This document shows positions 1-64,000 of a stretch of 64,000 nt of DNA, piece by piece; position 1 is the first letter of the stretch, and each line of letters opens with the position of its first letter. A model generated the notes under the pieces. That model did no database searches, was not told where the DNA came from, and saw only the letters and a list, made by a program, of their open reading frames with translations. The position numbers were made by a program, and so were the translations under genes. The DNA is from Lysobacter sp. yr284. Its GTDB lineage: Bacteria > Pseudomonadota > Gammaproteobacteria > Xanthomonadales > Xanthomonadaceae. The stretch is from positions 248,001-312,000 of the forward strand of contig NZ_FNPT01000003.1 in NCBI RefSeq assembly GCF_900107375.1, given 5' to 3'.

Positions 1-926
1 CAGCCGGCGCCCCAGGCGCTGTCGCTGCCGTCGTTCAACTTCTCCGGCGTCCACATGCGTTGCACGGCGTCCTTGGGGATCAGGCGGCCGTTCGACACGG
101 CGATGAGCCAGTGCGACAGCTCTTCGGCCGTGGTCTGGATGCCGCCGCCGGCCCACAGGCTGTAGGGCATGTCGTAGATCCAGCGCGACAGGCGGTCGCT
201 GTCGTTCTTGGCCAGGGTGCCGCGCGGGGTGTGGCTGTAGATGGTCGCGGCGTTGGGCACGAGGTCGTAGCTGTCGCCGAAGGTGGTCAGCGGCATGCCC
301 ACCACGGCGAACTGGCGCTGCGCGAGGTATTGCTCGTAGGGCATGCCGGTCTGTTTGACGATGATCTGCGCCAGCAGGCCGTAGTTGGTCTGGTTGTAGG
401 CGAAGCGCTCGCCGATGGGGGCGTCCAGGGGCAGGGCCTTGACGGCGTTCCATGCGGCGGCTTCGTTGCCGCCGCCGATCAGCCCGCGTTGGTCGACGAT
501 GTCGGGCAGGCCGGAGGTGTGGCCGAGCAGTTGGCGCACGCGGATCGGCCGCCAGGCGGCGGGCAGGTCGTCGAGGTAGCGCGAGGCCGGGGCGTCGGGG
601 TCCACGTGCCCGGCCTGCGCGAGTTGCATCAGGGCGACGCCGGTGAAGGATTTGGTCGCGGAGTTGATCGGGAACAGGGTCTTGGGCGTCGCCGGCACTT
701 TGTTTTCGACGTTGGCGTAGCCGTAGCTCTCCGACAAAACGACCCGGCCATCCTTGACGACGGCGAGTTGCAGGCCCGGGATGCGCTGTTGCGCCATGGT
801 TTGCTGCACGTACTTGCGGGCCTGTCGGTTGGCGTCTTGCAGCGTGGTGGCCGCAAGGGCCAGACACGGGAACGACAGTAGTGCCGCGGCGACGATCGCG
901 GCGGCGTGGGGCTTCTTAAGCAGCAT
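1..926 (-). CDS. Serine beta-lactamase-family hydrolase (partial, C-terminus outside window)
   Basis: Exported serine hydrolase of the beta-lactamase/esterase (PF00144) family. The ATG at 926 gives a basic N-terminus and a hydrophobic stretch ending in ALA at about residue 26, a convincing signal peptide. The SxxK catalytic motif reads SATK at residues 89-92, HTSGLPD lies at 136-142 and the second motif is a Tyr at 177. The usual Y-S-N is Y-N-Q here, which fits an esterase or peptidase better than a true beta-lactamase. About 308 residues are visible and the C-terminal part lies beyond base 1. The gene is divergent from the FAD dehydrogenase. The substrate cannot be predicted. Confidence 0.85.
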   Translation of the reverse strand, partial: MLLKKPHAAAIVAAALLSFPCLALAATTLQDANRQARKYVQQTMAQQRIPGLQLAVVKDGRVVLSESYGYANVENKVPATPKTLFPINSATKSFTGVALMQLAQAGHVDPDAPASRYLDDLPAAWRPIRVRQLLGHTSGLPDIVDQRGLIGGGNEAAAWNAVKALPLDAPIGERFAYNQTNYGLLAQIIVKQTGMPYEQYLAQRQFAVVGMPLTTFGDSYDLVPNAATIYSHTPRGTLAKNDSDRLSRWIYDMPYSLWAGGGIQTTAEELSHWLIAVSNGRLIPKDAVQRMWTPEKLNDGSDSAWGAG

Positions 927-1080
927 GCAGTTCCCTGTGGCGTATCCGCCGATGAGGTGATGTCCGACCCTGGCCGGGCGATGCCCGCAGCCAGCCCGGT
1001 GGGTGGATGTGCCGGGCGGGGCGAGGGTTTAAACCGCCCGTTGGCCCGGCGGGGAGGTTCGGTCCGCGGCCCCGAACTCT

Positions 1081-1086
1081 TACAAT
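1081..1086 (+). promoter_or_regulatory. Candidate -10 box (TACAAT)
   Basis: TACAAT matches the sigma-70 -10 consensus at 5 of 6 positions in an otherwise GC-rich divergent gap, about 100 bases before the FAD dehydrogenase start. The matching -35 region, around 1058-1063, is weak, so this is only a candidate. Confidence 0.3.
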
Positions 1087-1183
1087 GCCCCGGTCCCCCC
1101 GCAAACCGGCCGCGTTCCTGCGCCGGCCGCGTGTTCCCCCGTTCCCCAGACACGGCGCCCGACCGCGCCATCGGATGTATCGC

Positions 1184-2857
1184 ATGCTTCGACTGACCGA
1201 CCTCAAATTGCCGTTGGACCACCCCGAGGCGGCGCTGCGCGAGGCGATCGTGGCGCGGCTGGGCATCGCCGCCGATGAATTGACTGGTTACACCATCGCC
1301 AAGCGCAGCTACGACGCGCGCCGGCGCGGCGCGATCGTGCTGATCTATTCGGTCGATGTGGATACCCCGCGCGAGGCCGACATCCTGCGGCGCCTGCAGC
1401 TGGACGCCGAGGCCGCGGAGTTCGCGAAGGCCGGCGACGGTGGCAAGGTGATGCGCACGCCGGACACGAGTTACAAATTCGTAGCGCGCGCGCCGAGCGA
1501 GTTGCCGCTGCGTCCGCTCGTCATCGGCATGGGGCCGTGCGGCCTGTTCGCGGGCCTGGTGCTCGCGCAGATGGGCTTTAAGCCGATCATCCTGGAGCGC
1601 GGCAAGGCCGTGCGCGAGCGGACCAAGGACACCTGGGGGCTGTGGCGCAAGAAGACGCTGAACCCGGAATCGAACGTGCAGTTCGGCGAGGGCGGGGCGG
1701 GCACGTTCTCCGACGGCAAGCTGTGGAGCCAGATCAGCGACCCGAAGCACTACGGGCGCAAGGTGATCGACGAGTTCGTCCGCGCCGGCGCGCCGGAGGA
1801 GATCGCTTACGTCAGCAAGCCGCACATCGGCACCTTCCGGCTGGTGTCGATGGTTGAGGAGATGCGCGCCACCATCGAGTCGCTGGGCGGCGAAATCCGC
1901 TTCAGCCACCGCGTCGACGATCTGCTGGTCGAAACCGACGGCGACGGCGTGCGGCATGTGCGCGGGGTGACGCTGGACAGCGGCGAGCAGCTGCGCGCCG
2001 ATCACGTGGTCCTGGCGCTGGGCCACAGCGCGCGCGACACGTTCGCGATGCTGCATGCGCGCGGCGTGTTCGTCGAAGCCAAGCCGTTCTCGATCGGCTT
2101 CCGCATCGAGCATCCGCAGTCGCTGATCGACACCGCGCGGTTCGGCACGCAGGCCGGACATGCGCTGCTCGGCGCGGCCGATTACAAGCTGGTCCACCAC
2201 TGCCGCAACGGCCGTTCGGTGTACAGCTTCTGCATGTGCCCGGGCGGCACCGTGGTCGCCGCGGCCAGCGAGCCGGGGCGGGTGGTCACCAACGGCATGA
2301 GCCAGTATTCGCGCAACGAGCGCAACGCCAATGCAGCGATCGTCTGCGGCATCACGCCGGAGGATTTCGCGCCCTACGGCGAGGGCCCGCTCGCCGGCAT
2401 CGAGCTGCAACGGTACTGGGAAGCGCGCGCGTTCGAGCTCGGCGGCGGCGAGTACGAGGCGCCGGGGCAGTTGGTCGGCGATTTCCTCAAGGGCCAGGCG
2501 TCGAGCGGATTCGGCACGGTGCAGCCCTCCTACAAGCCCGGTGTGCGCCTGGGCGACCTGGCCCCGTCGCTGCCCGAGTACGCGATCGCCGCGATCCGCG
2601 AAGCGCTGCCGGCGTTCGACAAGCAGATCCGCGGCTTCGCGATGCGCGACGCGGTGCTGACCGGGGTCGAGACCCGCACCTCCTCGCCGGTGCGCATCAC
2701 CCGCGGCGAGGACGGCCATAGCCTCAACACCCGCGGCCTGTTTCCGGCGGGCGAGGGCGCGGGTTACGCGGGCGGCATTTTGTCGGCTGGTGTGGATGGG
2801 ATTCGTACGGCCGAGGCCGTTGCGTTGGATATGGTCTCGCGCATCGCGGGCGCCTGA
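1184..2857 (+). CDS. FAD-dependent dehydrogenase (NAD(P)/FAD oxidoreductase, COG2509 type)
   Basis: Cytosolic flavoprotein of about 557 aa in a conserved bacterial family of FAD-dependent dehydrogenases with unknown physiological substrate. An N-terminal domain of about 110 residues precedes the dinucleotide-binding loop GMGPCG (residues 115-120) and its acidic strand end (ILERG). A family-typical GGAGTFSDGKL stretch lies near residue 170 and a second FAD-contact segment (FPAGEGAGYAGG) near the C-terminus. I start at ATG 1184 (MLRLTDLKLPL) because family members begin this way. An in-frame ATG at 1175 is almost as good, and neither has a clear ribosome-binding site. The gene is monocistronic by spacing. 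Confidence 0.85.
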   Translation: MLRLTDLKLPLDHPEAALREAIVARLGIAADELTGYTIAKRSYDARRRGAIVLIYSVDVDTPREADILRRLQLDAEAAEFAKAGDGGKVMRTPDTSYKFVARAPSELPLRPLVIGMGPCGLFAGLVLAQMGFKPIILERGKAVRERTKDTWGLWRKKTLNPESNVQFGEGGAGTFSDGKLWSQISDPKHYGRKVIDEFVRAGAPEEIAYVSKPHIGTFRLVSMVEEMRATIESLGGEIRFSHRVDDLLVETDGDGVRHVRGVTLDSGEQLRADHVVLALGHSARDTFAMLHARGVFVEAKPFSIGFRIEHPQSLIDTARFGTQAGHALLGAADYKLVHHCRNGRSVYSFCMCPGGTVVAAASEPGRVVTNGMSQYSRNERNANAAIVCGITPEDFAPYGEGPLAGIELQRYWEARAFELGGGEYEAPGQLVGDFLKGQASSGFGTVQPSYKPGVRLGDLAPSLPEYAIAAIREALPAFDKQIRGFAMRDAVLTGVETRTSSPVRITRGEDGHSLNTRGLFPAGEGAGYAGGILSAGVDGIRTAEAVALDMVSRIAGA

Positions 2858-3077
2858 GCGTCGAGGCGAGCGGCCGCGCGGTTTGCGCGGCCGACCGGGC
2901 CGGTCACTGCTCGATAGGGGGCGGGGCGGCTTAAGGGCGCCGAACGGCCGCATCCCCGGGGCCGAACGAATTGTCGCGGCGCGGCACGCTGCGCCGGCCC
3001 CGCCTTTCTGGTTACTCTTCTCATCGCAGGGGATCAGAGCGCCTGCGGAATGGAATTCCAATCGAACAGGGGGAAAC

Positions 3078-3605
3078 ATGGACTTCGGCGTCATTGGCCC
3101 GATCAAGCTCAGCCGGCACGGCAAGAAGCGGTTGATTACCGCGGATTCGATAAAAGAGCTGATCGAGGAGCTGGAAAGCAAGGAAGAGGGGTTGTCGGAG
3201 GCTTGCGGTTGCTACGTGTTCGCCAAGCAGACCGGCAAGGGGCTGATGCCGTGGTATGTGGGGCAGGCGTGCAAGCGGCCGTTGGCGGCAGAGGCGCTGA
3301 ATCCCTCCAATCGCGAGAAATACAACACGGTGCTGGATGCGAAGGGCAGTCCCGTCCTGTTCTTCCTCCCGCTGCGCACTCCGTCCGGAAAGCTCCGCAA
3401 GCGGCCGAAAGGTGTGGGCCGCATCCATGCGCTGGACTTTCTGGAACGGTGGCTGATCGCCGCGGCGCTTGAGCGCAACCAAAAGCTCAAGAACAGCAAG
3501 GAGACGGCGTTCCTGCGCACGATCCATGTCACCGGCATCCTCAACGCCCGCAAGGGTGGCTCGACGAAGGCCTCGCGCGACCTGAGCCGCACGCTCTGGC
3601 CTTAG
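3078..3605 (+). CDS. Small GIY-YIG-like protein
   Basis: A 175-aa protein with a very good ribosome-binding site (AGGGGG at 3067-3072) before ATG 3078, which decides the start over longer in-frame options. Residues near 50-65 read GCYVF, then WYVGQA, the spacing expected for the GIY and YVG strands of a GIY-YIG endonuclease fold. The C-terminal half is basic (RKRPKGVGR, KKSK-like patches), which would suit nucleic-acid contact. I cannot assign the later catalytic Arg and Glu with confidence. It stands alone between intergenic gaps with no restriction or homing partners. The fold assignment is inference from motif spacing and the function is unknown. Confidence 0.65.
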   Translation: MDFGVIGPIKLSRHGKKRLITADSIKELIEELESKEEGLSEACGCYVFAKQTGKGLMPWYVGQACKRPLAAEALNPSNREKYNTVLDAKGSPVLFFLPLRTPSGKLRKRPKGVGRIHALDFLERWLIAAALERNQKLKNSKETAFLRTIHVTGILNARKGGSTKASRDLSRTLWP

Positions 3606-3663
3606 GCCCGAGCGGAGCTTCCGCAGGAACCGGAAAGAGCAGCGTTCGCACGCCCGTCGAGCC

Positions 3664-4302
3664 TTACTCGACGGTCGGAATGACCGCCGCGGCGAACGGC
3701 CCGAGCACGGTCCAGCCCAGGCGCGCGTACAGGCTGCGGCCCTCATCCGTCGCGACCAACAGTTGCGGGGTCGCGGCGGACTGTTTCGCAGCGCTCAGGG
3801 CGGCCATCACCGAAAGGCCCAGGCCCTTGCGCCGGTGGTCGGCGGCGGTTTCGATCCGGTCGTAGACGAAGGCGTCTGCGGTCTGCGCGGCGTTTCCGCT
3901 CGCGGCCAGTTCGCCGGTCGGGGCGAGGATGCAGGCTCGAACGACGGCACCGGCTCGATGCAGTTCCAGCGTGTAGCCCGGCGGCAACGGCCGGGGGCCG
4001 GTCGCGGCCGCGGTCGCGATCATGAAGTAGTTCGCCGGCTGGATTTCCCAGCGCGGCGGCAGTGCGCTGCGCAGTTCTTCCGCGGTGCCGGCCAGTTTCA
4101 GGTAATGCAGCGGCGCCGTAATTTCCTCAGCGATTTCGCGCAGCCCGTCGCAGGGTCGGGCGAACAACCAGCGCTTGGTTTCCTTGTCCGAATGCGTGTC
4201 CACGCGCCAGCCGCCGCGGTCGGGGACGGGCGCGGGGGCGTTGCGGGCGATGCAGTGCGCGGTCTGCCAGGCGAGAACGAGCGCGGGGTCGATAGAGGGC
4301 AT
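3664..4302 (-). CDS. GNAT-family N-acetyltransferase
   Basis: A 212-aa protein whose C-terminal half carries the GNAT fold. The acetyl-CoA pyrophosphate loop (R/Q-x-x-G-x-G/A) reads RRKGLG at residues 157-162, preceded by a beta-strand (FVYDRIET). It is followed by a late segment ending in SLYARLGW, typical of GNAT beta-6/beta-7. The N-terminal half of about 100 residues is not recognisable and may define the substrate. It converges with the GIY-YIG-like gene and is followed upstream by a gap of about 220 bases. Substrate unknown. Confidence 0.8.
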   Translation of the reverse strand: MPSIDPALVLAWQTAHCIARNAPAPVPDRGGWRVDTHSDKETKRWLFARPCDGLREIAEEITAPLHYLKLAGTAEELRSALPPRWEIQPANYFMIATAAATGPRPLPPGYTLELHRAGAVVRACILAPTGELAASGNAAQTADAFVYDRIETAADHRRKGLGLSVMAALSAAKQSAATPQLLVATDEGRSLYARLGWTVLGPFAAAVIPTVE

Positions 4303-4521
4303 GGCGTGGCGGTCTTAAGGCTTGCGCTCGGGCAAGCCGCGGTGGCGAGGGGGCGAGTGCGCTGCGGTATCGGTTCGGCCGCGCGGTGGCGCGCACTAGA
4401 GCATGCGGGTGTCTCAATGGTTGGGACGGCCGGCGGCTTCGGGCCAGGCGTGGGGCATAGCGACAAGGCGTCGCGCAAGCCAGCCGCTGAAGGCGTCGAA
4501 ACAGATCGCTGGGCGCGACGC

Positions 4522-4980
4522 TCAGCGCGCCGGCGCCGCCCGGCATGCGGCGCGGACCTTGTCGGCCCAGGCCTGGTCTGCGGGGTCCACCAACACCACG
4601 CGAAACCCATGCGCCTCGCCCTCCATCGCCACGCCGGCCGCATCGTCCACCAGCACATCGATGCCGAACGCGGGCGGAAACTTGGACGGCGCGACAGCGC
4701 GGCCGCGCAGCGCTTGCGCATGGGCGTCGCCGTTGACCACGCCGGCCAGGCGGATGCCGGCGCAGCGCAGCCACAGGCGCAGGTAGGCCGGCGAGCGCAG
4801 CGAGGAGGTGTAGACCCAGACTTCGTGGCCTTGCGCCTGCAGTTCGCGCATCAGCGCGGCCGCGCCTTCGCGCAGCGGTTCGCGCCACAGCAGGCGCAGC
4901 GGGAACGGCAGCGGCGCGGCGGGAAACTGGCCGGCGCCGAGCGGGGTCAGGGTGCCGTCGATGTCGAAGGCGATCCGCAT
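4522..4980 (-). CDS. HAD-superfamily-like phosphatase
   Basis: A 152-aa cytosolic protein opening with MRIAFDIDGTLTPLG, the DxDGT/V motif I of haloacid-dehalogenase phosphohydrolases (nucleophile Asp6, acid/base Asp8). Motif II is the VYTSS segment near residue 57, and a late Asp pair (LVDDAAG, near residue 112) fits motif IV. There is only a short insert between motifs, so this is a minimal HAD without a large cap. It lies 9 bases after the stop of the gene starting at 5397 (same strand), so the two are probably co-transcribed. The phosphate ester substrate cannot be told. Confidence 0.8.
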   Translation of the reverse strand: MRIAFDIDGTLTPLGAGQFPAAPLPFPLRLLWREPLREGAAALMRELQAQGHEVWVYTSSLRSPAYLRLWLRCAGIRLAGVVNGDAHAQALRGRAVAPSKFPPAFGIDVLVDDAAGVAMEGEAHGFRVVLVDPADQAWADKVRAACRAAPAR

Positions 4981-4989
4981 GCGGGCGGG

Positions 4990-5397
4990 CTAGCTGAGGC
5001 TGCGCGCCTCAGGCCGGTAATCGCTGGCCGCTTGGGCGATGTCGTGGGCCTTCTTGATCATCGCATCGTCCAGCCGCGACCACGTACCACGCTGCACGGA
5101 TTCCTCGGCAGGGGAAATCTCCACGTCGTATTCCCGACGGAACAACGAGAAGCTGAGACCGCCCGTCACGTCCGAGGAACTGATCTCCACCTTGGAGTGG
5201 GCGGTTGGCGCGAAGGGGTCGGCATGAGTGATCAGCACCATGTGCCTGATGATCGTGTCGTCGGACTGCGAGATCGGCGCTTCGTAGTAGTAGCACGCGC
5301 GCCGGGTCAGTCCGGCCACGTGCTCGCGCAGCCACAGGCGCGGATCGGAGGCGTGGAACGCTGAGAGAATGTCTTTGTCCGTAATGATTGTGGCCAT
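4990..5397 (-). CDS. Hypothetical protein
   Basis: A 135-aa soluble protein, acidic and of ordinary composition, without signal peptide, membrane segment or a motif I recognise. Beta-rich stretches alternate with polar loops in the centre (residues 50-95). It sits 46 bases downstream of wspR and 9 bases upstream of the HAD-like gene, all on the minus strand, so it could be the distal part of the wsp transcript. No function is inferred. Confidence 0.65.
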   Translation of the reverse strand: MATIITDKDILSAFHASDPRLWLREHVAGLTRRACYYYEAPISQSDDTIIRHMVLITHADPFAPTAHSKVEISSSDVTGGLSFSLFRREYDVEISPAEESVQRGTWSRLDDAMIKKAHDIAQAASDYRPEARSLS

Positions 5398-5443
5398 CTG
5401 CGTTTCCTGGGTGTCTGTGGGGTCGGCCGGACGGGCCTGCGTT

Positions 5444-6478
5444 TCATTCTTCGCCGCGCAGATACGCCCGATACACCGCGCGATCCTTGCCGCCGCGCTT
5501 GGCCTCGTACAGCGCCATGTCGGCGGCGCGCAGCAGCGAGGCGTGGCTGTCGCCGAGCGCGGGCGAGGCGGTGGCGGCGCCGACGCTGATGGTCACGGTT
5601 TCCTGCGGCGCGGCGCGGTGCGGCAGGGCGAGTTCGCGCACGCCGTCGCAAATGCGTTCGGCGATGCGCAGCGCGCCTTCGGCCGAGGTCGCCGGCAGCA
5701 CCACGGTGAACTCTTCGCCGCCGTAGCGCGCGGTCAGGTCGGCCGGGCGCAGCGCGTGCTGGCGCATCACCGTGGCCACGTCCTTGAGCACTTCGTCGCC
5801 GGCGAGGTGGCCGTAGTAGTCGTTGTAGCGCTTGAAGTTGTCGACATCGAGCATCAGCACCGAGAAGTCGTCGCCCTGGCGCACCGCGCGCCGCCATTCG
5901 TTCTCCAGGTAGGAGTCGAGGTAGCGGCGGTTGTTGAGCCCGGTCAGGCCGTCGACGTCGCTGAGCCGGCGCAGGGTCTCGTTGAGTTCGAGCAGGCGCT
6001 TTTGGTGCTCGCTGAGCACGCGATAGGCCTCGTCGCGCTGGATCTGGTTGAGGTAGGCGCGGGCGTGGTGGCGCACCCGCGCGATCAGTTCGATCGAGTC
6101 GGGCAGCTTGACCAGATAATCGGTGGCGCCGGTGGAGAAGGCCTGGCTCTTGACCAGTGCGTCCTCTTTGCTCGACAGCACGATCACCGGCACGTTCTTG
6201 AGCTTGGGGTGGATGCGGTAGTGGTGCAGCAAGGTCATGCCGTCGACGCCGGGCATGACCAGGTCCTGCATGATCACGTTCGGCTGCAGCGCTTCGGCGG
6301 CGGCGACCGCATCCAGGGCCTGGGCGCAGTAGTGGAACTCGATGTCGCTCTCGCTGGCCAGGGCGCGGCGCACGGCCTCGCCGATGATCGGCTGGTCGTC
6401 GACCAGCAGCACCACCAATCGGTGTTGGCGCAGGTGCGCGGGCAGGTCGCTGGGAGTGGGGAAGGTGGGTTCGCTCAT
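5444..6478 (-). CDS. wspR: WspR: response regulator diguanylate cyclase
   Basis: A 344-aa protein with an N-terminal receiver domain (residues 20-140, phospho-acceptor Asp72 in MQDLVMPGVDG) and a C-terminal GGDEF domain (about 175-335). The active-site signature is GGEEF at 253-257. An RxxD inhibitory site (RPAD, 244-247) sits five residues before it, so product feedback inhibition is expected. It makes c-di-GMP from two GTP when phosphorylated by WspE. The ATG start at 6478 overlaps the wspF stop by 4 bases. Position, architecture and length match Pseudomonas WspR. It is the output of the surface-sensing operon. Confidence 0.93.
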   Translation of the reverse strand: MSEPTFPTPSDLPAHLRQHRLVVLLVDDQPIIGEAVRRALASESDIEFHYCAQALDAVAAAEALQPNVIMQDLVMPGVDGMTLLHHYRIHPKLKNVPVIVLSSKEDALVKSQAFSTGATDYLVKLPDSIELIARVRHHARAYLNQIQRDEAYRVLSEHQKRLLELNETLRRLSDVDGLTGLNNRRYLDSYLENEWRRAVRQGDDFSVLMLDVDNFKRYNDYYGHLAGDEVLKDVATVMRQHALRPADLTARYGGEEFTVVLPATSAEGALRIAERICDGVRELALPHRAAPQETVTISVGAATASPALGDSHASLLRAADMALYEAKRGGKDRAVYRAYLRGEE

Positions 6479-7491
6479 GGGGAAGCGCTCTGGGTCCGGG
6501 CGAATAGGTCGCGCACGCGCGCGGCGATGCGGTCCAGCGGCAGGATCTCGACCGCGGCATCGAGTTCGGCGGCGGCCTTGGGCATGCCGTAGACCGCGCT
6601 GGTGGCGCGGTCCTGGGCGATGGTGTGGTGGCCTTGGTCGCGCAGCAGGCGCAGGCCGGCGGCGCCGTCGCGGCCCATGCCGGTCAGCAGCACGCCGACG
6701 ATGGGGCCGCGCCAGTGGTCGGCGACGCTCTTGTAGAACACGTCGACCGAGGGGCGGTAGGGAAGTTGCGCGGGTTCGCGCACGTACTCCAGGCGCGCGT
6801 CGGCGCGCAGCGACAGATGGTCGTTGGTCGCCGCCAGCAGCACCCGGCCGGGCTGCAGGGTGTCGCCGGTCTGGGCGATGCGCACCGGCAGGCGCGAATA
6901 GCGGCCGAGCCAGTCGGCCATGCCGGGGGCGAATTTTTCGTCGATGTGCTGGATCACCGCGACCGCGCCGGCGAAGTCCGCCGGCAGGCCTTCCAGCAAC
7001 CGCGCGACCGCCGACGGGCCGCCGGCGGAGGCGCCGATCGCCAGCAGCTTGTGCGCGGAACCCGACGCCGGCGCGTGCGCCGGCAGCGGCCGTTGCGGCG
7101 CCGCGGTCAGGCGGCCGATCAGGTCGATCTTGGCCAGCAGCTTGTCGGCGCCGCCGTTCTCCTCGCCGCCGAGCGAGGGCATGTCGGTGGCGTCGAGCGC
7201 GCCGTGGCCCATCGCTTCGAACACCATCGCCGCGTTGGCGCCGACGCTGACGGTCACCACCAGGATCGGGCACGGGCTGGCGGCCATGATCCGGCGGGTG
7301 GCTTCCACGCCGTTCATGCCGGGCATGACCAGGTCCATCAGCACCAGGTCGGGGGTGTCGCGCGCGCAGTGCGCGACCGCGTCCTCGCCGCTGGCGGCGG
7401 CCCAGGCCACGCGGAAATCCGGGCGCCGCGCGAGCACGCGCCGCAGCGCCTCGGTGGCGATGCCCAGGTCGTTGACGATGCCGATCCTCAC
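6475..7491 (-). CDS. wspF: WspF: CheB-type methylesterase
   Basis: A CheB-family protein of 338 aa. An N-terminal receiver domain (Asp in VLMDLVMPG) is joined to a C-terminal methylesterase with the Ser (GASAGG), His (VIQHIDEK) and Asp (LTGMGRDG) triad. It removes methyl groups from the WspA receptor and resets the system; in Pseudomonas its loss locks WspR on and gives wrinkly colonies. I choose GTG 7491 (VRIGIVND) because AAGGA lies 7 bases upstream and family members start at this point. A GTG at 7515 would add eight residues. It ends in a 4-base overlap with wspR. Confidence 0.92.
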   Translation of the reverse strand: MRIGIVNDLGIATEALRRVLARRPDFRVAWAAASGEDAVAHCARDTPDLVLMDLVMPGMNGVEATRRIMAASPCPILVVTVSVGANAAMVFEAMGHGALDATDMPSLGGEENGGADKLLAKIDLIGRLTAAPQRPLPAHAPASGSAHKLLAIGASAGGPSAVARLLEGLPADFAGAVAVIQHIDEKFAPGMADWLGRYSRLPVRIAQTGDTLQPGRVLLAATNDHLSLRADARLEYVREPAQLPYRPSVDVFYKSVADHWRGPIVGVLLTGMGRDGAAGLRLLRDQGHHTIAQDRATSAVYGMPKAAAELDAAVEILPLDRIAARVRDLFARTQSASP

Positions 7492-7534
7492 TGCGCGGTC
7501 CTTGGGGCGGCGCACGGCCGCGGTAGTGCGTGGT

Positions 7535-9778
7535 TCATTCCAGCGGCGCTCCGATCAGGTCGACCACCGCCTGCATCAGCGCGTCCTCGTCGAAGCCGGC
7601 CTTGCTCAGGTAGAAGTCGGCGCCGGCGTCGAGGCCGCGGCGGCGGTCTTCCTCGCGGTCCTTGTAGGACACGATCATCACCGGCAGCTCGCGCAGGCGC
7701 GGGTCTTTCTTGATCAGCTCGACCAGCTCGATGCCGTCCATGCGCGGCATGTCGATGTCGGTGACCACCAGGTCGAAGCGGCCCAGCCGCACCGCGTTCC
7801 AGCCGTCCATGCCGTCGACCGCGACTTCCACCGCGTAGCCGCCGGCTTCGATCAGCTTGCGTTGCAGCTCGCGTACGGTCAGCGAATCGTCGACCACCAG
7901 CACGCGCTTGCGCTCGGCGGCGCCGGCGCTGTCTTCGTGGCGGACCTGGGCGAGGTGGCCGGCCGCGACCAGGCGCTCGATCGAGCGCAGCAGGTCGTCG
8001 ATGTCGACGATCAGCACCGGCGTGCCGTCGTCGAGCAGGGCGCCGGCGGCGATGTCCTTGACCTTGCCCAGGCGCGGGTCCAGCGGCTGCACCACCAGTT
8101 CGATCACCGAACCGAAGCGGTCCACCGCCAGGCCGTAGAGGTGTTCGCCGTGGGCGCCGCCGATCACCACCACCGGCAATTGCGCGCCGGCCGCGGCGCT
8201 GTCGTTGCCTTCCAGCACCTGTTGCGCGGCGACCAGGCCGATCTCGCGGCCGCCCAGTTCGAAGTATTGGCGGCCTTCCAGCGAGCGCACCTGTTCGCGC
8301 GAGACCAGCGCGGTGGCGACGATGCGCGCGAGCGGGAAGGCGTAGGCCTCGCCGCCGATGTCGACCGACAGCGCGCGCAGCACTGAGGTGGTCAGCGGCA
8401 GTTGCAGCTGGAAGCGGGTGCCCTGGTCGGGTTGCGAGAACACCCGCACGTTGCCGTGCAGCTGCTTGGCCATGTTCTGCACCGCGTCCAGGCCGACGCC
8501 GCGGCCGGAGATCTCGGTGACGGTCTCGCGCAGGGTGAAGCCGGGCAGGAACAGGAATTCCAGCAGTTCCTCGTGATCGAAGCGCGCCGCGGTGTCGGCG
8601 TCGGCCAGCCCGCGCGCGATCACCGCGCGGCGGATGCGTTCGGCGTCGATGCCCTGGCCGTCGTCGCCGATGCGGATTTCCAGGCGGCCGGAGACGTGGC
8701 GCGCTTCCAGTCGGATCTCGCCCTCGGCCGGCTTGCCGCGCGCCAGCCGCTGCGCCGGCGCCTCGATGCCGTGATCGACCGCGTTGCGCAGCAGGTGGCC
8801 CAGCGGCGCTTCCAGCCGCGACAGCACGTCGCGGTCGACCGGGGTGCGGTTGCCGACGATCTCCAGCCGCGCTTCCTTGCCCAATTCGCGGGCGAGGTCG
8901 CGGACCATGCGCTTGAAGCCGCGGGTGCCGTCGGCGAACGGGCGCATGTGGCTGGCCAGGGCTTCGTCGTAGAGGCCGTGGGCGACGCCGGCCAGGCGCC
9001 GGTCGAACGCGTCCAGCGCGGCCACGCGTTCGCCGAGCAGGCGCTGGCCTTCGGCGAGGTCGGCCTGGGCGCGCGCCAGCAGTTCGGCCGAGGCCGGCTC
9101 GGCGGCGAGGCCGGCGTTGCGTTCGGCCAGTTGGTCCAGCGCCAGCGCCGAGCGCCGTTGCAGTTCCTTTACCCGCGCCAGCGAGCGGATGTAGGGGTCG
9201 AGCCAGCGCGATTCCACCAGCGCCTCGCTGGCCAGGCCGAGCATGCGGTGCAGGTTGCGCGCGGCGATGCGCAGCACGCGTTCTTCGGCTTCGTCGCCGG
9301 CGTCGGCCGGCGCGGCTTCGCCGGCCGGCTCCAGCGCCTCGGCCGCCGGCGCGGGCGCGGCCAGCGCGGCGTCGAGCGCGGCGCGGAACTCCAGCACCGG
9401 CTCGATCTCTTCGCTGGCCCAGGCCGCGGCGGCCTCGGCCGGGGTGTCGCCGATGCGGCCGAGCAGGTCGACGCCGCGCAGCAGCACGTCGATGATCGCG
9501 CGGTGCAGGTGCAGGCGGTCGTGTTGGGCCTCGACCAGGCAATCTTCCATCGAATGGGCGACCGCGACCGCCGCGCCGAGGCCGACGATGCGCGCCGCGC
9601 CCTTGAGCGAATGCGCCGCGCGCATGCACTCTTCGAGCGTCGCCGCCGCGGTCGGGTTGCGCTCCAGCGCGAGCAGGCCTTCGGTCAGCACCTGGCGCTG
9701 GGCCTCGGCCTCCATCCGGAACAGGTCGTGCAGCGAGCGATCGCGCAGCGAGTCGTGGCTCATGCGGTCCTCGCTCAT
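7535..9778 (-). CDS. wspE: WspE: hybrid CheA-type histidine kinase
   Basis: A 747-aa hybrid kinase. The HPt domain carries His56 in AAHSLKG. A linker and dimerisation region follow, then the HATPase_c domain with N-box HLLRNAVDHG and G1 box DDGQGID, a CheW-like regulatory domain, and a C-terminal receiver (phospho-acceptor Asp near 674 in VVTDIDMP). It autophosphorylates in response to WspA clusters and passes phosphate to WspR and WspF. The ATG at 9778 overlaps the wspD stop by 4 bases, and a second ATG five codons on is possible. Length and domain order are those of WspE. Confidence 0.92.
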   Translation of the reverse strand: MSEDRMSHDSLRDRSLHDLFRMEAEAQRQVLTEGLLALERNPTAAATLEECMRAAHSLKGAARIVGLGAAVAVAHSMEDCLVEAQHDRLHLHRAIIDVLLRGVDLLGRIGDTPAEAAAAWASEEIEPVLEFRAALDAALAAPAPAAEALEPAGEAAPADAGDEAEERVLRIAARNLHRMLGLASEALVESRWLDPYIRSLARVKELQRRSALALDQLAERNAGLAAEPASAELLARAQADLAEGQRLLGERVAALDAFDRRLAGVAHGLYDEALASHMRPFADGTRGFKRMVRDLARELGKEARLEIVGNRTPVDRDVLSRLEAPLGHLLRNAVDHGIEAPAQRLARGKPAEGEIRLEARHVSGRLEIRIGDDGQGIDAERIRRAVIARGLADADTAARFDHEELLEFLFLPGFTLRETVTEISGRGVGLDAVQNMAKQLHGNVRVFSQPDQGTRFQLQLPLTTSVLRALSVDIGGEAYAFPLARIVATALVSREQVRSLEGRQYFELGGREIGLVAAQQVLEGNDSAAAGAQLPVVVIGGAHGEHLYGLAVDRFGSVIELVVQPLDPRLGKVKDIAAGALLDDGTPVLIVDIDDLLRSIERLVAAGHLAQVRHEDSAGAAERKRVLVVDDSLTVRELQRKLIEAGGYAVEVAVDGMDGWNAVRLGRFDLVVTDIDMPRMDGIELVELIKKDPRLRELPVMIVSYKDREEDRRRGLDAGADFYLSKAGFDEDALMQAVVDLIGAPLE

Positions 9779-10383
9779 GAAATCCGCCGGTCCAGCGCGT
9801 GCAGCAGCAGGTCGGCGTCGAGCAGGCCGATGCGGCGCTCGCCCCAGGGCAGCACGCCGGTGGCGAAGCGCGCGACCGCGTGGGCGACGGTGGACGGCAC
9901 CGCGCGCACGTCTTCGAGCGGGTAGCGCAGGCTGCCGTGGACTTCGTCGGCTTCGAACGCGAGCGCGCCTTCCGGCGCGGCCAGCACCACCAGCCGGCGC
10001 GCGCCGCCGCGCGCGGCCGGGGCCGGGCCGGTCTGCAGCAGCGCCGGCAGCGCCACGCACACGGTCAGGCGGCCGCGCACGTTGACCAGGCCGCGCAGCG
10101 CGGCGTCGCGCCGGTGCGGTAGGCGGTGGACCGGGCGCAGTTCCAGCACTTCGTCGACCAGCGCGGTGGCCAGGCCCAGCCATTCCTCGCCGAGGCGGAA
10201 CACGAAGGCGCTGGCGTCGTCGCCGCGCTGCGGCGTCGCGCCCGCGGCCAGCCGCGCGGCGGCCGCGACGAGGTCTTCGCGCGCCGGCGTGCGTTCCAGC
10301 AGGCGGGCGACGGCCGAGCCGGCCGCACCGCCACGGACGGGTTCGTCGCCGTTTGCCGCATCGCGGATGTCGGACGCGCTCAT
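9775..10383 (-). CDS. wspD: WspD: CheW-like adaptor
   Basis: A 202-aa adaptor with a variable N-terminus of about 60 residues and a CheW domain from about residue 60 (FVFRLGEEWLGL, then GLVNVRGRLTVCVAL). It should bridge the WspA receptor and the WspE kinase. Its stop overlaps the wspE ATG and it begins one base after the wspC stop, which indicates translational coupling. It is the second CheW of the operon; the first, wspB, is shorter and diverged. Confidence 0.88.
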   Translation of the reverse strand: MSASDIRDAANGDEPVRGGAAGSAVARLLERTPAREDLVAAAARLAAGATPQRGDDASAFVFRLGEEWLGLATALVDEVLELRPVHRLPHRRDAALRGLVNVRGRLTVCVALPALLQTGPAPAARGGARRLVVLAAPEGALAFEADEVHGSLRYPLEDVRAVPSTVAHAVARFATGVLPWGERRIGLLDADLLLHALDRRIS

Positions 10384-10384
10384 C

Positions 10385-11650
10385 TCAGGCGTTCCTGCCG
10401 CGATGGCGCGCGGCGCGCTGGCGCATCAGCCGGGCGCCGGCCGCGTCGCCTTTGGAATCGAGCAGCAAGGCCAGGTGCATCAGGCTTTCCGCGTGGTCGG
10501 GTTGCAGGTACAGCGCCTTGCGAAAGGCGTCTTCGGCGCGGGCGTCGGCGCCGTCGGCGCCGTAGATCACGCCGAGCAGGCACAGCGCTTCGGCGTTGGG
10601 GCCGTGCGCGCGCAGGTGCGCCTGGCACAGCCGCTCGGCCTGGGCGAAGTCGCCGTTGTCGGCGAGGCGGCGGGCCTGTTGCAGCGAGTCGTCGGCGGCC
10701 TGCGCGGGCGCGGCGGCCGCGGCGGGCGCGGTCGGCGCAGGCCGCGCCGCCAGCGCGGCGGCGGCGAACGGGCGCGCACGCGCGGCGGCTGCGGGCAGCG
10801 GCGCCAGCGCCGGCGCGCGCCAGGGCGAGGGCGTCGCCGGCGGCGGTGCGGGCGCGCCGCGTTGGTTGCGGAACGCGGCGGCCATCGGGATCTGCGCCGA
10901 GGCGTAGCCCAGCGACAGCAGCAGGCCGGTCTCGGCCGCGCCGACGAACAGCAGGCCGTCGGCGGCGAGCGCGCGCGCCAGCACGCCGACCGTGCGCACC
11001 TGGGTGTCCTGGTCGAAATAGATCAGCAGGTTGCGGCAGAACACCGCATCGAAGCTGGCCGCGTCGGGCAGGAAATCGATGTCGAGCACGTTGGCGCGGT
11101 GCAAGCGCACGCAGCCGCGCACCGCGTCGGACAGCTGCCAGCGGCCGTGGCCGAGCGCGCGGAAGTGGCGTTCGCGGTAGCGCAGGTCGCCGCCGCGGAA
11201 CGAGTTGGCGCCGTACACCGCGTGCCCGGCCTTGGCCAGGGCGCGCTCGCTGATGTCGTAGGCGTCGATGCGCAGGCGCTGCGGCGGCCAGCCGGCGTCG
11301 AGCAGGGCCATCGCCAGGGTGTAGGGTTCCTCGCCGGTCGAGCACGGCAGGCTCAGCAGCCGCACCGGCGCGGCGCCGGGCTCGCCCAGGCGCGGCGCGA
11401 ACGCGCGCGCCAGCGCGTCGAAGGCTTCCACGCCGCGGAAGAACCAGGTCTCCGGCACCACCACCGCTTCGATCAGTTCCTGTTGCTCCAGCGGCTGCGC
11501 CTGCAACCGCCGCCAATAGGCGTCGGCGTCGGCGGCGGCGACCGCGCGCATGCGTCCGGCGATGGCGCGTTCGATCACGCCCGGGCCGACCGCTTCGGCG
11601 TCCAGGCCCATCGTGGTCTTGAGCCAGCGTTTGAAGGCGGCGGCGTCCAT
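10385..11650 (-). CDS. wspC: WspC: CheR-type receptor methyltransferase with TPR tail
   Basis: A 421-aa protein with a CheR N-terminal helical domain and a SAM-binding methyltransferase domain (LSLPCSTGEEPYTLAM, FCRNLLIYF) up to about residue 270. A low-complexity Ala/Pro linker (about 275-325) then leads to tetratricopeptide-like helices (ADNGDFAQAERLC, EDAFRKALYLQPDHAES). It methylates glutamates on WspA, and the TPR tail is characteristic of the WspC branch of CheR. ATG 11650 overlaps the wspB stop by one base in an ATGA junction. Confidence 0.9.
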   Translation of the reverse strand: MDAAAFKRWLKTTMGLDAEAVGPGVIERAIAGRMRAVAAADADAYWRRLQAQPLEQQELIEAVVVPETWFFRGVEAFDALARAFAPRLGEPGAAPVRLLSLPCSTGEEPYTLAMALLDAGWPPQRLRIDAYDISERALAKAGHAVYGANSFRGGDLRYRERHFRALGHGRWQLSDAVRGCVRLHRANVLDIDFLPDAASFDAVFCRNLLIYFDQDTQVRTVGVLARALAADGLLFVGAAETGLLLSLGYASAQIPMAAAFRNQRGAPAPPPATPSPWRAPALAPLPAAAARARPFAAAALAARPAPTAPAAAAAPAQAADDSLQQARRLADNGDFAQAERLCQAHLRAHGPNAEALCLLGVIYGADGADARAEDAFRKALYLQPDHAESLMHLALLLDSKGDAAGARLMRQRAARHRGRNA

Positions 11651-12111
11651 CAGGCCTGCGCCGCCTGTTGGAACAACAGCTCGTGGACGTCGTCGGGCAG
11701 CAGTTCGCGCACGCCGATCCATTGCAGCAGGCCGTGCGCGTCGCGCGCGACCGGGCCGAGGTAACGCGCCTGCGGCTGGTCCACGCCGCTGGGGGCGAAG
11801 GCCTGCGGCTCCAGGCGCGCGGTGTCGAGCACGCGCTCGGCCAGCAGGCCGAGCCGGCGCGGCTGGCCGGCGCGGTCGCGGTAATCCACCAGCACGATGC
11901 GCGTGCTCATCGCCGCGCGCGCCGGGCGCGCCAGCGCCAGCCGGCACAGGTCGATCAAGGGCACCACCTCGCCGCGGTAGTCGAACACGCCGGCCACCGC
12001 GGGGTGCGCCTGCGGCAGCCGCCGCAGCTCGACCTGCGGCAACACCGCCGCCACCGTCGCCGCGTCGATCGCGTAGCGTTCGGCATCGAGCTGGAAGACC
12101 AGGAACAGCAC
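11650..12111 (-). CDS. wspB: WspB: CheW-like adaptor
   Basis: A 153-aa single-domain CheW-like coupling protein (LVFQLDAERYAID at the N-terminus, AGVFDYRGEVVPLIDL in the middle). It links the chemoreceptor to the kinase. It lies 18 bases after the wspA stop and overlaps wspC. The N-terminus starts directly in the domain, so ATG 12111 is the natural start. Confidence 0.88.
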   Translation of the reverse strand: MLFLVFQLDAERYAIDAATVAAVLPQVELRRLPQAHPAVAGVFDYRGEVVPLIDLCRLALARPARAAMSTRIVLVDYRDRAGQPRRLGLLAERVLDTARLEPQAFAPSGVDQPQARYLGPVARDAHGLLQWIGVRELLPDDVHELLFQQAAQA

Positions 12112-12129
12112 GCGCGCGGCTCCGCCGGC

Positions 12130-13749
12130 TCAGGCCAGCAGCTTGAACTTGACCACGCCGTCGCGCAGTCCGGCGCTGACGTGGTGCAGTTCGTCGATGG
12201 CCTGGTTGGACTGGCGCAGCGCTTCCACCGTCTGCTGGGCGGCCTCGCTGAGCTGGCTCAGCGCCAGGTTGATCTGCTCGGCGCCGGCCGACTGCGCCTG
12301 CACGCCTTCGTTGACCGCCTCGAAGCGCGGCACCATCGCCTGCACGTTGTCGATCACCTGCGACAGCTGGCCGCCGACCTGCTGGACGTCGTGGGTGCCG
12401 CGGCGCACCTCCTCGGAGAACTTGTCCATGCCCATCACGCCGGCGGAGACCGCCGACTGGATCTCGCGCACCATCTGCTCGATGTCGAGCGTGGCGACCG
12501 CGGTCTGGTCGGCGAGGCGGCGGATCTCGTTGGCGACCACCGAGAAGCCGCGGCCGTATTCGCCGGCCTTCTCGGCCTCGATCGCGGCGTTGAGCGAGAG
12601 CAGGTTGGTCTGGTCGGCGACCTTGGTGATGGTGGTGACGACCTGGCTGATGTTGTTGGCCTTGTCGGCCAGCACCGACAGCTTGGCGCTGATCGCGGCG
12701 GTGGCCTCGATCATGCGCCGCATCGATTGCTCCATCTCCGACAGCCCGGCCTGGCCGTTGCCGGCCAGCGACGAGGTCTGCTCGGCCGCGGCGGCGACGG
12801 TGTCCATGGTCCGCACCAGTTCCTTGGAGGTGGCGGCGATCTCGCGCGAGGTCGCGCCGATCTCGGTGGTGGTGGCGGCGATCTGCGCGGCCGAGGCCTG
12901 CTGTTCGCGCAGGGTGGCGGTGATCTCGTTGATCGAGGAATTGACCTGGATGCCGGAGGACTGGACCTGGCCGACCAGCTCCGACAGGTCGTCGGTCATG
13001 CGGTCGTAGCCCTGGCCGAGGGTGCCGAACTCGTCGTTGCGGCCCAGCGCCAGGCGCTTGCTGAAGTCGCCCTTGGCCAGGGTCTGGACCGCGCCGGACA
13101 GCTGCCGCAGCGGCACGGTGATGGCGCGCCACAGGAAGAAGCCGACCAGGCCGGACAGGACCACGGCGATGAAGAACGAGACCGCGATTCCGGTCTTGGC
13201 CGCGGCGATCGCCTCGTCGATGCGCGCCACCGATTCGGAGGAGTAGCGGCGGTTGTAGTCGAGCATCTTGTCGAGCGCGGCGTTGTTGCGCTCGAACACC
13301 GGCGCGGCGCGCTCGCGCCAGGCCGTGGCCAGCGCCGGCGAGCGCTCGCGCGCCAGCCGCGAGAGTTCGGTCTGCAGCGCGAACGCGGCCTGGGCCTGAC
13401 GCATCAGTTCGGCGAACTGGGCGCGGTCGTCGGCGCGGCGGATGGTGCGGTCGTAATCCACGGACGCGGCCTCGAACTGGCTGCGGCGGGTGCGCACCAG
13501 TTCCTCCAGGCGGGCGAGGTCGTCGCCGCCGGCGATGGTCATCGCGCGCACGTTGGCGTGGTAGGTCATCCACGAGGACTGCATCTTCGAGGCCGCGTAG
13601 GTGCCGGGGATGGAGTCGTCGCGCAGCGCCGCTTCCTCGGTCTCGATGTGCAGCAGGCGCTGCCAGGCGATGCCGCCCATCAGCGCGAGCACGCCGAAGG
13701 TCACGGCCAGGCTCAGCAGGATCCGTTGGCGAATGGAGAGGTTGATCAT
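12130..13749 (-). CDS. wspA: WspA: methyl-accepting surface-sensing receptor
   Basis: A 539-aa chemoreceptor. Transmembrane segment 1 is at residues 10-30 and a periplasmic four-helix-bundle sensor spans about 31-190. Transmembrane segment 2 is at about 190-215, followed by a HAMP region and a long cytoplasmic coiled coil. The conserved hairpin tip ([20 protein letters not shown]) binds CheW and CheA proteins. In the Wsp system it responds to surface contact or envelope stress and forms dispersed clusters. ATG 13749 ([12 protein letters not shown]) is the start because it immediately precedes TM1; longer in-frame extensions run through low-complexity GC-rich DNA. It is the first gene of the operon and faces a long promoter region. 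Confidence 0.92.
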
Positions 13750-14562
13750 GGTCGGTTCTCTGGGGAGGCCGTCGGCCGCCGGCGCGCAGCGCCCGCGGCG
13801 GTGCGGCGCGGGCGCGCGGTGCGGGACGCCGGCGCGCGGGCGCAGACAGTCATCGGCGGAACGGGCATCGGGGCAGCGGGTATCGGTACGGCATGCATGG
13901 AACGGACATGCACGGATGGGACGGAGGCGGCGCAACGGCACGGGCCCGGACCGGGCGGCCGCGGCGCGGCGCGCCCTGCGGCACGCGTCCCGGTGCCGCG
14001 GCGGGCAGTGCCGGCGTCCCCTGTCCGGCCAGGTTCGATCCAGTGCTGCCGCGCTCGGTCCAACTAGACCCGCAATGTGGTTATTTGAGTAAAACAGAGC
14101 ATATGTAAAAGCCCCTGGACTCACAATTGTCGCTACCGGGAATCGGTGGCGGTTTGCGCCCTCGGTACCGGCGAATCGGCCGTGGGCGGGTGAGACTTCG
14201 TGCCGGCCGGCGGCCCGCCGGCCGCGCTCGGCGACGGGCCGGGCCGGTCGCGGCGCGGGCGGCCGGGTTGGCTTGCGCGACGACCGTGGGCGTGGGCCGT
14301 GGCGGACGGGCAGGCTTGGGGGCCAAGCCCCGCGGGCGCCGCGCCGCGCGGCCGCACGTGCGGCGTCGGCTGCCGGCCGGGTGCGGCGTCGTGACGCACT
14401 TCATATGCAGCCGGGCGCGCCATTGGGTGCCACATGTGCTCGCAGCACCGACCTGCCGGTGTTCATCGGCTTCACTTTCGCTCACCAAAACTCACCCAGC
14501 CTTGATGTGACTTCAATCACATTTTTCCCGATCGCGCGCTAGGGACGGTAGGCAAGGCATCC
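13750..14562. other. Long divergent intergenic region between wspA and the exopolysaccharide operon
   Basis: 813 bases without a supported gene. The part nearest wspA and the stretch 14180-14400 are extremely GC-rich with many short inverted repeats. An AT-rich island at about 14075-14130 is the likeliest place for the wspA promoter, and a second one at 14470-14535 holds a perfect Clp/CRP-type box. Reading frames that cross the region have runs of Arg, Ala and Gly typical of non-coding GC-rich DNA. Confidence 0.7.
14506..14521 (+). promoter_or_regulatory. Perfect Clp/CRP-type box 1 (TGTGA-N6-TCACA)
   Basis: TGTGACTTCAATCACA is an exact symmetric match to the CRP/Clp consensus. In xanthomonads Clp is a CRP homologue whose DNA binding is blocked by c-di-GMP. 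The centre lies about 49 bases before the ATG of the priming glycosyltransferase gene. That is too close for a classical activator site unless the 5' leader is only about 8 bases, so repression or control of the opposite gene is also possible. Confidence 0.75.
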
Positions 14563-16008
14563 ATGAGGTCGGGGTTCTCCAGTGCGCTGTTCGCGTTCGC
14601 TCGTCCTTCGGCCTTGCGCAATATCGTTGCGCTGGCCCGGCTGGCGCATTTCCTGATCGTGTTCGCGGCCGGCGCGCTGGCGCTGCACGCCCTGCAGGCC
14701 GGCCCGCTGCGCGCCAGCGAGCACTACCTGGCGCTGTCGGCCCTGGCCGGGGCGCTGTGCGTGCTGGTGTTCCACAGCTTCGGCCTGTACGGCCACGACA
14801 TGTTCGGCAGCCGCCTGCTGATCCGCCGCACCCTGCTGGCCTGGGGCGCCGCGTTCGGGCTGGTGATGACCCTGCACCTGCTGTTCCGGTTCCTGCGGCC
14901 GCTGCCGGACGGCTCGCTGGCGCTGTGGTTCGCGCTGAGCTTCGTGCTGTTCGTGGGCGGGCGGCTGGTGATGCTGTGGCTGTTCCAGCGGCGGATCCGC
15001 CAGGGCGCCTTCATCCAGCGCTCGGTGATCCTGGGGATGACCGACAACGCGCTGCGCCTGGCCGAGCAGATCCACCATCGCGCCGACGTCGTCTCCGGCC
15101 TGGTCGGCTACATCGACGACCGCCGCACCCACCGGCTCAGCGAACCGCCGCCGTCCTCGCTGCCGCGGCTGGGCGACATCGACGACCTGGAGCGGCTGAT
15201 CCGCGACGGCGGCGTCGACCAGGTGCTGGTGGCGCTGCCGGCGCAGGCGCGCGGGCGCAACGAGGACCTGGCCCAGCGCCTGCGCCGCCTGCCGGTGCAG
15301 GTGCTGCTGGTGCCGGACATGGGCAGCTTCCATTTCGCCCACCGCAAGCTGGTGCCGGTGGCCGGGGTGCCGATGTTCGTGATCGCCGAGCCGCCGCTGC
15401 AGGGCTGGGCGCCGGTGCTCAAGCGCGCCGAGGATCTGGTCCTGTCGGCGCTGGCGCTGCTGGCGCTGGCGCCGCTGATGGCCTTGATCGCGCTGGCGGT
15501 GAAGCTGGATTCGCCCGGGCCGGTGCTGTTCCGGCAGAAGCGCTATGGCTACAACCAGCGTCTGATCGAGGTGTTCAAGTTCCGCTCGATGCACCACCAC
15601 CTGCGCGACGAGCACGCCGCGCAGCAGACCGCGCGCACCGACCCGCGGGTGACCCGGGTCGGGCGTTTCATCCGCAAGACCAGCCTGGACGAGCTGCCGC
15701 AGCTGTTCAACGTGCTCGCCGGCAGCATGTCGCTGGTCGGCCCGCGCCCGCACGCGACCGCGACCAAGGCTGCCAACGTGCTGTTCGAGGACGCGGTGCA
15801 GGAGTACGTGGCGCGCCACCGGGTCAAGCCGGGCATCACCGGGCTGGCCCAGGTCAACGGCTATCGCGGCGAGACCGACACGATCGAGAAGATCCAGCGC
15901 CGGGTCGAGTACGACCTGGAATACATCGAGAACTGGTCGCTATGGCTGGACCTGTCGATCCTGCTGCGCACGCTGCCGGCGGTGCTGTCGGCGCAGGCGG
16001 CGTATTGA
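14563..16008 (+). CDS. GumD/WcaJ-like undecaprenyl-phosphate sugar phosphotransferase
   Basis: A 481-aa polyprenyl-phosphate hexose-1-phosphate transferase, which starts repeat-unit assembly by moving a sugar phosphate from a UDP-sugar to undecaprenyl phosphate at the inner membrane. The N-terminus has four or five membrane spans (residues 20-145), followed by a Rossmann-like CoA_binding_3 region (about 150-270). A further hydrophobic segment (about 290-310) precedes the catalytic bacterial sugar transferase domain. That domain contains FKFRSM, the [10 protein letters not shown] segment, SLVGPRPH and [12 protein letters not shown]. Length is that of GumD and WcaJ. Glucose or galactose as first sugar cannot be decided. 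It is the first gene of the locus, with box 1 upstream. Confidence 0.9.
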
Positions 16009-16166
16009 ACCGGCGCGCCGCCAGCGCGTGCGCGCCGGGCCGGCGCCGGCCGGGGCCGGTCGGGTCGGGCCTGTGGGGCTCGGACGCGGACGCATTCAGG
16101 CGGTTCAGCGGTCGCGCCGGCGATGCGTGCGCGACGACGGAGCGGCCGCGCCGGCAACCGATAAAC

Positions 16167-16182
16167 TGTGATCTAAATCTCA
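16167..16182 (+). promoter_or_regulatory. Clp/CRP-type box 2 (TGTGA-N6-TCTCA)
   Basis: TGTGATCTAAATCTCA differs from the consensus at one base. It lies in the AT-rich part of the 286-base gap after the GumD-like gene. The centre is about 120 bases before the OPX gene start, a distance that permits an activator position at -41 or -61. Confidence 0.5.
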
Positions 16183-16294
16183 TATTTGATCGCGCCGCCG
16201 ACACCGGGCAGGTATGCCTGGAAGGTATCGGACGCCTTGTGAATCAGGGCGTTGCGCGATCTTTTTCATTAGCCAAGCGAGGCGGGACGCAGCG

Positions 16295-17089
16295 ATGAGC
16301 CACGGGGTTCGCAGGAGGCGGCCGGTCCGCCCTGCCCAGGACGGACACGGCGCGGCCGCGGCGCCGGTGCGGCGATGGCCGGCCGCGTTGGCCCGGTCGC
16401 TGTTGCTGGCGGCGTTGTGCCTGCTGGGCCCGATCGCGGCGCCGGCATTCGCCCAGGCGCCCGCGCCGGCCGCGGCGGCCGCCGGCGCCGAGTACCGCAT
16501 CGCCGCCGGCGACGAACTCGCGCTCAAGTTCTTCTACGCGCCCGAGCTCAACGAGACCGCCACCGTGCGGCCCGACGGCCGCATCCACCTGCAACTGGTC
16601 GGCGAGGTCCGCGCCGCCGGGCAGACCCCGCAGCAGCTGGCCGACGCGCTCAAGCGCGCCTACGCCGGCAGCCTGCGCTATCCGGAAGTGTCGGTGGAGG
16701 TGGAGAAGGGCTTCGCCCGCCAGCAGGTGTTCGTCGGCGGCGAAGTCGGCCGGCCCGGCGCGCAGCCGCTGCTGCCGGGGCTGACGGTGATGCGCGCGCT
16801 GATCGTGGCCCAGGGCCCGACCGACCGCGCCGCGCTCAATCGGGTGGCGATCCTGCGCCGCGACGAGTCCGGCGCCACCCGGGTGATCCGCGTCGACGCC
16901 GCCTCGCAGGCGCGCCGCGGCGCCGACGACGGCAACGATCCGCCGCTGCAGCCCTTCGACGTGGTGCTGGCGGTGCCGTCGCGGATCTCGCGGGTCAACA
17001 AGTGGATCGACCAATACGTGCGCCGCAACCTGCCGGTCAACGTGGGGTTCTCCTACGACCTCAACGACAACAACCGCCGGGGCGATTGA
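16295..17089 (+). CDS. GumB/Wza-like outer-membrane polysaccharide export (OPX) protein
   Basis: A 264-aa secreted protein. A basic, Arg-rich start and a hydrophobic stretch ending APAFAQA (about residue 55) form a long signal peptide. Then come the Poly_export domain (YRIAAGDELALKFF, TVRPDGRIHLQLVGEV) and a SLBB-type domain (QVFVGGEVGRPGAQPL). It should form or gate the outer-membrane channel for the polymer. No lipobox Cys is evident. Size matches GumB rather than the longer Wza. I prefer ATG 16295; an in-frame ATG at 16214 would add 27 residues before the signal sequence. Its stop is immediately followed by the next ATG. Confidence 0.88.
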   Translation: MSHGVRRRRPVRPAQDGHGAAAAPVRRWPAALARSLLLAALCLLGPIAAPAFAQAPAPAAAAAGAEYRIAAGDELALKFFYAPELNETATVRPDGRIHLQLVGEVRAAGQTPQQLADALKRAYAGSLRYPEVSVEVEKGFARQQVFVGGEVGRPGAQPLLPGLTVMRALIVAQGPTDRAALNRVAILRRDESGATRVIRVDAASQARRGADDGNDPPLQPFDVVLAVPSRISRVNKWIDQYVRRNLPVNVGFSYDLNDNNRRGD

Positions 17090-18577
17090 ATGGACCAGGA
17101 CTTCGATCCCGCCGCCCGGCCCATGCCCGCGCCGTCGCCCGTGTCGGCGCTGCGCGAATGGCTGGAGATCGGCTTCCGCGACAAGCGCCGCATCGCCGCC
17201 GCGTTCGCGCTGTGCTTCGGCCTGACCCTGCTGGCCGCATTGCTGCCGACCGCGCGCTACCAGTCCGAGGCCAGCGTGCTGGTGCGGCTGGGCCACGAGT
17301 ACGTGTACGTCGCCGACAACACCGACGGCAGCAGCAGCGGCGCCATGCCGCTGATGTTCGACCGCACCGAGGCGCTCAGCGCCGAGACCCAGATCCTGGC
17401 CAGCCGCGACCTGATCGCCGAGGTGGTGCGGCATGTCGGCCTGGGCCGGCTGTACCCCGACATCGCCCGCCAGCGCGAGGATCCGGGCCGGCCCAAGCTC
17501 GACCAGGCGGTGGAGCGTTTCCGCCAGGGCCTGGACGCGCAACTGCTCAAGGGCGCGACGGTGATCCAGATCGGTTTCTCGCACCGCGACCCGGCCCTGG
17601 CCCAGGCCGCGCTGCGCACCTTGCTGCAGACCTACCTGGCGCGCCGCGCGGCGGTGTTCTCCGACGGCCAGGTGCGGTTCCTCGAAGGCCAGGTCGGCGC
17701 GGTCGACCGGCGCCTGCAACGCGCCGAGCAGGACCTGAGCCGGTTCAAGCGCGCCCACGGCATCGTCGACTACGGCCAGCAGATCGGCCTGTTGCTGCAG
17801 CAGGGCAACGAGCTGGAATCGCGCCTCAACGACACCGACCAGCAGGCGCGCACCGCCAGCGAGCGGGCCAAGACCCTGACCCGGCTGGCCAAGGCGACCC
17901 CGGCCAACCTGGTGCAGTTCAGCGAAAGCCTGGGCGACCCGCAGGTGCCGCGGCAGTTGTTGGAACTGCGGTTGAAAGAGCAGGGGCTGCGCTCGCGCTA
18001 CGTCGACGGCAACCCGCTGGTGGTCAACGCCGGCAACGACGTGGCCACCGCCGAGGCGTTCATCCGCGACCAGCGCAAGGCGCCGCCGACCACGGTGCGC
18101 ACCGGCCGCAACCCGGTGCGCGAGGCCGCCGAACTGGACCTGCTGCGCGCGCGCTCGGACGAATCGGCGCTGGCCGGCAGCCGCAAGGCGCTGCAGGACA
18201 AGCTGCAGCAGCTGCGCCGGCGCGCCGACGAACTGAGCCGGCAGCAGATCGAGCTGTCCGCGCTGAGCCGCGAGCAGAAACTGCTGGAGGACAGCTACGG
18301 CAACTACGCGCGCAAGCTCGAGGCCGCGCGCATCACCGAGGCGCGCGAGCAGAAGCAGCGCACCACGGTCAGCGTGTTGCAGGCCGCCAGCTGGCCGCTC
18401 AAGGCCAAGAGCGCGCGCCTGCCGATCCTGGCCATCGGCCTGTGCCTGAGCATCGCCGCGGCCTTGCTGACGGCCTTCCTCAGCCAAGCGCTGCGCAGCA
18501 GCTTCCAGTCGCCCGAGCAGCTGGAACGCGCGTTCGGCCTGCCGGTGCTGGCGAGCTTGCCGCAGGTGCCGGGTTGA
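17090..18577 (+). CDS. GumC-like polysaccharide co-polymerase (Wzz domain)
   Basis: A 495-aa inner-membrane protein with TM1 near residues 38-55, then a Wzz-type domain (SEASVLVRLGHEYVYV) and a long periplasmic coiled coil (about 200-430). TM2 lies near 445-465, followed by a short cytoplasmic tail (FGLPVLASLPQ). It controls chain length and links synthesis to export. It lacks a C-terminal tyrosine-kinase domain, as GumC does, and a degenerate ATPase is found fused elsewhere in this operon (gene at 22267). It begins directly after the OPX stop codon. Confidence 0.88.
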   Translation: MDQDFDPAARPMPAPSPVSALREWLEIGFRDKRRIAAAFALCFGLTLLAALLPTARYQSEASVLVRLGHEYVYVADNTDGSSSGAMPLMFDRTEALSAETQILASRDLIAEVVRHVGLGRLYPDIARQREDPGRPKLDQAVERFRQGLDAQLLKGATVIQIGFSHRDPALAQAALRTLLQTYLARRAAVFSDGQVRFLEGQVGAVDRRLQRAEQDLSRFKRAHGIVDYGQQIGLLLQQGNELESRLNDTDQQARTASERAKTLTRLAKATPANLVQFSESLGDPQVPRQLLELRLKEQGLRSRYVDGNPLVVNAGNDVATAEAFIRDQRKAPPTTVRTGRNPVREAAELDLLRARSDESALAGSRKALQDKLQQLRRRADELSRQQIELSALSREQKLLEDSYGNYARKLEAARITEAREQKQRTTVSVLQAASWPLKAKSARLPILAIGLCLSIAAALLTAFLSQALRSSFQSPEQLERAFGLPVLASLPQVPG

Positions 18578-18582
18578 GGGCG

Positions 18583-19782
18583 ATGCGCCGCCGCGGACTC
18601 GGGTTGGGCGCCGTGCTGGCGCTGTGGCTGCTGGCCGGCGCCGTCGCGCAGGCGCTGCCGTTGCGCCGCGGGGTGGCGTTGAGCCGCTGGTTCGAAGCCA
18701 GCGCCGGCGCGCCGGTGAGCGCGGCGGAACTGCGCGCGCTGCGCGCGGCCGGTTTCGACCACGTGCGTATTCCGGTCGATCCGGTGAGCCTGGGCTGGTC
18801 GCCGCAGCGCGGGCCTACGCTGGACGATGCGCGCCTGCGCGCGGCCATCGACGCGACGCTCGCGGCCGGGCTGGACGCGATCGTGGACCTGCATCCGCGC
18901 GAGCAGACCAAGCAGGCGATCGAGCGCGGCGGCGAATGGGCCGACGGCTATGTCGCGTTGTGGAAAGCGCTGGCGACGAAATGGAAAGCGCTGCCGGCGC
19001 AGCGGGTAGCGTTCGAGCTGTACAACGAGCCCGGCTTCTACGGCTGGACCGGCGGCCTGGCCTGGAGCCGCTACCAGCAGCGCCTGGTCGCGGCGGTGCG
19101 CGGCGTCGACCGCGAGCGCGTGCTGATCGTCAGCGGCCGCAAGGGCGGCAGCCTGGAAGGGCTGGTCGAACTGGCGCCGCTCGACGACGACAAGCTGGTC
19201 TACAGCTTCCATTACTACCTGCCGTACGTGTTCACCCACCAGGGCGCGAGCTGGATGCGCGGCGACGAGTGGACCACCGCCGGGCACTGGCGCAGCGTGC
19301 GCTACCCGGCCAAGGCCGCGCAGGCGCGCTTGCCGCACACCGACGGCGGGGTCGGCCGCGACCGCGCGCGCGCGGAGATCGCCGATTACTTCCGCGACGG
19401 CTGGGACCGCGAACGCATCGCCGCGCAATGGAAGCCGCTGCGCGAGTGGGCCGCGCGGCACAAGGTGCGGGTGCACTGCGGCGAGTTCGGGACGATCCGC
19501 GAGGGCGTGGACCCGGCCTCGCGCTATCGCTGGATCGGCGACGTGCGCGCGCTGGCCGAGGCCGAAGGCTGGGGCTGGTCGGTGTGGAACTACGCCGACG
19601 ACTTCGGCCTGACCGCGAACAGCAACACCAGCGGCGCGCCGCGCGGGGCGCTGGAGCCGGCGGCGCTGCGCGCGCTCGGCCTGGACGCGCACGGGCAGGG
19701 CGCGCGGGGGCAGGGCAGCCCGGCCGCAGCGCGCCAGCGCGGCGAACCGGCTACGCGCGAACCCAGGCAGGGCGCGCGATGA
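18583..19782 (+). CDS. Secreted glycoside hydrolase family 5 protein
   Basis: A 399-aa endo-glycanase of the GH5 (cellulase-like) family with an N-terminal signal peptide (hydrophobic residues 8-25). The acid/base Glu is E149 in LYNEP and the nucleophile is E301 in CGEFGT. The intervening HYYLP segment and a late W-N-Y-x-D segment are also family features. It probably trims or edits the exopolysaccharide in the periplasm or outside. The C-terminal 40 residues are Arg/Gln/Gly-rich and likely disordered. It starts 5 bases after the chain-length gene and its stop overlaps the polymerase ATG. Confidence 0.85.
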   Translation: MRRRGLGLGAVLALWLLAGAVAQALPLRRGVALSRWFEASAGAPVSAAELRALRAAGFDHVRIPVDPVSLGWSPQRGPTLDDARLRAAIDATLAAGLDAIVDLHPREQTKQAIERGGEWADGYVALWKALATKWKALPAQRVAFELYNEPGFYGWTGGLAWSRYQQRLVAAVRGVDRERVLIVSGRKGGSLEGLVELAPLDDDKLVYSFHYYLPYVFTHQGASWMRGDEWTTAGHWRSVRYPAKAAQARLPHTDGGVGRDRARAEIADYFRDGWDRERIAAQWKPLREWAARHKVRVHCGEFGTIREGVDPASRYRWIGDVRALAEAEGWGWSVWNYADDFGLTANSNTSGAPRGALEPAALRALGLDAHGQGARGQGSPAAARQRGEPATREPRQGAR

Positions 19783-21107
19783 ACCCCGCGGCCCGGCCCC
19801 AGCCCGGCTTGCAACGCGCCGCGGCCGCGCTGGCGGGGCTGGCGCTGATCGCCTACCTGGCGCTGTCGCCGGCGCTGCTGACGGTGCTCGGCATTCCCTA
19901 CGACGCGCCCTACGGCGCGTTCTGGTTCAAGCTGCATCCGGGCGACTACCCGCTGCTGCTGGCGCTGGCGTGTTCGCTGGCGGCCTGCGGCAATCCGCTG
20001 GTCGAAGCGCTGCGCCGGTTGCGCGCGCAGCCGCTGCTCGCCGCTTACCTGACGGCGATGGCGCTGATCTTCGCCTACTCGCTGCTGCGCCACGGGCCGT
20101 CGGGTTCGGCGTTCTTCATCGACACGCTGATGATGCCGGCGGCGATGGCGCTGGTGCTGGTCGCGCTGGACGAGGCGGACCTGCGCCGGCTGTTGCGCCT
20201 GCTGCTGGCCGCGGTCGCGGTCAACGCCGCGATCGGCCTGGCCGAAGCGGCGTTGCAGCGGCACCTGGTGCCGTACACCGTGGCCGGCGGCGTGGCGGTG
20301 ATCGAGGACAAGTTCCGCGCCACCGCGCTGCACGGCCATCCGCTGGAGAACGCGATGTTGACCGGCATCGCCCTGCTGGCCGCGCTGGACCTGCCGATGC
20401 CGCCGCGCCGGCGCTGGGCGCTGTGCGCCTTGCTGGTGCTGGCGCTGCTGGCGTTCGGCGGGCGCGCCAGCTTCCTGCTCAGCGTCGCGGCGCTGGCGGC
20501 GTGGGCCGCGCTGCGCGCGCGCGAAGGCCTGCGCGCGGGCCGCTACGGCTACCTGCACATCGTCGGCGCGTCGCTGGCGGCGTTGATCGCCCTGCCGGTC
20601 GCCGCCGCGGCGGTGTGGAAGAGCGGCCTGGGCGCGCGCATCTTCCAGGGCCTGTACCTGGACGACAGCGCCGCGGTGCGGCTGCGCATCTTCGAGGTGT
20701 TCGACCATCTCGACGGCTTCGACCTGCTGTTCGGCATTCCCCCGCAACAGATCCAGGAACTGTCGCTGCGCATCGGCCTGTCGCAGAACCTGGAGGCGAT
20801 CGAGAACTTCTGGCTGTTCATGCTGCTGCAGCTGGGCGCGTTCGGTTTCCTCGCCTTCGCCGCCGGGCTGGGCTGCGGATTGTATTGGCTGTGGCGCCGC
20901 GCCGGCGGCGGCGCGCGCTGGGCGCTGCTGGTGTTCCTGGCCACCGCGTCCACCACCAACTCGCTGGCGTCCAAGACCAGCGCGCTGACCTTGTTGTTCG
21001 CGCTGCTGTGCTGCGTGCGCGCTTACCGCGGCCGGCGCCTGCCGTCGCCGCAACCGCGGCCGGCGCCGCCGCGCCGCATCGCCATGCGCACTGGAGCGAC
21101 CGCATGA
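19779..21107 (+). CDS. Wzy-like exopolysaccharide polymerase (VpsF/O-antigen ligase type)
   Basis: A 442-aa inner-membrane protein with about ten to eleven predicted transmembrane segments and a large periplasmic loop (residues about 265-335, containing RIFEVFDHLDGFDLLFG). This topology is typical of Wzy_C/O-antigen polymerase and VpsF-like proteins. It should join lipid-linked repeat units. The C-terminal tail is Pro/Arg-rich. It is translationally coupled to the GH5 gene and to the next glycosyltransferase by ATGA overlaps. Assignment rests on topology and position, since the family has little sequence conservation. Confidence 0.75.
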   Translation: MNPAARPQPGLQRAAAALAGLALIAYLALSPALLTVLGIPYDAPYGAFWFKLHPGDYPLLLALACSLAACGNPLVEALRRLRAQPLLAAYLTAMALIFAYSLLRHGPSGSAFFIDTLMMPAAMALVLVALDEADLRRLLRLLLAAVAVNAAIGLAEAALQRHLVPYTVAGGVAVIEDKFRATALHGHPLENAMLTGIALLAALDLPMPPRRRWALCALLVLALLAFGGRASFLLSVAALAAWAALRAREGLRAGRYGYLHIVGASLAALIALPVAAAAVWKSGLGARIFQGLYLDDSAAVRLRIFEVFDHLDGFDLLFGIPPQQIQELSLRIGLSQNLEAIENFWLFMLLQLGAFGFLAFAAGLGCGLYWLWRRAGGGARWALLVFLATASTTNSLASKTSALTLLFALLCCVRAYRGRRLPSPQPRPAPPRRIAMRTGATA

Positions 21108-22270
21108 CCCGAGCCTCCGTCACCAGCGCCCACCGCGGCTGGGAATTGCTGCCGCCGCAGCCGCGCCGCGCGCTGCACCTGATCAACGGCGAACACTACG
21201 CCGGCGCCGAACGGGTGCAGGACCTGCTCGCCCAGCAGTTGCCGCGGTTCGGCTGGGACGTGGACTTCGCCTGCCTCAAGCCCGGCGCGTTCGAACGCGA
21301 ACGCAGCGCCCGCGACAGCCGCGTGGTGGTGGTGCCGATGCGCTCGCGCCTGGACCTGGGGCCGGTGCGCCGGGTCGCCGAGCTGCTCGAACGCGGCGGC
21401 TACGACCTGCTGCACACCCACACCGTGCGCTCGCTGCTGGTCGGCCGCTTCGCCGCGCGGCGCGCGCGCCGGCCGCTGCTGCACCACGTCCACAGCCGCA
21501 CCGACCAAGACACCGAGAACGCGCTGCGCAACCGCGTCAACAGCGCGATCCAGCGCTTCGGCGCGGCCCGCGCCGCGCGCCTGGTGGCGGTCTCGCACGG
21601 CACCGCGCACTACCTGCGCGGGCTCGGCTACGACGACGAAGTGGTGCGGGTCGTGCCCAACGGGGTGCCGGTGAACCCGGCGCCGCGGCCGTGGATCGAG
21701 CCGGACGGGACCTGGACGCTGGGCATGGTCGCGCTGTTCCGGCCGCGCAAGGGCGTGGAAGTCCTGATCGACGCGCTGGCGCAATTGCGCGCGCAGGGCA
21801 GGGACGTGAGCCTGCGCGCGGTCGGCGGTTTCGAGAGCCCGGCCTATCGCGAACAGGTGCTGGCGCATGCGCAGGCACGCGGCGTGGCCGAGCTGATCCA
21901 CTGGACCGGCTTCACCCGCGAGGTCGCGGCCGAACTGGGCAGGATCGACCTGTTCGCGCTGCCGAGCCTGTACGGCGAAGGCCTGCCGATGGTGCTGATC
22001 GAAGCGCTGGCGCGGGGGCTGCCGGTGGTGGCGACCGCCAACGAAGGCATCCCCGAAGTCCTCGCCGACGGCCGCGCCGGCGCGCTGGTGCCGGCGGGCA
22101 ACGCGACCGCGATGGCGGCCGCCATCGCCGCGCTGATGGACGATCCCGAGCGCGCCGCAACGTTGGCCGCTCGCGGCCTGCAGCGCCAGCGCGAGCGTTA
22201 TTCGGACGTGGCGATGGCGCGCCAGGTCGCGGCGGTGTACGAGGAAGTGCTGCAGGAGGCGCAGCGATGA
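21104..22270 (+). CDS. Glycosyltransferase family 4 protein (first)
   Basis: A 388-aa cytosolic GT-B enzyme. The N-terminal acceptor half contains HLINGEHYAGAERVQ. The C-terminal donor half contains the GT4 signature (ALPSLYGEGLPMVLIEALARG, positions about 285-305, with the conserved E-x7-E pair). It adds a sugar from a nucleotide donor to the lipid-linked repeat unit with retention of configuration. Donor and linkage are unknown. It is coupled to both neighbours by 4-base overlaps. Confidence 0.88.
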   Translation: MTRASVTSAHRGWELLPPQPRRALHLINGEHYAGAERVQDLLAQQLPRFGWDVDFACLKPGAFERERSARDSRVVVVPMRSRLDLGPVRRVAELLERGGYDLLHTHTVRSLLVGRFAARRARRPLLHHVHSRTDQDTENALRNRVNSAIQRFGAARAARLVAVSHGTAHYLRGLGYDDEVVRVVPNGVPVNPAPRPWIEPDGTWTLGMVALFRPRKGVEVLIDALAQLRAQGRDVSLRAVGGFESPAYREQVLAHAQARGVAELIHWTGFTREVAAELGRIDLFALPSLYGEGLPMVLIEALARGLPVVATANEGIPEVLADGRAGALVPAGNATAMAAAIAALMDDPERAATLAARGLQRQRERYSDVAMARQVAAVYEEVLQEAQR

Positions 22271-23652
22271 GCGCCGCCGCGCCCTCGCGCGATGCGCCGC
22301 CGCGGCGGCTGCTGGAACTGCTCGGCCGGCTGCGCATCGTCCGCGATGCGCAGCAGCATCGCGCCTTGCTGCAGCGGCTCGCCGATCCGGTCGCCCCGAC
22401 CGTGCTGTCGTTCTTCAACCAGCACGCCTTCAACCTGGCCTGGACCGATCCGGCCTTCGCCGAGGACCTGCGCCGCAGCGACGTGCTGCTGCGCGACGGT
22501 GTCGGCGTCGCCGCCTGCCTGCGCCTGCTGGCGCGCGATCCGGGCCTCAACGCCAACGGCACCGACCTGATTCCGCAGCTGCTGGCCGCCTTCGGCGGAC
22601 GCCGCGCGGTGTTGATCGGGACCCGCGAACCGTACCTGCAGCGCGCCGCGCAGCGCCTGGGCGAGGACTACGGCATCCAGGTGGCCTGCGCCCTGGACGG
22701 CTTCGGCGACGCCGCGGCCTACCTCGAAGCGGTCGCGCGCGAACGCCCGGAGCTGGTCGTGCTGGCCATGGGCATGCCGCGGCAGGAACGCGTCGCCGCG
22801 GAACTGGCGCAGTGGGCGCGGCAGGCCGGACACCGGCTGCTGATCGTCAACGGCGGCGCGATCGCCGATTTCATCGCCGGCCGCGTCGCCCGCGCGCCCG
22901 CGTGGATGCGGCGCGCGCGCCTGGAATGGTTGTACCGGCTCGGCCGCGAGCCGCGCCGGCTGTGGCGGCGCTACCTGCTCGGCGGCGTCGTCTTCATCGC
23001 GCGCGCGCTGCGCCTGGCCGCGGATCCGCCGCCGCCGGCCGCCGGCCGCGCGCCCCTGCTCGAGGCATCGACCATGAAAGCCGATACGCCGGCCCTGTTC
23101 GGCATCGACGAGGCGCGCATGACCCAACTGGTGCAGCGGCTCGACGCCAGCGCCGGCGGCGGCGACGGCCGCATCGTCCAGTTCGTCGCCGCGCGCGCGG
23201 GCGAGGGCGCGACCGCGCTGGCGCACAGCTACGCCGCCGCGTCGGCGCAGCTGCGCAGGCGCCGGGTGCTGCTGCTGTCCGACGATGCGCAGGGCGAGGT
23301 CGCCGGTTTTCCGCAGGTCGGCGCGCCGGCCGCGCCGGGCCTGGTGCTGGCCCGGCTGACCGACCCGCAGCGCGAGTTCCGCGACAACTACGCGGCGCTG
23401 GACGAGGCCGCGGCGTGGCAGGCGCTGGCGCGCGACTTCGACGAAGTGGTGGTCGACGCGCAGGCGCCGTATGCGCTGGCCGCGGCCAGGCACGCGTCCG
23501 GCGTGGTGGTGGTGGTCGAGGCCGAGGCCACCCGCGCCGCGCTGGTGCGCAAACTGCTCGACGAACTGGCCGCGGTCGACGCGCGGGTGATCGGCACCGT
23601 CCTCAACAAATACCGTTCGCATCTTCCGCATGCCTTGCACGAGCGACTGTGA
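22267..23652 (+). CDS. GT26 (WecG/TagA/CpsF, GumM-like) glycosyltransferase fused to a degenerate ATPase domain
   Basis: A 461-aa fusion. Residues 45-215 are a GT26 domain (NANGTDLIPQLL, LAMGMPRQE, NGGAIADFIAG), and a basic amphipathic tail (about 220-255) probably contacts the membrane. Residues 270-461 resemble the MinD/BY-kinase-like ATPases that pair with Wzz proteins (VQFVAARAGEGATAL near 305-318, FDEVVVDAQAP). The P-loop Lys is replaced: GEGAT where GEGKS/T is expected. No stop separates the halves, although ATG 23074 could serve as an internal start. The GT26 half should add a sugar to the repeat unit. The ATPase half may be a non-catalytic regulator of the GumC-like protein. Confidence 0.8.
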   Translation: MSAAAPSRDAPPRRLLELLGRLRIVRDAQQHRALLQRLADPVAPTVLSFFNQHAFNLAWTDPAFAEDLRRSDVLLRDGVGVAACLRLLARDPGLNANGTDLIPQLLAAFGGRRAVLIGTREPYLQRAAQRLGEDYGIQVACALDGFGDAAAYLEAVARERPELVVLAMGMPRQERVAAELAQWARQAGHRLLIVNGGAIADFIAGRVARAPAWMRRARLEWLYRLGREPRRLWRRYLLGGVVFIARALRLAADPPPPAAGRAPLLEASTMKADTPALFGIDEARMTQLVQRLDASAGGGDGRIVQFVAARAGEGATALAHSYAAASAQLRRRRVLLLSDDAQGEVAGFPQVGAPAAPGLVLARLTDPQREFRDNYAALDEAAAWQALARDFDEVVVDAQAPYALAAARHASGVVVVVEAEATRAALVRKLLDELAAVDARVIGTVLNKYRSHLPHALHERL

Positions 23653-25192
23653 CCGTGCCGCCGCGCCGGTGCGCGCGGCGGTCCTGCTGCCGGCCGGGCG
23701 CAGCCGGGTCTGGCAGGAACGCGCCGCGCTGGCGCTGGCCGGGCTGCCCGGCGTGGCCTGCGACGTCGTGCGGGTGCGCGCGGCGCGGCGCGAGGACGAC
23801 GCGCAGTGGCGGCGCTGGGCCGGATCGCATCCGGAGCTGCAGGAGCTGCGCGTCGACGACGAGAACGATGCGGCCGCCTTGGCCGATGCGGCCGGCGCCT
23901 GGGATGCGGTGATCGACCTGGCCGGGATCGCCGATCCCGGGCCGTGGCGCGCGCGCAGCCGCTTCGGCGTGTGGCAGCCGCTGGATGCGCAGGGCCTGCA
24001 CCTGGCCGCGCCGTACGCGGTGCACGCCTCGATCGTGTCCGGCGGCGGCGGCGAGCTGGCGCTGGTGCGCGACGGCGCGACCGCGGTGGAAACCATGCGT
24101 TATTACGCCGACCCGCATTATCCGCGCGCGCTCGGCCGCGCCTACCTGGGGCTGCTGTACCTGCTGGCCGCCGGCCTGCTCGAACTCGCCCACGGCGGCG
24201 AACCGGCGGCCGACGCGTTCGCGCCGCAGGCGCCGCGGCCGCGCTGGCGCCGCGCCGTGGCCGGCCTGCGCGGGCGCTGGCGTTCGCAGCTGCGCCGCTG
24301 GCGCAGCCAGTGGCTCAGCGAAAGCTGGATGATCGGCGTGGTCGACGCGCCGATCGAACGCATGCTCGAGGGCCGCTTCGCCGAGCGCATCCGCTGGCTG
24401 GGCGGGCGCGATGCGCAGCAGTACCGCGCCGATCCGTTCGGCCTGCCGGGCGAGGACCGCCTGCTGTACTGCGAAACCTACGATTACCGCGACGGCGTCG
24501 GCCGGCTCGAACTGCTGCGCCTGGACGCCGACGATACGGTCGCCCAGGCGCACCCGGCCGGGCCGCAGCGGCCCGGCCACGTCTCCTATCCGTATGTGTT
24601 CGAGCACGCCGGGCGCGCCTATGCGATTCCGGAGACCGCGCAGCGCCGCTGCTGCGAGTTGTACGAGATCGACGCGCACGGCCAGTGGCGCTTCGTCGCC
24701 ACCTTGCTCGAAGACGTGGCCGCCGCCGACGCCAGCCTGTTCGTCTGGGAGGGCCGCTTCTGGCTGGCCTACACCGATCTGTCGTGGGGCGCGTTCGACA
24801 ATCTGTGCCTGAGCTACGCCGACGACTTGCACGGCCCGTGGCGGCGGCATGCGCGCCATCCGGTCAAGCTCGACCACCGCAGCTCGCGCCCGGCCGGCAC
24901 GCCGTTCGTCCACGACGGCGCGCTGTACCGCCCGGCGCAGGACTGCACCGGCGGCTACGGCCAGGCGGTCGCGCTGAACCGGGTGCGGCTGTGCACGCCG
25001 CAGCGTTATCGCGAGGACGTCGTGGCGCATTGCCGGCCCGATCCGCGCGGACGCAACCCGCACGGGCTGCACACCGTCTCGGCCTGGGGCGGGCGCACCC
25101 TGGTCGACGGCAAGCGCTATGTGTTCAACCTGCGTGAGCTCGGGCGCAAGTTGCGGCGCCGCTACGAGGCGGCGCAGCCGGTGGGCGTTTGA
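23630..25192 (+). CDS. Five-bladed beta-propeller, glucosamine inositolphosphorylceramide transferase-like protein
   Basis: A 520-aa protein. The N-terminal 200 residues resemble the formyltransferase-like/Rossmann part found in such proteins. The C-terminal part (about 220-500) has propeller-type repeats (YPYVFEHAGRAYAIPE, ADASLFVWEGRFWLAYTD, SRPAGTPFVHDGALYRPAQD) seen in GH43-like and plant GIPC-transferase N-terminal domains. Such proteins occur in bacterial polysaccharide clusters, perhaps as modifying transferases. The start is uncertain. ATG 23630 overlaps the previous gene by 23 bases and has no clear ribosome-binding site; GTG 23669 lies nearer the domain start. The next gene starts in a TTGA overlap. 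Confidence 0.7.
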   Translation: MPCTSDCDRAAAPVRAAVLLPAGRSRVWQERAALALAGLPGVACDVVRVRAARREDDAQWRRWAGSHPELQELRVDDENDAAALADAAGAWDAVIDLAGIADPGPWRARSRFGVWQPLDAQGLHLAAPYAVHASIVSGGGGELALVRDGATAVETMRYYADPHYPRALGRAYLGLLYLLAAGLLELAHGGEPAADAFAPQAPRPRWRRAVAGLRGRWRSQLRRWRSQWLSESWMIGVVDAPIERMLEGRFAERIRWLGGRDAQQYRADPFGLPGEDRLLYCETYDYRDGVGRLELLRLDADDTVAQAHPAGPQRPGHVSYPYVFEHAGRAYAIPETAQRRCCELYEIDAHGQWRFVATLLEDVAAADASLFVWEGRFWLAYTDLSWGAFDNLCLSYADDLHGPWRRHARHPVKLDHRSSRPAGTPFVHDGALYRPAQDCTGGYGQAVALNRVRLCTPQRYREDVVAHCRPDPRGRNPHGLHTVSAWGGRTLVDGKRYVFNLRELGRKLRRRYEAAQPVGV

Positions 25193-26343
25193 GCGCCGTC
25201 GCGGCCGGGCGCGCGGGCGCGGTGCGCTCGGTGCTGCTGTACCTGCCGCAGCTCAAGCTCGGCGGCGCCGAGATCTCGATCCTGCGCCTGGCGCAAGGGC
25301 TGCAGGCGCGCGGCGTCGCGGTGGCGCTGGCGGTGCATCGCGCCGACCCGGCATCGCGGGCGCTGGCCGGCGACATCGAACTGCTGTCGCTCGACGCCGA
25401 CCGCACCCTGGCGGTGCCGCGCCGGCTGGCGCAGTTGCTGCGCCAGCGCCGGCCCGACGTGCTGGTCTCGGCGCTGACCCACAGCAACATCGTCGCCGCG
25501 CTGGCCGCGCGCGGCACCGGCGTGCGCACGGTGCTGACCGAGCACGCGCCGATCGCCTCGATGCGCCGGCTCGACCGCTCGCGCCGCTACCGCGCGACCG
25601 TGGCGCTGATGCCGTGGGCGTACCGCTGCGCCGACGCCATCGTCGCGGTGTCCGAGGGCGTGCGCGAGGACATCGCCGCGCACCTGCACCCGCGGCAGCG
25701 CCGGCGCCTGCACGTCATCGCCAACCCGGTGCTGGCGCAGGACTGGCGCGAGCGCGCCGAGGCGCCGGTGGCCGAGGACGGCTACGGCGCCGACGGCGCG
25801 CCGGTGATCCTCTCGGTCGGACGCCTGAGCGAGGAAAAGAACTTCGCCGGGCTGATCCGCGCCTTCGCCCGCCTGCGCACGCCGATGCGGCTGCGCCTGG
25901 CGATCGTCGGCGAGGGCCCGCAGCGCGCCGCGCTGCAGGCGCTGATCGACGAGCTCGGCCTGGGCCGGGTGGTACGCCTGCTCGGCCAGCGCGACAACCC
26001 CTACGCCTACATGCGGCGCGCGCGGGTGTTCGCGCTGGCCTCGCAATTCGAGGGCTTCGGCAACGTGCTGGTCGAGGCGATGGCCTGCGGCGCGCCGGTG
26101 GTCAGCACCGATTGCCCGGTGGGGCCGCGCGAAGTGCTGGCCGGCGGGCGCTACGGCCTGCTGGTGCCGCCGGACGATCCCGGCGCGCTGGCCGAGGCGA
26201 TCGAACGCCAGGTGCGCCACGCCGACCCGCAGGTGCTGGCCGCCGCGCGCGAGCACGCCCTGCAGTTCACCGTCGAACGCAGCGCCGAACGCTACCTGCA
26301 GTTGTTCGAGCGGCTGCTGGACGGCGGCGACGCGCGCGGCTGA
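25189..26343 (+). CDS. Glycosyltransferase family 4 protein (second)
   Basis: A 384-aa GT-B glycosyltransferase. The N-terminus has LPQLKLGGAEISIL, the typical glycine loop, and the donor half has SVGRLSEEKNF and ASQFEGFGNVLVEAMACG with the E-x7-E pair. It adds one sugar of the repeat unit. The start is TTG 25189, which overlaps the previous stop; no better ATG or GTG lies before the glycine loop. It is the last gene of the plus-strand operon and ends 6 bases before the converging minus-strand operon. Confidence 0.86.
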   Translation: MSAVAAGRAGAVRSVLLYLPQLKLGGAEISILRLAQGLQARGVAVALAVHRADPASRALAGDIELLSLDADRTLAVPRRLAQLLRQRRPDVLVSALTHSNIVAALAARGTGVRTVLTEHAPIASMRRLDRSRRYRATVALMPWAYRCADAIVAVSEGVREDIAAHLHPRQRRRLHVIANPVLAQDWRERAEAPVAEDGYGADGAPVILSVGRLSEEKNFAGLIRAFARLRTPMRLRLAIVGEGPQRAALQALIDELGLGRVVRLLGQRDNPYAYMRRARVFALASQFEGFGNVLVEAMACGAPVVSTDCPVGPREVLAGGRYGLLVPPDDPGALAEAIERQVRHADPQVLAAAREHALQFTVERSAERYLQLFERLLDGGDARG

Positions 26344-26349
26344 GCGCCG

Positions 26350-27498
26350 CTAGCCGGCGTCGTCGGCGCGCGCGCGCAGCGCCGACAGGCGCCGCTTCAG
26401 CTCCGGCCGGTCCGCCAGCCAGGCGCGCGCGCGATGCCGCAGCCCGGCGCGCAGGCTGTGCGGCCGCCCCTTCCACGACAGCGCCACGGTCGAATCGAAC
26501 AGGTCCAGGCGCTCGGGCTGGAAGCCGCGCTTGTAGGCGTAGTCGCCGATGGTGAAATCGAAACGGCGCACGCCCTGCGCGTGCAGCGCGGCCATGGTGC
26601 GCTCGATCACCAGCCGGCCGGGCGAGCAGTTGCGCCATTCGCCGGCGGCGTTGCCGATCCGGATCATCGCGTACTCGTCGCCGCGGCGCAGGCCGAGCAG
26701 GGCGGCGACGACTTCCTCGCCGGCCCGCAAAGCGGTCAGCACGGTTTCGCCGCCGGCCAGTCCCTGCGCGATCAGTTCGCGATAGAACGCGCGGTAGCCC
26801 GGCTCGTCCAGCAGATAGGCCCAGCCCTTGCCGCGGATCGCCTCGCGCTGCAGCGCTTCCAGCGCGTCCATGACCGGCAGCGCCTGGGCCGGGTCTTCGA
26901 TCCGCTCCCAGCGCGCCTGCGGATGGCGCGAGAACACCCGCCAGGAGCGCTCCAGTTCCTTGCGGTGGGTCTTCTCGCGGCTGAAGCGCCAGGCCTCGAA
27001 ATCCTCGCCGACGGTCACCGGGTTGCCGAACAAGGCGCTGGCGCGCGTGCCCGGCAGCTGCAGCAGCGGATTGTCGCGTTCGCCGATGCGCGCGGGCATC
27101 TTCTCCAGCGACCACAGGTCGGCGCCCGGCAGGGCGCGGCGCAGCGCGGCGAACATCGCCCGCACCGCGGCCGGGTCGGCGGGGCAGTCGGGCGCGCAGA
27201 TCGGCGCGGCGTAGTCGCTGACGCCGGCGTCGGCGAAGGCGATGCAGCGCAGGCCGCCGCGACGCTCGCGCACCAGCGGCAGCGCCAGCAGCGCGCGGCC
27301 GTCGGCGCGGCGCTCGATGCTGGCCAGCAGCGGCTCGCGTCCGGCCTGCGCGCCCAGCGTCGCGTACCAGGCGCGCAGCCAATGTTCGCGCTGGAACAGG
27401 CCGACCGCGGCGCCGTCGCGTTCCCAGCCGCGCCAACGCGCCAGCGCCGGCGCGAGTTCGCGCTCGATGGTCACCTGGTAGTCGTCGGCCCGGTTCAT
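26350..27498 (-). CDS. CelD/BcsL-type GNAT acyltransferase
   Basis: A 382-aa protein of the CelD/BcsL family, with two fused GNAT-like halves. The second (about residues 150-320) carries FSREKTHRKELERSWRVF and RFDFTIGDYAYKRGF, a recurrent C-terminal signature of these proteins. Members are found in cellulose and exopolysaccharide clusters and are thought to acylate the polymer or its precursors. It overlaps the JmjC-like gene by 4 bases in an ATGA junction. Confidence 0.82.
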   Translation of the reverse strand: MNRADDYQVTIERELAPALARWRGWERDGAAVGLFQREHWLRAWYATLGAQAGREPLLASIERRADGRALLALPLVRERRGGLRCIAFADAGVSDYAAPICAPDCPADPAAVRAMFAALRRALPGADLWSLEKMPARIGERDNPLLQLPGTRASALFGNPVTVGEDFEAWRFSREKTHRKELERSWRVFSRHPQARWERIEDPAQALPVMDALEALQREAIRGKGWAYLLDEPGYRAFYRELIAQGLAGGETVLTALRAGEEVVAALLGLRRGDEYAMIRIGNAAGEWRNCSPGRLVIERTMAALHAQGVRRFDFTIGDYAYKRGFQPERLDLFDSTVALSWKGRPHSLRAGLRHRARAWLADRPELKRRLSALRARADDAG

Positions 27499-28463
27499 GC
27501 GTCCCGGCCGTCGCGCGGCGTGGGCGCGCCGAGGTCGAGGATCGCGCCGGGGCGGTCGGGATCGAGCCGGAAATCGATCGGCCGCGCGGCACGGCGCAAG
27601 CCGTCGAGGCGGCCGCTGCGGCGCCACAGCGACTGCAGCGCGGCCTTGGCGTAGAACGCGGGGCCGCCGAGCCGGCGCGAGCGCGGCGCGACGCCGTAGT
27701 GGTTGCGCAGGATGCCGTTGGCCACGTTGATCATCTGGCTGCGGCGTATCTGCTGGGTCCAGTACTCCAGCGTCATCGACACGTTGAGGCTGTCGTGGTT
27801 CTCGATCCGGTGCGGCGAGTTCAGCGGCCAGAACAGGCCCTGGCCCGGTTCCAGGTCGAACACCTGCGCGTCGCGGTCGAACTCCGGGCGGTATTCCAGG
27901 CCGACTTCGAGCTGGCTCAGGGCGATGTTCTCCAGGCCCTGCTCGCTCAGGAACGGCAGCCGCGGCGGATAGATGTAGATGCGCTTGCGGCCGTGCAGCT
28001 GCAGCAGCCCCTGGCCGGGCAGGTCGGCGTGGTAGTACACCTGCGCGCCCGGCGAGGACACCAGCACGCCCAGGCGGTGGCCGTAGCTCGACACCGGCGG
28101 CGCCAGCGCGCCGGCCTCGGCGAACACGCCGCGCATGGCCGCGTCGAGGTCGGCGTCGTGCTCGTGTCCGTCGCGCAGGTTGAGCCACAGGCGGCCGCGC
28201 TCGATCGCGTCGAGCACGCGCGCGCCGTCGAGCCCGCCGAAGTCGCCTTCGCGCCACACCCGCCGGCCGCCGGCGCCTTGCTCGCCCATGTGCACGATGG
28301 AATAGCCGCGGCGCGGATAGCGGTCGATCAGGCCGGCGATCGCGTCCTTGGCGAAACGCGGATCGGCGTGCAGGCGGTGCTGGAACAGCAGCGGCGCGGT
28401 TTGCCACTGCGCCGGCGATTGCGGAGTCAAGGCGCTCAGCGCGCCGGGGGCGATGCGATCCAT
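27495..28463 (-). CDS. Cupin/JmjC-like putative Fe(II)/2-oxoglutarate oxygenase
   Basis: A 322-aa protein with a double-stranded beta-helix core. The proximal metal ligands H145 and D147 (YYHADLPG) and distal H218 (PHRIEN) give the HxD...H facial triad. A Lys/Arg-rich strand (LHGRKRIYIYPP) lies between them. This fits the JmjC/cupin_8 hydroxylase family, and similar proteins are sometimes encoded in polysaccharide loci. The substrate may be the GNAT partner, another protein or a glycan; nothing in the sequence decides. It is separated by 7 bases from the flippase stop and coupled to the GNAT gene. Confidence 0.7.
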   Translation of the reverse strand: MDRIAPGALSALTPQSPAQWQTAPLLFQHRLHADPRFAKDAIAGLIDRYPRRGYSIVHMGEQGAGGRRVWREGDFGGLDGARVLDAIERGRLWLNLRDGHEHDADLDAAMRGVFAEAGALAPPVSSYGHRLGVLVSSPGAQVYYHADLPGQGLLQLHGRKRIYIYPPRLPFLSEQGLENIALSQLEVGLEYRPEFDRDAQVFDLEPGQGLFWPLNSPHRIENHDSLNVSMTLEYWTQQIRRSQMINVANGILRNHYGVAPRSRRLGGPAFYAKAALQSLWRRSGRLDGLRRAARPIDFRLDPDRPGAILDLGAPTPRDGRDA

Positions 28464-28470
28464 GGCGAAG

Positions 28471-29919
28471 TCATCGGGACAGGAAAGGGATACGGCCGCG
28501 CAGTTCGCGCAGATGGCCGCGGTAGCACAGCGCCAGCACGCCGGCGTAGACGGCGCCGCCGAACGCGGTGGCCAGGGCCAGCGCGGGCCAGCCGGCGAGC
28601 GGCGGCAACAGCGCCAGCGCCGCCGACATCGCCGCGCTGGCCAGCACGATGCGCGCCAGGTGCGCGGACGGCAGCGGCATGTCCAGGCGGCGCACGGCGA
28701 CGAAGAACGACAGCGCGGCGCCGACGCTCACCGCCGCCAGCGCGCCCCAGGCGGCGCCGGCGAGCCCGAGCGCGCGCAGGCCGAGCGCGGCGCCGATCAG
28801 GAACAGCGCGGTCTCCAGCGCGTCGATGGCGAGCGTCCAGCCGGTCTTACGCGCGAGCAGGAAGGCCTGGTTGGCGAAATGGCTGCGCAGGTTCTTGACC
28901 AGCCCGGCGAGGGTGGCGATGGGCAGGATGACCAGGGTGTCGGCCACGTACGGCGCCGACACCGCCAGTTGCGACAACGGCGCCGACAGCGCGATCAAGC
29001 CGGCCGCGCTCGGCAGCAGCACCGCGCACAGCAGCGCGCCGTTGTCGGCCAGTTGCTGCAGCGCGCGGCCGCGTTCGCCGCTGGCTTCCAGGCGCAGGGC
29101 GATCGGGAAGGCGGCGGCGGTCACCAGCATCGCGGCGAACGCGCAGGCGCGCTGGCCCAGGGTCCAGCCGGCGGCGAACAGGCCGACCGCGGCCAGGCCG
29201 AGCCCGTGTTCGACCACGAAGCGGATGCCGTTGCCGGGCACCCACGCCAGCGCGCCGCTCAAGGCCAGCGGCAATCCGTACAGCGCGACCGCGCGCAACA
29301 GGCCGCGATCCGCGCGCCGCAGGCGCCAGCGCAGCGGCAGCCGCAGCAGCGCGAACAGCAGCGAGGCGGCCTGCGCGATCGCATAGGCGCCGAGCACCTG
29401 CAGCGGGCCGATCCGCGCCGCGCCGTCGCGGGTCAGGTGCGCCCACAGCCAGCCCAGCGCCAGCCCGCCGATCGGGCCGCCGCATTGCAGCGCGGTGTAG
29501 GCGAGGATGTCGTTGCCGGCCTTGGCCCGTTCGGCGAGATGGGTGCAGTACGAGCGGGTGAAGGCGAAGGCGAACAGCACCGCGAACGCGGCCGCGCCCG
29601 GCGGCGTGCCGGCGAGGTAGCGCAGCACCAGCCCCAGCGCCGCCGCCTGCAGCGCGAGGTTGGCCAGCAACACCCAGCTCTCGAACGTATCCATGCGCTC
29701 GCGCGCCGGCGCGTCGGCGCCGGGCAGGAAGCGCAACAGGTAGTACGACCAGAACGCCAGGAACAGCAGATAGATCGCTTCCTGCGCGGCCAGCGCCAGG
29801 GTGAAGGCGCCGAACTCGCCCGGATCCAGCCAGTGCGTCCACAGCACGATCGCCGCCAGTTGCGCCAGCGGCCCGAGCAATTGCGCCGGCAGGTACAGCG
29901 CGGTCTGGCGGATCAGCAT
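28471..29919 (-). CDS. Wzx/GumJ-like polysaccharide flippase
   Basis: A 482-aa integral membrane protein with about 12-14 transmembrane segments and few charged residues, of the polysaccharide-transporter (MOP/Wzx) type. It should flip the undecaprenyl-linked repeat unit across the inner membrane. I start at ATG 29919 (MLIRQTALYLPAQLLG), immediately before TM1; longer frames run into the AT-rich promoter region. It is the first gene of a three-gene minus-strand operon and faces box 3 and the galE-like gene. Confidence 0.83.
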   Translation of the reverse strand: MLIRQTALYLPAQLLGPLAQLAAIVLWTHWLDPGEFGAFTLALAAQEAIYLLFLAFWSYYLLRFLPGADAPARERMDTFESWVLLANLALQAAALGLVLRYLAGTPPGAAAFAVLFAFAFTRSYCTHLAERAKAGNDILAYTALQCGGPIGGLALGWLWAHLTRDGAARIGPLQVLGAYAIAQAASLLFALLRLPLRWRLRRADRGLLRAVALYGLPLALSGALAWVPGNGIRFVVEHGLGLAAVGLFAAGWTLGQRACAFAAMLVTAAAFPIALRLEASGERGRALQQLADNGALLCAVLLPSAAGLIALSAPLSQLAVSAPYVADTLVILPIATLAGLVKNLRSHFANQAFLLARKTGWTLAIDALETALFLIGAALGLRALGLAGAAWGALAAVSVGAALSFFVAVRRLDMPLPSAHLARIVLASAAMSAALALLPPLAGWPALALATAFGGAVYAGVLALCYRGHLRELRGRIPFLSR

Positions 29920-30035
29920 GCCCGGTCCCTGGGCTGCGTTGCGGCGGGCCGGGCGCGCAGGCTCGTGCCGTCGTCGCCGCAATGCCGACGCGCGTCCTTG
30001 TTCAGTCGGTTCATTCAGAAATATGGCGCGATTAA

Positions 30036-30051
30036 AGTGATTTGCATCACA
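30036..30051 (+). promoter_or_regulatory. Clp/CRP-type box 3 (AGTGA-N6-TCACA)
   Basis: AGTGATTTGCATCACA matches the consensus except for its first base. It lies in the 226-base divergent gap between the flippase operon (start 29919) and the epimerase (start 30146), roughly 105-125 bases from each start. It could therefore serve either promoter. Confidence 0.55.
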
Positions 30052-30145
30052 AAACGGTGCGTGACGCATACTCCCATGCAATGCCGCGCAGCCACAAGCA
30101 TCGCCCGGCGCGAATGCCGAACGGCTTCAGTTAGCGGGGATTTTC

Positions 30146-31186
30146 TTGACGTTGCCTTCACCACGGACGGTAGACCGCAAGGGCTTCGTCGCCGCTGCGC
30201 CGCGTACGCATTCGCCGCACGTGCTGGTCTGCGGCGGCGCCGGTTACGTCGGCGCGCATGCGGCTTATGCGCTGGCCCAACGCGGCGTGCGCGTCAGCGT
30301 GCTCGACAACCTCAGCACCGGCCATCGCCAGGCCTTGCGCTGGGGCCGCTGGATCGACGCGGACCTGCTCGATCCGGCCAGCCTGGAGGCGGCGTTCGCC
30401 GAACCGGTCGACGCGGTGATGCACTTCTGCGCGCGCTCGCTGGTCGGCGAGTCGGTGGCCGAGCCTTACGACTATTACCTCAACAACGTCGCCGGCAGCC
30501 TCAACCTGCTGCGCGCGATGCGCGCGCACGGCGTCGGCCGGCTGGTGTTCTCGTCCTCGGCCGCGGTGTTCGGCCGGCCGCAGGCGCCGCGCATCGACGA
30601 AGACCACCCGACCGCGCCGATCAATCCCTACGGCGCCAGCAAGCTGATGGTCGAGCGCATCCTCGCCGATGCCGCGCGCGCCTACGGCCTGCGTTCGGTG
30701 TCGCTGCGCTACTTCAACGCCGCCGGCGCCGCGGCCGAGGCCGGCATCGGCGAGTCGCACACGCCGGAGACCCACCTGATCCCGAACGTGCTGCGCGCGG
30801 CGCTGGGGCAGGGCGCGCCGCTGCAGGTGTTCGGCGACGACTACGACACCGCCGACGGCACCTGCGTGCGCGACTACGTGCACGTGCTCGACCTGGCCGA
30901 CGCGCACGTGCGCGCCCTGGACTGGATGGACGCCAACGCCGGCGCGCACTGCTTCAACCTCGGCAACGGCACCGGCTTCAGCGTGCTGCAGATCGTGCGC
31001 GCCGCGGCGCGGGTGACCGGCCGCGAGATCGACTACCGGGTGGCGCCGCGCCGCGAAGGCGACCCGGCGGTGCTGGTCGCGTCCAGCGCCGCGGCGCGCG
31101 AGCGCCTGGGCTGGACGCCGCGGCACGGCGCGATCGAGGACATCATCGCCAGCGCCTGGCGCTGGCACCGCGCACCGGCGTACTGA
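30146..31186 (+). CDS. galE: UDP-glucose 4-epimerase-like SDR (first)
   Basis: A 346-aa extended short-chain dehydrogenase. The NAD loop GGAGYVG is near residue 30, and SSSAAVFG with the YGASK pair (Tyr, Lys) forms the active site. The C-terminal sugar-binding part has RYFNAAGA and CVRDYVHVLDLADAH, the GalE hallmarks. It should interconvert UDP-glucose and UDP-galactose (or the GlcNAc pair) for the exopolysaccharide. The start is probably TTG 30146 with a GGGGA-like site upstream. No ATG precedes the NAD loop, so an internal GTG or TTG is possible. Confidence 0.85.
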   Translation: MTLPSPRTVDRKGFVAAAPRTHSPHVLVCGGAGYVGAHAAYALAQRGVRVSVLDNLSTGHRQALRWGRWIDADLLDPASLEAAFAEPVDAVMHFCARSLVGESVAEPYDYYLNNVAGSLNLLRAMRAHGVGRLVFSSSAAVFGRPQAPRIDEDHPTAPINPYGASKLMVERILADAARAYGLRSVSLRYFNAAGAAAEAGIGESHTPETHLIPNVLRAALGQGAPLQVFGDDYDTADGTCVRDYVHVLDLADAHVRALDWMDANAGAHCFNLGNGTGFSVLQIVRAAARVTGREIDYRVAPRREGDPAVLVASSAAARERLGWTPRHGAIEDIIASAWRWHRAPAY

Positions 31187-31210
31187 ACTTCGCGCCGCGC
31201 CGCCGCGGGC

Positions 31211-31564
31211 TCAGCGCTTGCCCGGCCCCAGCGGTTCGCCGTCGTCGTCGTAGGCCGGCGGCGAGTACAGATTGAGCGTCTTCAACGCGGTGCGGCCGGT
31301 GTTGCGGATCTCGTGCCGCTCGCCGCGCTCGATCACCAGCAGGCTGCCGGGCGCGAGCCGCTGGCGGCGGCCCTCGACGATGGCCAGGCCGCTGCCGGCG
31401 ACGACATACAGCCATTGCTCGGCGCCGCGATGGCGATTGTCGGGCCCGCCCTCGCTGGCGCCGGGCGCGAGGGTCATTTGCGCGGCCTGCACGCGCCGCA
31501 CTCGCAGCGCGACGCGGAAGCCGCGGCCGAAACGCAGGCGCTGGTGCTGCATGGCGATCTCCAT
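31211..31564 (-). CDS. Small cupin-domain protein
   Basis: A 117-aa single-domain cupin, similar in pattern to the mannose-6-phosphate isomerase-like cupin group. HRGAEQWLYVVAGSGLAIVEG is motif 1 and an ERGERHEIRNTG stretch is motif 2, with candidate metal ligands His46, Glu49 and His82. The C-terminus is charged. It converges with galE with a 24-base gap. A second ATG four codons in is also possible. The substrate is unknown. Confidence 0.75.
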   Translation of the reverse strand: MEIAMQHQRLRFGRGFRVALRVRRVQAAQMTLAPGASEGGPDNRHRGAEQWLYVVAGSGLAIVEGRRQRLAPGSLLVIERGERHEIRNTGRTALKTLNLYSPPAYDDDGEPLGPGKR

Positions 31565-31683
31565 GGCGGTGGCGGTCGCCGCAGCTTGGGCAAGATCGCG
31601 TTAAGCGCGGCGCCACGGCGCGTGAACGTTGGCGAAGGATGCGTTCACGCCGGTGCCATGCGCGCGCCGGGACCATCGAAGCC

Positions 31684-32547
31684 ATGCACGCTTCCGACCC
31701 GCACAGCTCGAATCCGCTCCCGTCGAATCCGTTCCCGTCGAATCCGCAACCGATGGCGCAGCCCGAGCCCGGCGACCGCGCCGCGCCGCCGGCAGCGGCC
31801 GAGCGCATCCGCATCGGCTGCGCCGGCTGGTCGCTGCCGGCCGCGCAGCGCGCGCGCTTCGGCGCGGGCGCCAGCGTGCTGGCAGCCTATGCCAGCCGGC
31901 TGGATGCGGTCGAGATCAATTCCTCGTTCTACCGCCCGCACCGCCGCGCCACGTACGAGCGCTGGGCCGACAGCGTGCCGGCGGGCTTCGCTTTCAGCGT
32001 CAAGCTGCCGCGCGCCATCACCCACGAAGCCGGGCTGTGCGGCGCCGGGCCGATGCTCGACGAATTCCTCGGCCAGGCCGGCGGGCTGGGCGACACGCTC
32101 GGCGCGCTGTTGGTGCAGTTGCCGCCGAGCCTGCGGTTCGACGCCGCCGTGGCCGCGCGTTTCTTCGCCATGCTGGCCCGGCGCAGCCGGACGCCGGTGG
32201 TGTGCGAGCCGCGCCATCGCAGTTGGTTCCATCCACGCGCCGACGCGGTATTGCAGCGCTACGGCGTGCAGCGCGCCGGCGTCGACCCGGCGCTGCCGCT
32301 GGCCGCCGCGGCCGAACCTTCGCCGCACGGCCGGGTGCGCTACTGGCGCTGGCACGGCTCGCCGCGCACCTATTACAGCGAATATGGCGAAACCCGCCTG
32401 CGCGCCCTGGCCGAAGCGGTGCGCGCACGCGTCGGCGAATCCGGCGCGCAGAGCTGGTGCATCTTCGACAACACCGCCGCCGGCCATGCGGTGGCCGATG
32501 CGCTGCGCTTTCGCGAACTCTGCGCCGAACACGCGAACGCCGGCTGA
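31684..32547 (+). CDS. DUF72 (YecE-like) protein
   Basis: A 287-aa protein with the DUF72 TIM-barrel-like domain: IRIGCAGWSLP, VEINSSFYRPHR, FSVKLPRAITHE, LVQLPPS, VCEPRHRSWF. The biochemical role of the family is unclear. The first 23 residues from ATG 31684 are built from three 15-base repeats encoding S-N-P-x-P. ATG 31753 would exclude them and give a product of 264 aa starting closer to the domain. I keep the longer form with reservation. Confidence 0.8.
   Translation: MHASDPHSSNPLPSNPFPSNPQPMAQPEPGDRAAPPAAAERIRIGCAGWSLPAAQRARFGAGASVLAAYASRLDAVEINSSFYRPHRRATYERWADSVPAGFAFSVKLPRAITHEAGLCGAGPMLDEFLGQAGGLGDTLGALLVQLPPSLRFDAAVAARFFAMLARRSRTPVVCEPRHRSWFHPRADAVLQRYGVQRAGVDPALPLAAAAEPSPHGRVRYWRWHGSPRTYYSEYGETRLRALAEAVRARVGESGAQSWCIFDNTAAGHAVADALRFRELCAEHANAG
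31708..31752 (+). repeat. Three tandem 15-bp repeats
   Basis: Three copies of TCGAATCCGnnnCCG in direct tandem, the last base adjoining the alternative start codon at 31753. In frame they encode S-N-P-x-P three times. Confidence 0.85.
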
Positions 32548-32561
32548 GCGCCGCCGCGCGC

Positions 32562-34160
32562 TCAGCGCGCCAGCGATTCCAGCGCTTGCAGGGTGTCGGC
32601 CTGCGCCGCGGGTTTGTCGCGCCGCCAGCGCAGGATGCGTGGAAAGCGCACGGCGACCCCGGACTTGTGCCGGGTCGAGCGGTTGACCGCTTCGAAACCG
32701 AGCTCGAACACCTGTACCGGCGCCACCGCGCGCACCGGGCCGAAACGCTCCAGGGTATGGGCGCGGACCCAGCGGTCCAGTTCCAGGATTTCGGCATCGT
32801 CCAGGCCCGAATATGCCTTGGCCACCGGCACCAGTTCGCCCTCGCGCCACAGGCCGAAGGTGTAGTCGGTGTAGAGCGTGCTGCGGCGGCCGTGCCCGGC
32901 CTGGGCGTAGATCAGCACCGCATCGATGCTGAGCGGATCGATCTTCCATTTCCACCAGTCGCCGCGGCGGCGGCCGACCCGGTACGGCGAATCGCGGCGC
33001 TTGAGCATCAGGCCTTCCACGCCGCGTCCGCGCGAGGTCGCGCGCTGCGCCGAAGCCTGGGCCCAGTCGTCCGCCGCGAGCTGCGGCGACAGCGCCAGCA
33101 CCGATGGCGCCCCGGGCTGCGCCGCGAGCAGCTCGGCGAGCGCGTCGCGGCGCTGCTGCAGCGGCCGTTCGCGCCAGTCTTCGCCGTCGAGTTCGAGCAG
33201 GTCGTAGACCTGCATGCGCGCGGGCGCCTGCGCCAGGCTCTTGGGCCCGGGCTTGCGCCGCTGGATGCGCGTCTGCAGCGCCGCGAACGGCAGCGGCGCC
33301 GGCTCGTCCGCGCGCCAGGCCAGCAGTTCGCCGTCGAGCACGCAATCGCGCGGCAGTTGCCGCGCCGCCGCTTCGATCTCGGGAAAGCGCCCGTCCAGGC
33401 GTTCCTCGCCGCGCGACCACAGCGCGACCGCGCCGCGCCGGCGGATCAGCTGCAGGCGGATGCCGTCCCATTTCCATTCCAGCAGCCACTCGCCGGCCGC
33501 GCCCAGGGCGTCCGGCGGGTGTTCCAGCGGCGAGGCGAGGAAGAACGGGTAGGGTTGCTCGCGATCGCTGGCCTGCGCCTGCGCCGACAGCAGGCGTTCG
33601 ACGAATTGCGGCGACGGCGTCCACGCGCCGAGCATGCGCTGGGCGATCAGGGCGATGTCCACCCCCGACCACGCCGCCAGCGCCTGCTGCACCGCGCGTT
33701 GCGACACGCCCACGCGCAGCGCGCCGGTCAGCAGTTTGTCGAACACGAAGCGCTGCGCGGACGGCAGCCCGCGCCAGCCGGCCAGCACCGCCTCGCGACG
33801 CAGTTGCGGCGCGCCCTTGGCGACCGGCGCCAGGTGCCGTTCGATCCATTCGTGCAGCGGCCGCTCCGGCGTCGGCGCCGCGGGTTCGGGCAGCAGCAGG
33901 TTCAAGGTTTCGGCGAGGTCGCCGACTTCGTCGTAGCACTCGCCGACCAGCCAATCCGGCAGCCCGGATTCCTGCGCGATCCATTCGCGCAGCTCGCGCT
34001 GATTGGCGATGCTGGCGAGCTTGCCGCCCGACAGCAGCCACAGCGCCCAGGCCAGGTCGCGCGGCGGCGCGGCCTGGAAATAGGCGATCAGCGCGGCGCG
34101 TTTGTCCGAGGTCGCGGTGGTGCGGTCGAGTTCGCGGTACAGCGCGGCGAAGGCCTTCAT
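32562..34160 (-). CDS. ATP-dependent DNA ligase (ligase-exonuclease pair type)
   Basis: A 532-aa ATP-dependent ligase. An N-terminal helical DNA-binding region spans residues 1-195, and the adenylation domain carries the nucleophile Lys230 in KWDG. Later motifs include LDGELLAWR, VEGLMLKRRDSPY and WWKWKIDP. A C-terminal OB domain follows, with RFPRILRWRRDKPA as the late motif. It seals nicks using ATP and is additional to the housekeeping NAD ligase. ATG 34160 overlaps the exonuclease stop by 4 bases, the usual arrangement of the ligase-associated exonuclease pair. Confidence 0.92.
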   Translation of the reverse strand: MKAFAALYRELDRTTATSDKRAALIAYFQAAPPRDLAWALWLLSGGKLASIANQRELREWIAQESGLPDWLVGECYDEVGDLAETLNLLLPEPAAPTPERPLHEWIERHLAPVAKGAPQLRREAVLAGWRGLPSAQRFVFDKLLTGALRVGVSQRAVQQALAAWSGVDIALIAQRMLGAWTPSPQFVERLLSAQAQASDREQPYPFFLASPLEHPPDALGAAGEWLLEWKWDGIRLQLIRRRGAVALWSRGEERLDGRFPEIEAAARQLPRDCVLDGELLAWRADEPAPLPFAALQTRIQRRKPGPKSLAQAPARMQVYDLLELDGEDWRERPLQQRRDALAELLAAQPGAPSVLALSPQLAADDWAQASAQRATSRGRGVEGLMLKRRDSPYRVGRRRGDWWKWKIDPLSIDAVLIYAQAGHGRRSTLYTDYTFGLWREGELVPVAKAYSGLDDAEILELDRWVRAHTLERFGPVRAVAPVQVFELGFEAVNRSTRHKSGVAVRFPRILRWRRDKPAAQADTLQALESLAR

Positions 34161-35194
34161 GCGTCGCCGTCCGGCGGGGCCGTGGACGCGGGCGGTTCGG
34201 AGGACGCCTGCGGCGCCGGCAGCGAGTGCGCATCGAGTCCGCGTTCGCGCAAGGCCCGCACCAGCGCCTCGCTGCGGCCGTGGGTGGCGAGCACGCGGCC
34301 GGCGCCGCTGTCGTCGATGCTGGCCAGCAGCGCGGGCCAGTCGGCGTGGTCGGAGATCACGAAGCCGCGGTCGACGTTGCGCCGGCGGCGGTTGCCGCGC
34401 ACGCGCATCCAGCCCGAGGCCAGCGCGGTCTGGGCCCGGCGCAAGCGCCGCATCCACGCCGAGCCCAGCGCCGAGGGCGGCGCCAGCACCAGTTCGCCGG
34501 CGTGCGCGTCGCGGCCGTCCTCGAGCGGACGGGTCTCGACCATCGCCACGCCGGCCTCGCGGTAGACCCGCACCCCGGCCTCGATCGCGCCGTGCACGAA
34601 CACCGGCCGTTCGCCGAACGCGCGCAGTTCGGCGAGCAGGCGTTGCGCCTTGCCCAGCGCGTAGCAGAACAGCACGGCCGCTTCGCCGCGTTCGCCGCAG
34701 CGCTGCCGCCATCGCTCGATCTGCGCCACCTCCGCGGCGGTGTCCGGCCAGCGGTAGACCGGCAGGGCGAAGGTGGCTTCGGTGACGAAGACATCGCAGC
34801 GCACCGGCTGGAACGGCGCGCAGGTGGGATCGGGCTGGCGCTTGTAGTCGCCCGACACCACCCACACCCGGCCGCCGACCTCGATGCGCACCTGGGCCGA
34901 ACCGAGCACGTGCCCGGCCGGATGCAGCGATATGCGCGCCGCGCCCAGGTCGAAAGGCTCGCCGTAGTCGTGGGCGACGTAGCCTCGCTCGCCCAGCCGC
35001 CAGCGCAGCACCGGCAGGCCGGCGGCGCTGGTGTGGTATCGGCCCATGCCGGCGCGGGCGTGGTCGCCGTGGCCGTGGGTGATCAGCGCGCGCGCGACCG
35101 GCTGCAGCGGATCGATGTAGAAATCGCCGGCCGCGCAATACAGCCCTTGCGGGCGCAGGATCAGCGGATCGTCGGGGCGCAGTGCGCTGGACAT
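34157..35194 (-). CDS. Ligase-associated DNA exonuclease (metallo-beta-lactamase/beta-CASP)
   Basis: A 345-aa metallo-beta-lactamase-fold nuclease. The metal motif is HGHGDHA near residue 40, followed by HPAGHVLGSAQV and SGDYKRQPDPT. A later ISDHADW and a THGRSE end belong to the beta-CASP part. It is known as the ligase-associated exonuclease, with a presumed role in end processing before ligation. The C-terminal 25 residues are Pro/Ser/Ala-rich. It is translationally coupled to the ligase and probably the promoter-proximal gene of the pair. Confidence 0.9.
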   Translation of the reverse strand: MSSALRPDDPLILRPQGLYCAAGDFYIDPLQPVARALITHGHGDHARAGMGRYHTSAAGLPVLRWRLGERGYVAHDYGEPFDLGAARISLHPAGHVLGSAQVRIEVGGRVWVVSGDYKRQPDPTCAPFQPVRCDVFVTEATFALPVYRWPDTAAEVAQIERWRQRCGERGEAAVLFCYALGKAQRLLAELRAFGERPVFVHGAIEAGVRVYREAGVAMVETRPLEDGRDAHAGELVLAPPSALGSAWMRRLRRAQTALASGWMRVRGNRRRRNVDRGFVISDHADWPALLASIDDSGAGRVLATHGRSEALVRALRERGLDAHSLPAPQASSEPPASTAPPDGDA

Positions 35195-35517
35195 TCCGGC
35201 GACGCTAGCGCAGGCGATGTTGCCCGCGCGTACACGCGTGGCCGCGCTGCGGATGCCGACGTGCGCCGCGCCGGATCGGCCGCGCGTCGGCCGGGCGATG
35301 CGGCCGGCATCGGCCGATGCGCTGGCGCCAACGGCAGGCGAGGGCGGCGCTGCGGCGCCCTCGCGCGATGCCGTTTCCCGCGGCCGGGACGGACGCGCGA
35401 ACGCGCCGTTGCGTTCGAGTTCTCGCCACCAAGCTGACTGGTTCAGCTTGTCCTCGCGCTTCGCTGGCCGACGCGCCCGCGCAATGGTCAGATACGGGCC
35501 CCGCCGACCAGGGAACG
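35195..35517. other. Divergent intergenic region
   Basis: 323 bases between the exonuclease and the small gene at 35518. No supported gene. It contains one clean inverted repeat at 35430-35450. Confidence 0.6.
35430..35450. repeat. Inverted repeat, 8-bp arms
   Basis: CAAGCTGA, a 5-base spacer, then TCAGCTTG. It is placed about 235 bases before the exonuclease start and 70 bases before the plus-strand gene. It could be an operator or a stem-loop; there is no T-run beside it. Confidence 0.55.
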
Positions 35518-35907
35518 ATGCTCCGCTGCATGAAGGTCTTCGCCCGGATCACCCAGTACAACCCGGTCCTGCTCGTGTGCGACTCCGGCGCGTTGAACCT
35601 GCCGCCCTTGAGCGGCAAGCTGCCGATCCAGGTCACCGACGCCTGCATCGCGATCCGCAACGCCACCGCCAACGGCCTGCCGGTGCGCCTGCTGGTCAGC
35701 GACGAGTTCGTGGCCCGTCCGGGCGAACTGGTGTGTACGCGGCGATTGACCACGCCCAACCGCGCAGTGGTGGTCACCTCGGTATTGCTGGAGACCTTCG
35801 CGGCGGTGGTGACGCGGCGGACCCAATCGCTGGTCCGGGTCTACGCCAACGACCCGTTGGTGCCGGACCGGATCGTGGTCGTCGTCGGCGAACACATGCA
35901 GCCGTGA
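35518..35907 (+). CDS. Hypothetical protein
   Basis: A 129-aa soluble protein with a good ribosome-binding site (AGGGA 6 bases before ATG 35518); ATG 35530 is a weaker alternative. It is beta-rich and uncharged in the core (VLLVCDSGALNLPPL, AVVVTSVLLETFAAVV), with no membrane segment or signal peptide and no motif I recognise. Codon use matches the surrounding genes. It converges with the small membrane-anchored protein gene. Function unknown. Confidence 0.6.
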   Translation: MLRCMKVFARITQYNPVLLVCDSGALNLPPLSGKLPIQVTDACIAIRNATANGLPVRLLVSDEFVARPGELVCTRRLTTPNRAVVVTSVLLETFAAVVTRRTQSLVRVYANDPLVPDRIVVVVGEHMQP

Positions 35908-35937
35908 GGCGACGCGCCGGCCGCGCCGCGCGACGGC

Positions 35938-36180
35938 CTAGCGCGGCCGCCGGCCCTGGGCGACGCGGCTGATCTTGCCCAACAGCCAGCCCGCGGCCAC
36001 GGCCAGGGCGAAGGCGTGCGCCGGCTTGCGCCGGACCCATGCGGCGATGCCGCGCCCGGCGCCGCTGCGCGCGGCCGGCGGCCGCTCGCCGGCGCGTGCG
36101 GGCATGTCGAGGCCGGCGCCGGCCTCGACATGCGTGCGCGCTTGGATGTGCGAGGGGAACGGGTCGGCGCGGGTGGCCAT
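35938..36180 (-). CDS. Small C-tail-anchored protein (DUF883/YqjD-like)
   Basis: An 80-aa protein with a polar N-terminal part and one C-terminal hydrophobic segment (about residues 53-70, RKPAHAFALAVAAGWLLG). This is the pattern of ElaB/YqjD-like inner-membrane proteins that bind ribosomes. The helical repeat region of true DUF883 proteins is short here, so the assignment is tentative. Its ATG lies 6 bases after the ferritin-like stop, so the two are likely co-transcribed. Confidence 0.55.
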   Translation of the reverse strand: MATRADPFPSHIQARTHVEAGAGLDMPARAGERPPAARSGAGRGIAAWVRRKPAHAFALAVAAGWLLGKISRVAQGRRPR

Positions 36181-36186
36181 GTCGGC

Positions 36187-36804
36187 TCAGTTCTTCTTCA
36201 ACATCTGCTCGCGCGCTTGCTCGGCGCGCGACGCGCCGATCGCGGTCTCGACGTGCTTGATCTCTTCCGGCGGCGGCAGCACCGCCTTGAAGCCGAGGCT
36301 GGCGATCCACAGTTCGCGGCCCCAACCCTGGGTGTGGTAGAGGTGGTGATCCTCTTCCTTCTCGACCTGTTCGTAGGCCTCCATCAGCGTCGCGGCTTCC
36401 TTGCCGCTGGTGTTCTTGGCGACATGGCCGATCAGTTCCCAGTTCTGGTGGTCCTTGGTCTCGGCCAGCACCACGCACTCGGCCGCGACCAACTCGGCGG
36501 CCTGCGCATCGCCGGCCTCGAGCGCCATCTGCATCGCCTTCACCAGCGACGCGCCGATGTGGGCGACGACTTCGCGGCCCGGCGACGCCGCCTGCGGGTC
36601 CAGGCCCAGTTCGGCGAGCACGCCGGTCAGGATCTCGTGGTGGCGGCGGGTTTCGTCCAGGTAGCCCTGCCATTCCTCGCGCAGGTCTCGGTTGACCGCG
36701 CATTCCAGCGCGGTCTGGTAGATGCGGATGCCGCCTTTTTCGGTTTCCAGCGCCTGGTAGAGCAGTTCGTTCAACTGGGCGCGGTCGTGCCGCTTGCTGG
36801 CCAT
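36187..36804 (-). CDS. Ferritin-like di-iron domain protein
   Basis: A 205-aa four-helix-bundle protein. Glu-rich helices carry ligand-like pairs: ETEKGGIRIYQTALE, EWQGYLDETRRHHEIL (ExxxRHHE), LAETKDHQNWEL and EKEEDHHLYH. They suggest a di-iron site like that of ferritin or rubrerythrin relatives. The C-terminus is charged and flexible. It may act in iron or oxidative stress handling, but no substrate is evident. ATG 36804 is followed by a good Asp/Lys-rich N-terminus. Confidence 0.75.
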   Translation of the reverse strand: MASKRHDRAQLNELLYQALETEKGGIRIYQTALECAVNRDLREEWQGYLDETRRHHEILTGVLAELGLDPQAASPGREVVAHIGASLVKAMQMALEAGDAQAAELVAAECVVLAETKDHQNWELIGHVAKNTSGKEAATLMEAYEQVEKEEDHHLYHTQGWGRELWIASLGFKAVLPPPEEIKHVETAIGASRAEQAREQMLKKN

Positions 36805-36945
36805 CGTGTCCTCCGGTGTCGATTGCTGGCGTGCGGGCAACGTAGAACGCGCACGATTCAGCGCGAGTGAACGCCGGCGTGAACATCGCGCTAACGCCGG
36901 CCGGCGGATCGTGCTCGCGATCCTGTTCACGGAGCGCGCAGTGCG

Positions 36946-37608
36946 ATGCAAGCAGCGATGCGAGGCGAACCGTCCTTCTGGCGACGCAACGGCCTGAGCC
37001 TGGTGCTGAGCGCGATCTTCCTGGCGTTCCTGGTCGGCCAGGTGCTGACCGGCCAGGCCGCGTGGAACGAGGAAATCGTGCGCGAAGGCCAGGCGCCGCT
37101 GACGTTGCGGGCCTATCTCGACAGCGGCCACTTCATCTCGGCCACGTTCGAGAACTGGGAAAGCGAATTCCTGCAGATGGGCATGTACGTGCTGCTGACG
37201 GTGTGGCTGCGCCAGCTGGGCTCGGCCGAGTCGCGCCCGTTCGAGCCGCGGCCCGAGCACATCGACCCCGGCCCGGCGCCGTGGCCGGTGCGCCGCGGCG
37301 GGCTGTGGCGGCGGCTGTATTCGCACTCGCTGACGGCCGCGTTCTTGCTGCTGTTCCTGGGCTCGTTCGTGCTGCACGGTTACGGCAGCTGGCGCCACCA
37401 CAACGACGAGCGCCGGCTGCAGGGGCGCGCGCCGGTCGAGCTGAGCGAGCACCTGGGCAGTTCCGATTTCTGGTTCGAATCGTTCCAGAACTGGCAGAGC
37501 GAATTCCTCGCAGTGCTGTCGATCGTGGTGCTGTCGATCTTCCTGCGCCAGGACAAGTCGCCCGAATCCAAGCCGGTGCGCGCGCCGCACCGGCAGACCG
37601 GGGCCTAG
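36946..37608 (+). CDS. DUF6766-like integral membrane protein
   Basis: A 220-aa inner-membrane protein with three or four hydrophobic segments (about 16-36, 75-88, 128-147 and 185-202). Two similar halves each contain a S/T-F-x-N-W-x-S-E-F motif (SATFENWESEF and FESFQNWQSEF) just before a membrane helix, pointing to an internal duplication. This matches a family of uncharacterised membrane proteins. The start could be ATG 36946 or ATG 36958. It is divergent from the ferritin-like gene, with 141 bases between. Confidence 0.7.
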   Translation: MQAAMRGEPSFWRRNGLSLVLSAIFLAFLVGQVLTGQAAWNEEIVREGQAPLTLRAYLDSGHFISATFENWESEFLQMGMYVLLTVWLRQLGSAESRPFEPRPEHIDPGPAPWPVRRGGLWRRLYSHSLTAAFLLLFLGSFVLHGYGSWRHHNDERRLQGRAPVELSEHLGSSDFWFESFQNWQSEFLAVLSIVVLSIFLRQDKSPESKPVRAPHRQTGA

Positions 37609-37712
37609 CGCCCGGCCGATCGGCGCGAGGGGTTTGCACGCGCGCGCAAGCATCGTTCAGTTGTCGCAACGGCAGTTGCCGATCTGGAACTGTGCGTTCG
37701 CCTGTTCGCGCA

Positions 37713-37737
37713 TTGACCTCGACTTAGCTTGAGGTCA
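37713..37737 (+). promoter_or_regulatory. SoxR/MerR-type operator in a promoter
   Basis: TTGACC (a good -35) runs into CCTC-N10-GAGG. The arms TGACCTC (37714-37720) and GAGGTCA (37731-37737) flank 10 bases, and the 18-base core differs from the classical SoxR box at three positions. MerR-family activators bind such dyads between -35 and -10 elements with long spacers. A -10 is not obvious; CATACC at 37736 is a candidate. It lies about 85-109 bases before the gene at 37822. Confidence 0.6.
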
Positions 37738-37821
37738 TACCGTGAGCGCATCCGCCGCCCGCGGCGATCCGCAACGGATCCGGGCGCGGCGGTTTGCGAA
37801 CCCTTCCCCCGGAGCGACGTC

Positions 37822-38460
37822 ATGAGCATTGCATACCCGAACGTGGACCACGAACCCGTCTTCGCGCAGGCCTGGAACGACCCGCGCAACACCCGTTTCG
37901 AGCTTCCCCCGATCGACGTGAACCGGGTGCTGTCCGAACGCTACCGGCTGCAACGTCCGCTGCGGCTGACCCGCTCGCAGCTGTGGGAGATGGAAGGGCG
38001 CAAGGCGCGCCGGCCCGACCGCTACATCCCCTACGTGGTCGAGCCGGGCAGCGCGGCGGTGTGGGCCGACCAGGGCGAGCGCGAACGGGTCGAGCGCTTC
38101 GTGCGCAAGTCGCGGCAGCGGCTGTGGCTGCAGCCGGAGCGCTACGAACTGATCCTGGAGCAGACCCGGGCCGACCACGCCCAGCAGAAGGTGACCTTCA
38201 TCGGCGCCGCCGAATACCCCGGACCCGACGGCGCGCCGCTGCGCGCCGGCAGCGGCCAGCCGATCTTCCATGTCGTGCACGGCGTCGGCGGCGAGGAAAC
38301 GCAGCCCTTGAACCTGTGGTCGGTGGTGTTCCTGACCGACCGGCAGGACAGCCGCCTGCTCGAACCGTTCGTGCGCATGGCGCACGAGGGTTGGTTGCCG
38401 GGGTATGTCGAGATCTACATCCGCGACGATCTCAAGGTCGGCCTGTCGCGGCGGGATTGA
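37822..38460 (+). CDS. Hypothetical protein
   Basis: A 212-aa soluble, charged protein without signal peptide, membrane helices or known motif. GGAG lies 9 bases before ATG 37822, which supports this start. The middle contains a Trp/Arg-rich helix (SRQRLWLQPERYELILEQ) and the end a compact alpha/beta stretch (FLTDRQDSRLLEPFVRMAHEGW). The SoxR-like box upstream suggests induction by redox-cycling compounds. It converges with the copper receptor gene. Confidence 0.65.
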   Translation: MSIAYPNVDHEPVFAQAWNDPRNTRFELPPIDVNRVLSERYRLQRPLRLTRSQLWEMEGRKARRPDRYIPYVVEPGSAAVWADQGERERVERFVRKSRQRLWLQPERYELILEQTRADHAQQKVTFIGAAEYPGPDGAPLRAGSGQPIFHVVHGVGGEETQPLNLWSVVFLTDRQDSRLLEPFVRMAHEGWLPGYVEIYIRDDLKVGLSRRD

Positions 38461-38496
38461 ACCGGCGCGGCCGTCGCCGCGCGGGGCAACGCGCGC

Positions 38497-40554
38497 TCAA
38501 TACGTGAAGTCGAGCCGGGCCCACAGCGAGCGGCCGGGTTCGTCGATGCGCACCGGGTCGGCCGGGTAGCCGAAGTCGGCGCTGCCGGCGAGGTTGAGGT
38601 GCTCGCTGTAGCGGCGGTCGAACAGGTTGTCGACGCCGGCGCTGAGCCGCAGCGCGTCGCTGAAGCGATAGCCGCCGTTGAGCGAGAACACCGCGAAGCC
38701 GCGGCTGCGGCCGATGTCCTGGCCGACCACGTTGCCCTGGCCGACCGCGACCCGGTCCTGCTTCGCGGACCCGCGCAGCAACGCGCCGGCGCTCCAGCGC
38801 CGGTCGTCGTAGCCCAGCGACAGCTTGGCCTCCAGCGGCGGCATCTGCGGCAGCGGCCGGCCGTCGCTGCGGTTCTCGCCCCAGGCGTAGGCCAGGCTCG
38901 CGCCGAGTTTCCAGTGTTCGGCCGCACGCCAGTCGGCGCCGGCCTCGGCGCCGCGGATGCGCGCGTCCACGTTGCTGGCCCGGCTGGTCGGTCCCATCAT
39001 CCCGCCGGGCAGATAGGCAAACAGGATGTAGTCGCCGATGCGGCCGACATAGGCCGAAACCCAGGCGTCGACGCGCTGGCCCTTGTACTGCAGGCCGACG
39101 TCCAGCTGCGTGGTCTTCTCCGGCGCGACGCCGGCGAAGGCGTTGGCCGCGCCGGCCGGGCCCAGGTTCGGCGAGAACAGTTCCCAGTAGTCGGGCATGC
39201 GCTCGACGTGGCCGAGGCCGGCGTACCAGCCGGCGCGGGTGCCGGCCAGGTCGCGTTCGTAGCGCACGAAGCCGTTGGGCAGGGTTTCGCGCCGGACCTC
39301 GCCGAAAGTCGGGTTGGGCATGTCCATCATGCCGGCGCCGGCGCGCTGGTCTTCGACCCGGGCGCGGTCCACGCGCGCGCCGTAGACCAGGCGGCTCTGC
39401 GCATTCGCGCGCCAAGTCGCCTCGGCGAACAGGCCCAGCGTCGAGAAGCGCGCGTCGGCGCTCCACGGCGCCGCGCGATAGGCGCCGCGGCCCGTGCCGC
39501 TGCGTTCGCGATGGCGACTGCGCTGGCCGTCGACGCCGGCGCTGAGCTCGAACGCGGCCCAGCGCCAGCTCGCCGCGGCGCGGCCGCCGACGGTGAGCCG
39601 GTCCACGTTCGCCGCCACCGGCATCGGCATCGCGCTCATCGGGTTGGGATCGCGCAGGCTGTAGTTGTCCATCACGTGATCGGCGTAGTTGTAGAACGCA
39701 TTGGCCTCCAGCGCGTCGAGCGCGCCGCCGAGGTTCTTGCGCTCGAAACGCAGGCTGTAGCTCTCGCGCCGGAACTGGGCGCCGTCCATGCCGCGGCCGG
39801 CGTAGCGCGCCTGGCCGTCGCCGCGGCCGGCGGCGAGTTCGAGCGCGGTGTCGGCATCGGGCGTCCAGCCCGCGGTCGCGTCGGCGTTCCATTTCTTCCA
39901 GGACGAGGGCACGCGCTGGCCGTCGCCGTTGTCGTAGTCGTCGGCTTCGGAGCGGTTGGCGGTCACGCGGCCGTAGCCGGACGGCGCGCCGGCGGCGAGG
40001 TCCAGGCGCTGATCGTTGCGGCCGAACGAACCGCCGAGCAGGCTGCCGCTGGCGCGCAGGCCGGGGCGCTCGAACGGCTCGGTGCGGCGCACGAAGCGCA
40101 CGGTGCCGGCCGAGGCGCCCGGGCCCCACAGCACCGTCTGCGGGCCCTTGACCACGATCAGCCGGTCGTAGGTTTCCGGCGACACATACGACAAGGGGTT
40201 GTCCATGCGCGCCGGACACGCGCCGGGCATGCTGCCGTCGTTGGCGAGCAGGTTCAGGCGCGAGCCGAACATGCCGCGCAGCACCGGGTCGCCGTTGCTG
40301 CCGCCGTTGCGGATCGCGTTGAAGCCGGGGATGGTCTTAAGATAGTCGGCGCCGTCGCTGGCCGGCACCGGTTGCCGCGGCAGCCGCGGATCGAGCTCGA
40401 AAGTCAGCGGCGACACCGGAGCGGCGGTCACCACCACCGCGTCCAGGGTCGCAGCGGCGTCGTTTTTCGCCGCGGCCGCATCGGCGGCCCGCGCGGCGGG
40501 CGCGGCCAGGGTGTGGGCGAGGGCGCAGCTCAACGCCAAGGTTCGCAAGGTCAT
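38497..40554 (-). CDS. oprC: TonB-dependent copper receptor (OprC/NosA family)
   Basis: A 685-aa outer-membrane receptor. It has a signal peptide (residues 1-23, ending AARA), a plug domain (DYLKTIPGFNAIRNGG, GMFGSRLNLLANDG, YVSPETYDRLIVVKGPQTV) and a 22-strand barrel ending in an aromatic residue (RLDFTY). The plug sequence and Met-rich extracellular loops (PNPMSAMPMP, GMMDMPNP) are those of OprC/NosA copper receptors. It imports copper with TonB energy. ATG 40554 is chosen; a TTG 18 bases earlier would lengthen the signal peptide. No copper regulator is adjacent. Confidence 0.9.
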   Translation of the reverse strand: MTLRTLALSCALAHTLAAPAARAADAAAAKNDAAATLDAVVVTAAPVSPLTFELDPRLPRQPVPASDGADYLKTIPGFNAIRNGGSNGDPVLRGMFGSRLNLLANDGSMPGACPARMDNPLSYVSPETYDRLIVVKGPQTVLWGPGASAGTVRFVRRTEPFERPGLRASGSLLGGSFGRNDQRLDLAAGAPSGYGRVTANRSEADDYDNGDGQRVPSSWKKWNADATAGWTPDADTALELAAGRGDGQARYAGRGMDGAQFRRESYSLRFERKNLGGALDALEANAFYNYADHVMDNYSLRDPNPMSAMPMPVAANVDRLTVGGRAAASWRWAAFELSAGVDGQRSRHRERSGTGRGAYRAAPWSADARFSTLGLFAEATWRANAQSRLVYGARVDRARVEDQRAGAGMMDMPNPTFGEVRRETLPNGFVRYERDLAGTRAGWYAGLGHVERMPDYWELFSPNLGPAGAANAFAGVAPEKTTQLDVGLQYKGQRVDAWVSAYVGRIGDYILFAYLPGGMMGPTSRASNVDARIRGAEAGADWRAAEHWKLGASLAYAWGENRSDGRPLPQMPPLEAKLSLGYDDRRWSAGALLRGSAKQDRVAVGQGNVVGQDIGRSRGFAVFSLNGGYRFSDALRLSAGVDNLFDRRYSEHLNLAGSADFGYPADPVRIDEPGRSLWARLDFTY

Positions 40555-40747
40555 CGCATGATTCGCAGGCAACGGACGCGGCGAAGCGGCCGGCGGTTGG
40601 GCCGGTGCGGGTGCGCGTCGGGAAGGAAGGCGCCGCGAACCGGTCGCGGCGCGGGCGAGGCATAGAGTAGGGCAGGCACGCGCCGCGCCGGGCCGCGGAC
40701 GCTGCGGCAGAACGCCGCACGGGCGGTGTTTTGCGTAGGCCGTCGCG

Positions 40748-41617
40748 TTACCGCGGCGGCCGCGCGAACTCGCCGGCGAACAGCCATTCGCCCGGCGAGG
40801 GATCGGGATCGGCGGCTTCGTCGGGATCGGCGATGCGCTCCAGGCGCACCGAGGCGGCGGCCAGCGTCGCGGCCAATCCGTCGCGCGTCCGCGCCCAGCG
40901 GAACGGTTCGCCGGCGCGCTCGAGCCAGCGCCGCACCCACCGACGCTGGCGCGCGAATCCCGGCGCGCCGGCGGCGGCCGGCGCCATCGCGGTCGCGATC
41001 AGGCCCGCGCCGGGTAGCGTCTGCGCGAGGCCGCACAGCAGCCGCTGCAGTTCCGGCGGTTCCAGGTACATCAGCACGCCTTCGGCGACGACCAGGGTCG
41101 GCTTCCGCGGATCGAACCGCGGGATGCCCGGCAGCAAGGTCTCGACGGCGACGACGCTCAAGTCGGCCGCGACCAGGCTCAGGCGCGGCTCGCGCACGCC
41201 GAGCCGGCGCAGCGCTTCGCGCTTGATCGCGACCGTGGATTCGCGCTCGATCTCGAACGCGCGCAGCCCGGGGATGCGTTCGAGCAGGAACAGCGACAGC
41301 CCGTCGAAGCCGGCGCCGAGCACCAGCAGTTGTTGCGCGCCGTCGCCGCAGGCCTGCAGCGCCCAGCGCCGGATGCGGCGCTTGCGCCAGGCGTAATGCG
41401 CGCCGATCCCGGGCAGGTACAGAGTTTCCAGCGCCGCCAGCAAGACCCGGCCGAGAGCATGGTCGACGGCGCGCAGCAGCCGCGCGCCGGGTCGGCCGCA
41501 GCCTTGCAGGCAGGCGCGCGCGAGCGCGGCGTTGCGCGCCACCGCCGGATCGGCGTCGCTGCGCGCCTGCCGCACCGCCGCGGCCGCGAGCAGCATCGAG
41601 GTCGATACGCCGCCCAT
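40748..41617 (-). CDS. Leucine carboxyl methyltransferase-family SAM methyltransferase
   Basis: A 289-aa protein of the PPM/LCMT family. The SAM loop LLVLGAGFDGLSLFL is near residue 95, preceded by the family helix HYAWRKRRIRRWAL. VVAEGVLMYLEPPELQRLL lies near 178. Bacterial members methylate small-molecule carboxyl or hydroxyl groups, and the substrate is unknown. It starts one base after the stop of the FAD oxidase, so the two genes form an operon and may act on one metabolite. Confidence 0.8.
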   Translation of the reverse strand: MGGVSTSMLLAAAAVRQARSDADPAVARNAALARACLQGCGRPGARLLRAVDHALGRVLLAALETLYLPGIGAHYAWRKRRIRRWALQACGDGAQQLLVLGAGFDGLSLFLLERIPGLRAFEIERESTVAIKREALRRLGVREPRLSLVAADLSVVAVETLLPGIPRFDPRKPTLVVAEGVLMYLEPPELQRLLCGLAQTLPGAGLIATAMAPAAAGAPGFARQRRWVRRWLERAGEPFRWARTRDGLAATLAAASVRLERIADPDEAADPDPSPGEWLFAGEFARPPR

Positions 41618-41618
41618 C

Positions 41619-43040
41619 TCAGGCCTGCATCAGGGCGAGGTGGTGGCGGTACCAATCGCTCTGCCAGCGTTGCTGCGGGTCGAACTCGCGCTTGGCGCGC
41701 AGGAACTCGCGCAGGCGCGGATGCGCCGCCTCCAGTTGCGCGCGCGTGGCCCAGCGGTGGTAGGTGAGGTAGAAGCTGCCGCCGAACCACAGCGCATCGT
41801 CGATCAGCGCGCGGAACGCCTGCGCGGCGTCGTCGATGCCGCCGGCGTCGTGGCGCACGTGCAGGTTGAAGATCACGCAGGCCCAGTCCTCGCGCGCCCA
41901 GGCCAGCACGCTGGTGGGGTCGCGCTCGATCAGGCGCACGGTGCCGTAGATCGGTTGGGCGCGATGGCGGCGCAGGCTGTGCGCGGCGCGGGCCATGAAG
42001 CCGGCCAGCGCGGCGCGCGGGACGTACAGCTCGCTGATCATTTCCGAACCGCAATGGCCGAGCGAGCGGTCCACCGCGGCGTGATAGCCGTCGAGGTAGA
42101 CCCCGGTCTGCTGCGCGTCGCTGGCGTAGTGCTGGCCGTGGGTGGCCAGGTAGAACTCGGCGTATTCGCGGAACGCGCGCGTGGGCTGGTGGTGGGCCAG
42201 CAACAGCAGGCGGGCGAAGTCGTCGGCGTGCAGGTGGCGCGGCGCGCTGGCGACGGCGTCGGCCGCCGGGCGATAGCACGACAGCACGCCCAGGTCGAGG
42301 AAGTCGTCGCTGGCCGGGTCGATCGCGAACTGGAAATCGCCGTAGCTGCAGCCCTGCGCGATGGCGTCGGCGAACGCCGCCGACAGTTCGCCGACGCGGG
42401 CCAGGGCGACCTCGCGGCGCAAGACCTGGCGCGGCGTCAGCCGCAAGGTCAGCGCCACCACCACGCCGAACAGGCCGTAGCCGCCGGCGACCAGCGCGAA
42501 CAGTTCCGGCCGTTGCCGGCGGCTGGCCTCGACCAATTCGCCTTGCGCGTCGATCAGCGTGAGCGCTTCCACGTCCTCGACGAACGGCGCGTAGCTCAGT
42601 CCGCGGCCATGGATGTTGCTGGCCAGCGCGCCGCCGAGGCTGAACTCGTCGGCGCCGGTCTGTTTCTGGCGGATGGTCCAGCCGCCGCGGTTGTCCGGGC
42701 TCGACGCCAGCCACGCCAGCAACGCCGGCCAGCGGATGCCGGCCTGCACCGTCAGCAAGCCGCGCGCGTCGTCGAAGCCGAGCACGCCGCACAGCGCCGA
42801 GGTGTCGAGCACCCGTCCGCCGGACAGGAACTGCTGGCCGCCCATCGCATGGCGCGCGCCGGCGGCGATCAGCGGCTGGCCGGCGCGGGCGCAGGCGCGC
42901 ACCGCGGCGCAGGCCGCCTCGACCGACGGCGGCCGCAGCACCTGCGCCTGGGTCGGATTGAGCCGGGCGTGGACGTCGTTGAGCGTTTCCAGGTCGAGCG
43001 TTTGCGGGGATGGCGCGCAGGGCAGGGCGGCGATGGACAT
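41619..43040 (-). CDS. FAD-linked oxidoreductase (BBE/FAD_binding_4 type)
   Basis: A 473-aa flavoenzyme of the vanillyl-alcohol oxidase superfamily. The FAD-binding half starts at about residue 30 (VLRPPSVEAACAAV), with AAGARHAMGGQQF and SLGGALASNIHGRGL as flavin contacts. A substrate domain follows, and the C-terminus (FDPQQRWQSDWY) is typical of aldonolactone-oxidase-like members. The probable His linking FAD lies in GARHAMGG, but this is not certain. It is the first gene of a two-gene operon divergent from the XRE regulator. Confidence 0.82.
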   Translation of the reverse strand: MSIAALPCAPSPQTLDLETLNDVHARLNPTQAQVLRPPSVEAACAAVRACARAGQPLIAAGARHAMGGQQFLSGGRVLDTSALCGVLGFDDARGLLTVQAGIRWPALLAWLASSPDNRGGWTIRQKQTGADEFSLGGALASNIHGRGLSYAPFVEDVEALTLIDAQGELVEASRRQRPELFALVAGGYGLFGVVVALTLRLTPRQVLRREVALARVGELSAAFADAIAQGCSYGDFQFAIDPASDDFLDLGVLSCYRPAADAVASAPRHLHADDFARLLLLAHHQPTRAFREYAEFYLATHGQHYASDAQQTGVYLDGYHAAVDRSLGHCGSEMISELYVPRAALAGFMARAAHSLRRHRAQPIYGTVRLIERDPTSVLAWAREDWACVIFNLHVRHDAGGIDDAAQAFRALIDDALWFGGSFYLTYHRWATRAQLEAAHPRLREFLRAKREFDPQQRWQSDWYRHHLALMQA

Positions 43041-43081
43041 GGGCGGGCGGCGGCGTGGACTGGCGCGCAGCCTGCGGCCGG

Positions 43082-43109
43082 GTATCGCCATCCGCAATCG
43101 TGGCGATAC
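43082..43109. promoter_or_regulatory. Perfect inverted repeat, candidate operator
   Basis: GTATCGCCA, 10 bases, then TGGCGATAC: nine-base arms without mismatch, in the short gap between the FAD oxidase and the divergent regulator. A further GGTATCGATA follows at 43111, so TATCG half-sites recur. A TATGAT -10-like box lies just downstream at 43121-43126. Confidence 0.75.
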
Positions 43110-43160
43110 GGGTATCGATATATGATCCCGACTATCCCGCCACCCGAGTCCCGCGCCGCC

Positions 43161-43925
43161 ATGGCCGAACGCGAACGCCTGCTCGCCGCGCTCAAGCGCA
43201 TCCTCAAGGAACGCGGTTGGCGCTACGCCGACCTCGCCGCCGCGCTGGGCCTGTCCGAGCCCACGATCAAGCGCCTGCTGTCCAACGGCCGCATCGGCCT
43301 GGACCGGCTCGAACAGATTTGCGAGGCGCTCGACATCGACTTCTTCGAACTGGCGCGCAGCGCCCGCGGCAACCGCGACGCGCGCCGCCACCTGAGCCTG
43401 GCGCAGGAAACCGCGCTGGCCGCCGAGCCGCGCCTGATGACGGTGTTCCACCTGCTGTGCCAGGGCTGGCAGAGCGCCGCCATCGGCGCCGACTACGGCC
43501 TGCGCAAGCCCGAACTGGTGCGGCTGCTGGCGCAGCTGGATAAGCTGCGCCTGATCGAACTGCTGCCCGGCGACCGCACCCGGTTGCGGGTGCCGCGCGA
43601 TTTTTCCTGGCGCGACGACGGCCCGGTGCGCGCGCGTTACTTCCAGCTGGCCAGCCGCGAATTCCTCAACCACGGCTTCGACGGCGGCGAGGCGTTCTTC
43701 GCCCTGGAAATACGCGAACTCAGCGAAGCTTCCGCGGCCACCCTGCGGCGCAAGCTCGACAAGCTGGTGGCCGAATTCAAGGAAGCCGCCGATCTCGACA
43801 TCGGCCTGCCGCCGGAGCGGCGGCGCAGCGTCGGCATGCTCGCCGCGAGCCGGCCGTGGGTGTTTTCGCTGGTGGAGAGTCTGCGCGAGGCGCCGTCGGC
43901 GGCGGACAAGCCGCGGCGGCGCTGA
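43161..43925 (+). CDS. XRE-family transcriptional regulator
   Basis: A 254-aa regulator. An N-terminal helix-turn-helix (residues about 3-60, YADLAAALGLSEPTIKRLLSNG) is followed by a winged-helix-like and helical C-terminal domain resembling the DUF4423/TIGR02147 type (FHLLCQGWQ, LIELLPGDRTRLRVP, FFALEIRELSEAS). I choose ATG 43161 because the -10-like TATGAT at 43121 would overlap the alternative ATG at 43122. It probably binds the adjacent inverted repeat and controls itself and the FAD oxidase/methyltransferase operon. Confidence 0.8.
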   Translation: MAERERLLAALKRILKERGWRYADLAAALGLSEPTIKRLLSNGRIGLDRLEQICEALDIDFFELARSARGNRDARRHLSLAQETALAAEPRLMTVFHLLCQGWQSAAIGADYGLRKPELVRLLAQLDKLRLIELLPGDRTRLRVPRDFSWRDDGPVRARYFQLASREFLNHGFDGGEAFFALEIRELSEASAATLRRKLDKLVAEFKEAADLDIGLPPERRRSVGMLAASRPWVFSLVESLREAPSAADKPRRR

Positions 43926-43964
43926 AGGCGGCGACGCCGCGGCGCGCAGGCGCCGCGCTTGCGA

Positions 43965-44582
43965 TCAAGCCGCCGCGAAGTGCGCCAGGAACATGTCGGT
44001 CGCGGTCTGCGCGACCCGGTCGCGCTGTTCTTCGGTCAACAGCGGCTGGCCCATGGTGATCTGCGGCCAGAACGCGAAGCCCTTGATCATCCCGAACATG
44101 AAGGTCGAGGCGAAGCCCGGATCGTCGGTGTTCAGCCGGCCGTCGGCCGCGGCGGCGCGGATCCACACCACCAGTCCTTCTTCCTTGTCGCCGATGCGGC
44201 CGAACATCTGCTGGGCGCGCTCGGGCGAGGGTATGACCGAGGCGATGCCGGCGCGGGCCAGGTCGATGAAGGATTCGTCCTGCAGCAGCTCCATCTTCTG
44301 CCGCACCAGTTCGAGCAACTGGGCGCGCAGCGGTCGGTCGGCGCGGTAGGCCTGTTCCGGCGAGGCCAGGGTGCGTTCCATCAACTGCCGCAGGATGTGC
44401 GCGAACAGCACTTCCTTGCTCGGGAAGTGGTTGTAGACGGTGCGCTTGGAGACCCCGGCGCTGGCCGCGACGCGGTCCATGCTGGTGGCCTCGTAGCCGG
44501 CCTGGCGGAACTCGACGATGGCCGCGTCGAGGATGGCGGCGCGCTTGCGGTCGGTCAGGCGGGCAGGGGCGGGGGTAGGCAT
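43965..44582 (-). CDS. TetR/AcrR-family repressor
   Basis: A 205-aa regulator with an N-terminal TetR DNA-binding domain: RAAILDAAIVEFRQAGYEATSMDRVAAS, then AGVSKRTVYNHFPSKEVLF at residues about 42-60. An all-helical ligand-binding domain follows. It faces the metallo-beta-lactamase-fold gene across a 148-base gap with several palindromes and is probably autoregulated there. The ligand is unknown. It converges with the XRE gene across a 39-base GC-rich gap. Confidence 0.88.
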   Translation of the reverse strand: MPTPAPARLTDRKRAAILDAAIVEFRQAGYEATSMDRVAASAGVSKRTVYNHFPSKEVLFAHILRQLMERTLASPEQAYRADRPLRAQLLELVRQKMELLQDESFIDLARAGIASVIPSPERAQQMFGRIGDKEEGLVVWIRAAAADGRLNTDDPGFASTFMFGMIKGFAFWPQITMGQPLLTEEQRDRVAQTATDMFLAHFAAA

Positions 44583-44596
44583 GACGGCAAGGTTAC

Positions 44597-44643
44597 ACCC
44601 ATGGGTTTACTTTTTCAAAAAGTACACTACACTGGGCAGTGTA
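44597..44643. promoter_or_regulatory. Palindrome cluster, candidate TetR operators and promoter
   Basis: Three dyads occur within 47 bases: ACCCATGGGT (44597-44606), TACTTTTTCAAAAAGTA (44608-44624, perfect) and TACACT-GGGC-AGTGTA (44628-44643). TTTACT (44606) and TACACT (44628), 16 bases apart, could be the -35 and -10 of the plus-strand gene, so repressor binding would block it. The region also covers the tetR promoter side. Confidence 0.7.
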
Positions 44644-44730
44644 AGTATTCAGGCGGGCCTGGAAGCCCGCCCTGCAACGCTTCCAGCCCCCCGTCTTCGC
44701 CGCCCCAGCCTGCCCATCGGAGCCACGATC

Positions 44731-45834
44731 GTGAGCACCTGCCTGCCGTTCGCCGCCAAGCCCCGCCCGTCCACGGCCGACTACGCCGATTCGCCGCAGT
44801 TCGCCGACGGCCGTTTCCACAACGTCGTCCCGCGCCCGGCCACCGGCCTGCGCAAGCTGCTGCGGATCATCGCCGACGCGCTGTGGAACAAGCCCGCCGA
44901 CGCGGTCCCGGCCGCGGCGCCGGCGGTGCTCGCGCTCACCGCGCGGCAACTGGCGCAGGCGCCCGACCGCAGCCTGTTCCGGCTCGGCCACTCGACCGTA
45001 TTGATCAAGCTGCGCGGCGGCTGGTGGATCACCGACCCGGTGTTCGCGCAGCGCGCCTCGCCGGTGCAGTGGCTCGGGCCCAAGCGCTTCCACGCGCCGC
45101 CGATCGCGCTGGCGGATTTGCCGCCGCTGCGCGGGGTGATCCTCTCGCACGATCATTTCGACCACCTCGACCGCGCCACCGTGCTGGAACTGGCCAAGAC
45201 CGCCGGCGTGTTCCTGACCCCGCTGGGCGTCGGCGACCGCCTGGTCGGCTGGGGCGTGGACCCGGCCAAGGTGCGCCAGTTCGACTGGTGGCAGGGCACC
45301 CGCATCGACGGCGTGCGTTTCGTCGCCACGCCCGCGCAGCACTTTTCCGGCCGCGGCCTGCTCGACGGCGACACGACCCTGTGGGCGTCGTGGACGATCC
45401 TCGACGACGCCGGCGAGGGCGACCCGCTGCGGCTGTTCTTCAGCGGCGACACCGGCTACTTCGCCGGTTTCGCCGAGATCGGCCGCCGCTACGGGCCGTT
45501 CGACGTCACTTTGCTGGAAACCGGCGCCTACGACGCCAACTGGCCGCACGTGCACATGCAGCCGGAACAGACGGTGCAGGCGCACCTGGACCTGCGCGGC
45601 CGCTGGCTGCTGCCGATCCACAACGGCACCTTCGACCTGGCCCTGCATCCGTGGACGGAGCCGTTCGAGCGGGTGTCGGCCCTGGCCGCGCAGCGCGGCG
45701 TGGCCCTGAGCACGCCGCGCATGGGCGAACGCGTCGACCTGCAGTCGCCGGCGCCGACCGCGCCGTGGTGGCGCGAGGCCGACGCCGCCGAACCCTTCGC
45801 CACCGACCTGACCGAACAGGAGTCCGCGCCATGA
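44731..45834 (+). CDS. Metallo-beta-lactamase-fold hydrolase (UlaG/NAPE-PLD-like)
   Basis: A 367-aa protein. The metal-binding motif HDHFDH is at residues 140-145, preceded by GHSTVLIK and TDPVF, and later by PAQHFSGRGL and FFSGDTGYF. This is the pattern of RomA/NAPE-PLD-like hydrolases that act on phosphodiesters or lipids. There is no signal peptide. The start is GTG 44731 with GGAG upstream; in-frame upstream codons run through the operators. It is followed in an ATGA overlap by a small gene. Probably controlled by the divergent TetR. Confidence 0.83.
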   Translation: MSTCLPFAAKPRPSTADYADSPQFADGRFHNVVPRPATGLRKLLRIIADALWNKPADAVPAAAPAVLALTARQLAQAPDRSLFRLGHSTVLIKLRGGWWITDPVFAQRASPVQWLGPKRFHAPPIALADLPPLRGVILSHDHFDHLDRATVLELAKTAGVFLTPLGVGDRLVGWGVDPAKVRQFDWWQGTRIDGVRFVATPAQHFSGRGLLDGDTTLWASWTILDDAGEGDPLRLFFSGDTGYFAGFAEIGRRYGPFDVTLLETGAYDANWPHVHMQPEQTVQAHLDLRGRWLLPIHNGTFDLALHPWTEPFERVSALAAQRGVALSTPRMGERVDLQSPAPTAPWWREADAAEPFATDLTEQESAP

Positions 45835-46079
45835 GATTGCAATTGCACGAGTCCCTCGACGCGGACGCCATGCGCGGGATCGTCGCGGCGGTGCTGCGCG
45901 CCGACATCGGCAGCCGGATCAACTTCGAACGCGACCTGGAGCGCGGCGCGCCGATCGTGCGGGTCGAGAACTGGCTCACCGTGGCCGAAACGGTGGCGGC
46001 GATCGCGCGCAGCGGGTATTCGGTCGCGGCGGTGGTGGACGAGTCCAACGATGCGCCCGGCCGGCCGGCGCAGCGCTGA
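45831..46079 (+). CDS. Small protein with HMA-like fold lacking metal cysteines
   Basis: An 82-aa protein coupled to the metallo-beta-lactamase-fold gene by a 4-base overlap. The beta-alpha-beta-beta-alpha-beta pattern (IGSRINFERDLERGAPIVRVENWLTVAETVAAIARSGYSV, shown here only as the outer limits of residues 27-66) resembles a heavy-metal-associated domain, but there is no CxxC. It is probably a partner of the hydrolase. Fold by pattern only; function unknown. Confidence 0.6.
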   Translation: MRLQLHESLDADAMRGIVAAVLRADIGSRINFERDLERGAPIVRVENWLTVAETVAAIARSGYSVAAVVDESNDAPGRPAQR

Positions 46080-46133
46080 GGCGACGGCGTTGCGCGTCGC
46101 CGCCGGCGCGACGCGCGGCGCGGACGCGCCGGC

Positions 46134-47129
46134 TCAGCCGCGCTCGGCGGCGAGGCTGCGTTCCCAGGCCAGCGCGCTGGCGACGATCAGGTCGATGTCG
46201 TCGCAACGCGGCGACCAGCCGAGCACGCGGCGGATCTTCGCCGCGTCGGCGATCAGCGACGGCGCGTCGCCGATCCGGCGCGGATGCTCGACCACCGGGA
46301 TCGGCGCGCCGTGGGCGCGCTCGACCGCGCGCAGCACCTCGCGCACCGACGCGCCGCGCCCGTAGCCGCAGTTGAGCACGATCGACTCGCCGCCCCCGCG
46401 CAGATAGTCCAGCGCGTCGGTGTGCGCGCGCGCCAGGTCGTCGACGTGGATGTAGTCGCGCACGCCGGTGCCGTCCGGGGTGGCGAAGTCGGTGCCGTAC
46501 ACCGCGATGCACTCGCGCTGCCCGGTCGCCACTTCGCAGGCGGCCTTGATCAGCAAGGTGGCGTTGCGGGTGCGGTGGCCGGTGCGGCCGCGGGTGTCGC
46601 TGCCGGCGACGTTGAAGTAGCGCAGCACCGCGTAGCGCAGCCCGCTGGCGGCGGACAGGTCGCGCAGCATCCACTCGCTCATCAGCTTGGACGCGCCGTA
46701 GGGATTGATCGGCGCGGTCGGCGTGTCCTCGCGGGCGATGCCCGAGGCGGGCATGCCGTAGACCGCGGCCGACGAAGAGAACACGAACCGGCTCACCCCG
46801 GCCTGGGCGCAGCACGCCAGCAGGGTGTGGGTGGCGCAGGTGTTGCCGGCGTAGTAGCGCAGCGGGTCGCGCACCGATTCCGGGGCGATGGTGCGCCCGG
46901 CCAGGTGCAGGACGGTGTCGATGTCGTAGTCGCGCAGCACCCGCGCGACGGTGTCGCGGTCGCCGACGTCGCCGATCACCAGTTCGGCGCCGATCACCGC
47001 GCGGGCGTGGCCGGTGCTGAGGTCGTCGAGGACGACGACGCGTTCGCCGCGCTCGGCCAGGTGCAGGGCGACGTGGCTGCCGACGTAGCCGGCGCCTCCG
47101 GTGATCAATATCGGCCTGTTCGCGTTCAA
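46134..47129 (-). CDS. galE: UDP-glucose 4-epimerase (second)
   Basis: A 331-aa GalE-type extended SDR. It has TGGAGYVGSH at residues 10-19, LAGRTIAPESV, SSSAAVYG and YGASK (catalytic Ser, Tyr, Lys), then RYFNVAGSD and GVRDYIHVDDLARAH. It interconverts UDP-hexoses. It is only moderately like the first copy, so this is not a recent duplication. It lies 103 bases after the TylF-type gene on the same strand, possibly its distal partner and possibly supplying a sugar for the biosynthetic region. Confidence 0.87.
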   Translation of the reverse strand: MNANRPILITGGAGYVGSHVALHLAERGERVVVLDDLSTGHARAVIGAELVIGDVGDRDTVARVLRDYDIDTVLHLAGRTIAPESVRDPLRYYAGNTCATHTLLACCAQAGVSRFVFSSSAAVYGMPASGIAREDTPTAPINPYGASKLMSEWMLRDLSAASGLRYAVLRYFNVAGSDTRGRTGHRTRNATLLIKAACEVATGQRECIAVYGTDFATPDGTGVRDYIHVDDLARAHTDALDYLRGGGESIVLNCGYGRGASVREVLRAVERAHGAPIPVVEHPRRIGDAPSLIADAAKIRRVLGWSPRCDDIDLIVASALAWERSLAAERG

Positions 47130-47232
47130 GCAAATCGCCCTGGGTTGGGCGCCCGGCGGCTCCGGCCGGGCGGGTCGTGCGGCGCGCCGGCGACGGCCGC
47201 GACGGAAAGCTGCGCTGGCGGCGGCCGGCGCG

Positions 47233-47949
47233 CTAGGACGGCGCGGTCTCCGGCAACGGCTTCCTGAGCACGCCGAGCTTGTTGTACATGATCCTGGGCG
47301 TGATGTTGCGCGCGCGCACGAACTCGATGTAGGCCTGGTAGGCGCCGTCCCATTGGTTGCTGGCCGGGTTGCAGTCGTCGACCACGATCACTCCGCCGGG
47401 GCGCAGCATTTCGTAGAGCTCCGGCAAGGCCTTGCGGGTGGGGCGGTAAAGATCGACGTCGAGCAGCACGAACGACAGCGGGCCCAGCGAGGGCAGGTCG
47501 AACTCGTTGATGTCGGCCTCGATCGCCCGCACCCGCCGGATGCGGTTGATGCGCAAGGTCCGCTCGAACCAGTCCTTGCGGTTTTCCTTGAAGTCCTGGT
47601 ACGCGATGCCCTGCTTGCCGCGGTTGTCGGCCTCGAAGCGCACGTCGGATTCGGTGAACCCGCTGAAGGTGTCGATGGCGTAGTAGGGGCGGTCCTGGCC
47701 GACCAGATCGTCGATGTAGTTGTTGAGGAACACCGTGGTGTGTCCGTACTCGCAACCGATCTCGACGATGGCGCCGTCCAGGTCGCGGGTGTCGGACAGG
47801 CACTTGCACATGAAACACAACTGGTGCGCGCTGAACTGGAAGCGATGCTCGGGAAACACGCGCTGTCTGGCGAGTTCGCTGGTGGGGCCGGGCATCGCGT
47901 CGGGCGCGTCGTCCGTGCCGGTGTCGGCGGTGGGGGCTGAGCGGCTCAT
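47233..47949 (-). CDS. TylF/macrocin-O-methyltransferase-family protein
   Basis: A 238-aa class I SAM methyltransferase. Motif I is IVEIGCEYGHTTVFLN near residue 62, and IDTFSGF and LLDVDLYRPTRKAL follow. VIVVDDCNPA near 190 carries the metal-binding Asp pair typical of TylF-like O-methyltransferases. Such enzymes methylate sugars or secondary metabolites. It lies 25 bases after the HlyC-like stop and is likely co-transcribed with it. Confidence 0.85.
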   Translation of the reverse strand: MSRSAPTADTGTDDAPDAMPGPTSELARQRVFPEHRFQFSAHQLCFMCKCLSDTRDLDGAIVEIGCEYGHTTVFLNNYIDDLVGQDRPYYAIDTFSGFTESDVRFEADNRGKQGIAYQDFKENRKDWFERTLRINRIRRVRAIEADINEFDLPSLGPLSFVLLDVDLYRPTRKALPELYEMLRPGGVIVVDDCNPASNQWDGAYQAYIEFVRARNITPRIMYNKLGVLRKPLPETAPS

Positions 47950-47974
47950 CCATATCCTCCGTTCGGGCGCCGGC

Positions 47975-48472
47975 TCAGCCGCGCGCGGAATGCCAATGCG
48001 GGTCGGCCACGCCCCAGGCGCCGCCGCGGCGGCGCCAGTTCGAGACCTTGCGCGCGGCGCCGTCGGCGCCGCGGTGCAGCGCCTTGATCGAGGACTGGTC
48101 GGCGAACAGGCTGCCCTTGGCGTGGTTCAACAGTTTGCGTTCCAGCCCGGGCAGGGTCACGAAGTCGATCAGCCACAGCGCGTCGCCGTCGGTCCATTCG
48201 GAAGGATGCAGCGGCGCGTCGGGCTGCTCGATCCAGCGACGCTCGGCCTGCGGATTCAGCCATGCCCAGGTCAGGTAGCCCACCGGCATGCTCTGCGCGG
48301 TGTAGAACACCCGGATCTGCCGGGCCATCGCCGCCGGCGCGATCCGGCTGGGCAGGGCGTGCACCGGCCGGTCGCGATGGCGCGCGTGCTGCGCCATCAC
48401 GAACGCGACCGCGCCGATCTCCTTGAGGAAGTCGGCGGAGAGGGAGCGGGGTTCTTCGATAATCGCGATCAC
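47975..48472 (-). CDS. HlyC-type toxin-activating lysine acyltransferase
   Basis: A 165-aa protein matching the HlyC/ApxC family, which transfers a fatty acyl group from acyl-ACP to internal lysines of RTX toxins. His32 (RHRDRPV) corresponds to the catalytic His of HlyC, and Asp103 (WLIDFVTLPG) to its essential Asp. PVGYLTWAWLNP and EWTDGDALW align with HlyC core strands. The start is GTG 48472, decided by GGAGGA nine bases upstream. No RTX protein is encoded in the window, so the target is elsewhere or is something else. Confidence 0.82.
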   Translation of the reverse strand: MIAIIEEPRSLSADFLKEIGAVAFVMAQHARHRDRPVHALPSRIAPAAMARQIRVFYTAQSMPVGYLTWAWLNPQAERRWIEQPDAPLHPSEWTDGDALWLIDFVTLPGLERKLLNHAKGSLFADQSSIKALHRGADGAARKVSNWRRRGGAWGVADPHWHSARG

Positions 48473-48854
48473 CAGCGGTCTTCCTCCATCTGTCCAGCGG
48501 CGCGGGGCCGCGAAGGATCGCGGTCGCGGGTTGCGGCTGCGGCGCCGGTCGCTGCGCGGCCGGGCCTGCGTGGGGACTGCATGTGTACGACGAAAGCTTC
48601 CGTCCGCGAGAGTAATTCAGTCCTCGCCGCAGTGCGAGCGCGATGCGGCCGCGCGTCGTCGCCGTCGCCGTCGCGAGCGCCCGCGCGGCGCGCAGCGCGG
48701 CCTGCCGCGATGCGGCTTGACCGGACATGCGGCCGTGCTAGAGTCGCGACGCGCTCGGGGGGAGCGCACCGACGCGCATTGGCTGGCTGTCGGCCGCGAC
48801 CGCGCAGGCGCTTCGCCGTCGGGGTCCGTTGGCTTTCATAGGAGGAAGGCGGGC
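48473..48854. other. Divergent intergenic region
   Basis: 382 bases between the HlyC-like gene and the next methyltransferase. No supported gene. It holds the ribosome-binding site for the HlyC-like gene at 48482-48487 and a good sigma-70-like promoter at 48717-48744 reading right. Confidence 0.65.
48717..48744 (+). promoter_or_regulatory. Sigma-70-like promoter
   Basis: TTGACC (-35, 5 of 6), 16 bases, then TGC-TAGAGT (an extended -10, 4 of 6 in the hexamer). Transcription would start near 48751, giving a leader of about 100 bases before the methyltransferase at 48855. Confidence 0.55.
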
Positions 48855-49628
48855 ATGTCGTCGGCGCCGTTGACGTTCGATCGCTATATGCGGGAGCACT
48901 ACGACGCCGTCCCCGGCATGTCGTCGGCGTTCGCCGCGCAGGTGTGCGCGGCGACGATGCGGCTGCAGCGCGAACGCGGCTGGGGCGGCGACGCGGCCGA
49001 GATCGGCGCGTTCGAAGGCCGTTTCCTGATCGCGCTGGCGCTGGGCCTGCAGCCCGGCGAGCGGGCCCTGGCGATCGATCTCTACGACTGGCCCGACATC
49101 CACGTCGGCCTGCGGCTGCGCGAGCGGCTTGAACGCCTGGGCCTGGCCGATCGGGTCGAGATGATCTGCGCCGACAGCCGCCGGCTCGCGCCACAACGCC
49201 TCGGCGTCGGCGAGGGCGGGCGCGCGATCCGCTTCTTCCATATCGACGGCGACCACCAGCCGCAATCGCTGGCGCGCGACCTGGCGCTGGCGTTCGCGTG
49301 CATGGCGCCGTGGGGCGTGATCTGCCTGGACGACATGCTCAGCCCGGCCTATCCGGAACTGGGCATCGCCGTCGCCCAGGCGCTGCAGGCCGATCCGCAA
49401 TGGGCGGTGTTCTGCGTCGTCGACCGCGAGGACATCGCCGCGGCGGCGAAGTTCCTGCTGTGCCGGCAGGACTATGCGCAGGCCTACGGCCAGGCGTTGG
49501 CGCACGCGTTCGCCGACCGGGTCTGGGGCATGCAGGCGCAGTTCGCCCGGCACCGCGCGCTGGTGTTGGCGCCGCGCCCGCGGCTGGCGCGGTTCAATCC
49601 CGGCGGGAGCGTCGACCTCGTTCAATGA
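48855..49628 (+). CDS. Class I SAM-dependent methyltransferase (TylF/CmcI-like)
   Basis: A 257-aa methyltransferase. Motif I is AAEIGAFEGRFLIALAL near residue 47, followed by an acidic ALAIDLYDW. FFHIDGDHQPQSLARDL and GVICLDDMLSP are the usual metal- and SAM-site regions of Methyltransf_24-type enzymes. The strong ribosome-binding site GGAGGAAGG just upstream decides ATG 48855. It may modify the peptide made by the NRPS-PKS downstream, though 850 bases separate it from that operon. Confidence 0.8.
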   Translation: MSSAPLTFDRYMREHYDAVPGMSSAFAAQVCAATMRLQRERGWGGDAAEIGAFEGRFLIALALGLQPGERALAIDLYDWPDIHVGLRLRERLERLGLADRVEMICADSRRLAPQRLGVGEGGRAIRFFHIDGDHQPQSLARDLALAFACMAPWGVICLDDMLSPAYPELGIAVAQALQADPQWAVFCVVDREDIAAAAKFLLCRQDYAQAYGQALAHAFADRVWGMQAQFARHRALVLAPRPRLARFNPGGSVDLVQ

Positions 49629-49930
49629 ACCGGCCTCGGCGCGGTGCATACGCGAGCGCATGCTGTCGTGGGCGCGCGCGTTCGCAACGCTGCGCCGCGC
49701 GTCGGACAGCGGCCGGCCATCGGCTCAAACCCGCCGATCGGCGCATCGTTTCGGCGTCGAACCGTCTCCAGGAACGATGAACAGGCTCGCGCGTCGGCAA
49801 CGTTGCGAATGCGCTTCGCTGCGGTCGCGCGCGCCGCGCTCCGCGCGCCTTGACGACGGCTGGCAATCGTACGAGGATGCCAAACGCTGTAGCGAAGCGT
49901 GTGTTTACGCAACGCATTAAACGCAATAGA

Positions 49931-49951
49931 CGCATAGTCAGTCGCATAGTC
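49931..49951 (+). repeat. 9-bp direct repeats (CGCATAGTC)
   Basis: CGCATAGTC occurs at 49931-49939 and 49943-49951, a 12-base period. Related ACGCA units lie just upstream (49907-49925). They are a possible regulator-binding array. Confidence 0.6.
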
Positions 49952-50009
49952 GGATCTCGGCACGGAGCACTGGATGTCTGCGCAGGCGATGTTCGAATTC
50001 AGAGTCACG

Positions 50010-50291
50010 TCATCGCACGCGCAGCCGCACCGCGGTTCCGCCAGCGCCGGGTCGCGGCGCGCAGGGCGCACCTGTCAGAACTGCCAGGAACCGCCGCAGC
50101 CGCGCCGCCTCGGCGGGCACACTGATCCGCAACTCGTGGGCGCCGTTATCGTCGGCGTCTTCGACGCGGCCGCGAACCGCGCTGTCCAGGATCGCGCGCG
50201 CGTCGCCGACTTGGCGCAAGCGCGCGCGCACGCGTCGATGCCGTCGCCCCGCGCGCCTTCGCTGCAGGCAAGCAACTTCGTTCGACGTCAC
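50010..50291 (-). CDS. Possible small protein
   Basis: A 93-codon frame from GTG 50291. Its middle (ARAILDSAVRGRVEDADDNG, then HELRISVPAEAARLRRFLAVL) has ordinary protein-like composition, unlike the Arg-rich shadow frames. The ends are low complexity and the ribosome-binding site is weak. It may be a remnant or a real small gene. No family recognised. Confidence 0.25.
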   Translation of the reverse strand: MTSNEVACLQRRRAGRRHRRVRARLRQVGDARAILDSAVRGRVEDADDNGAHELRISVPAEAARLRRFLAVLTGAPCAPRPGAGGTAVRLRVR

Positions 50292-50477
50292 AGTTCCGGG
50301 TTCCTGCGCGCCTGCGCGTGCGCCGCCGCCAGTCTTCCTGTCTCAGCCCTCGACCCGAGTTGATCGCCACGTGCGGACCGCCGGGCGCTTCGCGCCCGAC
50401 GGGTCTGCGTCAGCGGCGTCCGGCCTCGCGCCGGGCCGGTCGAGATCGATCATCTGTCGTACCGGGAGTTTCGAAGG

Positions 50478-51260
50478 ATGCGGAACCAGCGCTCTTACAT
50501 CATCTGCACCACCATGCGCAGCGGCAGCACGATGCTGGCCAGCGGCTTGCGCGAGAGCGGTGTGGCGGGGCGCCCGGACGAATACTTCGCGCCGCCGGTG
50601 CGGCTGCCGCAGGCGCAGGTGTTCGACATGGACCCGGCGCGCTACCGCGAACTGCTGCAGGAGCAGCGCCGCGCCAACCCGGCCGAGCGGGTGCTGCGCG
50701 AAATCATGCAGGCCGGCACCAGCGACAACGGCGTGTTCGGGGTCAAGATCCACTTCCAGCGCCCGTTCTCGGACTTCCACAACGCGGTGGAAGTGCTGCA
50801 GGAATATTTCGGCGACAAGACCGCCTCGCCGCATGAATTGTTCAGCCGCGCATTCCCACGGCTGTCCTATATCTGGCTGCGCCGCAGCGACCGGGTCGCG
50901 CAGGCGGTGTCGCTGTTCAAGGCGATCAAGAGCAGCGAGTTCGTGCGCGTGGCCGGCAGCACCGATGCGGTGATCCCGGTCGGCGCCGACGAATTCGACT
51001 TCGCCCGCATCCGCCGCCTGGCCGACTGGCTGCAGAGCGGCGACGACGGCTGGCGGGCGTTCTTCAAGCGCCACCGGATCGAGCCGATGGTGATCGACTA
51101 CGAAGACCTCGCCGCGCATTACGAACCGACCCTGCGTTCGGTGCTGGACTACCTGGGCCTGTCCTCGCAGTGCCCGACGATCCAGGGCACCCGCCACCGC
51201 CGCCAGGCGGACGAGATTTCCGAACAGTGGGCGGCGCGCTATCGCGAGATGCATGCGTGA
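50478..51260 (+). CDS. Stf0-family sulfotransferase
   Basis: A 260-aa sulfotransferase that transfers sulfate from PAPS. The 5'-phosphosulfate loop (CTTMRSGSTML, residues 10-20) is followed by GRPDEYF and GVKIHF, and LSYIWLRRSDRVAQAVSLFKA is the 3'-phosphate-binding part. These match the Stf0 (trehalose sulfotransferase) family, and DYEDLAAHY near the C-terminus fits too. Its TGA overlaps the GTG of the giant NRPS-PKS gene, so it is part of that biosynthetic operon and probably sulfates the product. Confidence 0.88.
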   Translation: MRNQRSYIICTTMRSGSTMLASGLRESGVAGRPDEYFAPPVRLPQAQVFDMDPARYRELLQEQRRANPAERVLREIMQAGTSDNGVFGVKIHFQRPFSDFHNAVEVLQEYFGDKTASPHELFSRAFPRLSYIWLRRSDRVAQAVSLFKAIKSSEFVRVAGSTDAVIPVGADEFDFARIRRLADWLQSGDDGWRAFFKRHRIEPMVIDYEDLAAHYEPTLRSVLDYLGLSSQCPTIQGTRHRRQADEISEQWAARYREMHA

Positions 51261-54200
51261 GCGAAGACGCGCACGTTCCGCCTCCCGCCAGCGATGCGTC
51301 CGCGCCCGGCCCGGTCGATGAGGCCGCCGCCGCGCCGTCGCTGGCCGACCGCTTCGACGCCCAGGCCGCGCGTTCGCCGGACGCGGTCGCGCTGGTGTGC
51401 GAAGACGAGCGCGTCACCTATGCCGAACTGCAGGCGCGCGCGAACGAACTGGCGCGCTGGCTGCAGCAGGCCGGGATCGGGCCGGGCAGCATCGTCGGCC
51501 TGTGCCTGGAGCGTTCGCCGCTGCTGGTGGTGGCCACGCTGGCGGTGTTGCGCGCCGGCGCGGCCTACCTGCCGATCGATCCGCGCACGCCGCAGGCCCG
51601 CATCGAGTTCATGCTCGAGGACTGCGGCGCGCGCCTGTTGCTGACCCAGGCCGAGCTGTGCGCGCACGCGCAACCGCCGGGGCGCGAAGTGCTGCGCCTG
51701 GACCGCGAGTGGGAGCGGGTGCGGCGCGAAGCCGCGGCGGCGCCGCCGCGCGGTTTCGCCGCCGGCGCGCTGGCCTATGTGATCTACACCTCCGGCTCGA
51801 CCGGCCAGCCCAAGGGCGTGCTGGTGCCGCAGGCCAACGTGACCGCGCTGTTCGACGCGGCGCAGCCGCGCTTCGGCTTCCACGCCCAGGACGTGTGGTG
51901 CCTGTTCCATTCCTATGCCTTCGATTTCTCGGTCTGGGAGCTGTGGGGCGCGCTGCTGCACGGCGGCCGGCTGGTGCTGGTGCCGGCGCAGGTCGCGCGC
52001 GATTCGCAGGCCTTCTACGAACTGGCCAGCCGCGAAGGCGTCACCGTCCTCAACCAGACCCCGTCGGCGTTCGCCCAGTTCGCCGCCGCCGACCAGGCCG
52101 CGCGGCTGCCGCTGCGGCTGCGCTGGGTGATCTTCGGCGGCGAGGCGCTGCGCTTCGGCGAACTGCGCGGCTGGTTCGAGCGCCACGGCGACGCGCGGCC
52201 GCAGTTGGTCAACATGTACGGCATCACCGAGACCACCGTGCACGTCACCGAGCGCGGCGTCGCCGCGGCCGAGGCGGTGCGGGCGCCAGCGAGCCTGATC
52301 GGAGCGGCGCTGCCGCACCTGCGCACGCATATCCTCGACGACGCGCTGCGGCCGGTCGCCGACGGCGAGGCCGGCGAGTTGTGCGTGTCCGGCGCCGGCC
52401 TGGCCTGGGGCTATCTCAACCGCGCCGGACTGACCGCCTCGCGCTTCGTCGCCAGCCCGTTCGCGCACGGCGAGCGGCTGTACCGCAGCGGCGACCTCGC
52501 GCGGCGCAGCGCCGACGGCGACATCGAATACCTCGGCCGGCTCGACCAGCAGGTCAAGCTGCGCGGCTTCCGCATCGAACTGGGCGAGATCGAGGCCGCG
52601 CTGCTGCGCCACCCCGGCGTGCGCCAGGCGGTGGTCGCCAAGCGCGAGAGCGACGGCCAGCCGCGCCTGGTCGCCTACGTGGTGGCGGAGCCGGCCCAGG
52701 CCGGCGAGCGCGACGCGCGCGCCGACGAGAGCGTCGGCCAATGGCAGGCGCTGTACCAGGACACCTATCAGCCCGGCGAGGACGATTGCAGCCCGAGCTT
52801 CGTCGGCTGGCACAGCAGCTATACCGGCGCGCCGATTCCCGAACCGCAGATGCGCCAGTGGCTCGACGCGACCGCGCAGCGGGTGCTGGCGCGCGGGCCG
52901 CAGCGGCTGCTGGAGATCGGCTGCGGCGTGGGCCTGGTGCTGCAGCAGCTGGCGCCGCGTTGCCGCCGCTACGTCGCCACCGACCTGTCGCCGGCCGCGA
53001 TCGCGCGCCTGCAGCGCTGGGTCGGCGCGGCCGCCGGCCTGGAGCACGTGCGGCTGACCGCGCAGCCCGCCGACGATTTCGCCGGCCTGGACGAAGACTT
53101 CGACACCGTCGTGCTCAATTCGGTGGTGCAGTATTTTCCCGGCGCCGACTACCTGCTCGACGTCCTGCGCCGGGCCAGCGAACGGGTCGCGCCGGGCGGC
53201 CGCATCTTCATCGGCGACGTGCGCGACCACGATCTGCTCGAAGCCTTCCACGCCTCGGTGCAGTTCGCCAAGGCCAACGAGGCGACCGGCGCGGAGCGGA
53301 TGCGCGCGGCGATCGAACGCGGCATGCGCCAGGAAAAGGAACTGCTGCTGGCGCCGGCGTTCTTCCGCGCGCTGCCGCAGTGGCTGCCGGCGATCGGCGG
53401 CGTCGAGATCCTGCTCAAGCGCGGCGATGCGCGCAACGAATTGAACCAATACCGCTACGACGTGTGGCTGCACGTCGGACCGCAGGCGCCGCAGCCGACG
53501 GCGACGCCGTGGCAGCCCAGCGGCGCGGACGCGCTGGCCGAACTGGAAGCGCACCTGGGCGCGCAGCGGCCGGCGCGGCTGAGCGTGGAACTGCCCAACG
53601 CGCGCCTGCAGCCGGACCTGCAGCGGCTGGCGCTGCTGCGCGAGGCCGATCCGGCGCTGAGCTGGGGCGAACTGTGCGAACGCGCGCCGGCGCCCACCGA
53701 CGGCGTCGAGCCCGAAGCCTTGTGGCAGCTGGGCGAGCGCCTGGGCTACGAGGTGAGCATCGCCGGTTCGCACACGCGTCCGGGCCATCTTCGCGCGAAT
53801 TTCGTCGATCCGCGCGCGCCGGCGGCCGGGCAGGGCGAGCCCGCCCAGGCCGACATTCTCTCCGCCGAGGCGGGCGCCGGCACCGATCCGCGCCGCTACG
53901 CCAACGACCCGCTCGCCGCCGCGGCCCAGCACGCGTTCGTGCGCAGCCTGCGCGAACACCTACGCGCGATCCTGCCCGAACACATGCTGCCGGCGGCCAC
54001 GCTGACCCTGCCGGCGCTGCCGCTGACGGTCAACGGCAAGGTCGACCAGGCGCGGCTGCCGGCGCCGGAAGAACGCCCCGACGTCGCCGACTACGCCGAG
54101 CCGCACACCGACCTGCAGCGCCGCCTGGCCGGCATCTTCGCCGAGGTGCTGCGGCTGGACCGGGTCGGCCTGCACGACAGTTTCTTCGAACTCGGCGGCC

Positions 54201-57200
54201 ATTCGCTGCTGGCGATGCGGGTGGTCGCCCAACTGCGCGCGCAACTCGGCGTCGAACTGCCGCTGCGCGCCTTGTTCGAGCATCCGACCGTGGCCGGCCT
54301 GGAGCGCGAAGTCGCCGCGGCGGCCGGCAGCGCGCCCGCGGCGCCGCCGTTGCTCGCACGCGAGCAGCGCGGGCCGGCCGAGTTGTCGTTCGCGCAGGAA
54401 CGGCTGTGGTTCCTCGAACAACTCGGCACCGTGGGCGCGGCCTATCACGTGCCGCTGGCGTTCCGCATCCGCGGCCCGCTGGCGGTGCCGGCGCTCGGCG
54501 CGGCGCTGGCGCAGTTGCTGCAGCGGCACGAGATGCTGCGCACGCGCTTCGTGCTCGACGGCGAGCAGCCGCGGCAGACGGTCGACCCGGCGCCGCAGGA
54601 GCTATTGGAATTCGAAGACCTGAGCGCGCTCGATCCGGCCCGCGCGCAGGCGCGCACGGACGCGCTGCTGCAGGCCGAAGCGCAGCACCGCACCGACCTG
54701 GAACGCGGCCCGCTGTTCCGCGCCAGGCTGGCGCGGCTGGGCGCGCACGAGCACGTCCTGATCCTGGCCGCGCACCACATCGCCGCCGACGGCTGGTCGC
54801 ACGCGGTGATGCTGCGCGAACTCGGCGCGCTGTACGCCGCGCACGCGGGCGCCGCGGCTGAGGCATTGCCGCCGGCGCAACTGCAGTACGCCGACTACGC
54901 CGCCTGGCAGCGGCAGTGGCTGCAAGGGCCGCTGCTGGCGCAGCAACTGCAGTACTGGACCGCGCAGCTCGCCGGCGCGCCGGAACTGGTGGCGCTGCCG
55001 ACCGACCGGCCGCGGCCGCAGGTCGCCAGCTTCCGCGGCGGCATCCATCGCTTCGAACTGCCGGCCGCGCTCGCGCAGCGGTTGCCGGCGTTCGCGCGCG
55101 AGCGCGGCGCCACCCCGTTCATGGTCCTGCTGGCCGGGTTCCAGGCGCTGCTGGCGCGTTGGGGCGGCGGCGACGACATCGTCATCGGCACGCCCACCGC
55201 CGGCCGCACCCACCGCGACACCGAGCCGCTGGTCGGGCTGTTCATCAACACCCTGGCCCTGCGCGCCCGGGTCGATGCGCAGGCCGGCTTCGCCGAATTG
55301 CTGGCCCAGGCCAAGGACACCGCGCTGGCGGCGTTCGCGCACCAGGACGTGCCGTTCGAGCGCGTGGTCGCCGAACTCAAGCCGCACCGCGACCTGTCGC
55401 GGCAACCGCTGGTGCAGGTGATCTTCGCCCTGCAAAACACCGCGCCGGCGACGCTGCGGCTGCACGGCGCGGGCGTGGAACGCATCGACTGTCCCAGCAG
55501 CACGTCCAAGTACGACCTGACCTTGAACGTGATCGAGTCGGGCGAGCGGCTCAGCGCCGAGATCGAATACGCCAGCGACCTGTTCGACCCGGCCACCGTC
55601 GAGCGGCTGGCGCAGATGTACGCCACGCTGCTGGACGCGGCGATGGCCGAGCCGGCGCGGCCGCTGGCGCGCTTGCGCCTCGGCGTCGCCGCACCCGCGG
55701 CCGCACCAAAGCCGTCCGCCGCCGCGACCGTGTGCGATCTGTTCGCCGCCCAGGCCGCGCGCACGCCGCATGCGCCGGCGCTGGAATCGCCGACCGCGCA
55801 GTTGAGCTACGCCGAACTGCAGCGACGCGCGGAGCGGATGGCGCGGCAGCTGCGCCGGCAAGGCATCGGCGCGGGCGACCTGGTCGCCGTGGCCAGCGAC
55901 GGCGATGTCGCCACGTTCGTCGCCTTGCTCGCCACGCTCAAGGCCGGCGCGGCGTATCTGCCGATCGATCCGCACGCACCCGCGCAGCGCCTGAACCATC
56001 TGATCGAAGACGCGCAGCCGCGCCTGATCCTGGCCGACGCCGCTGCGCTCGAGGGCTTGCCGCCGTCGCCTGCGCAGCGGCTGTCCTTCCGAGAGTGCGA
56101 GAGCGACGCCGACGAATCGGCGCCGTGGCCGGCGCCGGCCGCGGACGATCTGGCCTACGCGATCTACACTTCCGGTTCGACCGGCGCGCCCAAGGGCGTG
56201 CTGGTCGAGCACCGCGGCCTGCGCGAGTTGGCGCTGGCGCAGATCCAGCGCTTCGCCATCGCACCGCACAGCCGCGTGCTGCAGTTCGCCTCGCTCGGCT
56301 TCGACGCCTCGGTGTCGGAAGTGTTCACCGCCTGGTGCAGCGGCGCCTGCCTGTGCCTGCCCGGCGGCGGGCGCCTGCTCGCCGGCGACGAACTGGCCGC
56401 GACCCTGCGCGAACGCGCGATCACCCACGTCACCCTGCCGCCGAGCGTGGTGCCCGGGCTGGTCGAGGCCGGCGGCGCGGCCACGCTGCAGACCCTGGTG
56501 GTGGCCGGCGAAGCCTGTCCCGCCGCGATCGTGCGCAGCTGGCCCGAGCCGGTGCGCTTCATCAACGCCTACGGCCCGACCGAGGCCACGGTGTGCGCCA
56601 CCACCCACGACTGCGACCGCGCCGACCCGCGCGATCCGCCGGTCGGCCGGGCGCTGGCGCACGCGCCGGTGTACGTGCTCGACGATGCGCTGCAGCCGGT
56701 GCCGGCCGGCGTGGTCGGCGAGATCTTCATCGGCGGCAGCGGGGTGGCGCGCGGCTATCGCGGACGCGCCGCGCTGACCGCCGAACGCTTCCTCGCCGAT
56801 CCCTTCGCCGGGGCCGGCGCACGCATGTACCGCAGCGGCGACCGCGGCCGCCTGCGCGCCGACGGCGCGCTCGAATTCCTCGGCCGCCTCGACCGCCAGC
56901 TCAAGGTTCGCGGCTATCGGATCGAGCCGGGCGAGATCGAAGCGGCCTTTCTGCGCGACGAACGCATCGCCCAGGCCCACGTATTGGCCCAGGGCGAACT
57001 CGACGGCCGCAGCCTGGCGGCGTATGCGGTCGCCGCGCCGGGACGCACGCTGGACGCCGACGACGCGCTGGCGGCGCTGCGCACGCGGTTGCCGGCGCAC
57101 CTGGTGCCGTCGACGCTGGTGGTGCTGGAGCGTTTCCCGCTGACCGCGCACGGCAAGATCGATACGCACGCGCTGCCGCAGGCCGGCGTGGCCGCATCCG

Positions 57201-60200
57201 CAGGCCGCGTCCACGTCGCCGCGCGCACCGCGACCGAGCGATTGCTGGCCGCGATCTGGCGCGAAGTGCTCGGCTGCCGCGAACCCGATGTGCGCGACCG
57301 TTTCTTCGACCTTGGCGGCCATTCGCTGCTGGCCACGCGCGCGGTCGGCCGCATCCGCCGCGCGGCTGCAGTCGAGCTGAGCCTGCGCGAGTTCTTCGCC
57401 GCGGCCACCTTGGAAGACCTGGCCCGCAGCGTCGACGCCGCGCGCGGCCTCGGCGCCTCCTCGGCGGCGGCGCCGCTGCGGCCGGTGCCGCGCGCGCCGC
57501 GCCTGCCGCTGTCGCCGGCGCAGCGCAGCCTGTGGACCGCGGACCGGCTCGGCGCCGCTGGTGCCGCCTACAACATGCCGCTCGCATTGCGCGCGAGCGC
57601 GCGCATCGACGTCGAGGCCTTGCAGCGCGCGCTGGACGAACTCGAACGCCGCCACGAAAGCCTGCGCACCGCCTTCCTCAGCGACGGCGACGGCCTCTAC
57701 GCCGCGATCCAGCCGGCCCAGGCCGTGGCCCTGGAACTGCACGATCTGAGCGCGCTGGCGCCGGCCGAGCGCGAGGCGCAGGCCGCGCGCCTGCGCGAGC
57801 GCGACATGCGCCGCCGCTTCGACCTCGGCGCCGGCCGCTTGCTGCGCGCCAGCCTGCTGCGGCTGGCCGAGGACGAGCATCGGCTGACCCTGACCACCCA
57901 TCACATCGCCGCCGACGGCTGGTCGGTCGCGCTGCTGGCCGACGAACTGCGCGCGCTGTACGCGGCCTTCGCCGCCGGCCGCGCCTCGCCGCTGCCGGAA
58001 CCGCCGTTGCAGCACGCCGACCACCAGGCCTGGCAGGACGCGCGCCTGGACGAAAGCGCGCTGGACCGGCTCGCGCAGCGCGCCGGCGAACGCCTGCTCG
58101 GCGCGCCGACGGTGCTGTCGCTGCCGGCCGACCGCGCGCGTCCGCCGGCGCAGTCCTACCGCGGCGCGCTGCACCGTTTCGTCCTGCCGCAAGCGCTGCA
58201 CCGCCAACTGCTGGAGCTGGGCGCGCAACGCGGCGCGACCTTGTACATGACCTTGCTGGCGGGGTTCGGCGCGCTGCTGTCGCGGCTGTCCGGCGCCCGC
58301 GACCTGCTGCTCGCCTCGCCGCTGGCGTTGCGCGCCGAACCGGGCCTGGAGCGCGTGGTCGGCCCGCTGCTGGACACCGCGGTGTTGCGCCTGGACCTGC
58401 GCGACGATCCGGGCTTCGCCGAGCTGCTCGCGCGCGCCCGCGCCGCAACCCTCGACGCCCACGACGGCCAGGACCTGCCGTTCGAGCGCCTGCTCGCGCA
58501 GCTGCGCCCGGCCCGCGACCTGGCCCGCCAGCCGCTGGCCCAGGCGCTGTTCTCGCTGCAGAACTATCCCGCCGCGCAAGACCAGGACGCGGCGCTGTGG
58601 CAGCGCGAGCGCAGCCCGTGGAGCCACGCCAAGTACGATCTGTCGCTGTACGTGGAAGAGACCGCGCAGGGCCTGGCCTGCGAGTGCGAATACGCCACCG
58701 ACCTGTTCGACGCCGCGACGGTCGAACGCTGGTGCGCGCAATGGGCGAGCCTGCTCGCCGGCGCGGTGGCCGATCCGGACACCCGCGCCAGCCGCCTGCC
58801 GCTGCTCGACGCCGACGAGCGCCGGCGCCTGCTGGCGGAGTACAACGACACCGCGCGCAGCGGCTACGACCGGGCGTCGATCCCGGCGCTGGTCGCCGAA
58901 CAGGCGCGGCTGCGGCCGCACGCCGTTGCGGTCGGCTGCGGCGAACGCACGCTGAGCTACGCCGAACTCGACCGCCGCAGCAGCGCGTTGGCGCGTCGCC
59001 TGCGCCGCGCCGGCGCCGGCCCCGGCGAACGGGTGGGGCTGTGCCTGGAGCGCTCGGTCGAACTCAGCGTCGCTTTGCTCGCGGTGCTCAAGTCCGGCGC
59101 GGCCTACGTGCCGCTGGACCCGGCCTATCCGCAGCAGCGCCTGGACTACATGGTCGCCGACAGCGGCCTGGGCTGGGCGGTGTGCGACCGCGCCAACGCC
59201 GCGCGCCTCACCGGTTCGCTCGCGCCGCAGCGCGCGATCGCCGTCGAGGATGTCGCCGAAGACGCAGCCGCGGCGTCGGCCGATGAAACACGGGAATTCG
59301 AGCGCAGCGCCGACAGCCTGGCCTACGTCATCTACACCTCCGGCAGCACCGGCCGGCCCAAGGGCTGCGCGATCGCCGACCGCGGCCTGCTGAACCTGTT
59401 GCACTCGCTGGCCGACCGTTTCGGCGTCGGTCCCGACGACACCTTGCTGGCGGTGACGCCCTACAGCTTCGACATCGCCGGCCTGGAATTGCTGATGCCG
59501 CTGCTGCGCGGCGCGCGCGTGCAGATCGCCGCGGCCGCGGAACTGCGCGATGCGCAGCGCCTGGCGCGCAGCATCCGCGAACTGCGCCCGACCCTGATGC
59601 AGGCGACGCCGGCGACCTGGCAGATGCTGCTGCGCGCCGGCTGGCGCAACGACAGCGGCATGCAGGTGCTGTGCGGCGGCGAAGCCTTGCCCGAGACGCT
59701 GCGCACCGCGCTGGCGCAAGGCGCGGATGCGTGGAACCTGTACGGCCCGACCGAGACCACGATCTGGTCGACGCTGGACCCGATCGCGGCGGACGCGCCG
59801 CCGGCCGCGGGCGGCTCCTGCATCGGCCGGCCGCTCGCCAATACCCGCGTCTACGTGCTCGACGCGGCGATGGCGCCGGTGCCGGTCGGCATGGAAGGCG
59901 ACCTCTACATCGGCGGCGACGGCGTCGCCTGCGGCTATTGGAACCGGCCGGCGCTGACCGCGCAGAGTTTCATCGCCGATCCGTTCTCGGCCGGCGGCAG
60001 GATCTACCGCACCGGCGATCGCGCGCGCTGGCGCGCCGACGGGCGCCTGGACTATCTCGGCCGCGCCGACGCGCAGGTCAAGCTGCGCGGCTTCCGCATC
60101 GAGCTGGGCGAAATCGAAACCGCGCTGGCCCGGCACCCGCAGGTGGACCTGTGCGCCTGCGCGGTGAGCCGCGAGGGCGAGGCGCAGATCGTCGCCGCCT

Positions 60201-63200
60201 GCGTGCCCGCGGCCGGCGCCGTGTTGCCGTCGCGGCGCAAGCTGCAGGAGCATCTGCGCGCGAGCCTGCCGGAGCACATGATCCCGGTGGCCTTCGCCGC
60301 GGTCGCGGCGTTGCCGCTGACCGCCAACGGCAAGATCGACCGCACCGCCGTCGCCGCCTTGCGCGCGGCGGAACCGGCGACGCCGCCGCAGTCGCAGCCA
60401 GCGCCGGCCGGGCAGGGCGGCGATCCGCTGCCGCGCCTGCTGGCGCTGTGGCGCGAAACGCTCGGCCGCGACGACGTCGCCATCGACGAGGGGTTCTTCG
60501 AGCAGGGCGGGACTTCGCTGCTGGCGGTGACCCTGGCCGAGCGCATCGCCAGCGAATTGCAGCCGGGGTTCGAAGTGACCTCGCTGTTCGAATTCGGATC
60601 GATCGCGCGGATCGTCCGCCACCTGCAGGCGCAGGCCCCGGCCGCGCAGCCGTCCGCGCCCGCGCTCGCCGACCCGACGCCTGCGGCGCCGGCCGCCGCG
60701 GCGGGGATCGCGGGCGAACCGGCGATCCCGGCCTATTACGACGACGCCGTCGCCATCGTCGGCATGTCCTGCGCGTTCCCCGGCGCGCGCGACCACGACG
60801 AGTTCTGGGACAACCTGCTGCGCGGCCGCGAAAGCATCGAGCGCATTCCCGACGCGGAACTGCGCGAACTCTGCGTGCCGGCGCAGGTGCTGGCCGATCC
60901 GGCCTACGTGCCGGTGCGCTCGGACCTGGCCGGGCGCGATCTGTTCGACGCCGATTTCTTCAACGTCTCCGAGCGCGATGCGCAGTTGATGGACCCGCAG
61001 CTGCGGCTGCTGCTGATGCATGCCTGGCGGGCGATCGAGGACGCCGGCTACCGGGCTGGCGATCTCGCCGACACCGCGGTGTTCGCCACCGCCAGCAACA
61101 GCGCCTATCACGCCCGCCTGCTGGCCACGGCGCCGGCTTCGGCGCAGAGCATCGAGCAATACGTGGGCTGGATCATGGCCCAGAACGGCACCCTGCCGGC
61201 GGTGATCTCGCACAAGCTGGGCCTGCGCGGCCCGAGCCTGTTCGTGCATTCCAACTGCTCGTCCTCGCTGACCGCGCTGGACCTGGCGCGGCGCCGGCTG
61301 CTGGAAGGCGAGTGGCGCCATGCCCTGGTCGCGGCCGCGCGCGTGGCCAGTTTCGAGGGCGCCGGCTACGTCCACCAGGATGGCATGAACTTCTCCAGCG
61401 ACGGCCGCCTGCGCGCGTTCGACGCGGCCGCCGACGGCGCGGTCGGCGGCGAGGGCGTGGCGGTGCTGCTGCTCAAGCGCGCGCGCGACGCCATCGCCGA
61501 CGGCGACCATGTCTATGCGCTGCTGCGCGCCAGCGCCGCCAACAACGACGGCGGCGAGAGCGCCGGTTTCTACGCGCCCAGCGTCGCCGGGCAACGCGCG
61601 GCGATCGAGCGCGCGCTGGCCGCCTCGCGCATCGATCCGGCTACGATCGGCTATGTCGAGGCGCACGGCACCGGCACGCCACTGGGCGACCCGATCGAGG
61701 TCGCGGCGCTGTCGCAGGCCTACGGCCGCCACACCCAGGCGCGCCAGTTCTGCGGCATCGGCTCGGTCAAGACCAATATCGGCCACCTCGACACCGCCGC
61801 GGGCATGGCCGGTTGCATCAAGGCCGCGCTGAGCCTGTCGCGCGGGACGATCCCGGCGACCCTGCATTTCCGCACGCCCAATCCCGCGCTCAAGCTCGAA
61901 CAATCGCCGTTCTTCGTGGTCGACAAGGCGCAGCCGTGGCAGGGCGCGCGGCCGTACCGGGCGGCGGTCAGCTCGATGGGCGTCGGCGGCAGCAACGCGC
62001 ACGCAATCCTGGAAGAGTGCGCGGCGCTCGACGGCGGCGATTCATCAGCGCCGGGCCCGTGGCTGTTCCCGCTGTCGGCGCGCGATCCGCAGTGCCTGCG
62101 CGCGATGGCCCAGCGCCTGCTCGATTTCCTCGCCGGCGCGCCGTCGCTGCCGCGGCTGGCCTACACCCTGCAGACCGGGCGCGAGCCGATGCCGTACCGG
62201 CTGGCGATCCTCGCCGCCGATGCGCAGCAATTGCAGGCCGGGCTGCGCGGCTGGCTGCAAGGCGACGCCAGCGCCGGCGTGCACAGCGGCCACGCCGCCC
62301 GCGCGGCCGCCGGCGCGACGCGCGAGGCCTCGGCTGCGGTCGATCCCGCCGACGCCGAACTGCAGGCCGCGCTGGCGCGTTGGGCGGCGCTGGGCCGCTA
62401 CGAACAACTCGCGGCGCTGTGGGTCGGCGGATTCGCGTTCGACTGGCGGGCGCTGTATGCGACCGGCGCGCCGCGTCGGATCAGCGCGCCGGCCTATCCG
62501 TTCAACCCGCGCCGCTTCTGGCTCGACTCGGCCGATGCGCCGGTCGCGGGCGCCGCAGCGGTAGCGGCCCCCGTCGTCGCCCCCGTGGACAACGCGGTAT
62601 CGCCGCGGCTGTTCGCCGAACGCTGGGACCGCGTCGCCGAAGCGGGCGCGGACTGGCCCCATCGCCGCCATCTGGTGCTGTGCGATTTCCCTGCGGATTC
62701 GCCGCTCGTGCGCGCCGTCGGCGAGCGCGCCGGCGCCGAGGCGACGGTGCACGTCCTGGCGCGCAGCGGCGCGGCGATCGGCCAGCGCTTCGCCGAACAT
62801 GCCGCGGCCCTGATCGAGCGGTTGCGCGAGGCCGCGGCGGCGGCTCCGGCCTTGCTGCAACTGGTGGTCCCCGGCGACGACGACGGCGCGTTGTGCGCCG
62901 CGCTGGCGCCGTTGCTGCTCAGCGCCAAGCGCGAGTACGACCGGCTCGAAGTGCAGACCATCCGCCTGGACGCGCACGCCGCGCCGCAGGCGGCCGCGGC
63001 GCAACTGTTCCACCCGGTGCCGTCGGCCGCGCGACAGGTACGCGTCGTCGACGGCGCCGCGCGCACGCGCCGCTTCGTCGCCTTGCCCGCGCCTGCGGCC
63101 GCGGCCGCGCCGTGGCGCGACGGCGGCCGTTATCTGATCGCCGGCGGCGGCGGCCGGCTCGGCCTGCTGCTGGCCCGCGCCATGGCCGCGGACCTGCGCA

Positions 63201-64000
63201 GCGGCGCGATCGTTCTGGCCGGGCGCAGCGAGCCGACGCCGGCGCTGGCCGCCGAGCTGGCGGCGCTGGGTTCGGCCGCGCTGCGGGTGGAGTACCGCCG
63301 CGCCGACGTCGCCGATGCAGCACAGGCGCAGGGCTTGCTCGACGAAATGCGCGCGCGCCACGGCGGCATCGACGGGATCGTGCACGCGGCAGGCGTCCTC
63401 GACGACGGCTACCTCGCGCGCAAGCGCGCGGCGCAGGCGCAGGGCGTGCTCGCGCCCAAGGTCGCCGGCCTGGACAACCTCGACCGCGCCCACGGCGCGG
63501 CGCCGCTGGAGTTCCTGATCTGCTTCGGCTCCATCGGCGGCGCGCTCGGCAGCGCCGGGCAGGGCGACTACGCCGCCGCCAACGGTTTCATGCGCGCCTT
63601 CGCCGCGCTGCGCAACGCCCGCGCCGGACGCGGCGAGCGCCAGGGCCGCGCCTTGTGCATCGATTGGCCGTACTGGCGCGACGGCGGCATGCGTCTGTCG
63701 GCGCAGGCGCAAGCCGAACTCGTCCAGGCCGGGTTGGCGCCGCTGCAGGCCGAGCAGGGCCTGTCGGCGCTGCGCCAGGCCTGGGCCAGCGGCGAATCCT
63801 GCGTGACGGTGCTGGTGGGCGAAGAGCGCGCCGTGGGCGATTTGCTGGATTCGTTCGAGCGCCGCGAGCCGGTCGCGCCTGCGCTGCCCGAAGCGGCGCT
63901 GCCGACCGCAGCGACGCCAGCGGCCCATGCCGATCTTTCCGCGCGGGTCCTGCAGCGCCTGGTCGAGGTGTTCGCCGAGGTGTCGAAGATCGCGCCGGCG
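51257..64000 (+). CDS. Hybrid NRPS-PKS megasynthase (partial, continues past the window)
   Basis: One open frame of 4248 codons without a stop. Domain order with approximate residues: A1 26-930 with a methyltransferase inserted at about 490-740; T1 (Ser983); C1 1043-1475 (HHIAADG at 1173-1179); A2 1493-1970; T2 (Ser2023); C2 2083-2512; A3 2537-3025; T3 (Ser3087); KS 3163-3600 (Cys3334, His3470, His3510); docking-like region to about 3755; KR about 3780-4190 (Ser4092, Tyr4105); start of an ACP. There is no first C domain, so module 1 starts the chain, and no epimerase is seen. Start GTG 51257 overlaps the sulfotransferase stop. It assembles a peptide-ketide; the product is not recognised. Confidence 0.93.
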   Translation, partial: MSEDAHVPPPASDASAPGPVDEAAAAPSLADRFDAQAARSPDAVALVCEDERVTYAELQARANELARWLQQAGIGPGSIVGLCLERSPLLVVATLAVLRAGAAYLPIDPRTPQARIEFMLEDCGARLLLTQAELCAHAQPPGREVLRLDREWERVRREAAAAPPRGFAAGALAYVIYTSGSTGQPKGVLVPQANVTALFDAAQPRFGFHAQDVWCLFHSYAFDFSVWELWGALLHGGRLVLVPAQVARDSQAFYELASREGVTVLNQTPSAFAQFAAADQAARLPLRLRWVIFGGEALRFGELRGWFERHGDARPQLVNMYGITETTVHVTERGVAAAEAVRAPASLIGAALPHLRTHILDDALRPVADGEAGELCVSGAGLAWGYLNRAGLTASRFVASPFAHGERLYRSGDLARRSADGDIEYLGRLDQQVKLRGFRIELGEIEAALLRHPGVRQAVVAKRESDGQPRLVAYVVAEPAQAGERDARADESVGQWQALYQDTYQPGEDDCSPSFVGWHSSYTGAPIPEPQMRQWLDATAQRVLARGPQRLLEIGCGVGLVLQQLAPRCRRYVATDLSPAAIARLQRWVGAAAGLEHVRLTAQPADDFAGLDEDFDTVVLNSVVQYFPGADYLLDVLRRASERVAPGGRIFIGDVRDHDLLEAFHASVQFAKANEATGAERMRAAIERGMRQEKELLLAPAFFRALPQWLPAIGGVEILLKRGDARNELNQYRYDVWLHVGPQAPQPTATPWQPSGADALAELEAHLGAQRPARLSVELPNARLQPDLQRLALLREADPALSWGELCERAPAPTDGVEPEALWQLGERLGYEVSIAGSHTRPGHLRANFVDPRAPAAGQGEPAQADILSAEAGAGTDPRRYANDPLAAAAQHAFVRSLREHLRAILPEHMLPAATLTLPALPLTVNGKVDQARLPAPEERPDVADYAEPHTDLQRRLAGIFAEVLRLDRVGLHDSFFELGGHSLLAMRVVAQLRAQLGVELPLRALFEHPTVAGLEREVAAAAGSAPAAPPLLAREQRGPAELSFAQERLWFLEQLGTVGAAYHVPLAFRIRGPLAVPALGAALAQLLQRHEMLRTRFVLDGEQPRQTVDPAPQELLEFEDLSALDPARAQARTDALLQAEAQHRTDLERGPLFRARLARLGAHEHVLILAAHHIAADGWSHAVMLRELGALYAAHAGAAAEALPPAQLQYADYAAWQRQWLQGPLLAQQLQYWTAQLAGAPELVALPTDRPRPQVASFRGGIHRFELPAALAQRLPAFARERGATPFMVLLAGFQALLARWGGGDDIVIGTPTAGRTHRDTEPLVGLFINTLALRARVDAQAGFAELLAQAKDTALAAFAHQDVPFERVVAELKPHRDLSRQPLVQVIFALQNTAPATLRLHGAGVERIDCPSSTSKYDLTLNVIESGERLSAEIEYASDLFDPATVERLAQMYATLLDAAMAEPARPLARLRLGVAAPAAAPKPSAAATVCDLFAAQAARTPHAPALESPTAQLSYAELQRRAERMARQLRRQGIGAGDLVAVASDGDVATFVALLATLKAGAAYLPIDPHAPAQRLNHLIEDAQPRLILADAAALEGLPPSPAQRLSFRECESDADESAPWPAPAADDLAYAIYTSGSTGAPKGVLVEHRGLRELALAQIQRFAIAPHSRVLQFASLGFDASVSEVFTAWCSGACLCLPGGGRLLAGDELAATLRERAITHVTLPPSVVPGLVEAGGAATLQTLVVAGEACPAAIVRSWPEPVRFINAYGPTEATVCATTHDCDRADPRDPPVGRALAHAPVYVLDDALQPVPAGVVGEIFIGGSGVARGYRGRAALTAERFLADPFAGAGARMYRSGDRGRLRADGALEFLGRLDRQLKVRGYRIEPGEIEAAFLRDERIAQAHVLAQGELDGRSLAAYAVAAPGRTLDADDALAALRTRLPAHLVPSTLVVLERFPLTAHGKIDTHALPQAGVAASAGRVHVAARTATERLLAAIWREVLGCREPDVRDRFFDLGGHSLLATRAVGRIRRAAAVELSLREFFAAATLEDLARSVDAARGLGASSAAAPLRPVPRAPRLPLSPAQRSLWTADRLGAAGAAYNMPLALRASARIDVEALQRALDELERRHESLRTAFLSDGDGLYAAIQPAQAVALELHDLSALAPAEREAQAARLRERDMRRRFDLGAGRLLRASLLRLAEDEHRLTLTTHHIAADGWSVALLADELRALYAAFAAGRASPLPEPPLQHADHQAWQDARLDESALDRLAQRAGERLLGAPTVLSLPADRARPPAQSYRGALHRFVLPQALHRQLLELGAQRGATLYMTLLAGFGALLSRLSGARDLLLASPLALRAEPGLERVVGPLLDTAVLRLDLRDDPGFAELLARARAATLDAHDGQDLPFERLLAQLRPARDLARQPLAQALFSLQNYPAAQDQDAALWQRERSPWSHAKYDLSLYVEETAQGLACECEYATDLFDAATVERWCAQWASLLAGAVADPDTRASRLPLLDADERRRLLAEYNDTARSGYDRASIPALVAEQARLRPHAVAVGCGERTLSYAELDRRSSALARRLRRAGAGPGERVGLCLERSVELSVALLAVLKSGAAYVPLDPAYPQQRLDYMVADSGLGWAVCDRANAARLTGSLAPQRAIAVEDVAEDAAAASADETREFERSADSLAYVIYTSGSTGRPKGCAIADRGLLNLLHSLADRFGVGPDDTLLAVTPYSFDIAGLELLMPLLRGARVQIAAAAELRDAQRLARSIRELRPTLMQATPATWQMLLRAGWRNDSGMQVLCGGEALPETLRTALAQGADAWNLYGPTETTIWSTLDPIAADAPPAAGGSCIGRPLANTRVYVLDAAMAPVPVGMEGDLYIGGDGVACGYWNRPALTAQSFIADPFSAGGRIYRTGDRARWRADGRLDYLGRADAQVKLRGFRIELGEIETALARHPQVDLCACAVSREGEAQIVAACVPAAGAVLPSRRKLQEHLRASLPEHMIPVAFAAVAALPLTANGKIDRTAVAALRAAEPATPPQSQPAPAGQGGDPLPRLLALWRETLGRDDVAIDEGFFEQGGTSLLAVTLAERIASELQPGFEVTSLFEFGSIARIVRHLQAQAPAAQPSAPALADPTPAAPAAAAGIAGEPAIPAYYDDAVAIVGMSCAFPGARDHDEFWDNLLRGRESIERIPDAELRELCVPAQVLADPAYVPVRSDLAGRDLFDADFFNVSERDAQLMDPQLRLLLMHAWRAIEDAGYRAGDLADTAVFATASNSAYHARLLATAPASAQSIEQYVGWIMAQNGTLPAVISHKLGLRGPSLFVHSNCSSSLTALDLARRRLLEGEWRHALVAAARVASFEGAGYVHQDGMNFSSDGRLRAFDAAADGAVGGEGVAVLLLKRARDAIADGDHVYALLRASAANNDGGESAGFYAPSVAGQRAAIERALAASRIDPATIGYVEAHGTGTPLGDPIEVAALSQAYGRHTQARQFCGIGSVKTNIGHLDTAAGMAGCIKAALSLSRGTIPATLHFRTPNPALKLEQSPFFVVDKAQPWQGARPYRAAVSSMGVGGSNAHAILEECAALDGGDSSAPGPWLFPLSARDPQCLRAMAQRLLDFLAGAPSLPRLAYTLQTGREPMPYRLAILAADAQQLQAGLRGWLQGDASAGVHSGHAARAAAGATREASAAVDPADAELQAALARWAALGRYEQLAALWVGGFAFDWRALYATGAPRRISAPAYPFNPRRFWLDSADAPVAGAAAVAAPVVAPVDNAVSPRLFAERWDRVAEAGADWPHRRHLVLCDFPADSPLVRAVGERAGAEATVHVLARSGAAIGQRFAEHAAALIERLREAAAAAPALLQLVVPGDDDGALCAALAPLLLSAKREYDRLEVQTIRLDAHAAPQAAAAQLFHPVPSAARQVRVVDGAARTRRFVALPAPAAAAAPWRDGGRYLIAGGGGRLGLLLARAMAADLRSGAIVLAGRSEPTPALAAELAALGSAALRVEYRRADVADAAQAQGLLDEMRARHGGIDGIVHAAGVLDDGYLARKRAAQAQGVLAPKVAGLDNLDRAHGAAPLEFLICFGSIGGALGSAGQGDYAAANGFMRAFAALRNARAGRGERQGRALCIDWPYWRDGGMRLSAQAQAELVQAGLAPLQAEQGLSALRQAWASGESCVTVLVGEERAVGDLLDSFERREPVAPALPEAALPTAATPAAHADLSARVLQRLVEVFAEVSKIAPA
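51332..54325 (+). other. NRPS module 1: A(Thr)-MT-T, loading module
   Basis: The A domain carries YVIYTSGSTGQPKG (near 51777). Its pocket residues read D-F-W-N-I-G-M-V-H-K when aligned by eye to GrsA, identical to the published threonine code. A SAM methyltransferase (LLEIGCGVG near 52909) is inserted between motifs A8 and A10, the usual place of N-methyltransferases, so N-methyl-threonine is expected. The carrier Ser is in GGHSLL at 54203. Confidence 0.85.
54384..57420 (+). other. NRPS module 2: C-A(Tyr)-T
   Basis: The condensation domain has an intact HHIAADGWS. The A2 pocket residues read D-A-S-T-V-A-A-V-C-K, identical to a published tyrosine code and close to the phenylalanine code of GrsA. 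The carrier Ser is at 57323. The absence of an epimerase predicts L-configuration. Confidence 0.83.
57503..60620 (+). other. NRPS module 3: C-A(Gly)-T
   Basis: The condensation domain has an intact HHIAADGWS near 57900. The A3 pocket residues read D-I-L-Q-L-G-L-I-W-K, matching a published glycine code. The carrier motif is GGTSLL (Ser at 60515), different from the GGHSLL of T1 and T2, perhaps because it hands over to a KS. Confidence 0.83.
60745..64000 (+). other. AT-less PKS module: KS-KR-(ACP)
   Basis: The KS has its active-site Cys in HSNCSSSL (61256), with HGTGTP and NIGH histidines. After NAHAILEE comes a segment of about 160 residues ending in YPFNPRRFWL, as found after KSs of trans-AT PKSs, and no acyltransferase GHSxG motif. 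The KR has GGGGRLG, Ser/Tyr/Asn catalytic residues and an LDD motif (63398) of B-type ketoreductases. An ACP begins at about 63930. Confidence 0.8.

Follow-up and report, generated by a model that had tools for sequence, protein, structure and literature searches.

A trans-AT polyketide–nonribosomal peptide hybrid cluster of Lysobacter sp. yr284 most likely starting with N-methylthreonine

A 64,000-nucleotide window of the Lysobacter sp. yr284 genome (bases 248001-312000 of contig 29; genome 6.25 Mb, 46 contigs) very probably carries, as judged from its domain content, the loading end of a trans-AT assembly line that would make a polyketide–nonribosomal peptide hybrid and appears to be intact. 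Lysobacter species are studied as biocontrol bacteria and as a source of antibiotics. The initial annotation of the window had described its last gene as an NRPS-PKS predicted to begin with (N-methyl)Thr-Tyr-Gly-ketide. That reading of the gene, here gene 1, was correct, whereas the whole locus had been understated: the trans-AT cluster spans about 62 kb, from galE to DinB. We regard it as a well-supported orphan cluster, a well known type of system for whose product we found no report. In biological terms it adds another orphan assembly line and does not represent a new kind of system.

Gene 1 begins without a condensation domain

The frame of gene 1, opening with the GTG at 51257, stays open through the end of the window and stops on the same contig at window-equivalent position 70207, confirming that the gene continues beyond the window. 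Pfam counts three A domains, two C domains, one inserted methyltransferase, a KS and a KR in the visible part, and Pfam together with domain profiles gives the order A-MT-T-C-A-T-C-A-T-KS-KR with the methyltransferase within the first A unit (Table 1). The complete gene encodes the modules A(Thr)-MT-T, C-A(Tyr)-T, C-A(Gly)-T, KS-KR-ACP, KS-KR-ACP and KS-ACP. The insertion of a methyltransferase into the first A domain was confirmed by the Pfam order and by alignment to the structure 5wmm, and the expected passage from the Gly module to a ketosynthase by the KS that follows T3.

The start codon of gene 1 overlaps the stop codon of the upstream sulfotransferase gene as GTGA in all four genomes that carry the cluster. 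A mis-called start hiding an N-terminal C domain is ruled out by this overlap, so the missing front C domain is real for the gene 1 protein, and the frames scanned on either side of gene 1 showed no C domain. The Pfam order and the conserved overlap thus agree with the earlier reading of a first A domain with no preceding C domain. ARAGORN also called a tRNA-Arg (acg) at 62366-62457 (+) in the KS-KR linker, a probable false positive lying inside the coding frame.

Table 1. Coordinates of cluster features within the window
Feature	Position	Strand	Remarks
galE-like UDP-glucose 4-epimerase, left end of conserved block	46134..47129	-	TIGR01179 408 bits, cut-off 262; adjoins cluster in 4/4 genomes
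Class I (O-)methyltransferase	48423..49628	+	Methyltransf_24; weak PDB match, putative O-methyltransferase, E 0.0006
Stf0-type sulfotransferase, overlaps NRPS start	50478..51260	+	PF09037 147 bits; PDB 1tex
NRPS-PKS gene 1, visible part	51257..64000	+	open frame; whole gene to window-equivalent 70207
A1 domain, part before insertion	51353..52522	+	pocket DFWNIGMVH (Thr)
Methyltransferase inserted in A1	52706..53449	+	probable N-methyltransferase
T1 carrier domain	54125..54307	+	profile
C2 condensation domain	54377..55678	+	
A2 domain	55742..56872	+	pocket DASTVAAVC (presumably Tyr)
T2 carrier domain	57251..57427	+	
C3 condensation domain	57509..58789	+	
A3 domain	58892..60049	+	pocket DILQLGLIW (Gly)
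T3 carrier domain	60467..60625	+	
KS of module 4, after Gly module	60740..62020	+	Cys-His-His present
KR of module 4	63125..63676	+	LDD motif; Ser-Tyr-Asn present
ACP of module 4	63959..64000	+	cut by window end

Two further megasynthases complete a trans-AT assembly line

The remainder of the cluster, named in the initial annotation as the next thing to obtain, was fetched and added two more megasynthases, located downstream on the same contig, together with accessory genes. The line totals four NRPS and eight PKS modules, 12 on three proteins. Gene 2 encodes C-A(Phe)-T, KS-DH-KR-cMT-ACP-ACP, KS-DH-KR-ACP and KS-ACP-ACP, and gene 3 encodes KS-KR-ACP and KS-DH-KR-cMT-ACP-ACP-ACP. Integrated AT domains (Acyl_transf_1) were sought in gene 1 as far as the window shows it and in 20 overlapping segments covering the remainder of the line, which has eight KS domains; none was found. 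A stand-alone AT encoded downstream scores 274.8 bits against the fabD model (cut-off 260.9), also matches PF00698 and has counterparts in the three relatives. RhiE-like linkers follow the KS domains. The locus is a trans-AT PKS–NRPS hybrid. The KS after Gly and the KS after Phe pair at 59% identity and share 37-40% with the other six, as expected for KS domains that accept amino-acyl chains. No C-terminal TE was found in gene 3.

The adenylation pockets and the inserted methyltransferase point to N-methylthreonine as starter

Pocket residues were read from an A-domain alignment at nine of the ten positions, the tenth (Lys517) being left out. At these positions the alignment returned the first three pockets given in Table 1, in agreement with the earlier assignment to Thr, Tyr and Gly, and DAWTIAAVC for the fourth A domain, in gene 2. 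The second assignment depends on DASTVAAVC being, as we take it, a Tyr code; a literature search found no published record of it as a code. The A1 pocket is printed as a Thr code in the literature, which likewise prints DILQVGLIWK of DhbF1, one residue off the A3 pocket, as Gly, and DAWTIAAV as a Phe code for Planktothrix aeruginosins, in which Phe is present in the product. The Thr and Tyr pockets are identical in all four genomes and the Gly pocket in three, Xanthomonas maliensis having Met for Leu. The Phe pocket is also the same throughout (three genomes by script, the fourth by eye).

Compared with the PDB, the inserted methyltransferase matches 5wmm best (E 2.5e-55; next match 1.3e-8), and among the best 60 of the 101 chains matched, only 5wmm has a best stretch that runs across the entire A-MT-A unit. 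Gramicidin synthetase chains outscore it overall, on the A domain and carrier. The PDB title of 5wmm is only 'NRPS'; we take the structure to be TioS of thiocoraline biosynthesis, a backbone N-methyltransferase, and because of this presumed identity the starter is most likely N-methylthreonine. The two systems have in common a methyltransferase inserted in an A domain and a single stretch that aligns over A-MT-A, while the present locus differs in its Thr pocket, its starter position lacking a C domain and its Gram-negative trans-AT context.

Alternatively, the inserted domain could act on the side-chain oxygen of threonine, or twice on its nitrogen, and yield an O-methyl-Thr or N,N-dimethyl-Thr starter. 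We consider this rather unlikely given the best match to a presumed N-methyltransferase and its span over A-MT-A. The hydroxyl of threonine is indeed free, as is the amino group of a starter residue, which makes double methylation of the latter possible; KtzH of kutzneride biosynthesis O-methylates the threonine side chain. Furthermore, PMC12283262 names DFWNIGMVHK as one of several Thr codes where it speaks of N-methyl, N,O-dimethyl and other modified moieties, tying such codes to several products of methylation. N-methylthreonine remains our preferred starter.

The cluster is conserved in four genomes of the family

To chart the distribution of the cluster, a family sample of 395 genomes was searched with the methyltransferase segment (E 1e-60), giving 13 matches in 11 genomes, four of them (including the window) at 57-100% identity and nine at 40-44%. 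Four of the 395 genomes carry the cluster: that of Lysobacter sp. yr284, one other genome of the same genus (G293), Lysobacter enzymogenes ATCC 29487 (NZ_FNOG01000005.1) and Xanthomonas maliensis LMG 27592 (NZ_NSET01000042.1). In order-wide and phylum-wide samples (398 genomes each, E up to 1e-70) no match exceeded 45% identity among the matches listed, except that of the own genome. The sulfotransferase occurs in three of 20 genus genomes (E 1e-40), the same three Lysobacter. A related methyltransferase segment with 42% identity lies elsewhere in the yr284 genome, in a 7,412-aa frame (C32:1233410-1234513).

The galE-to-DinB block is kept in all four genomes. To the left, the ten other genes called at 37-51 kb have counterparts in the stretches fetched from G293 and in none of the other fetched stretches. 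On the right side of DinB the alignment continues for a further 0.9 kb or so in X. maliensis (72% identity) and for 1.25 kb in G293 (90%), so the block may extend slightly past DinB; farther right the yr284 sequence is unusable, as described below. The L. enzymogenes and X. maliensis clusters have the same three megasynthases and module order, with aligned identities to the present megasynthases of 77-81% and 64-67%, respectively. Profiles built from the domains of the window genome recover an equal domain order in all four, except that gene 2 of X. maliensis has one ACP less. Outside the block, an adjacent TonB-dependent receptor, leucine-carboxyl-methyltransferase-like gene and FAD-binding protein (38497-43673, -) are matched in G293 but in neither of the stretches fetched from L. 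enzymogenes and X. maliensis. A TylF-like macrocin O-methyltransferase adjoining galE (47233-47949, -) is matched, among the three relatives, only in G293.

The Cys-His-His triad is present in 32 of 32 KS domains (eight per genome in four genomes), and the KR Tyr in 24 of 24 KR domains. The KR Ser is found in 20 of 24, the exceptions being the module-8 KR of gene 2 in each of the four genomes, where Ala replaces it and the DH and cMT of the module are retained. Reduction and dehydration at module 8 are doubtful without this Ser, and the exact scaffold is consequently uncertain. All 12 DH domains contain the HxxxGxxxxP motif and 11 the second DH motif, which is missed in X. maliensis gene 3.

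Gene 1 has a dN of 0.054 and a dS of 0.209 against G293 (ratio about 0.26), and of 0.284 and 0.895 against X. maliensis (about 0.32), dN values below dS that are indicative of purifying selection. Its KS domains are better conserved than the inter-domain stretches. As called in the four genomes, genes 1 and 2 have frames of 5,346-6,377 aa, and the gene 3 frame measures 3,456-3,643 aa. The altered module-8 KR might suggest a degenerate relic in place of a working line, a reading made very improbable by these long frames in four genomes, the intact KS triads, the invariant Thr and Tyr pockets and a dN well below dS.

The cluster has relatives without a reported product

The HSAF and polycyclic tetramate macrolactam clusters of Lysobacter combine one iterative PKS module with one NRPS module. 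The present cluster resembles them in being a hybrid PKS-NRPS of the same genus and differs in having twelve modules without ATs on three proteins. A close match to a characterised cluster, named in the initial annotation as evidence that would speak against novelty, did not appear: neither the literature on the organisms and on an N-methylthreonine start nor a genome-contig scan yielded a characterised cluster or compound that matches. The scan, which used exact short peptide patterns, returned two related loci, those of L. enzymogenes and X. maliensis, and no known product for either was found in the literature. No matching cluster was found in the accessible parts of PMC6113372, PMC7930024 and PMC4657364. 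When a plasmid collection was compared with modules 4 to 6, none of the 1280 records obtained reached 60% identity, and a single one covered at least 80% of the query.

A 2024 survey describes three uncharacterised hybrid PKS-NRPS clusters that each occur in at least two Lysobacter genomes; two of the three are trans-AT (PMC11451712). One of the survey clusters may be the present one, which the trans-AT pair resembles as hybrids common to several Lysobacter genomes with no known product. The earlier label 'unrecognised' therefore holds for the product within the literature and genome-contig searches and perhaps not for the cluster, given the survey and the relatives in L. enzymogenes and X. 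maliensis. It is unlikely that the product is an already described compound whose cluster is absent from the collections searched. Many papers lie outside the literature searched; against this, literature aimed at the organisms and the start unit contained no such compound, and the two related loci led to no product.

Neighbouring genes suggest a decorated and exported product

Several genes of the block could act on the assembled chain. For the methyltransferase upstream of the sulfotransferase (Table 1), alignment with the three relatives does not begin until residue 125-139; its true start is probably near 48800-48840. The sulfotransferase also matches a trehalose 2-sulfotransferase model, with a score under the model cut-off. 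Besides these, the block encodes an alpha/beta hydrolase with a GHSLG motif, a PF11316 glycosyltransferase-like protein, an aldo/keto reductase, the DinB-family protein, a Cupin_8/JmjC-like protein distantly similar to JMJD5, and exporter genes for an ABC ATPase and two FtsX/MacB-type permeases. A 454-aa frame (L011:15803-17167) initially listed as a gene of its own was dropped in favour of the FtsX permease frame in the same place (L011:15843-17045).

In the proposed pathway, threonine would be activated and N-methylated on module one and then coupled to Tyr and Gly, after which three malonyl units would extend the chain. Incorporation of Phe would come next, and then that of another five malonyl units, of which two would be C-methylated. 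Since gene 3 has no TE, the separate alpha/beta hydrolase is a candidate for releasing or cyclising the chain. The sulfotransferase, the glycosyltransferase-like protein (perhaps fed by GalE), the methyltransferase and the JmjC-like protein may then decorate it, and the ABC/MacB-type exporter would secrete the product. Release, glycosylation, sulfation and hydroxylation are inferred from neighbouring genes only. The presence of sulfotransferase, glycosyltransferase-like and oxygenase-like genes suggests that the product is extensively decorated. A strictly collinear linear acid would be C43H58N4O12 with a computed mass of 822.405 Da before decoration, a guide only in view of the module-8 KR.

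Tentatively, and with somewhat less than even confidence, the product may be the first of a new chemotype, N-methyl-Thr-Tyr-Gly-polyketide-Phe-polyketide, probably cyclised and bearing an Stf0-sulfated sugar, made by a small number of Lysobacter and one or more Xanthomonas. Whatever its structure, the product is easy to target by labelled-precursor LC-MS owing to the clear amino-acid signature of the cluster.

A T-poor stretch lies to the right of the cluster

Thymine is nearly absent from the plus strand over about 11.4 kb with sharp edges, at window-equivalent positions of about 109,000-120,400 (contig about 357000-368400; about 1000-12400 of fetched stretch L012). T makes up roughly 0-6% of bases there, compared with 10-22% around it. 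At the edge of the stretch identity to G293 drops from 95% to about 63%, and within it 96% of A, 85% of C, 53% of G and 14% of T are kept among aligned sites. If each site were given the alphabetically first of two unrelated bases, the shares kept would be 100, 85, 52 and 16%, respectively. This one-way pattern fits an alphabetical choice, which argues for an artefact of the assembly or record, most simply one in which two superimposed sequences, or ambiguity codes, were reduced to the first letter. The window was divided into 256 bins of 250 bases; no T-poor bin occurs among them or in the fetched yr284 stretch outside the block of missing T, so the window and the cluster are unaffected. Long frames are open on both strands of the T-poor stretch because stop codons are rare there, and the minus-strand frames right of DinB (own22 to own27), which seemingly have relatives in place, were set aside as lying inside this probable artefact.
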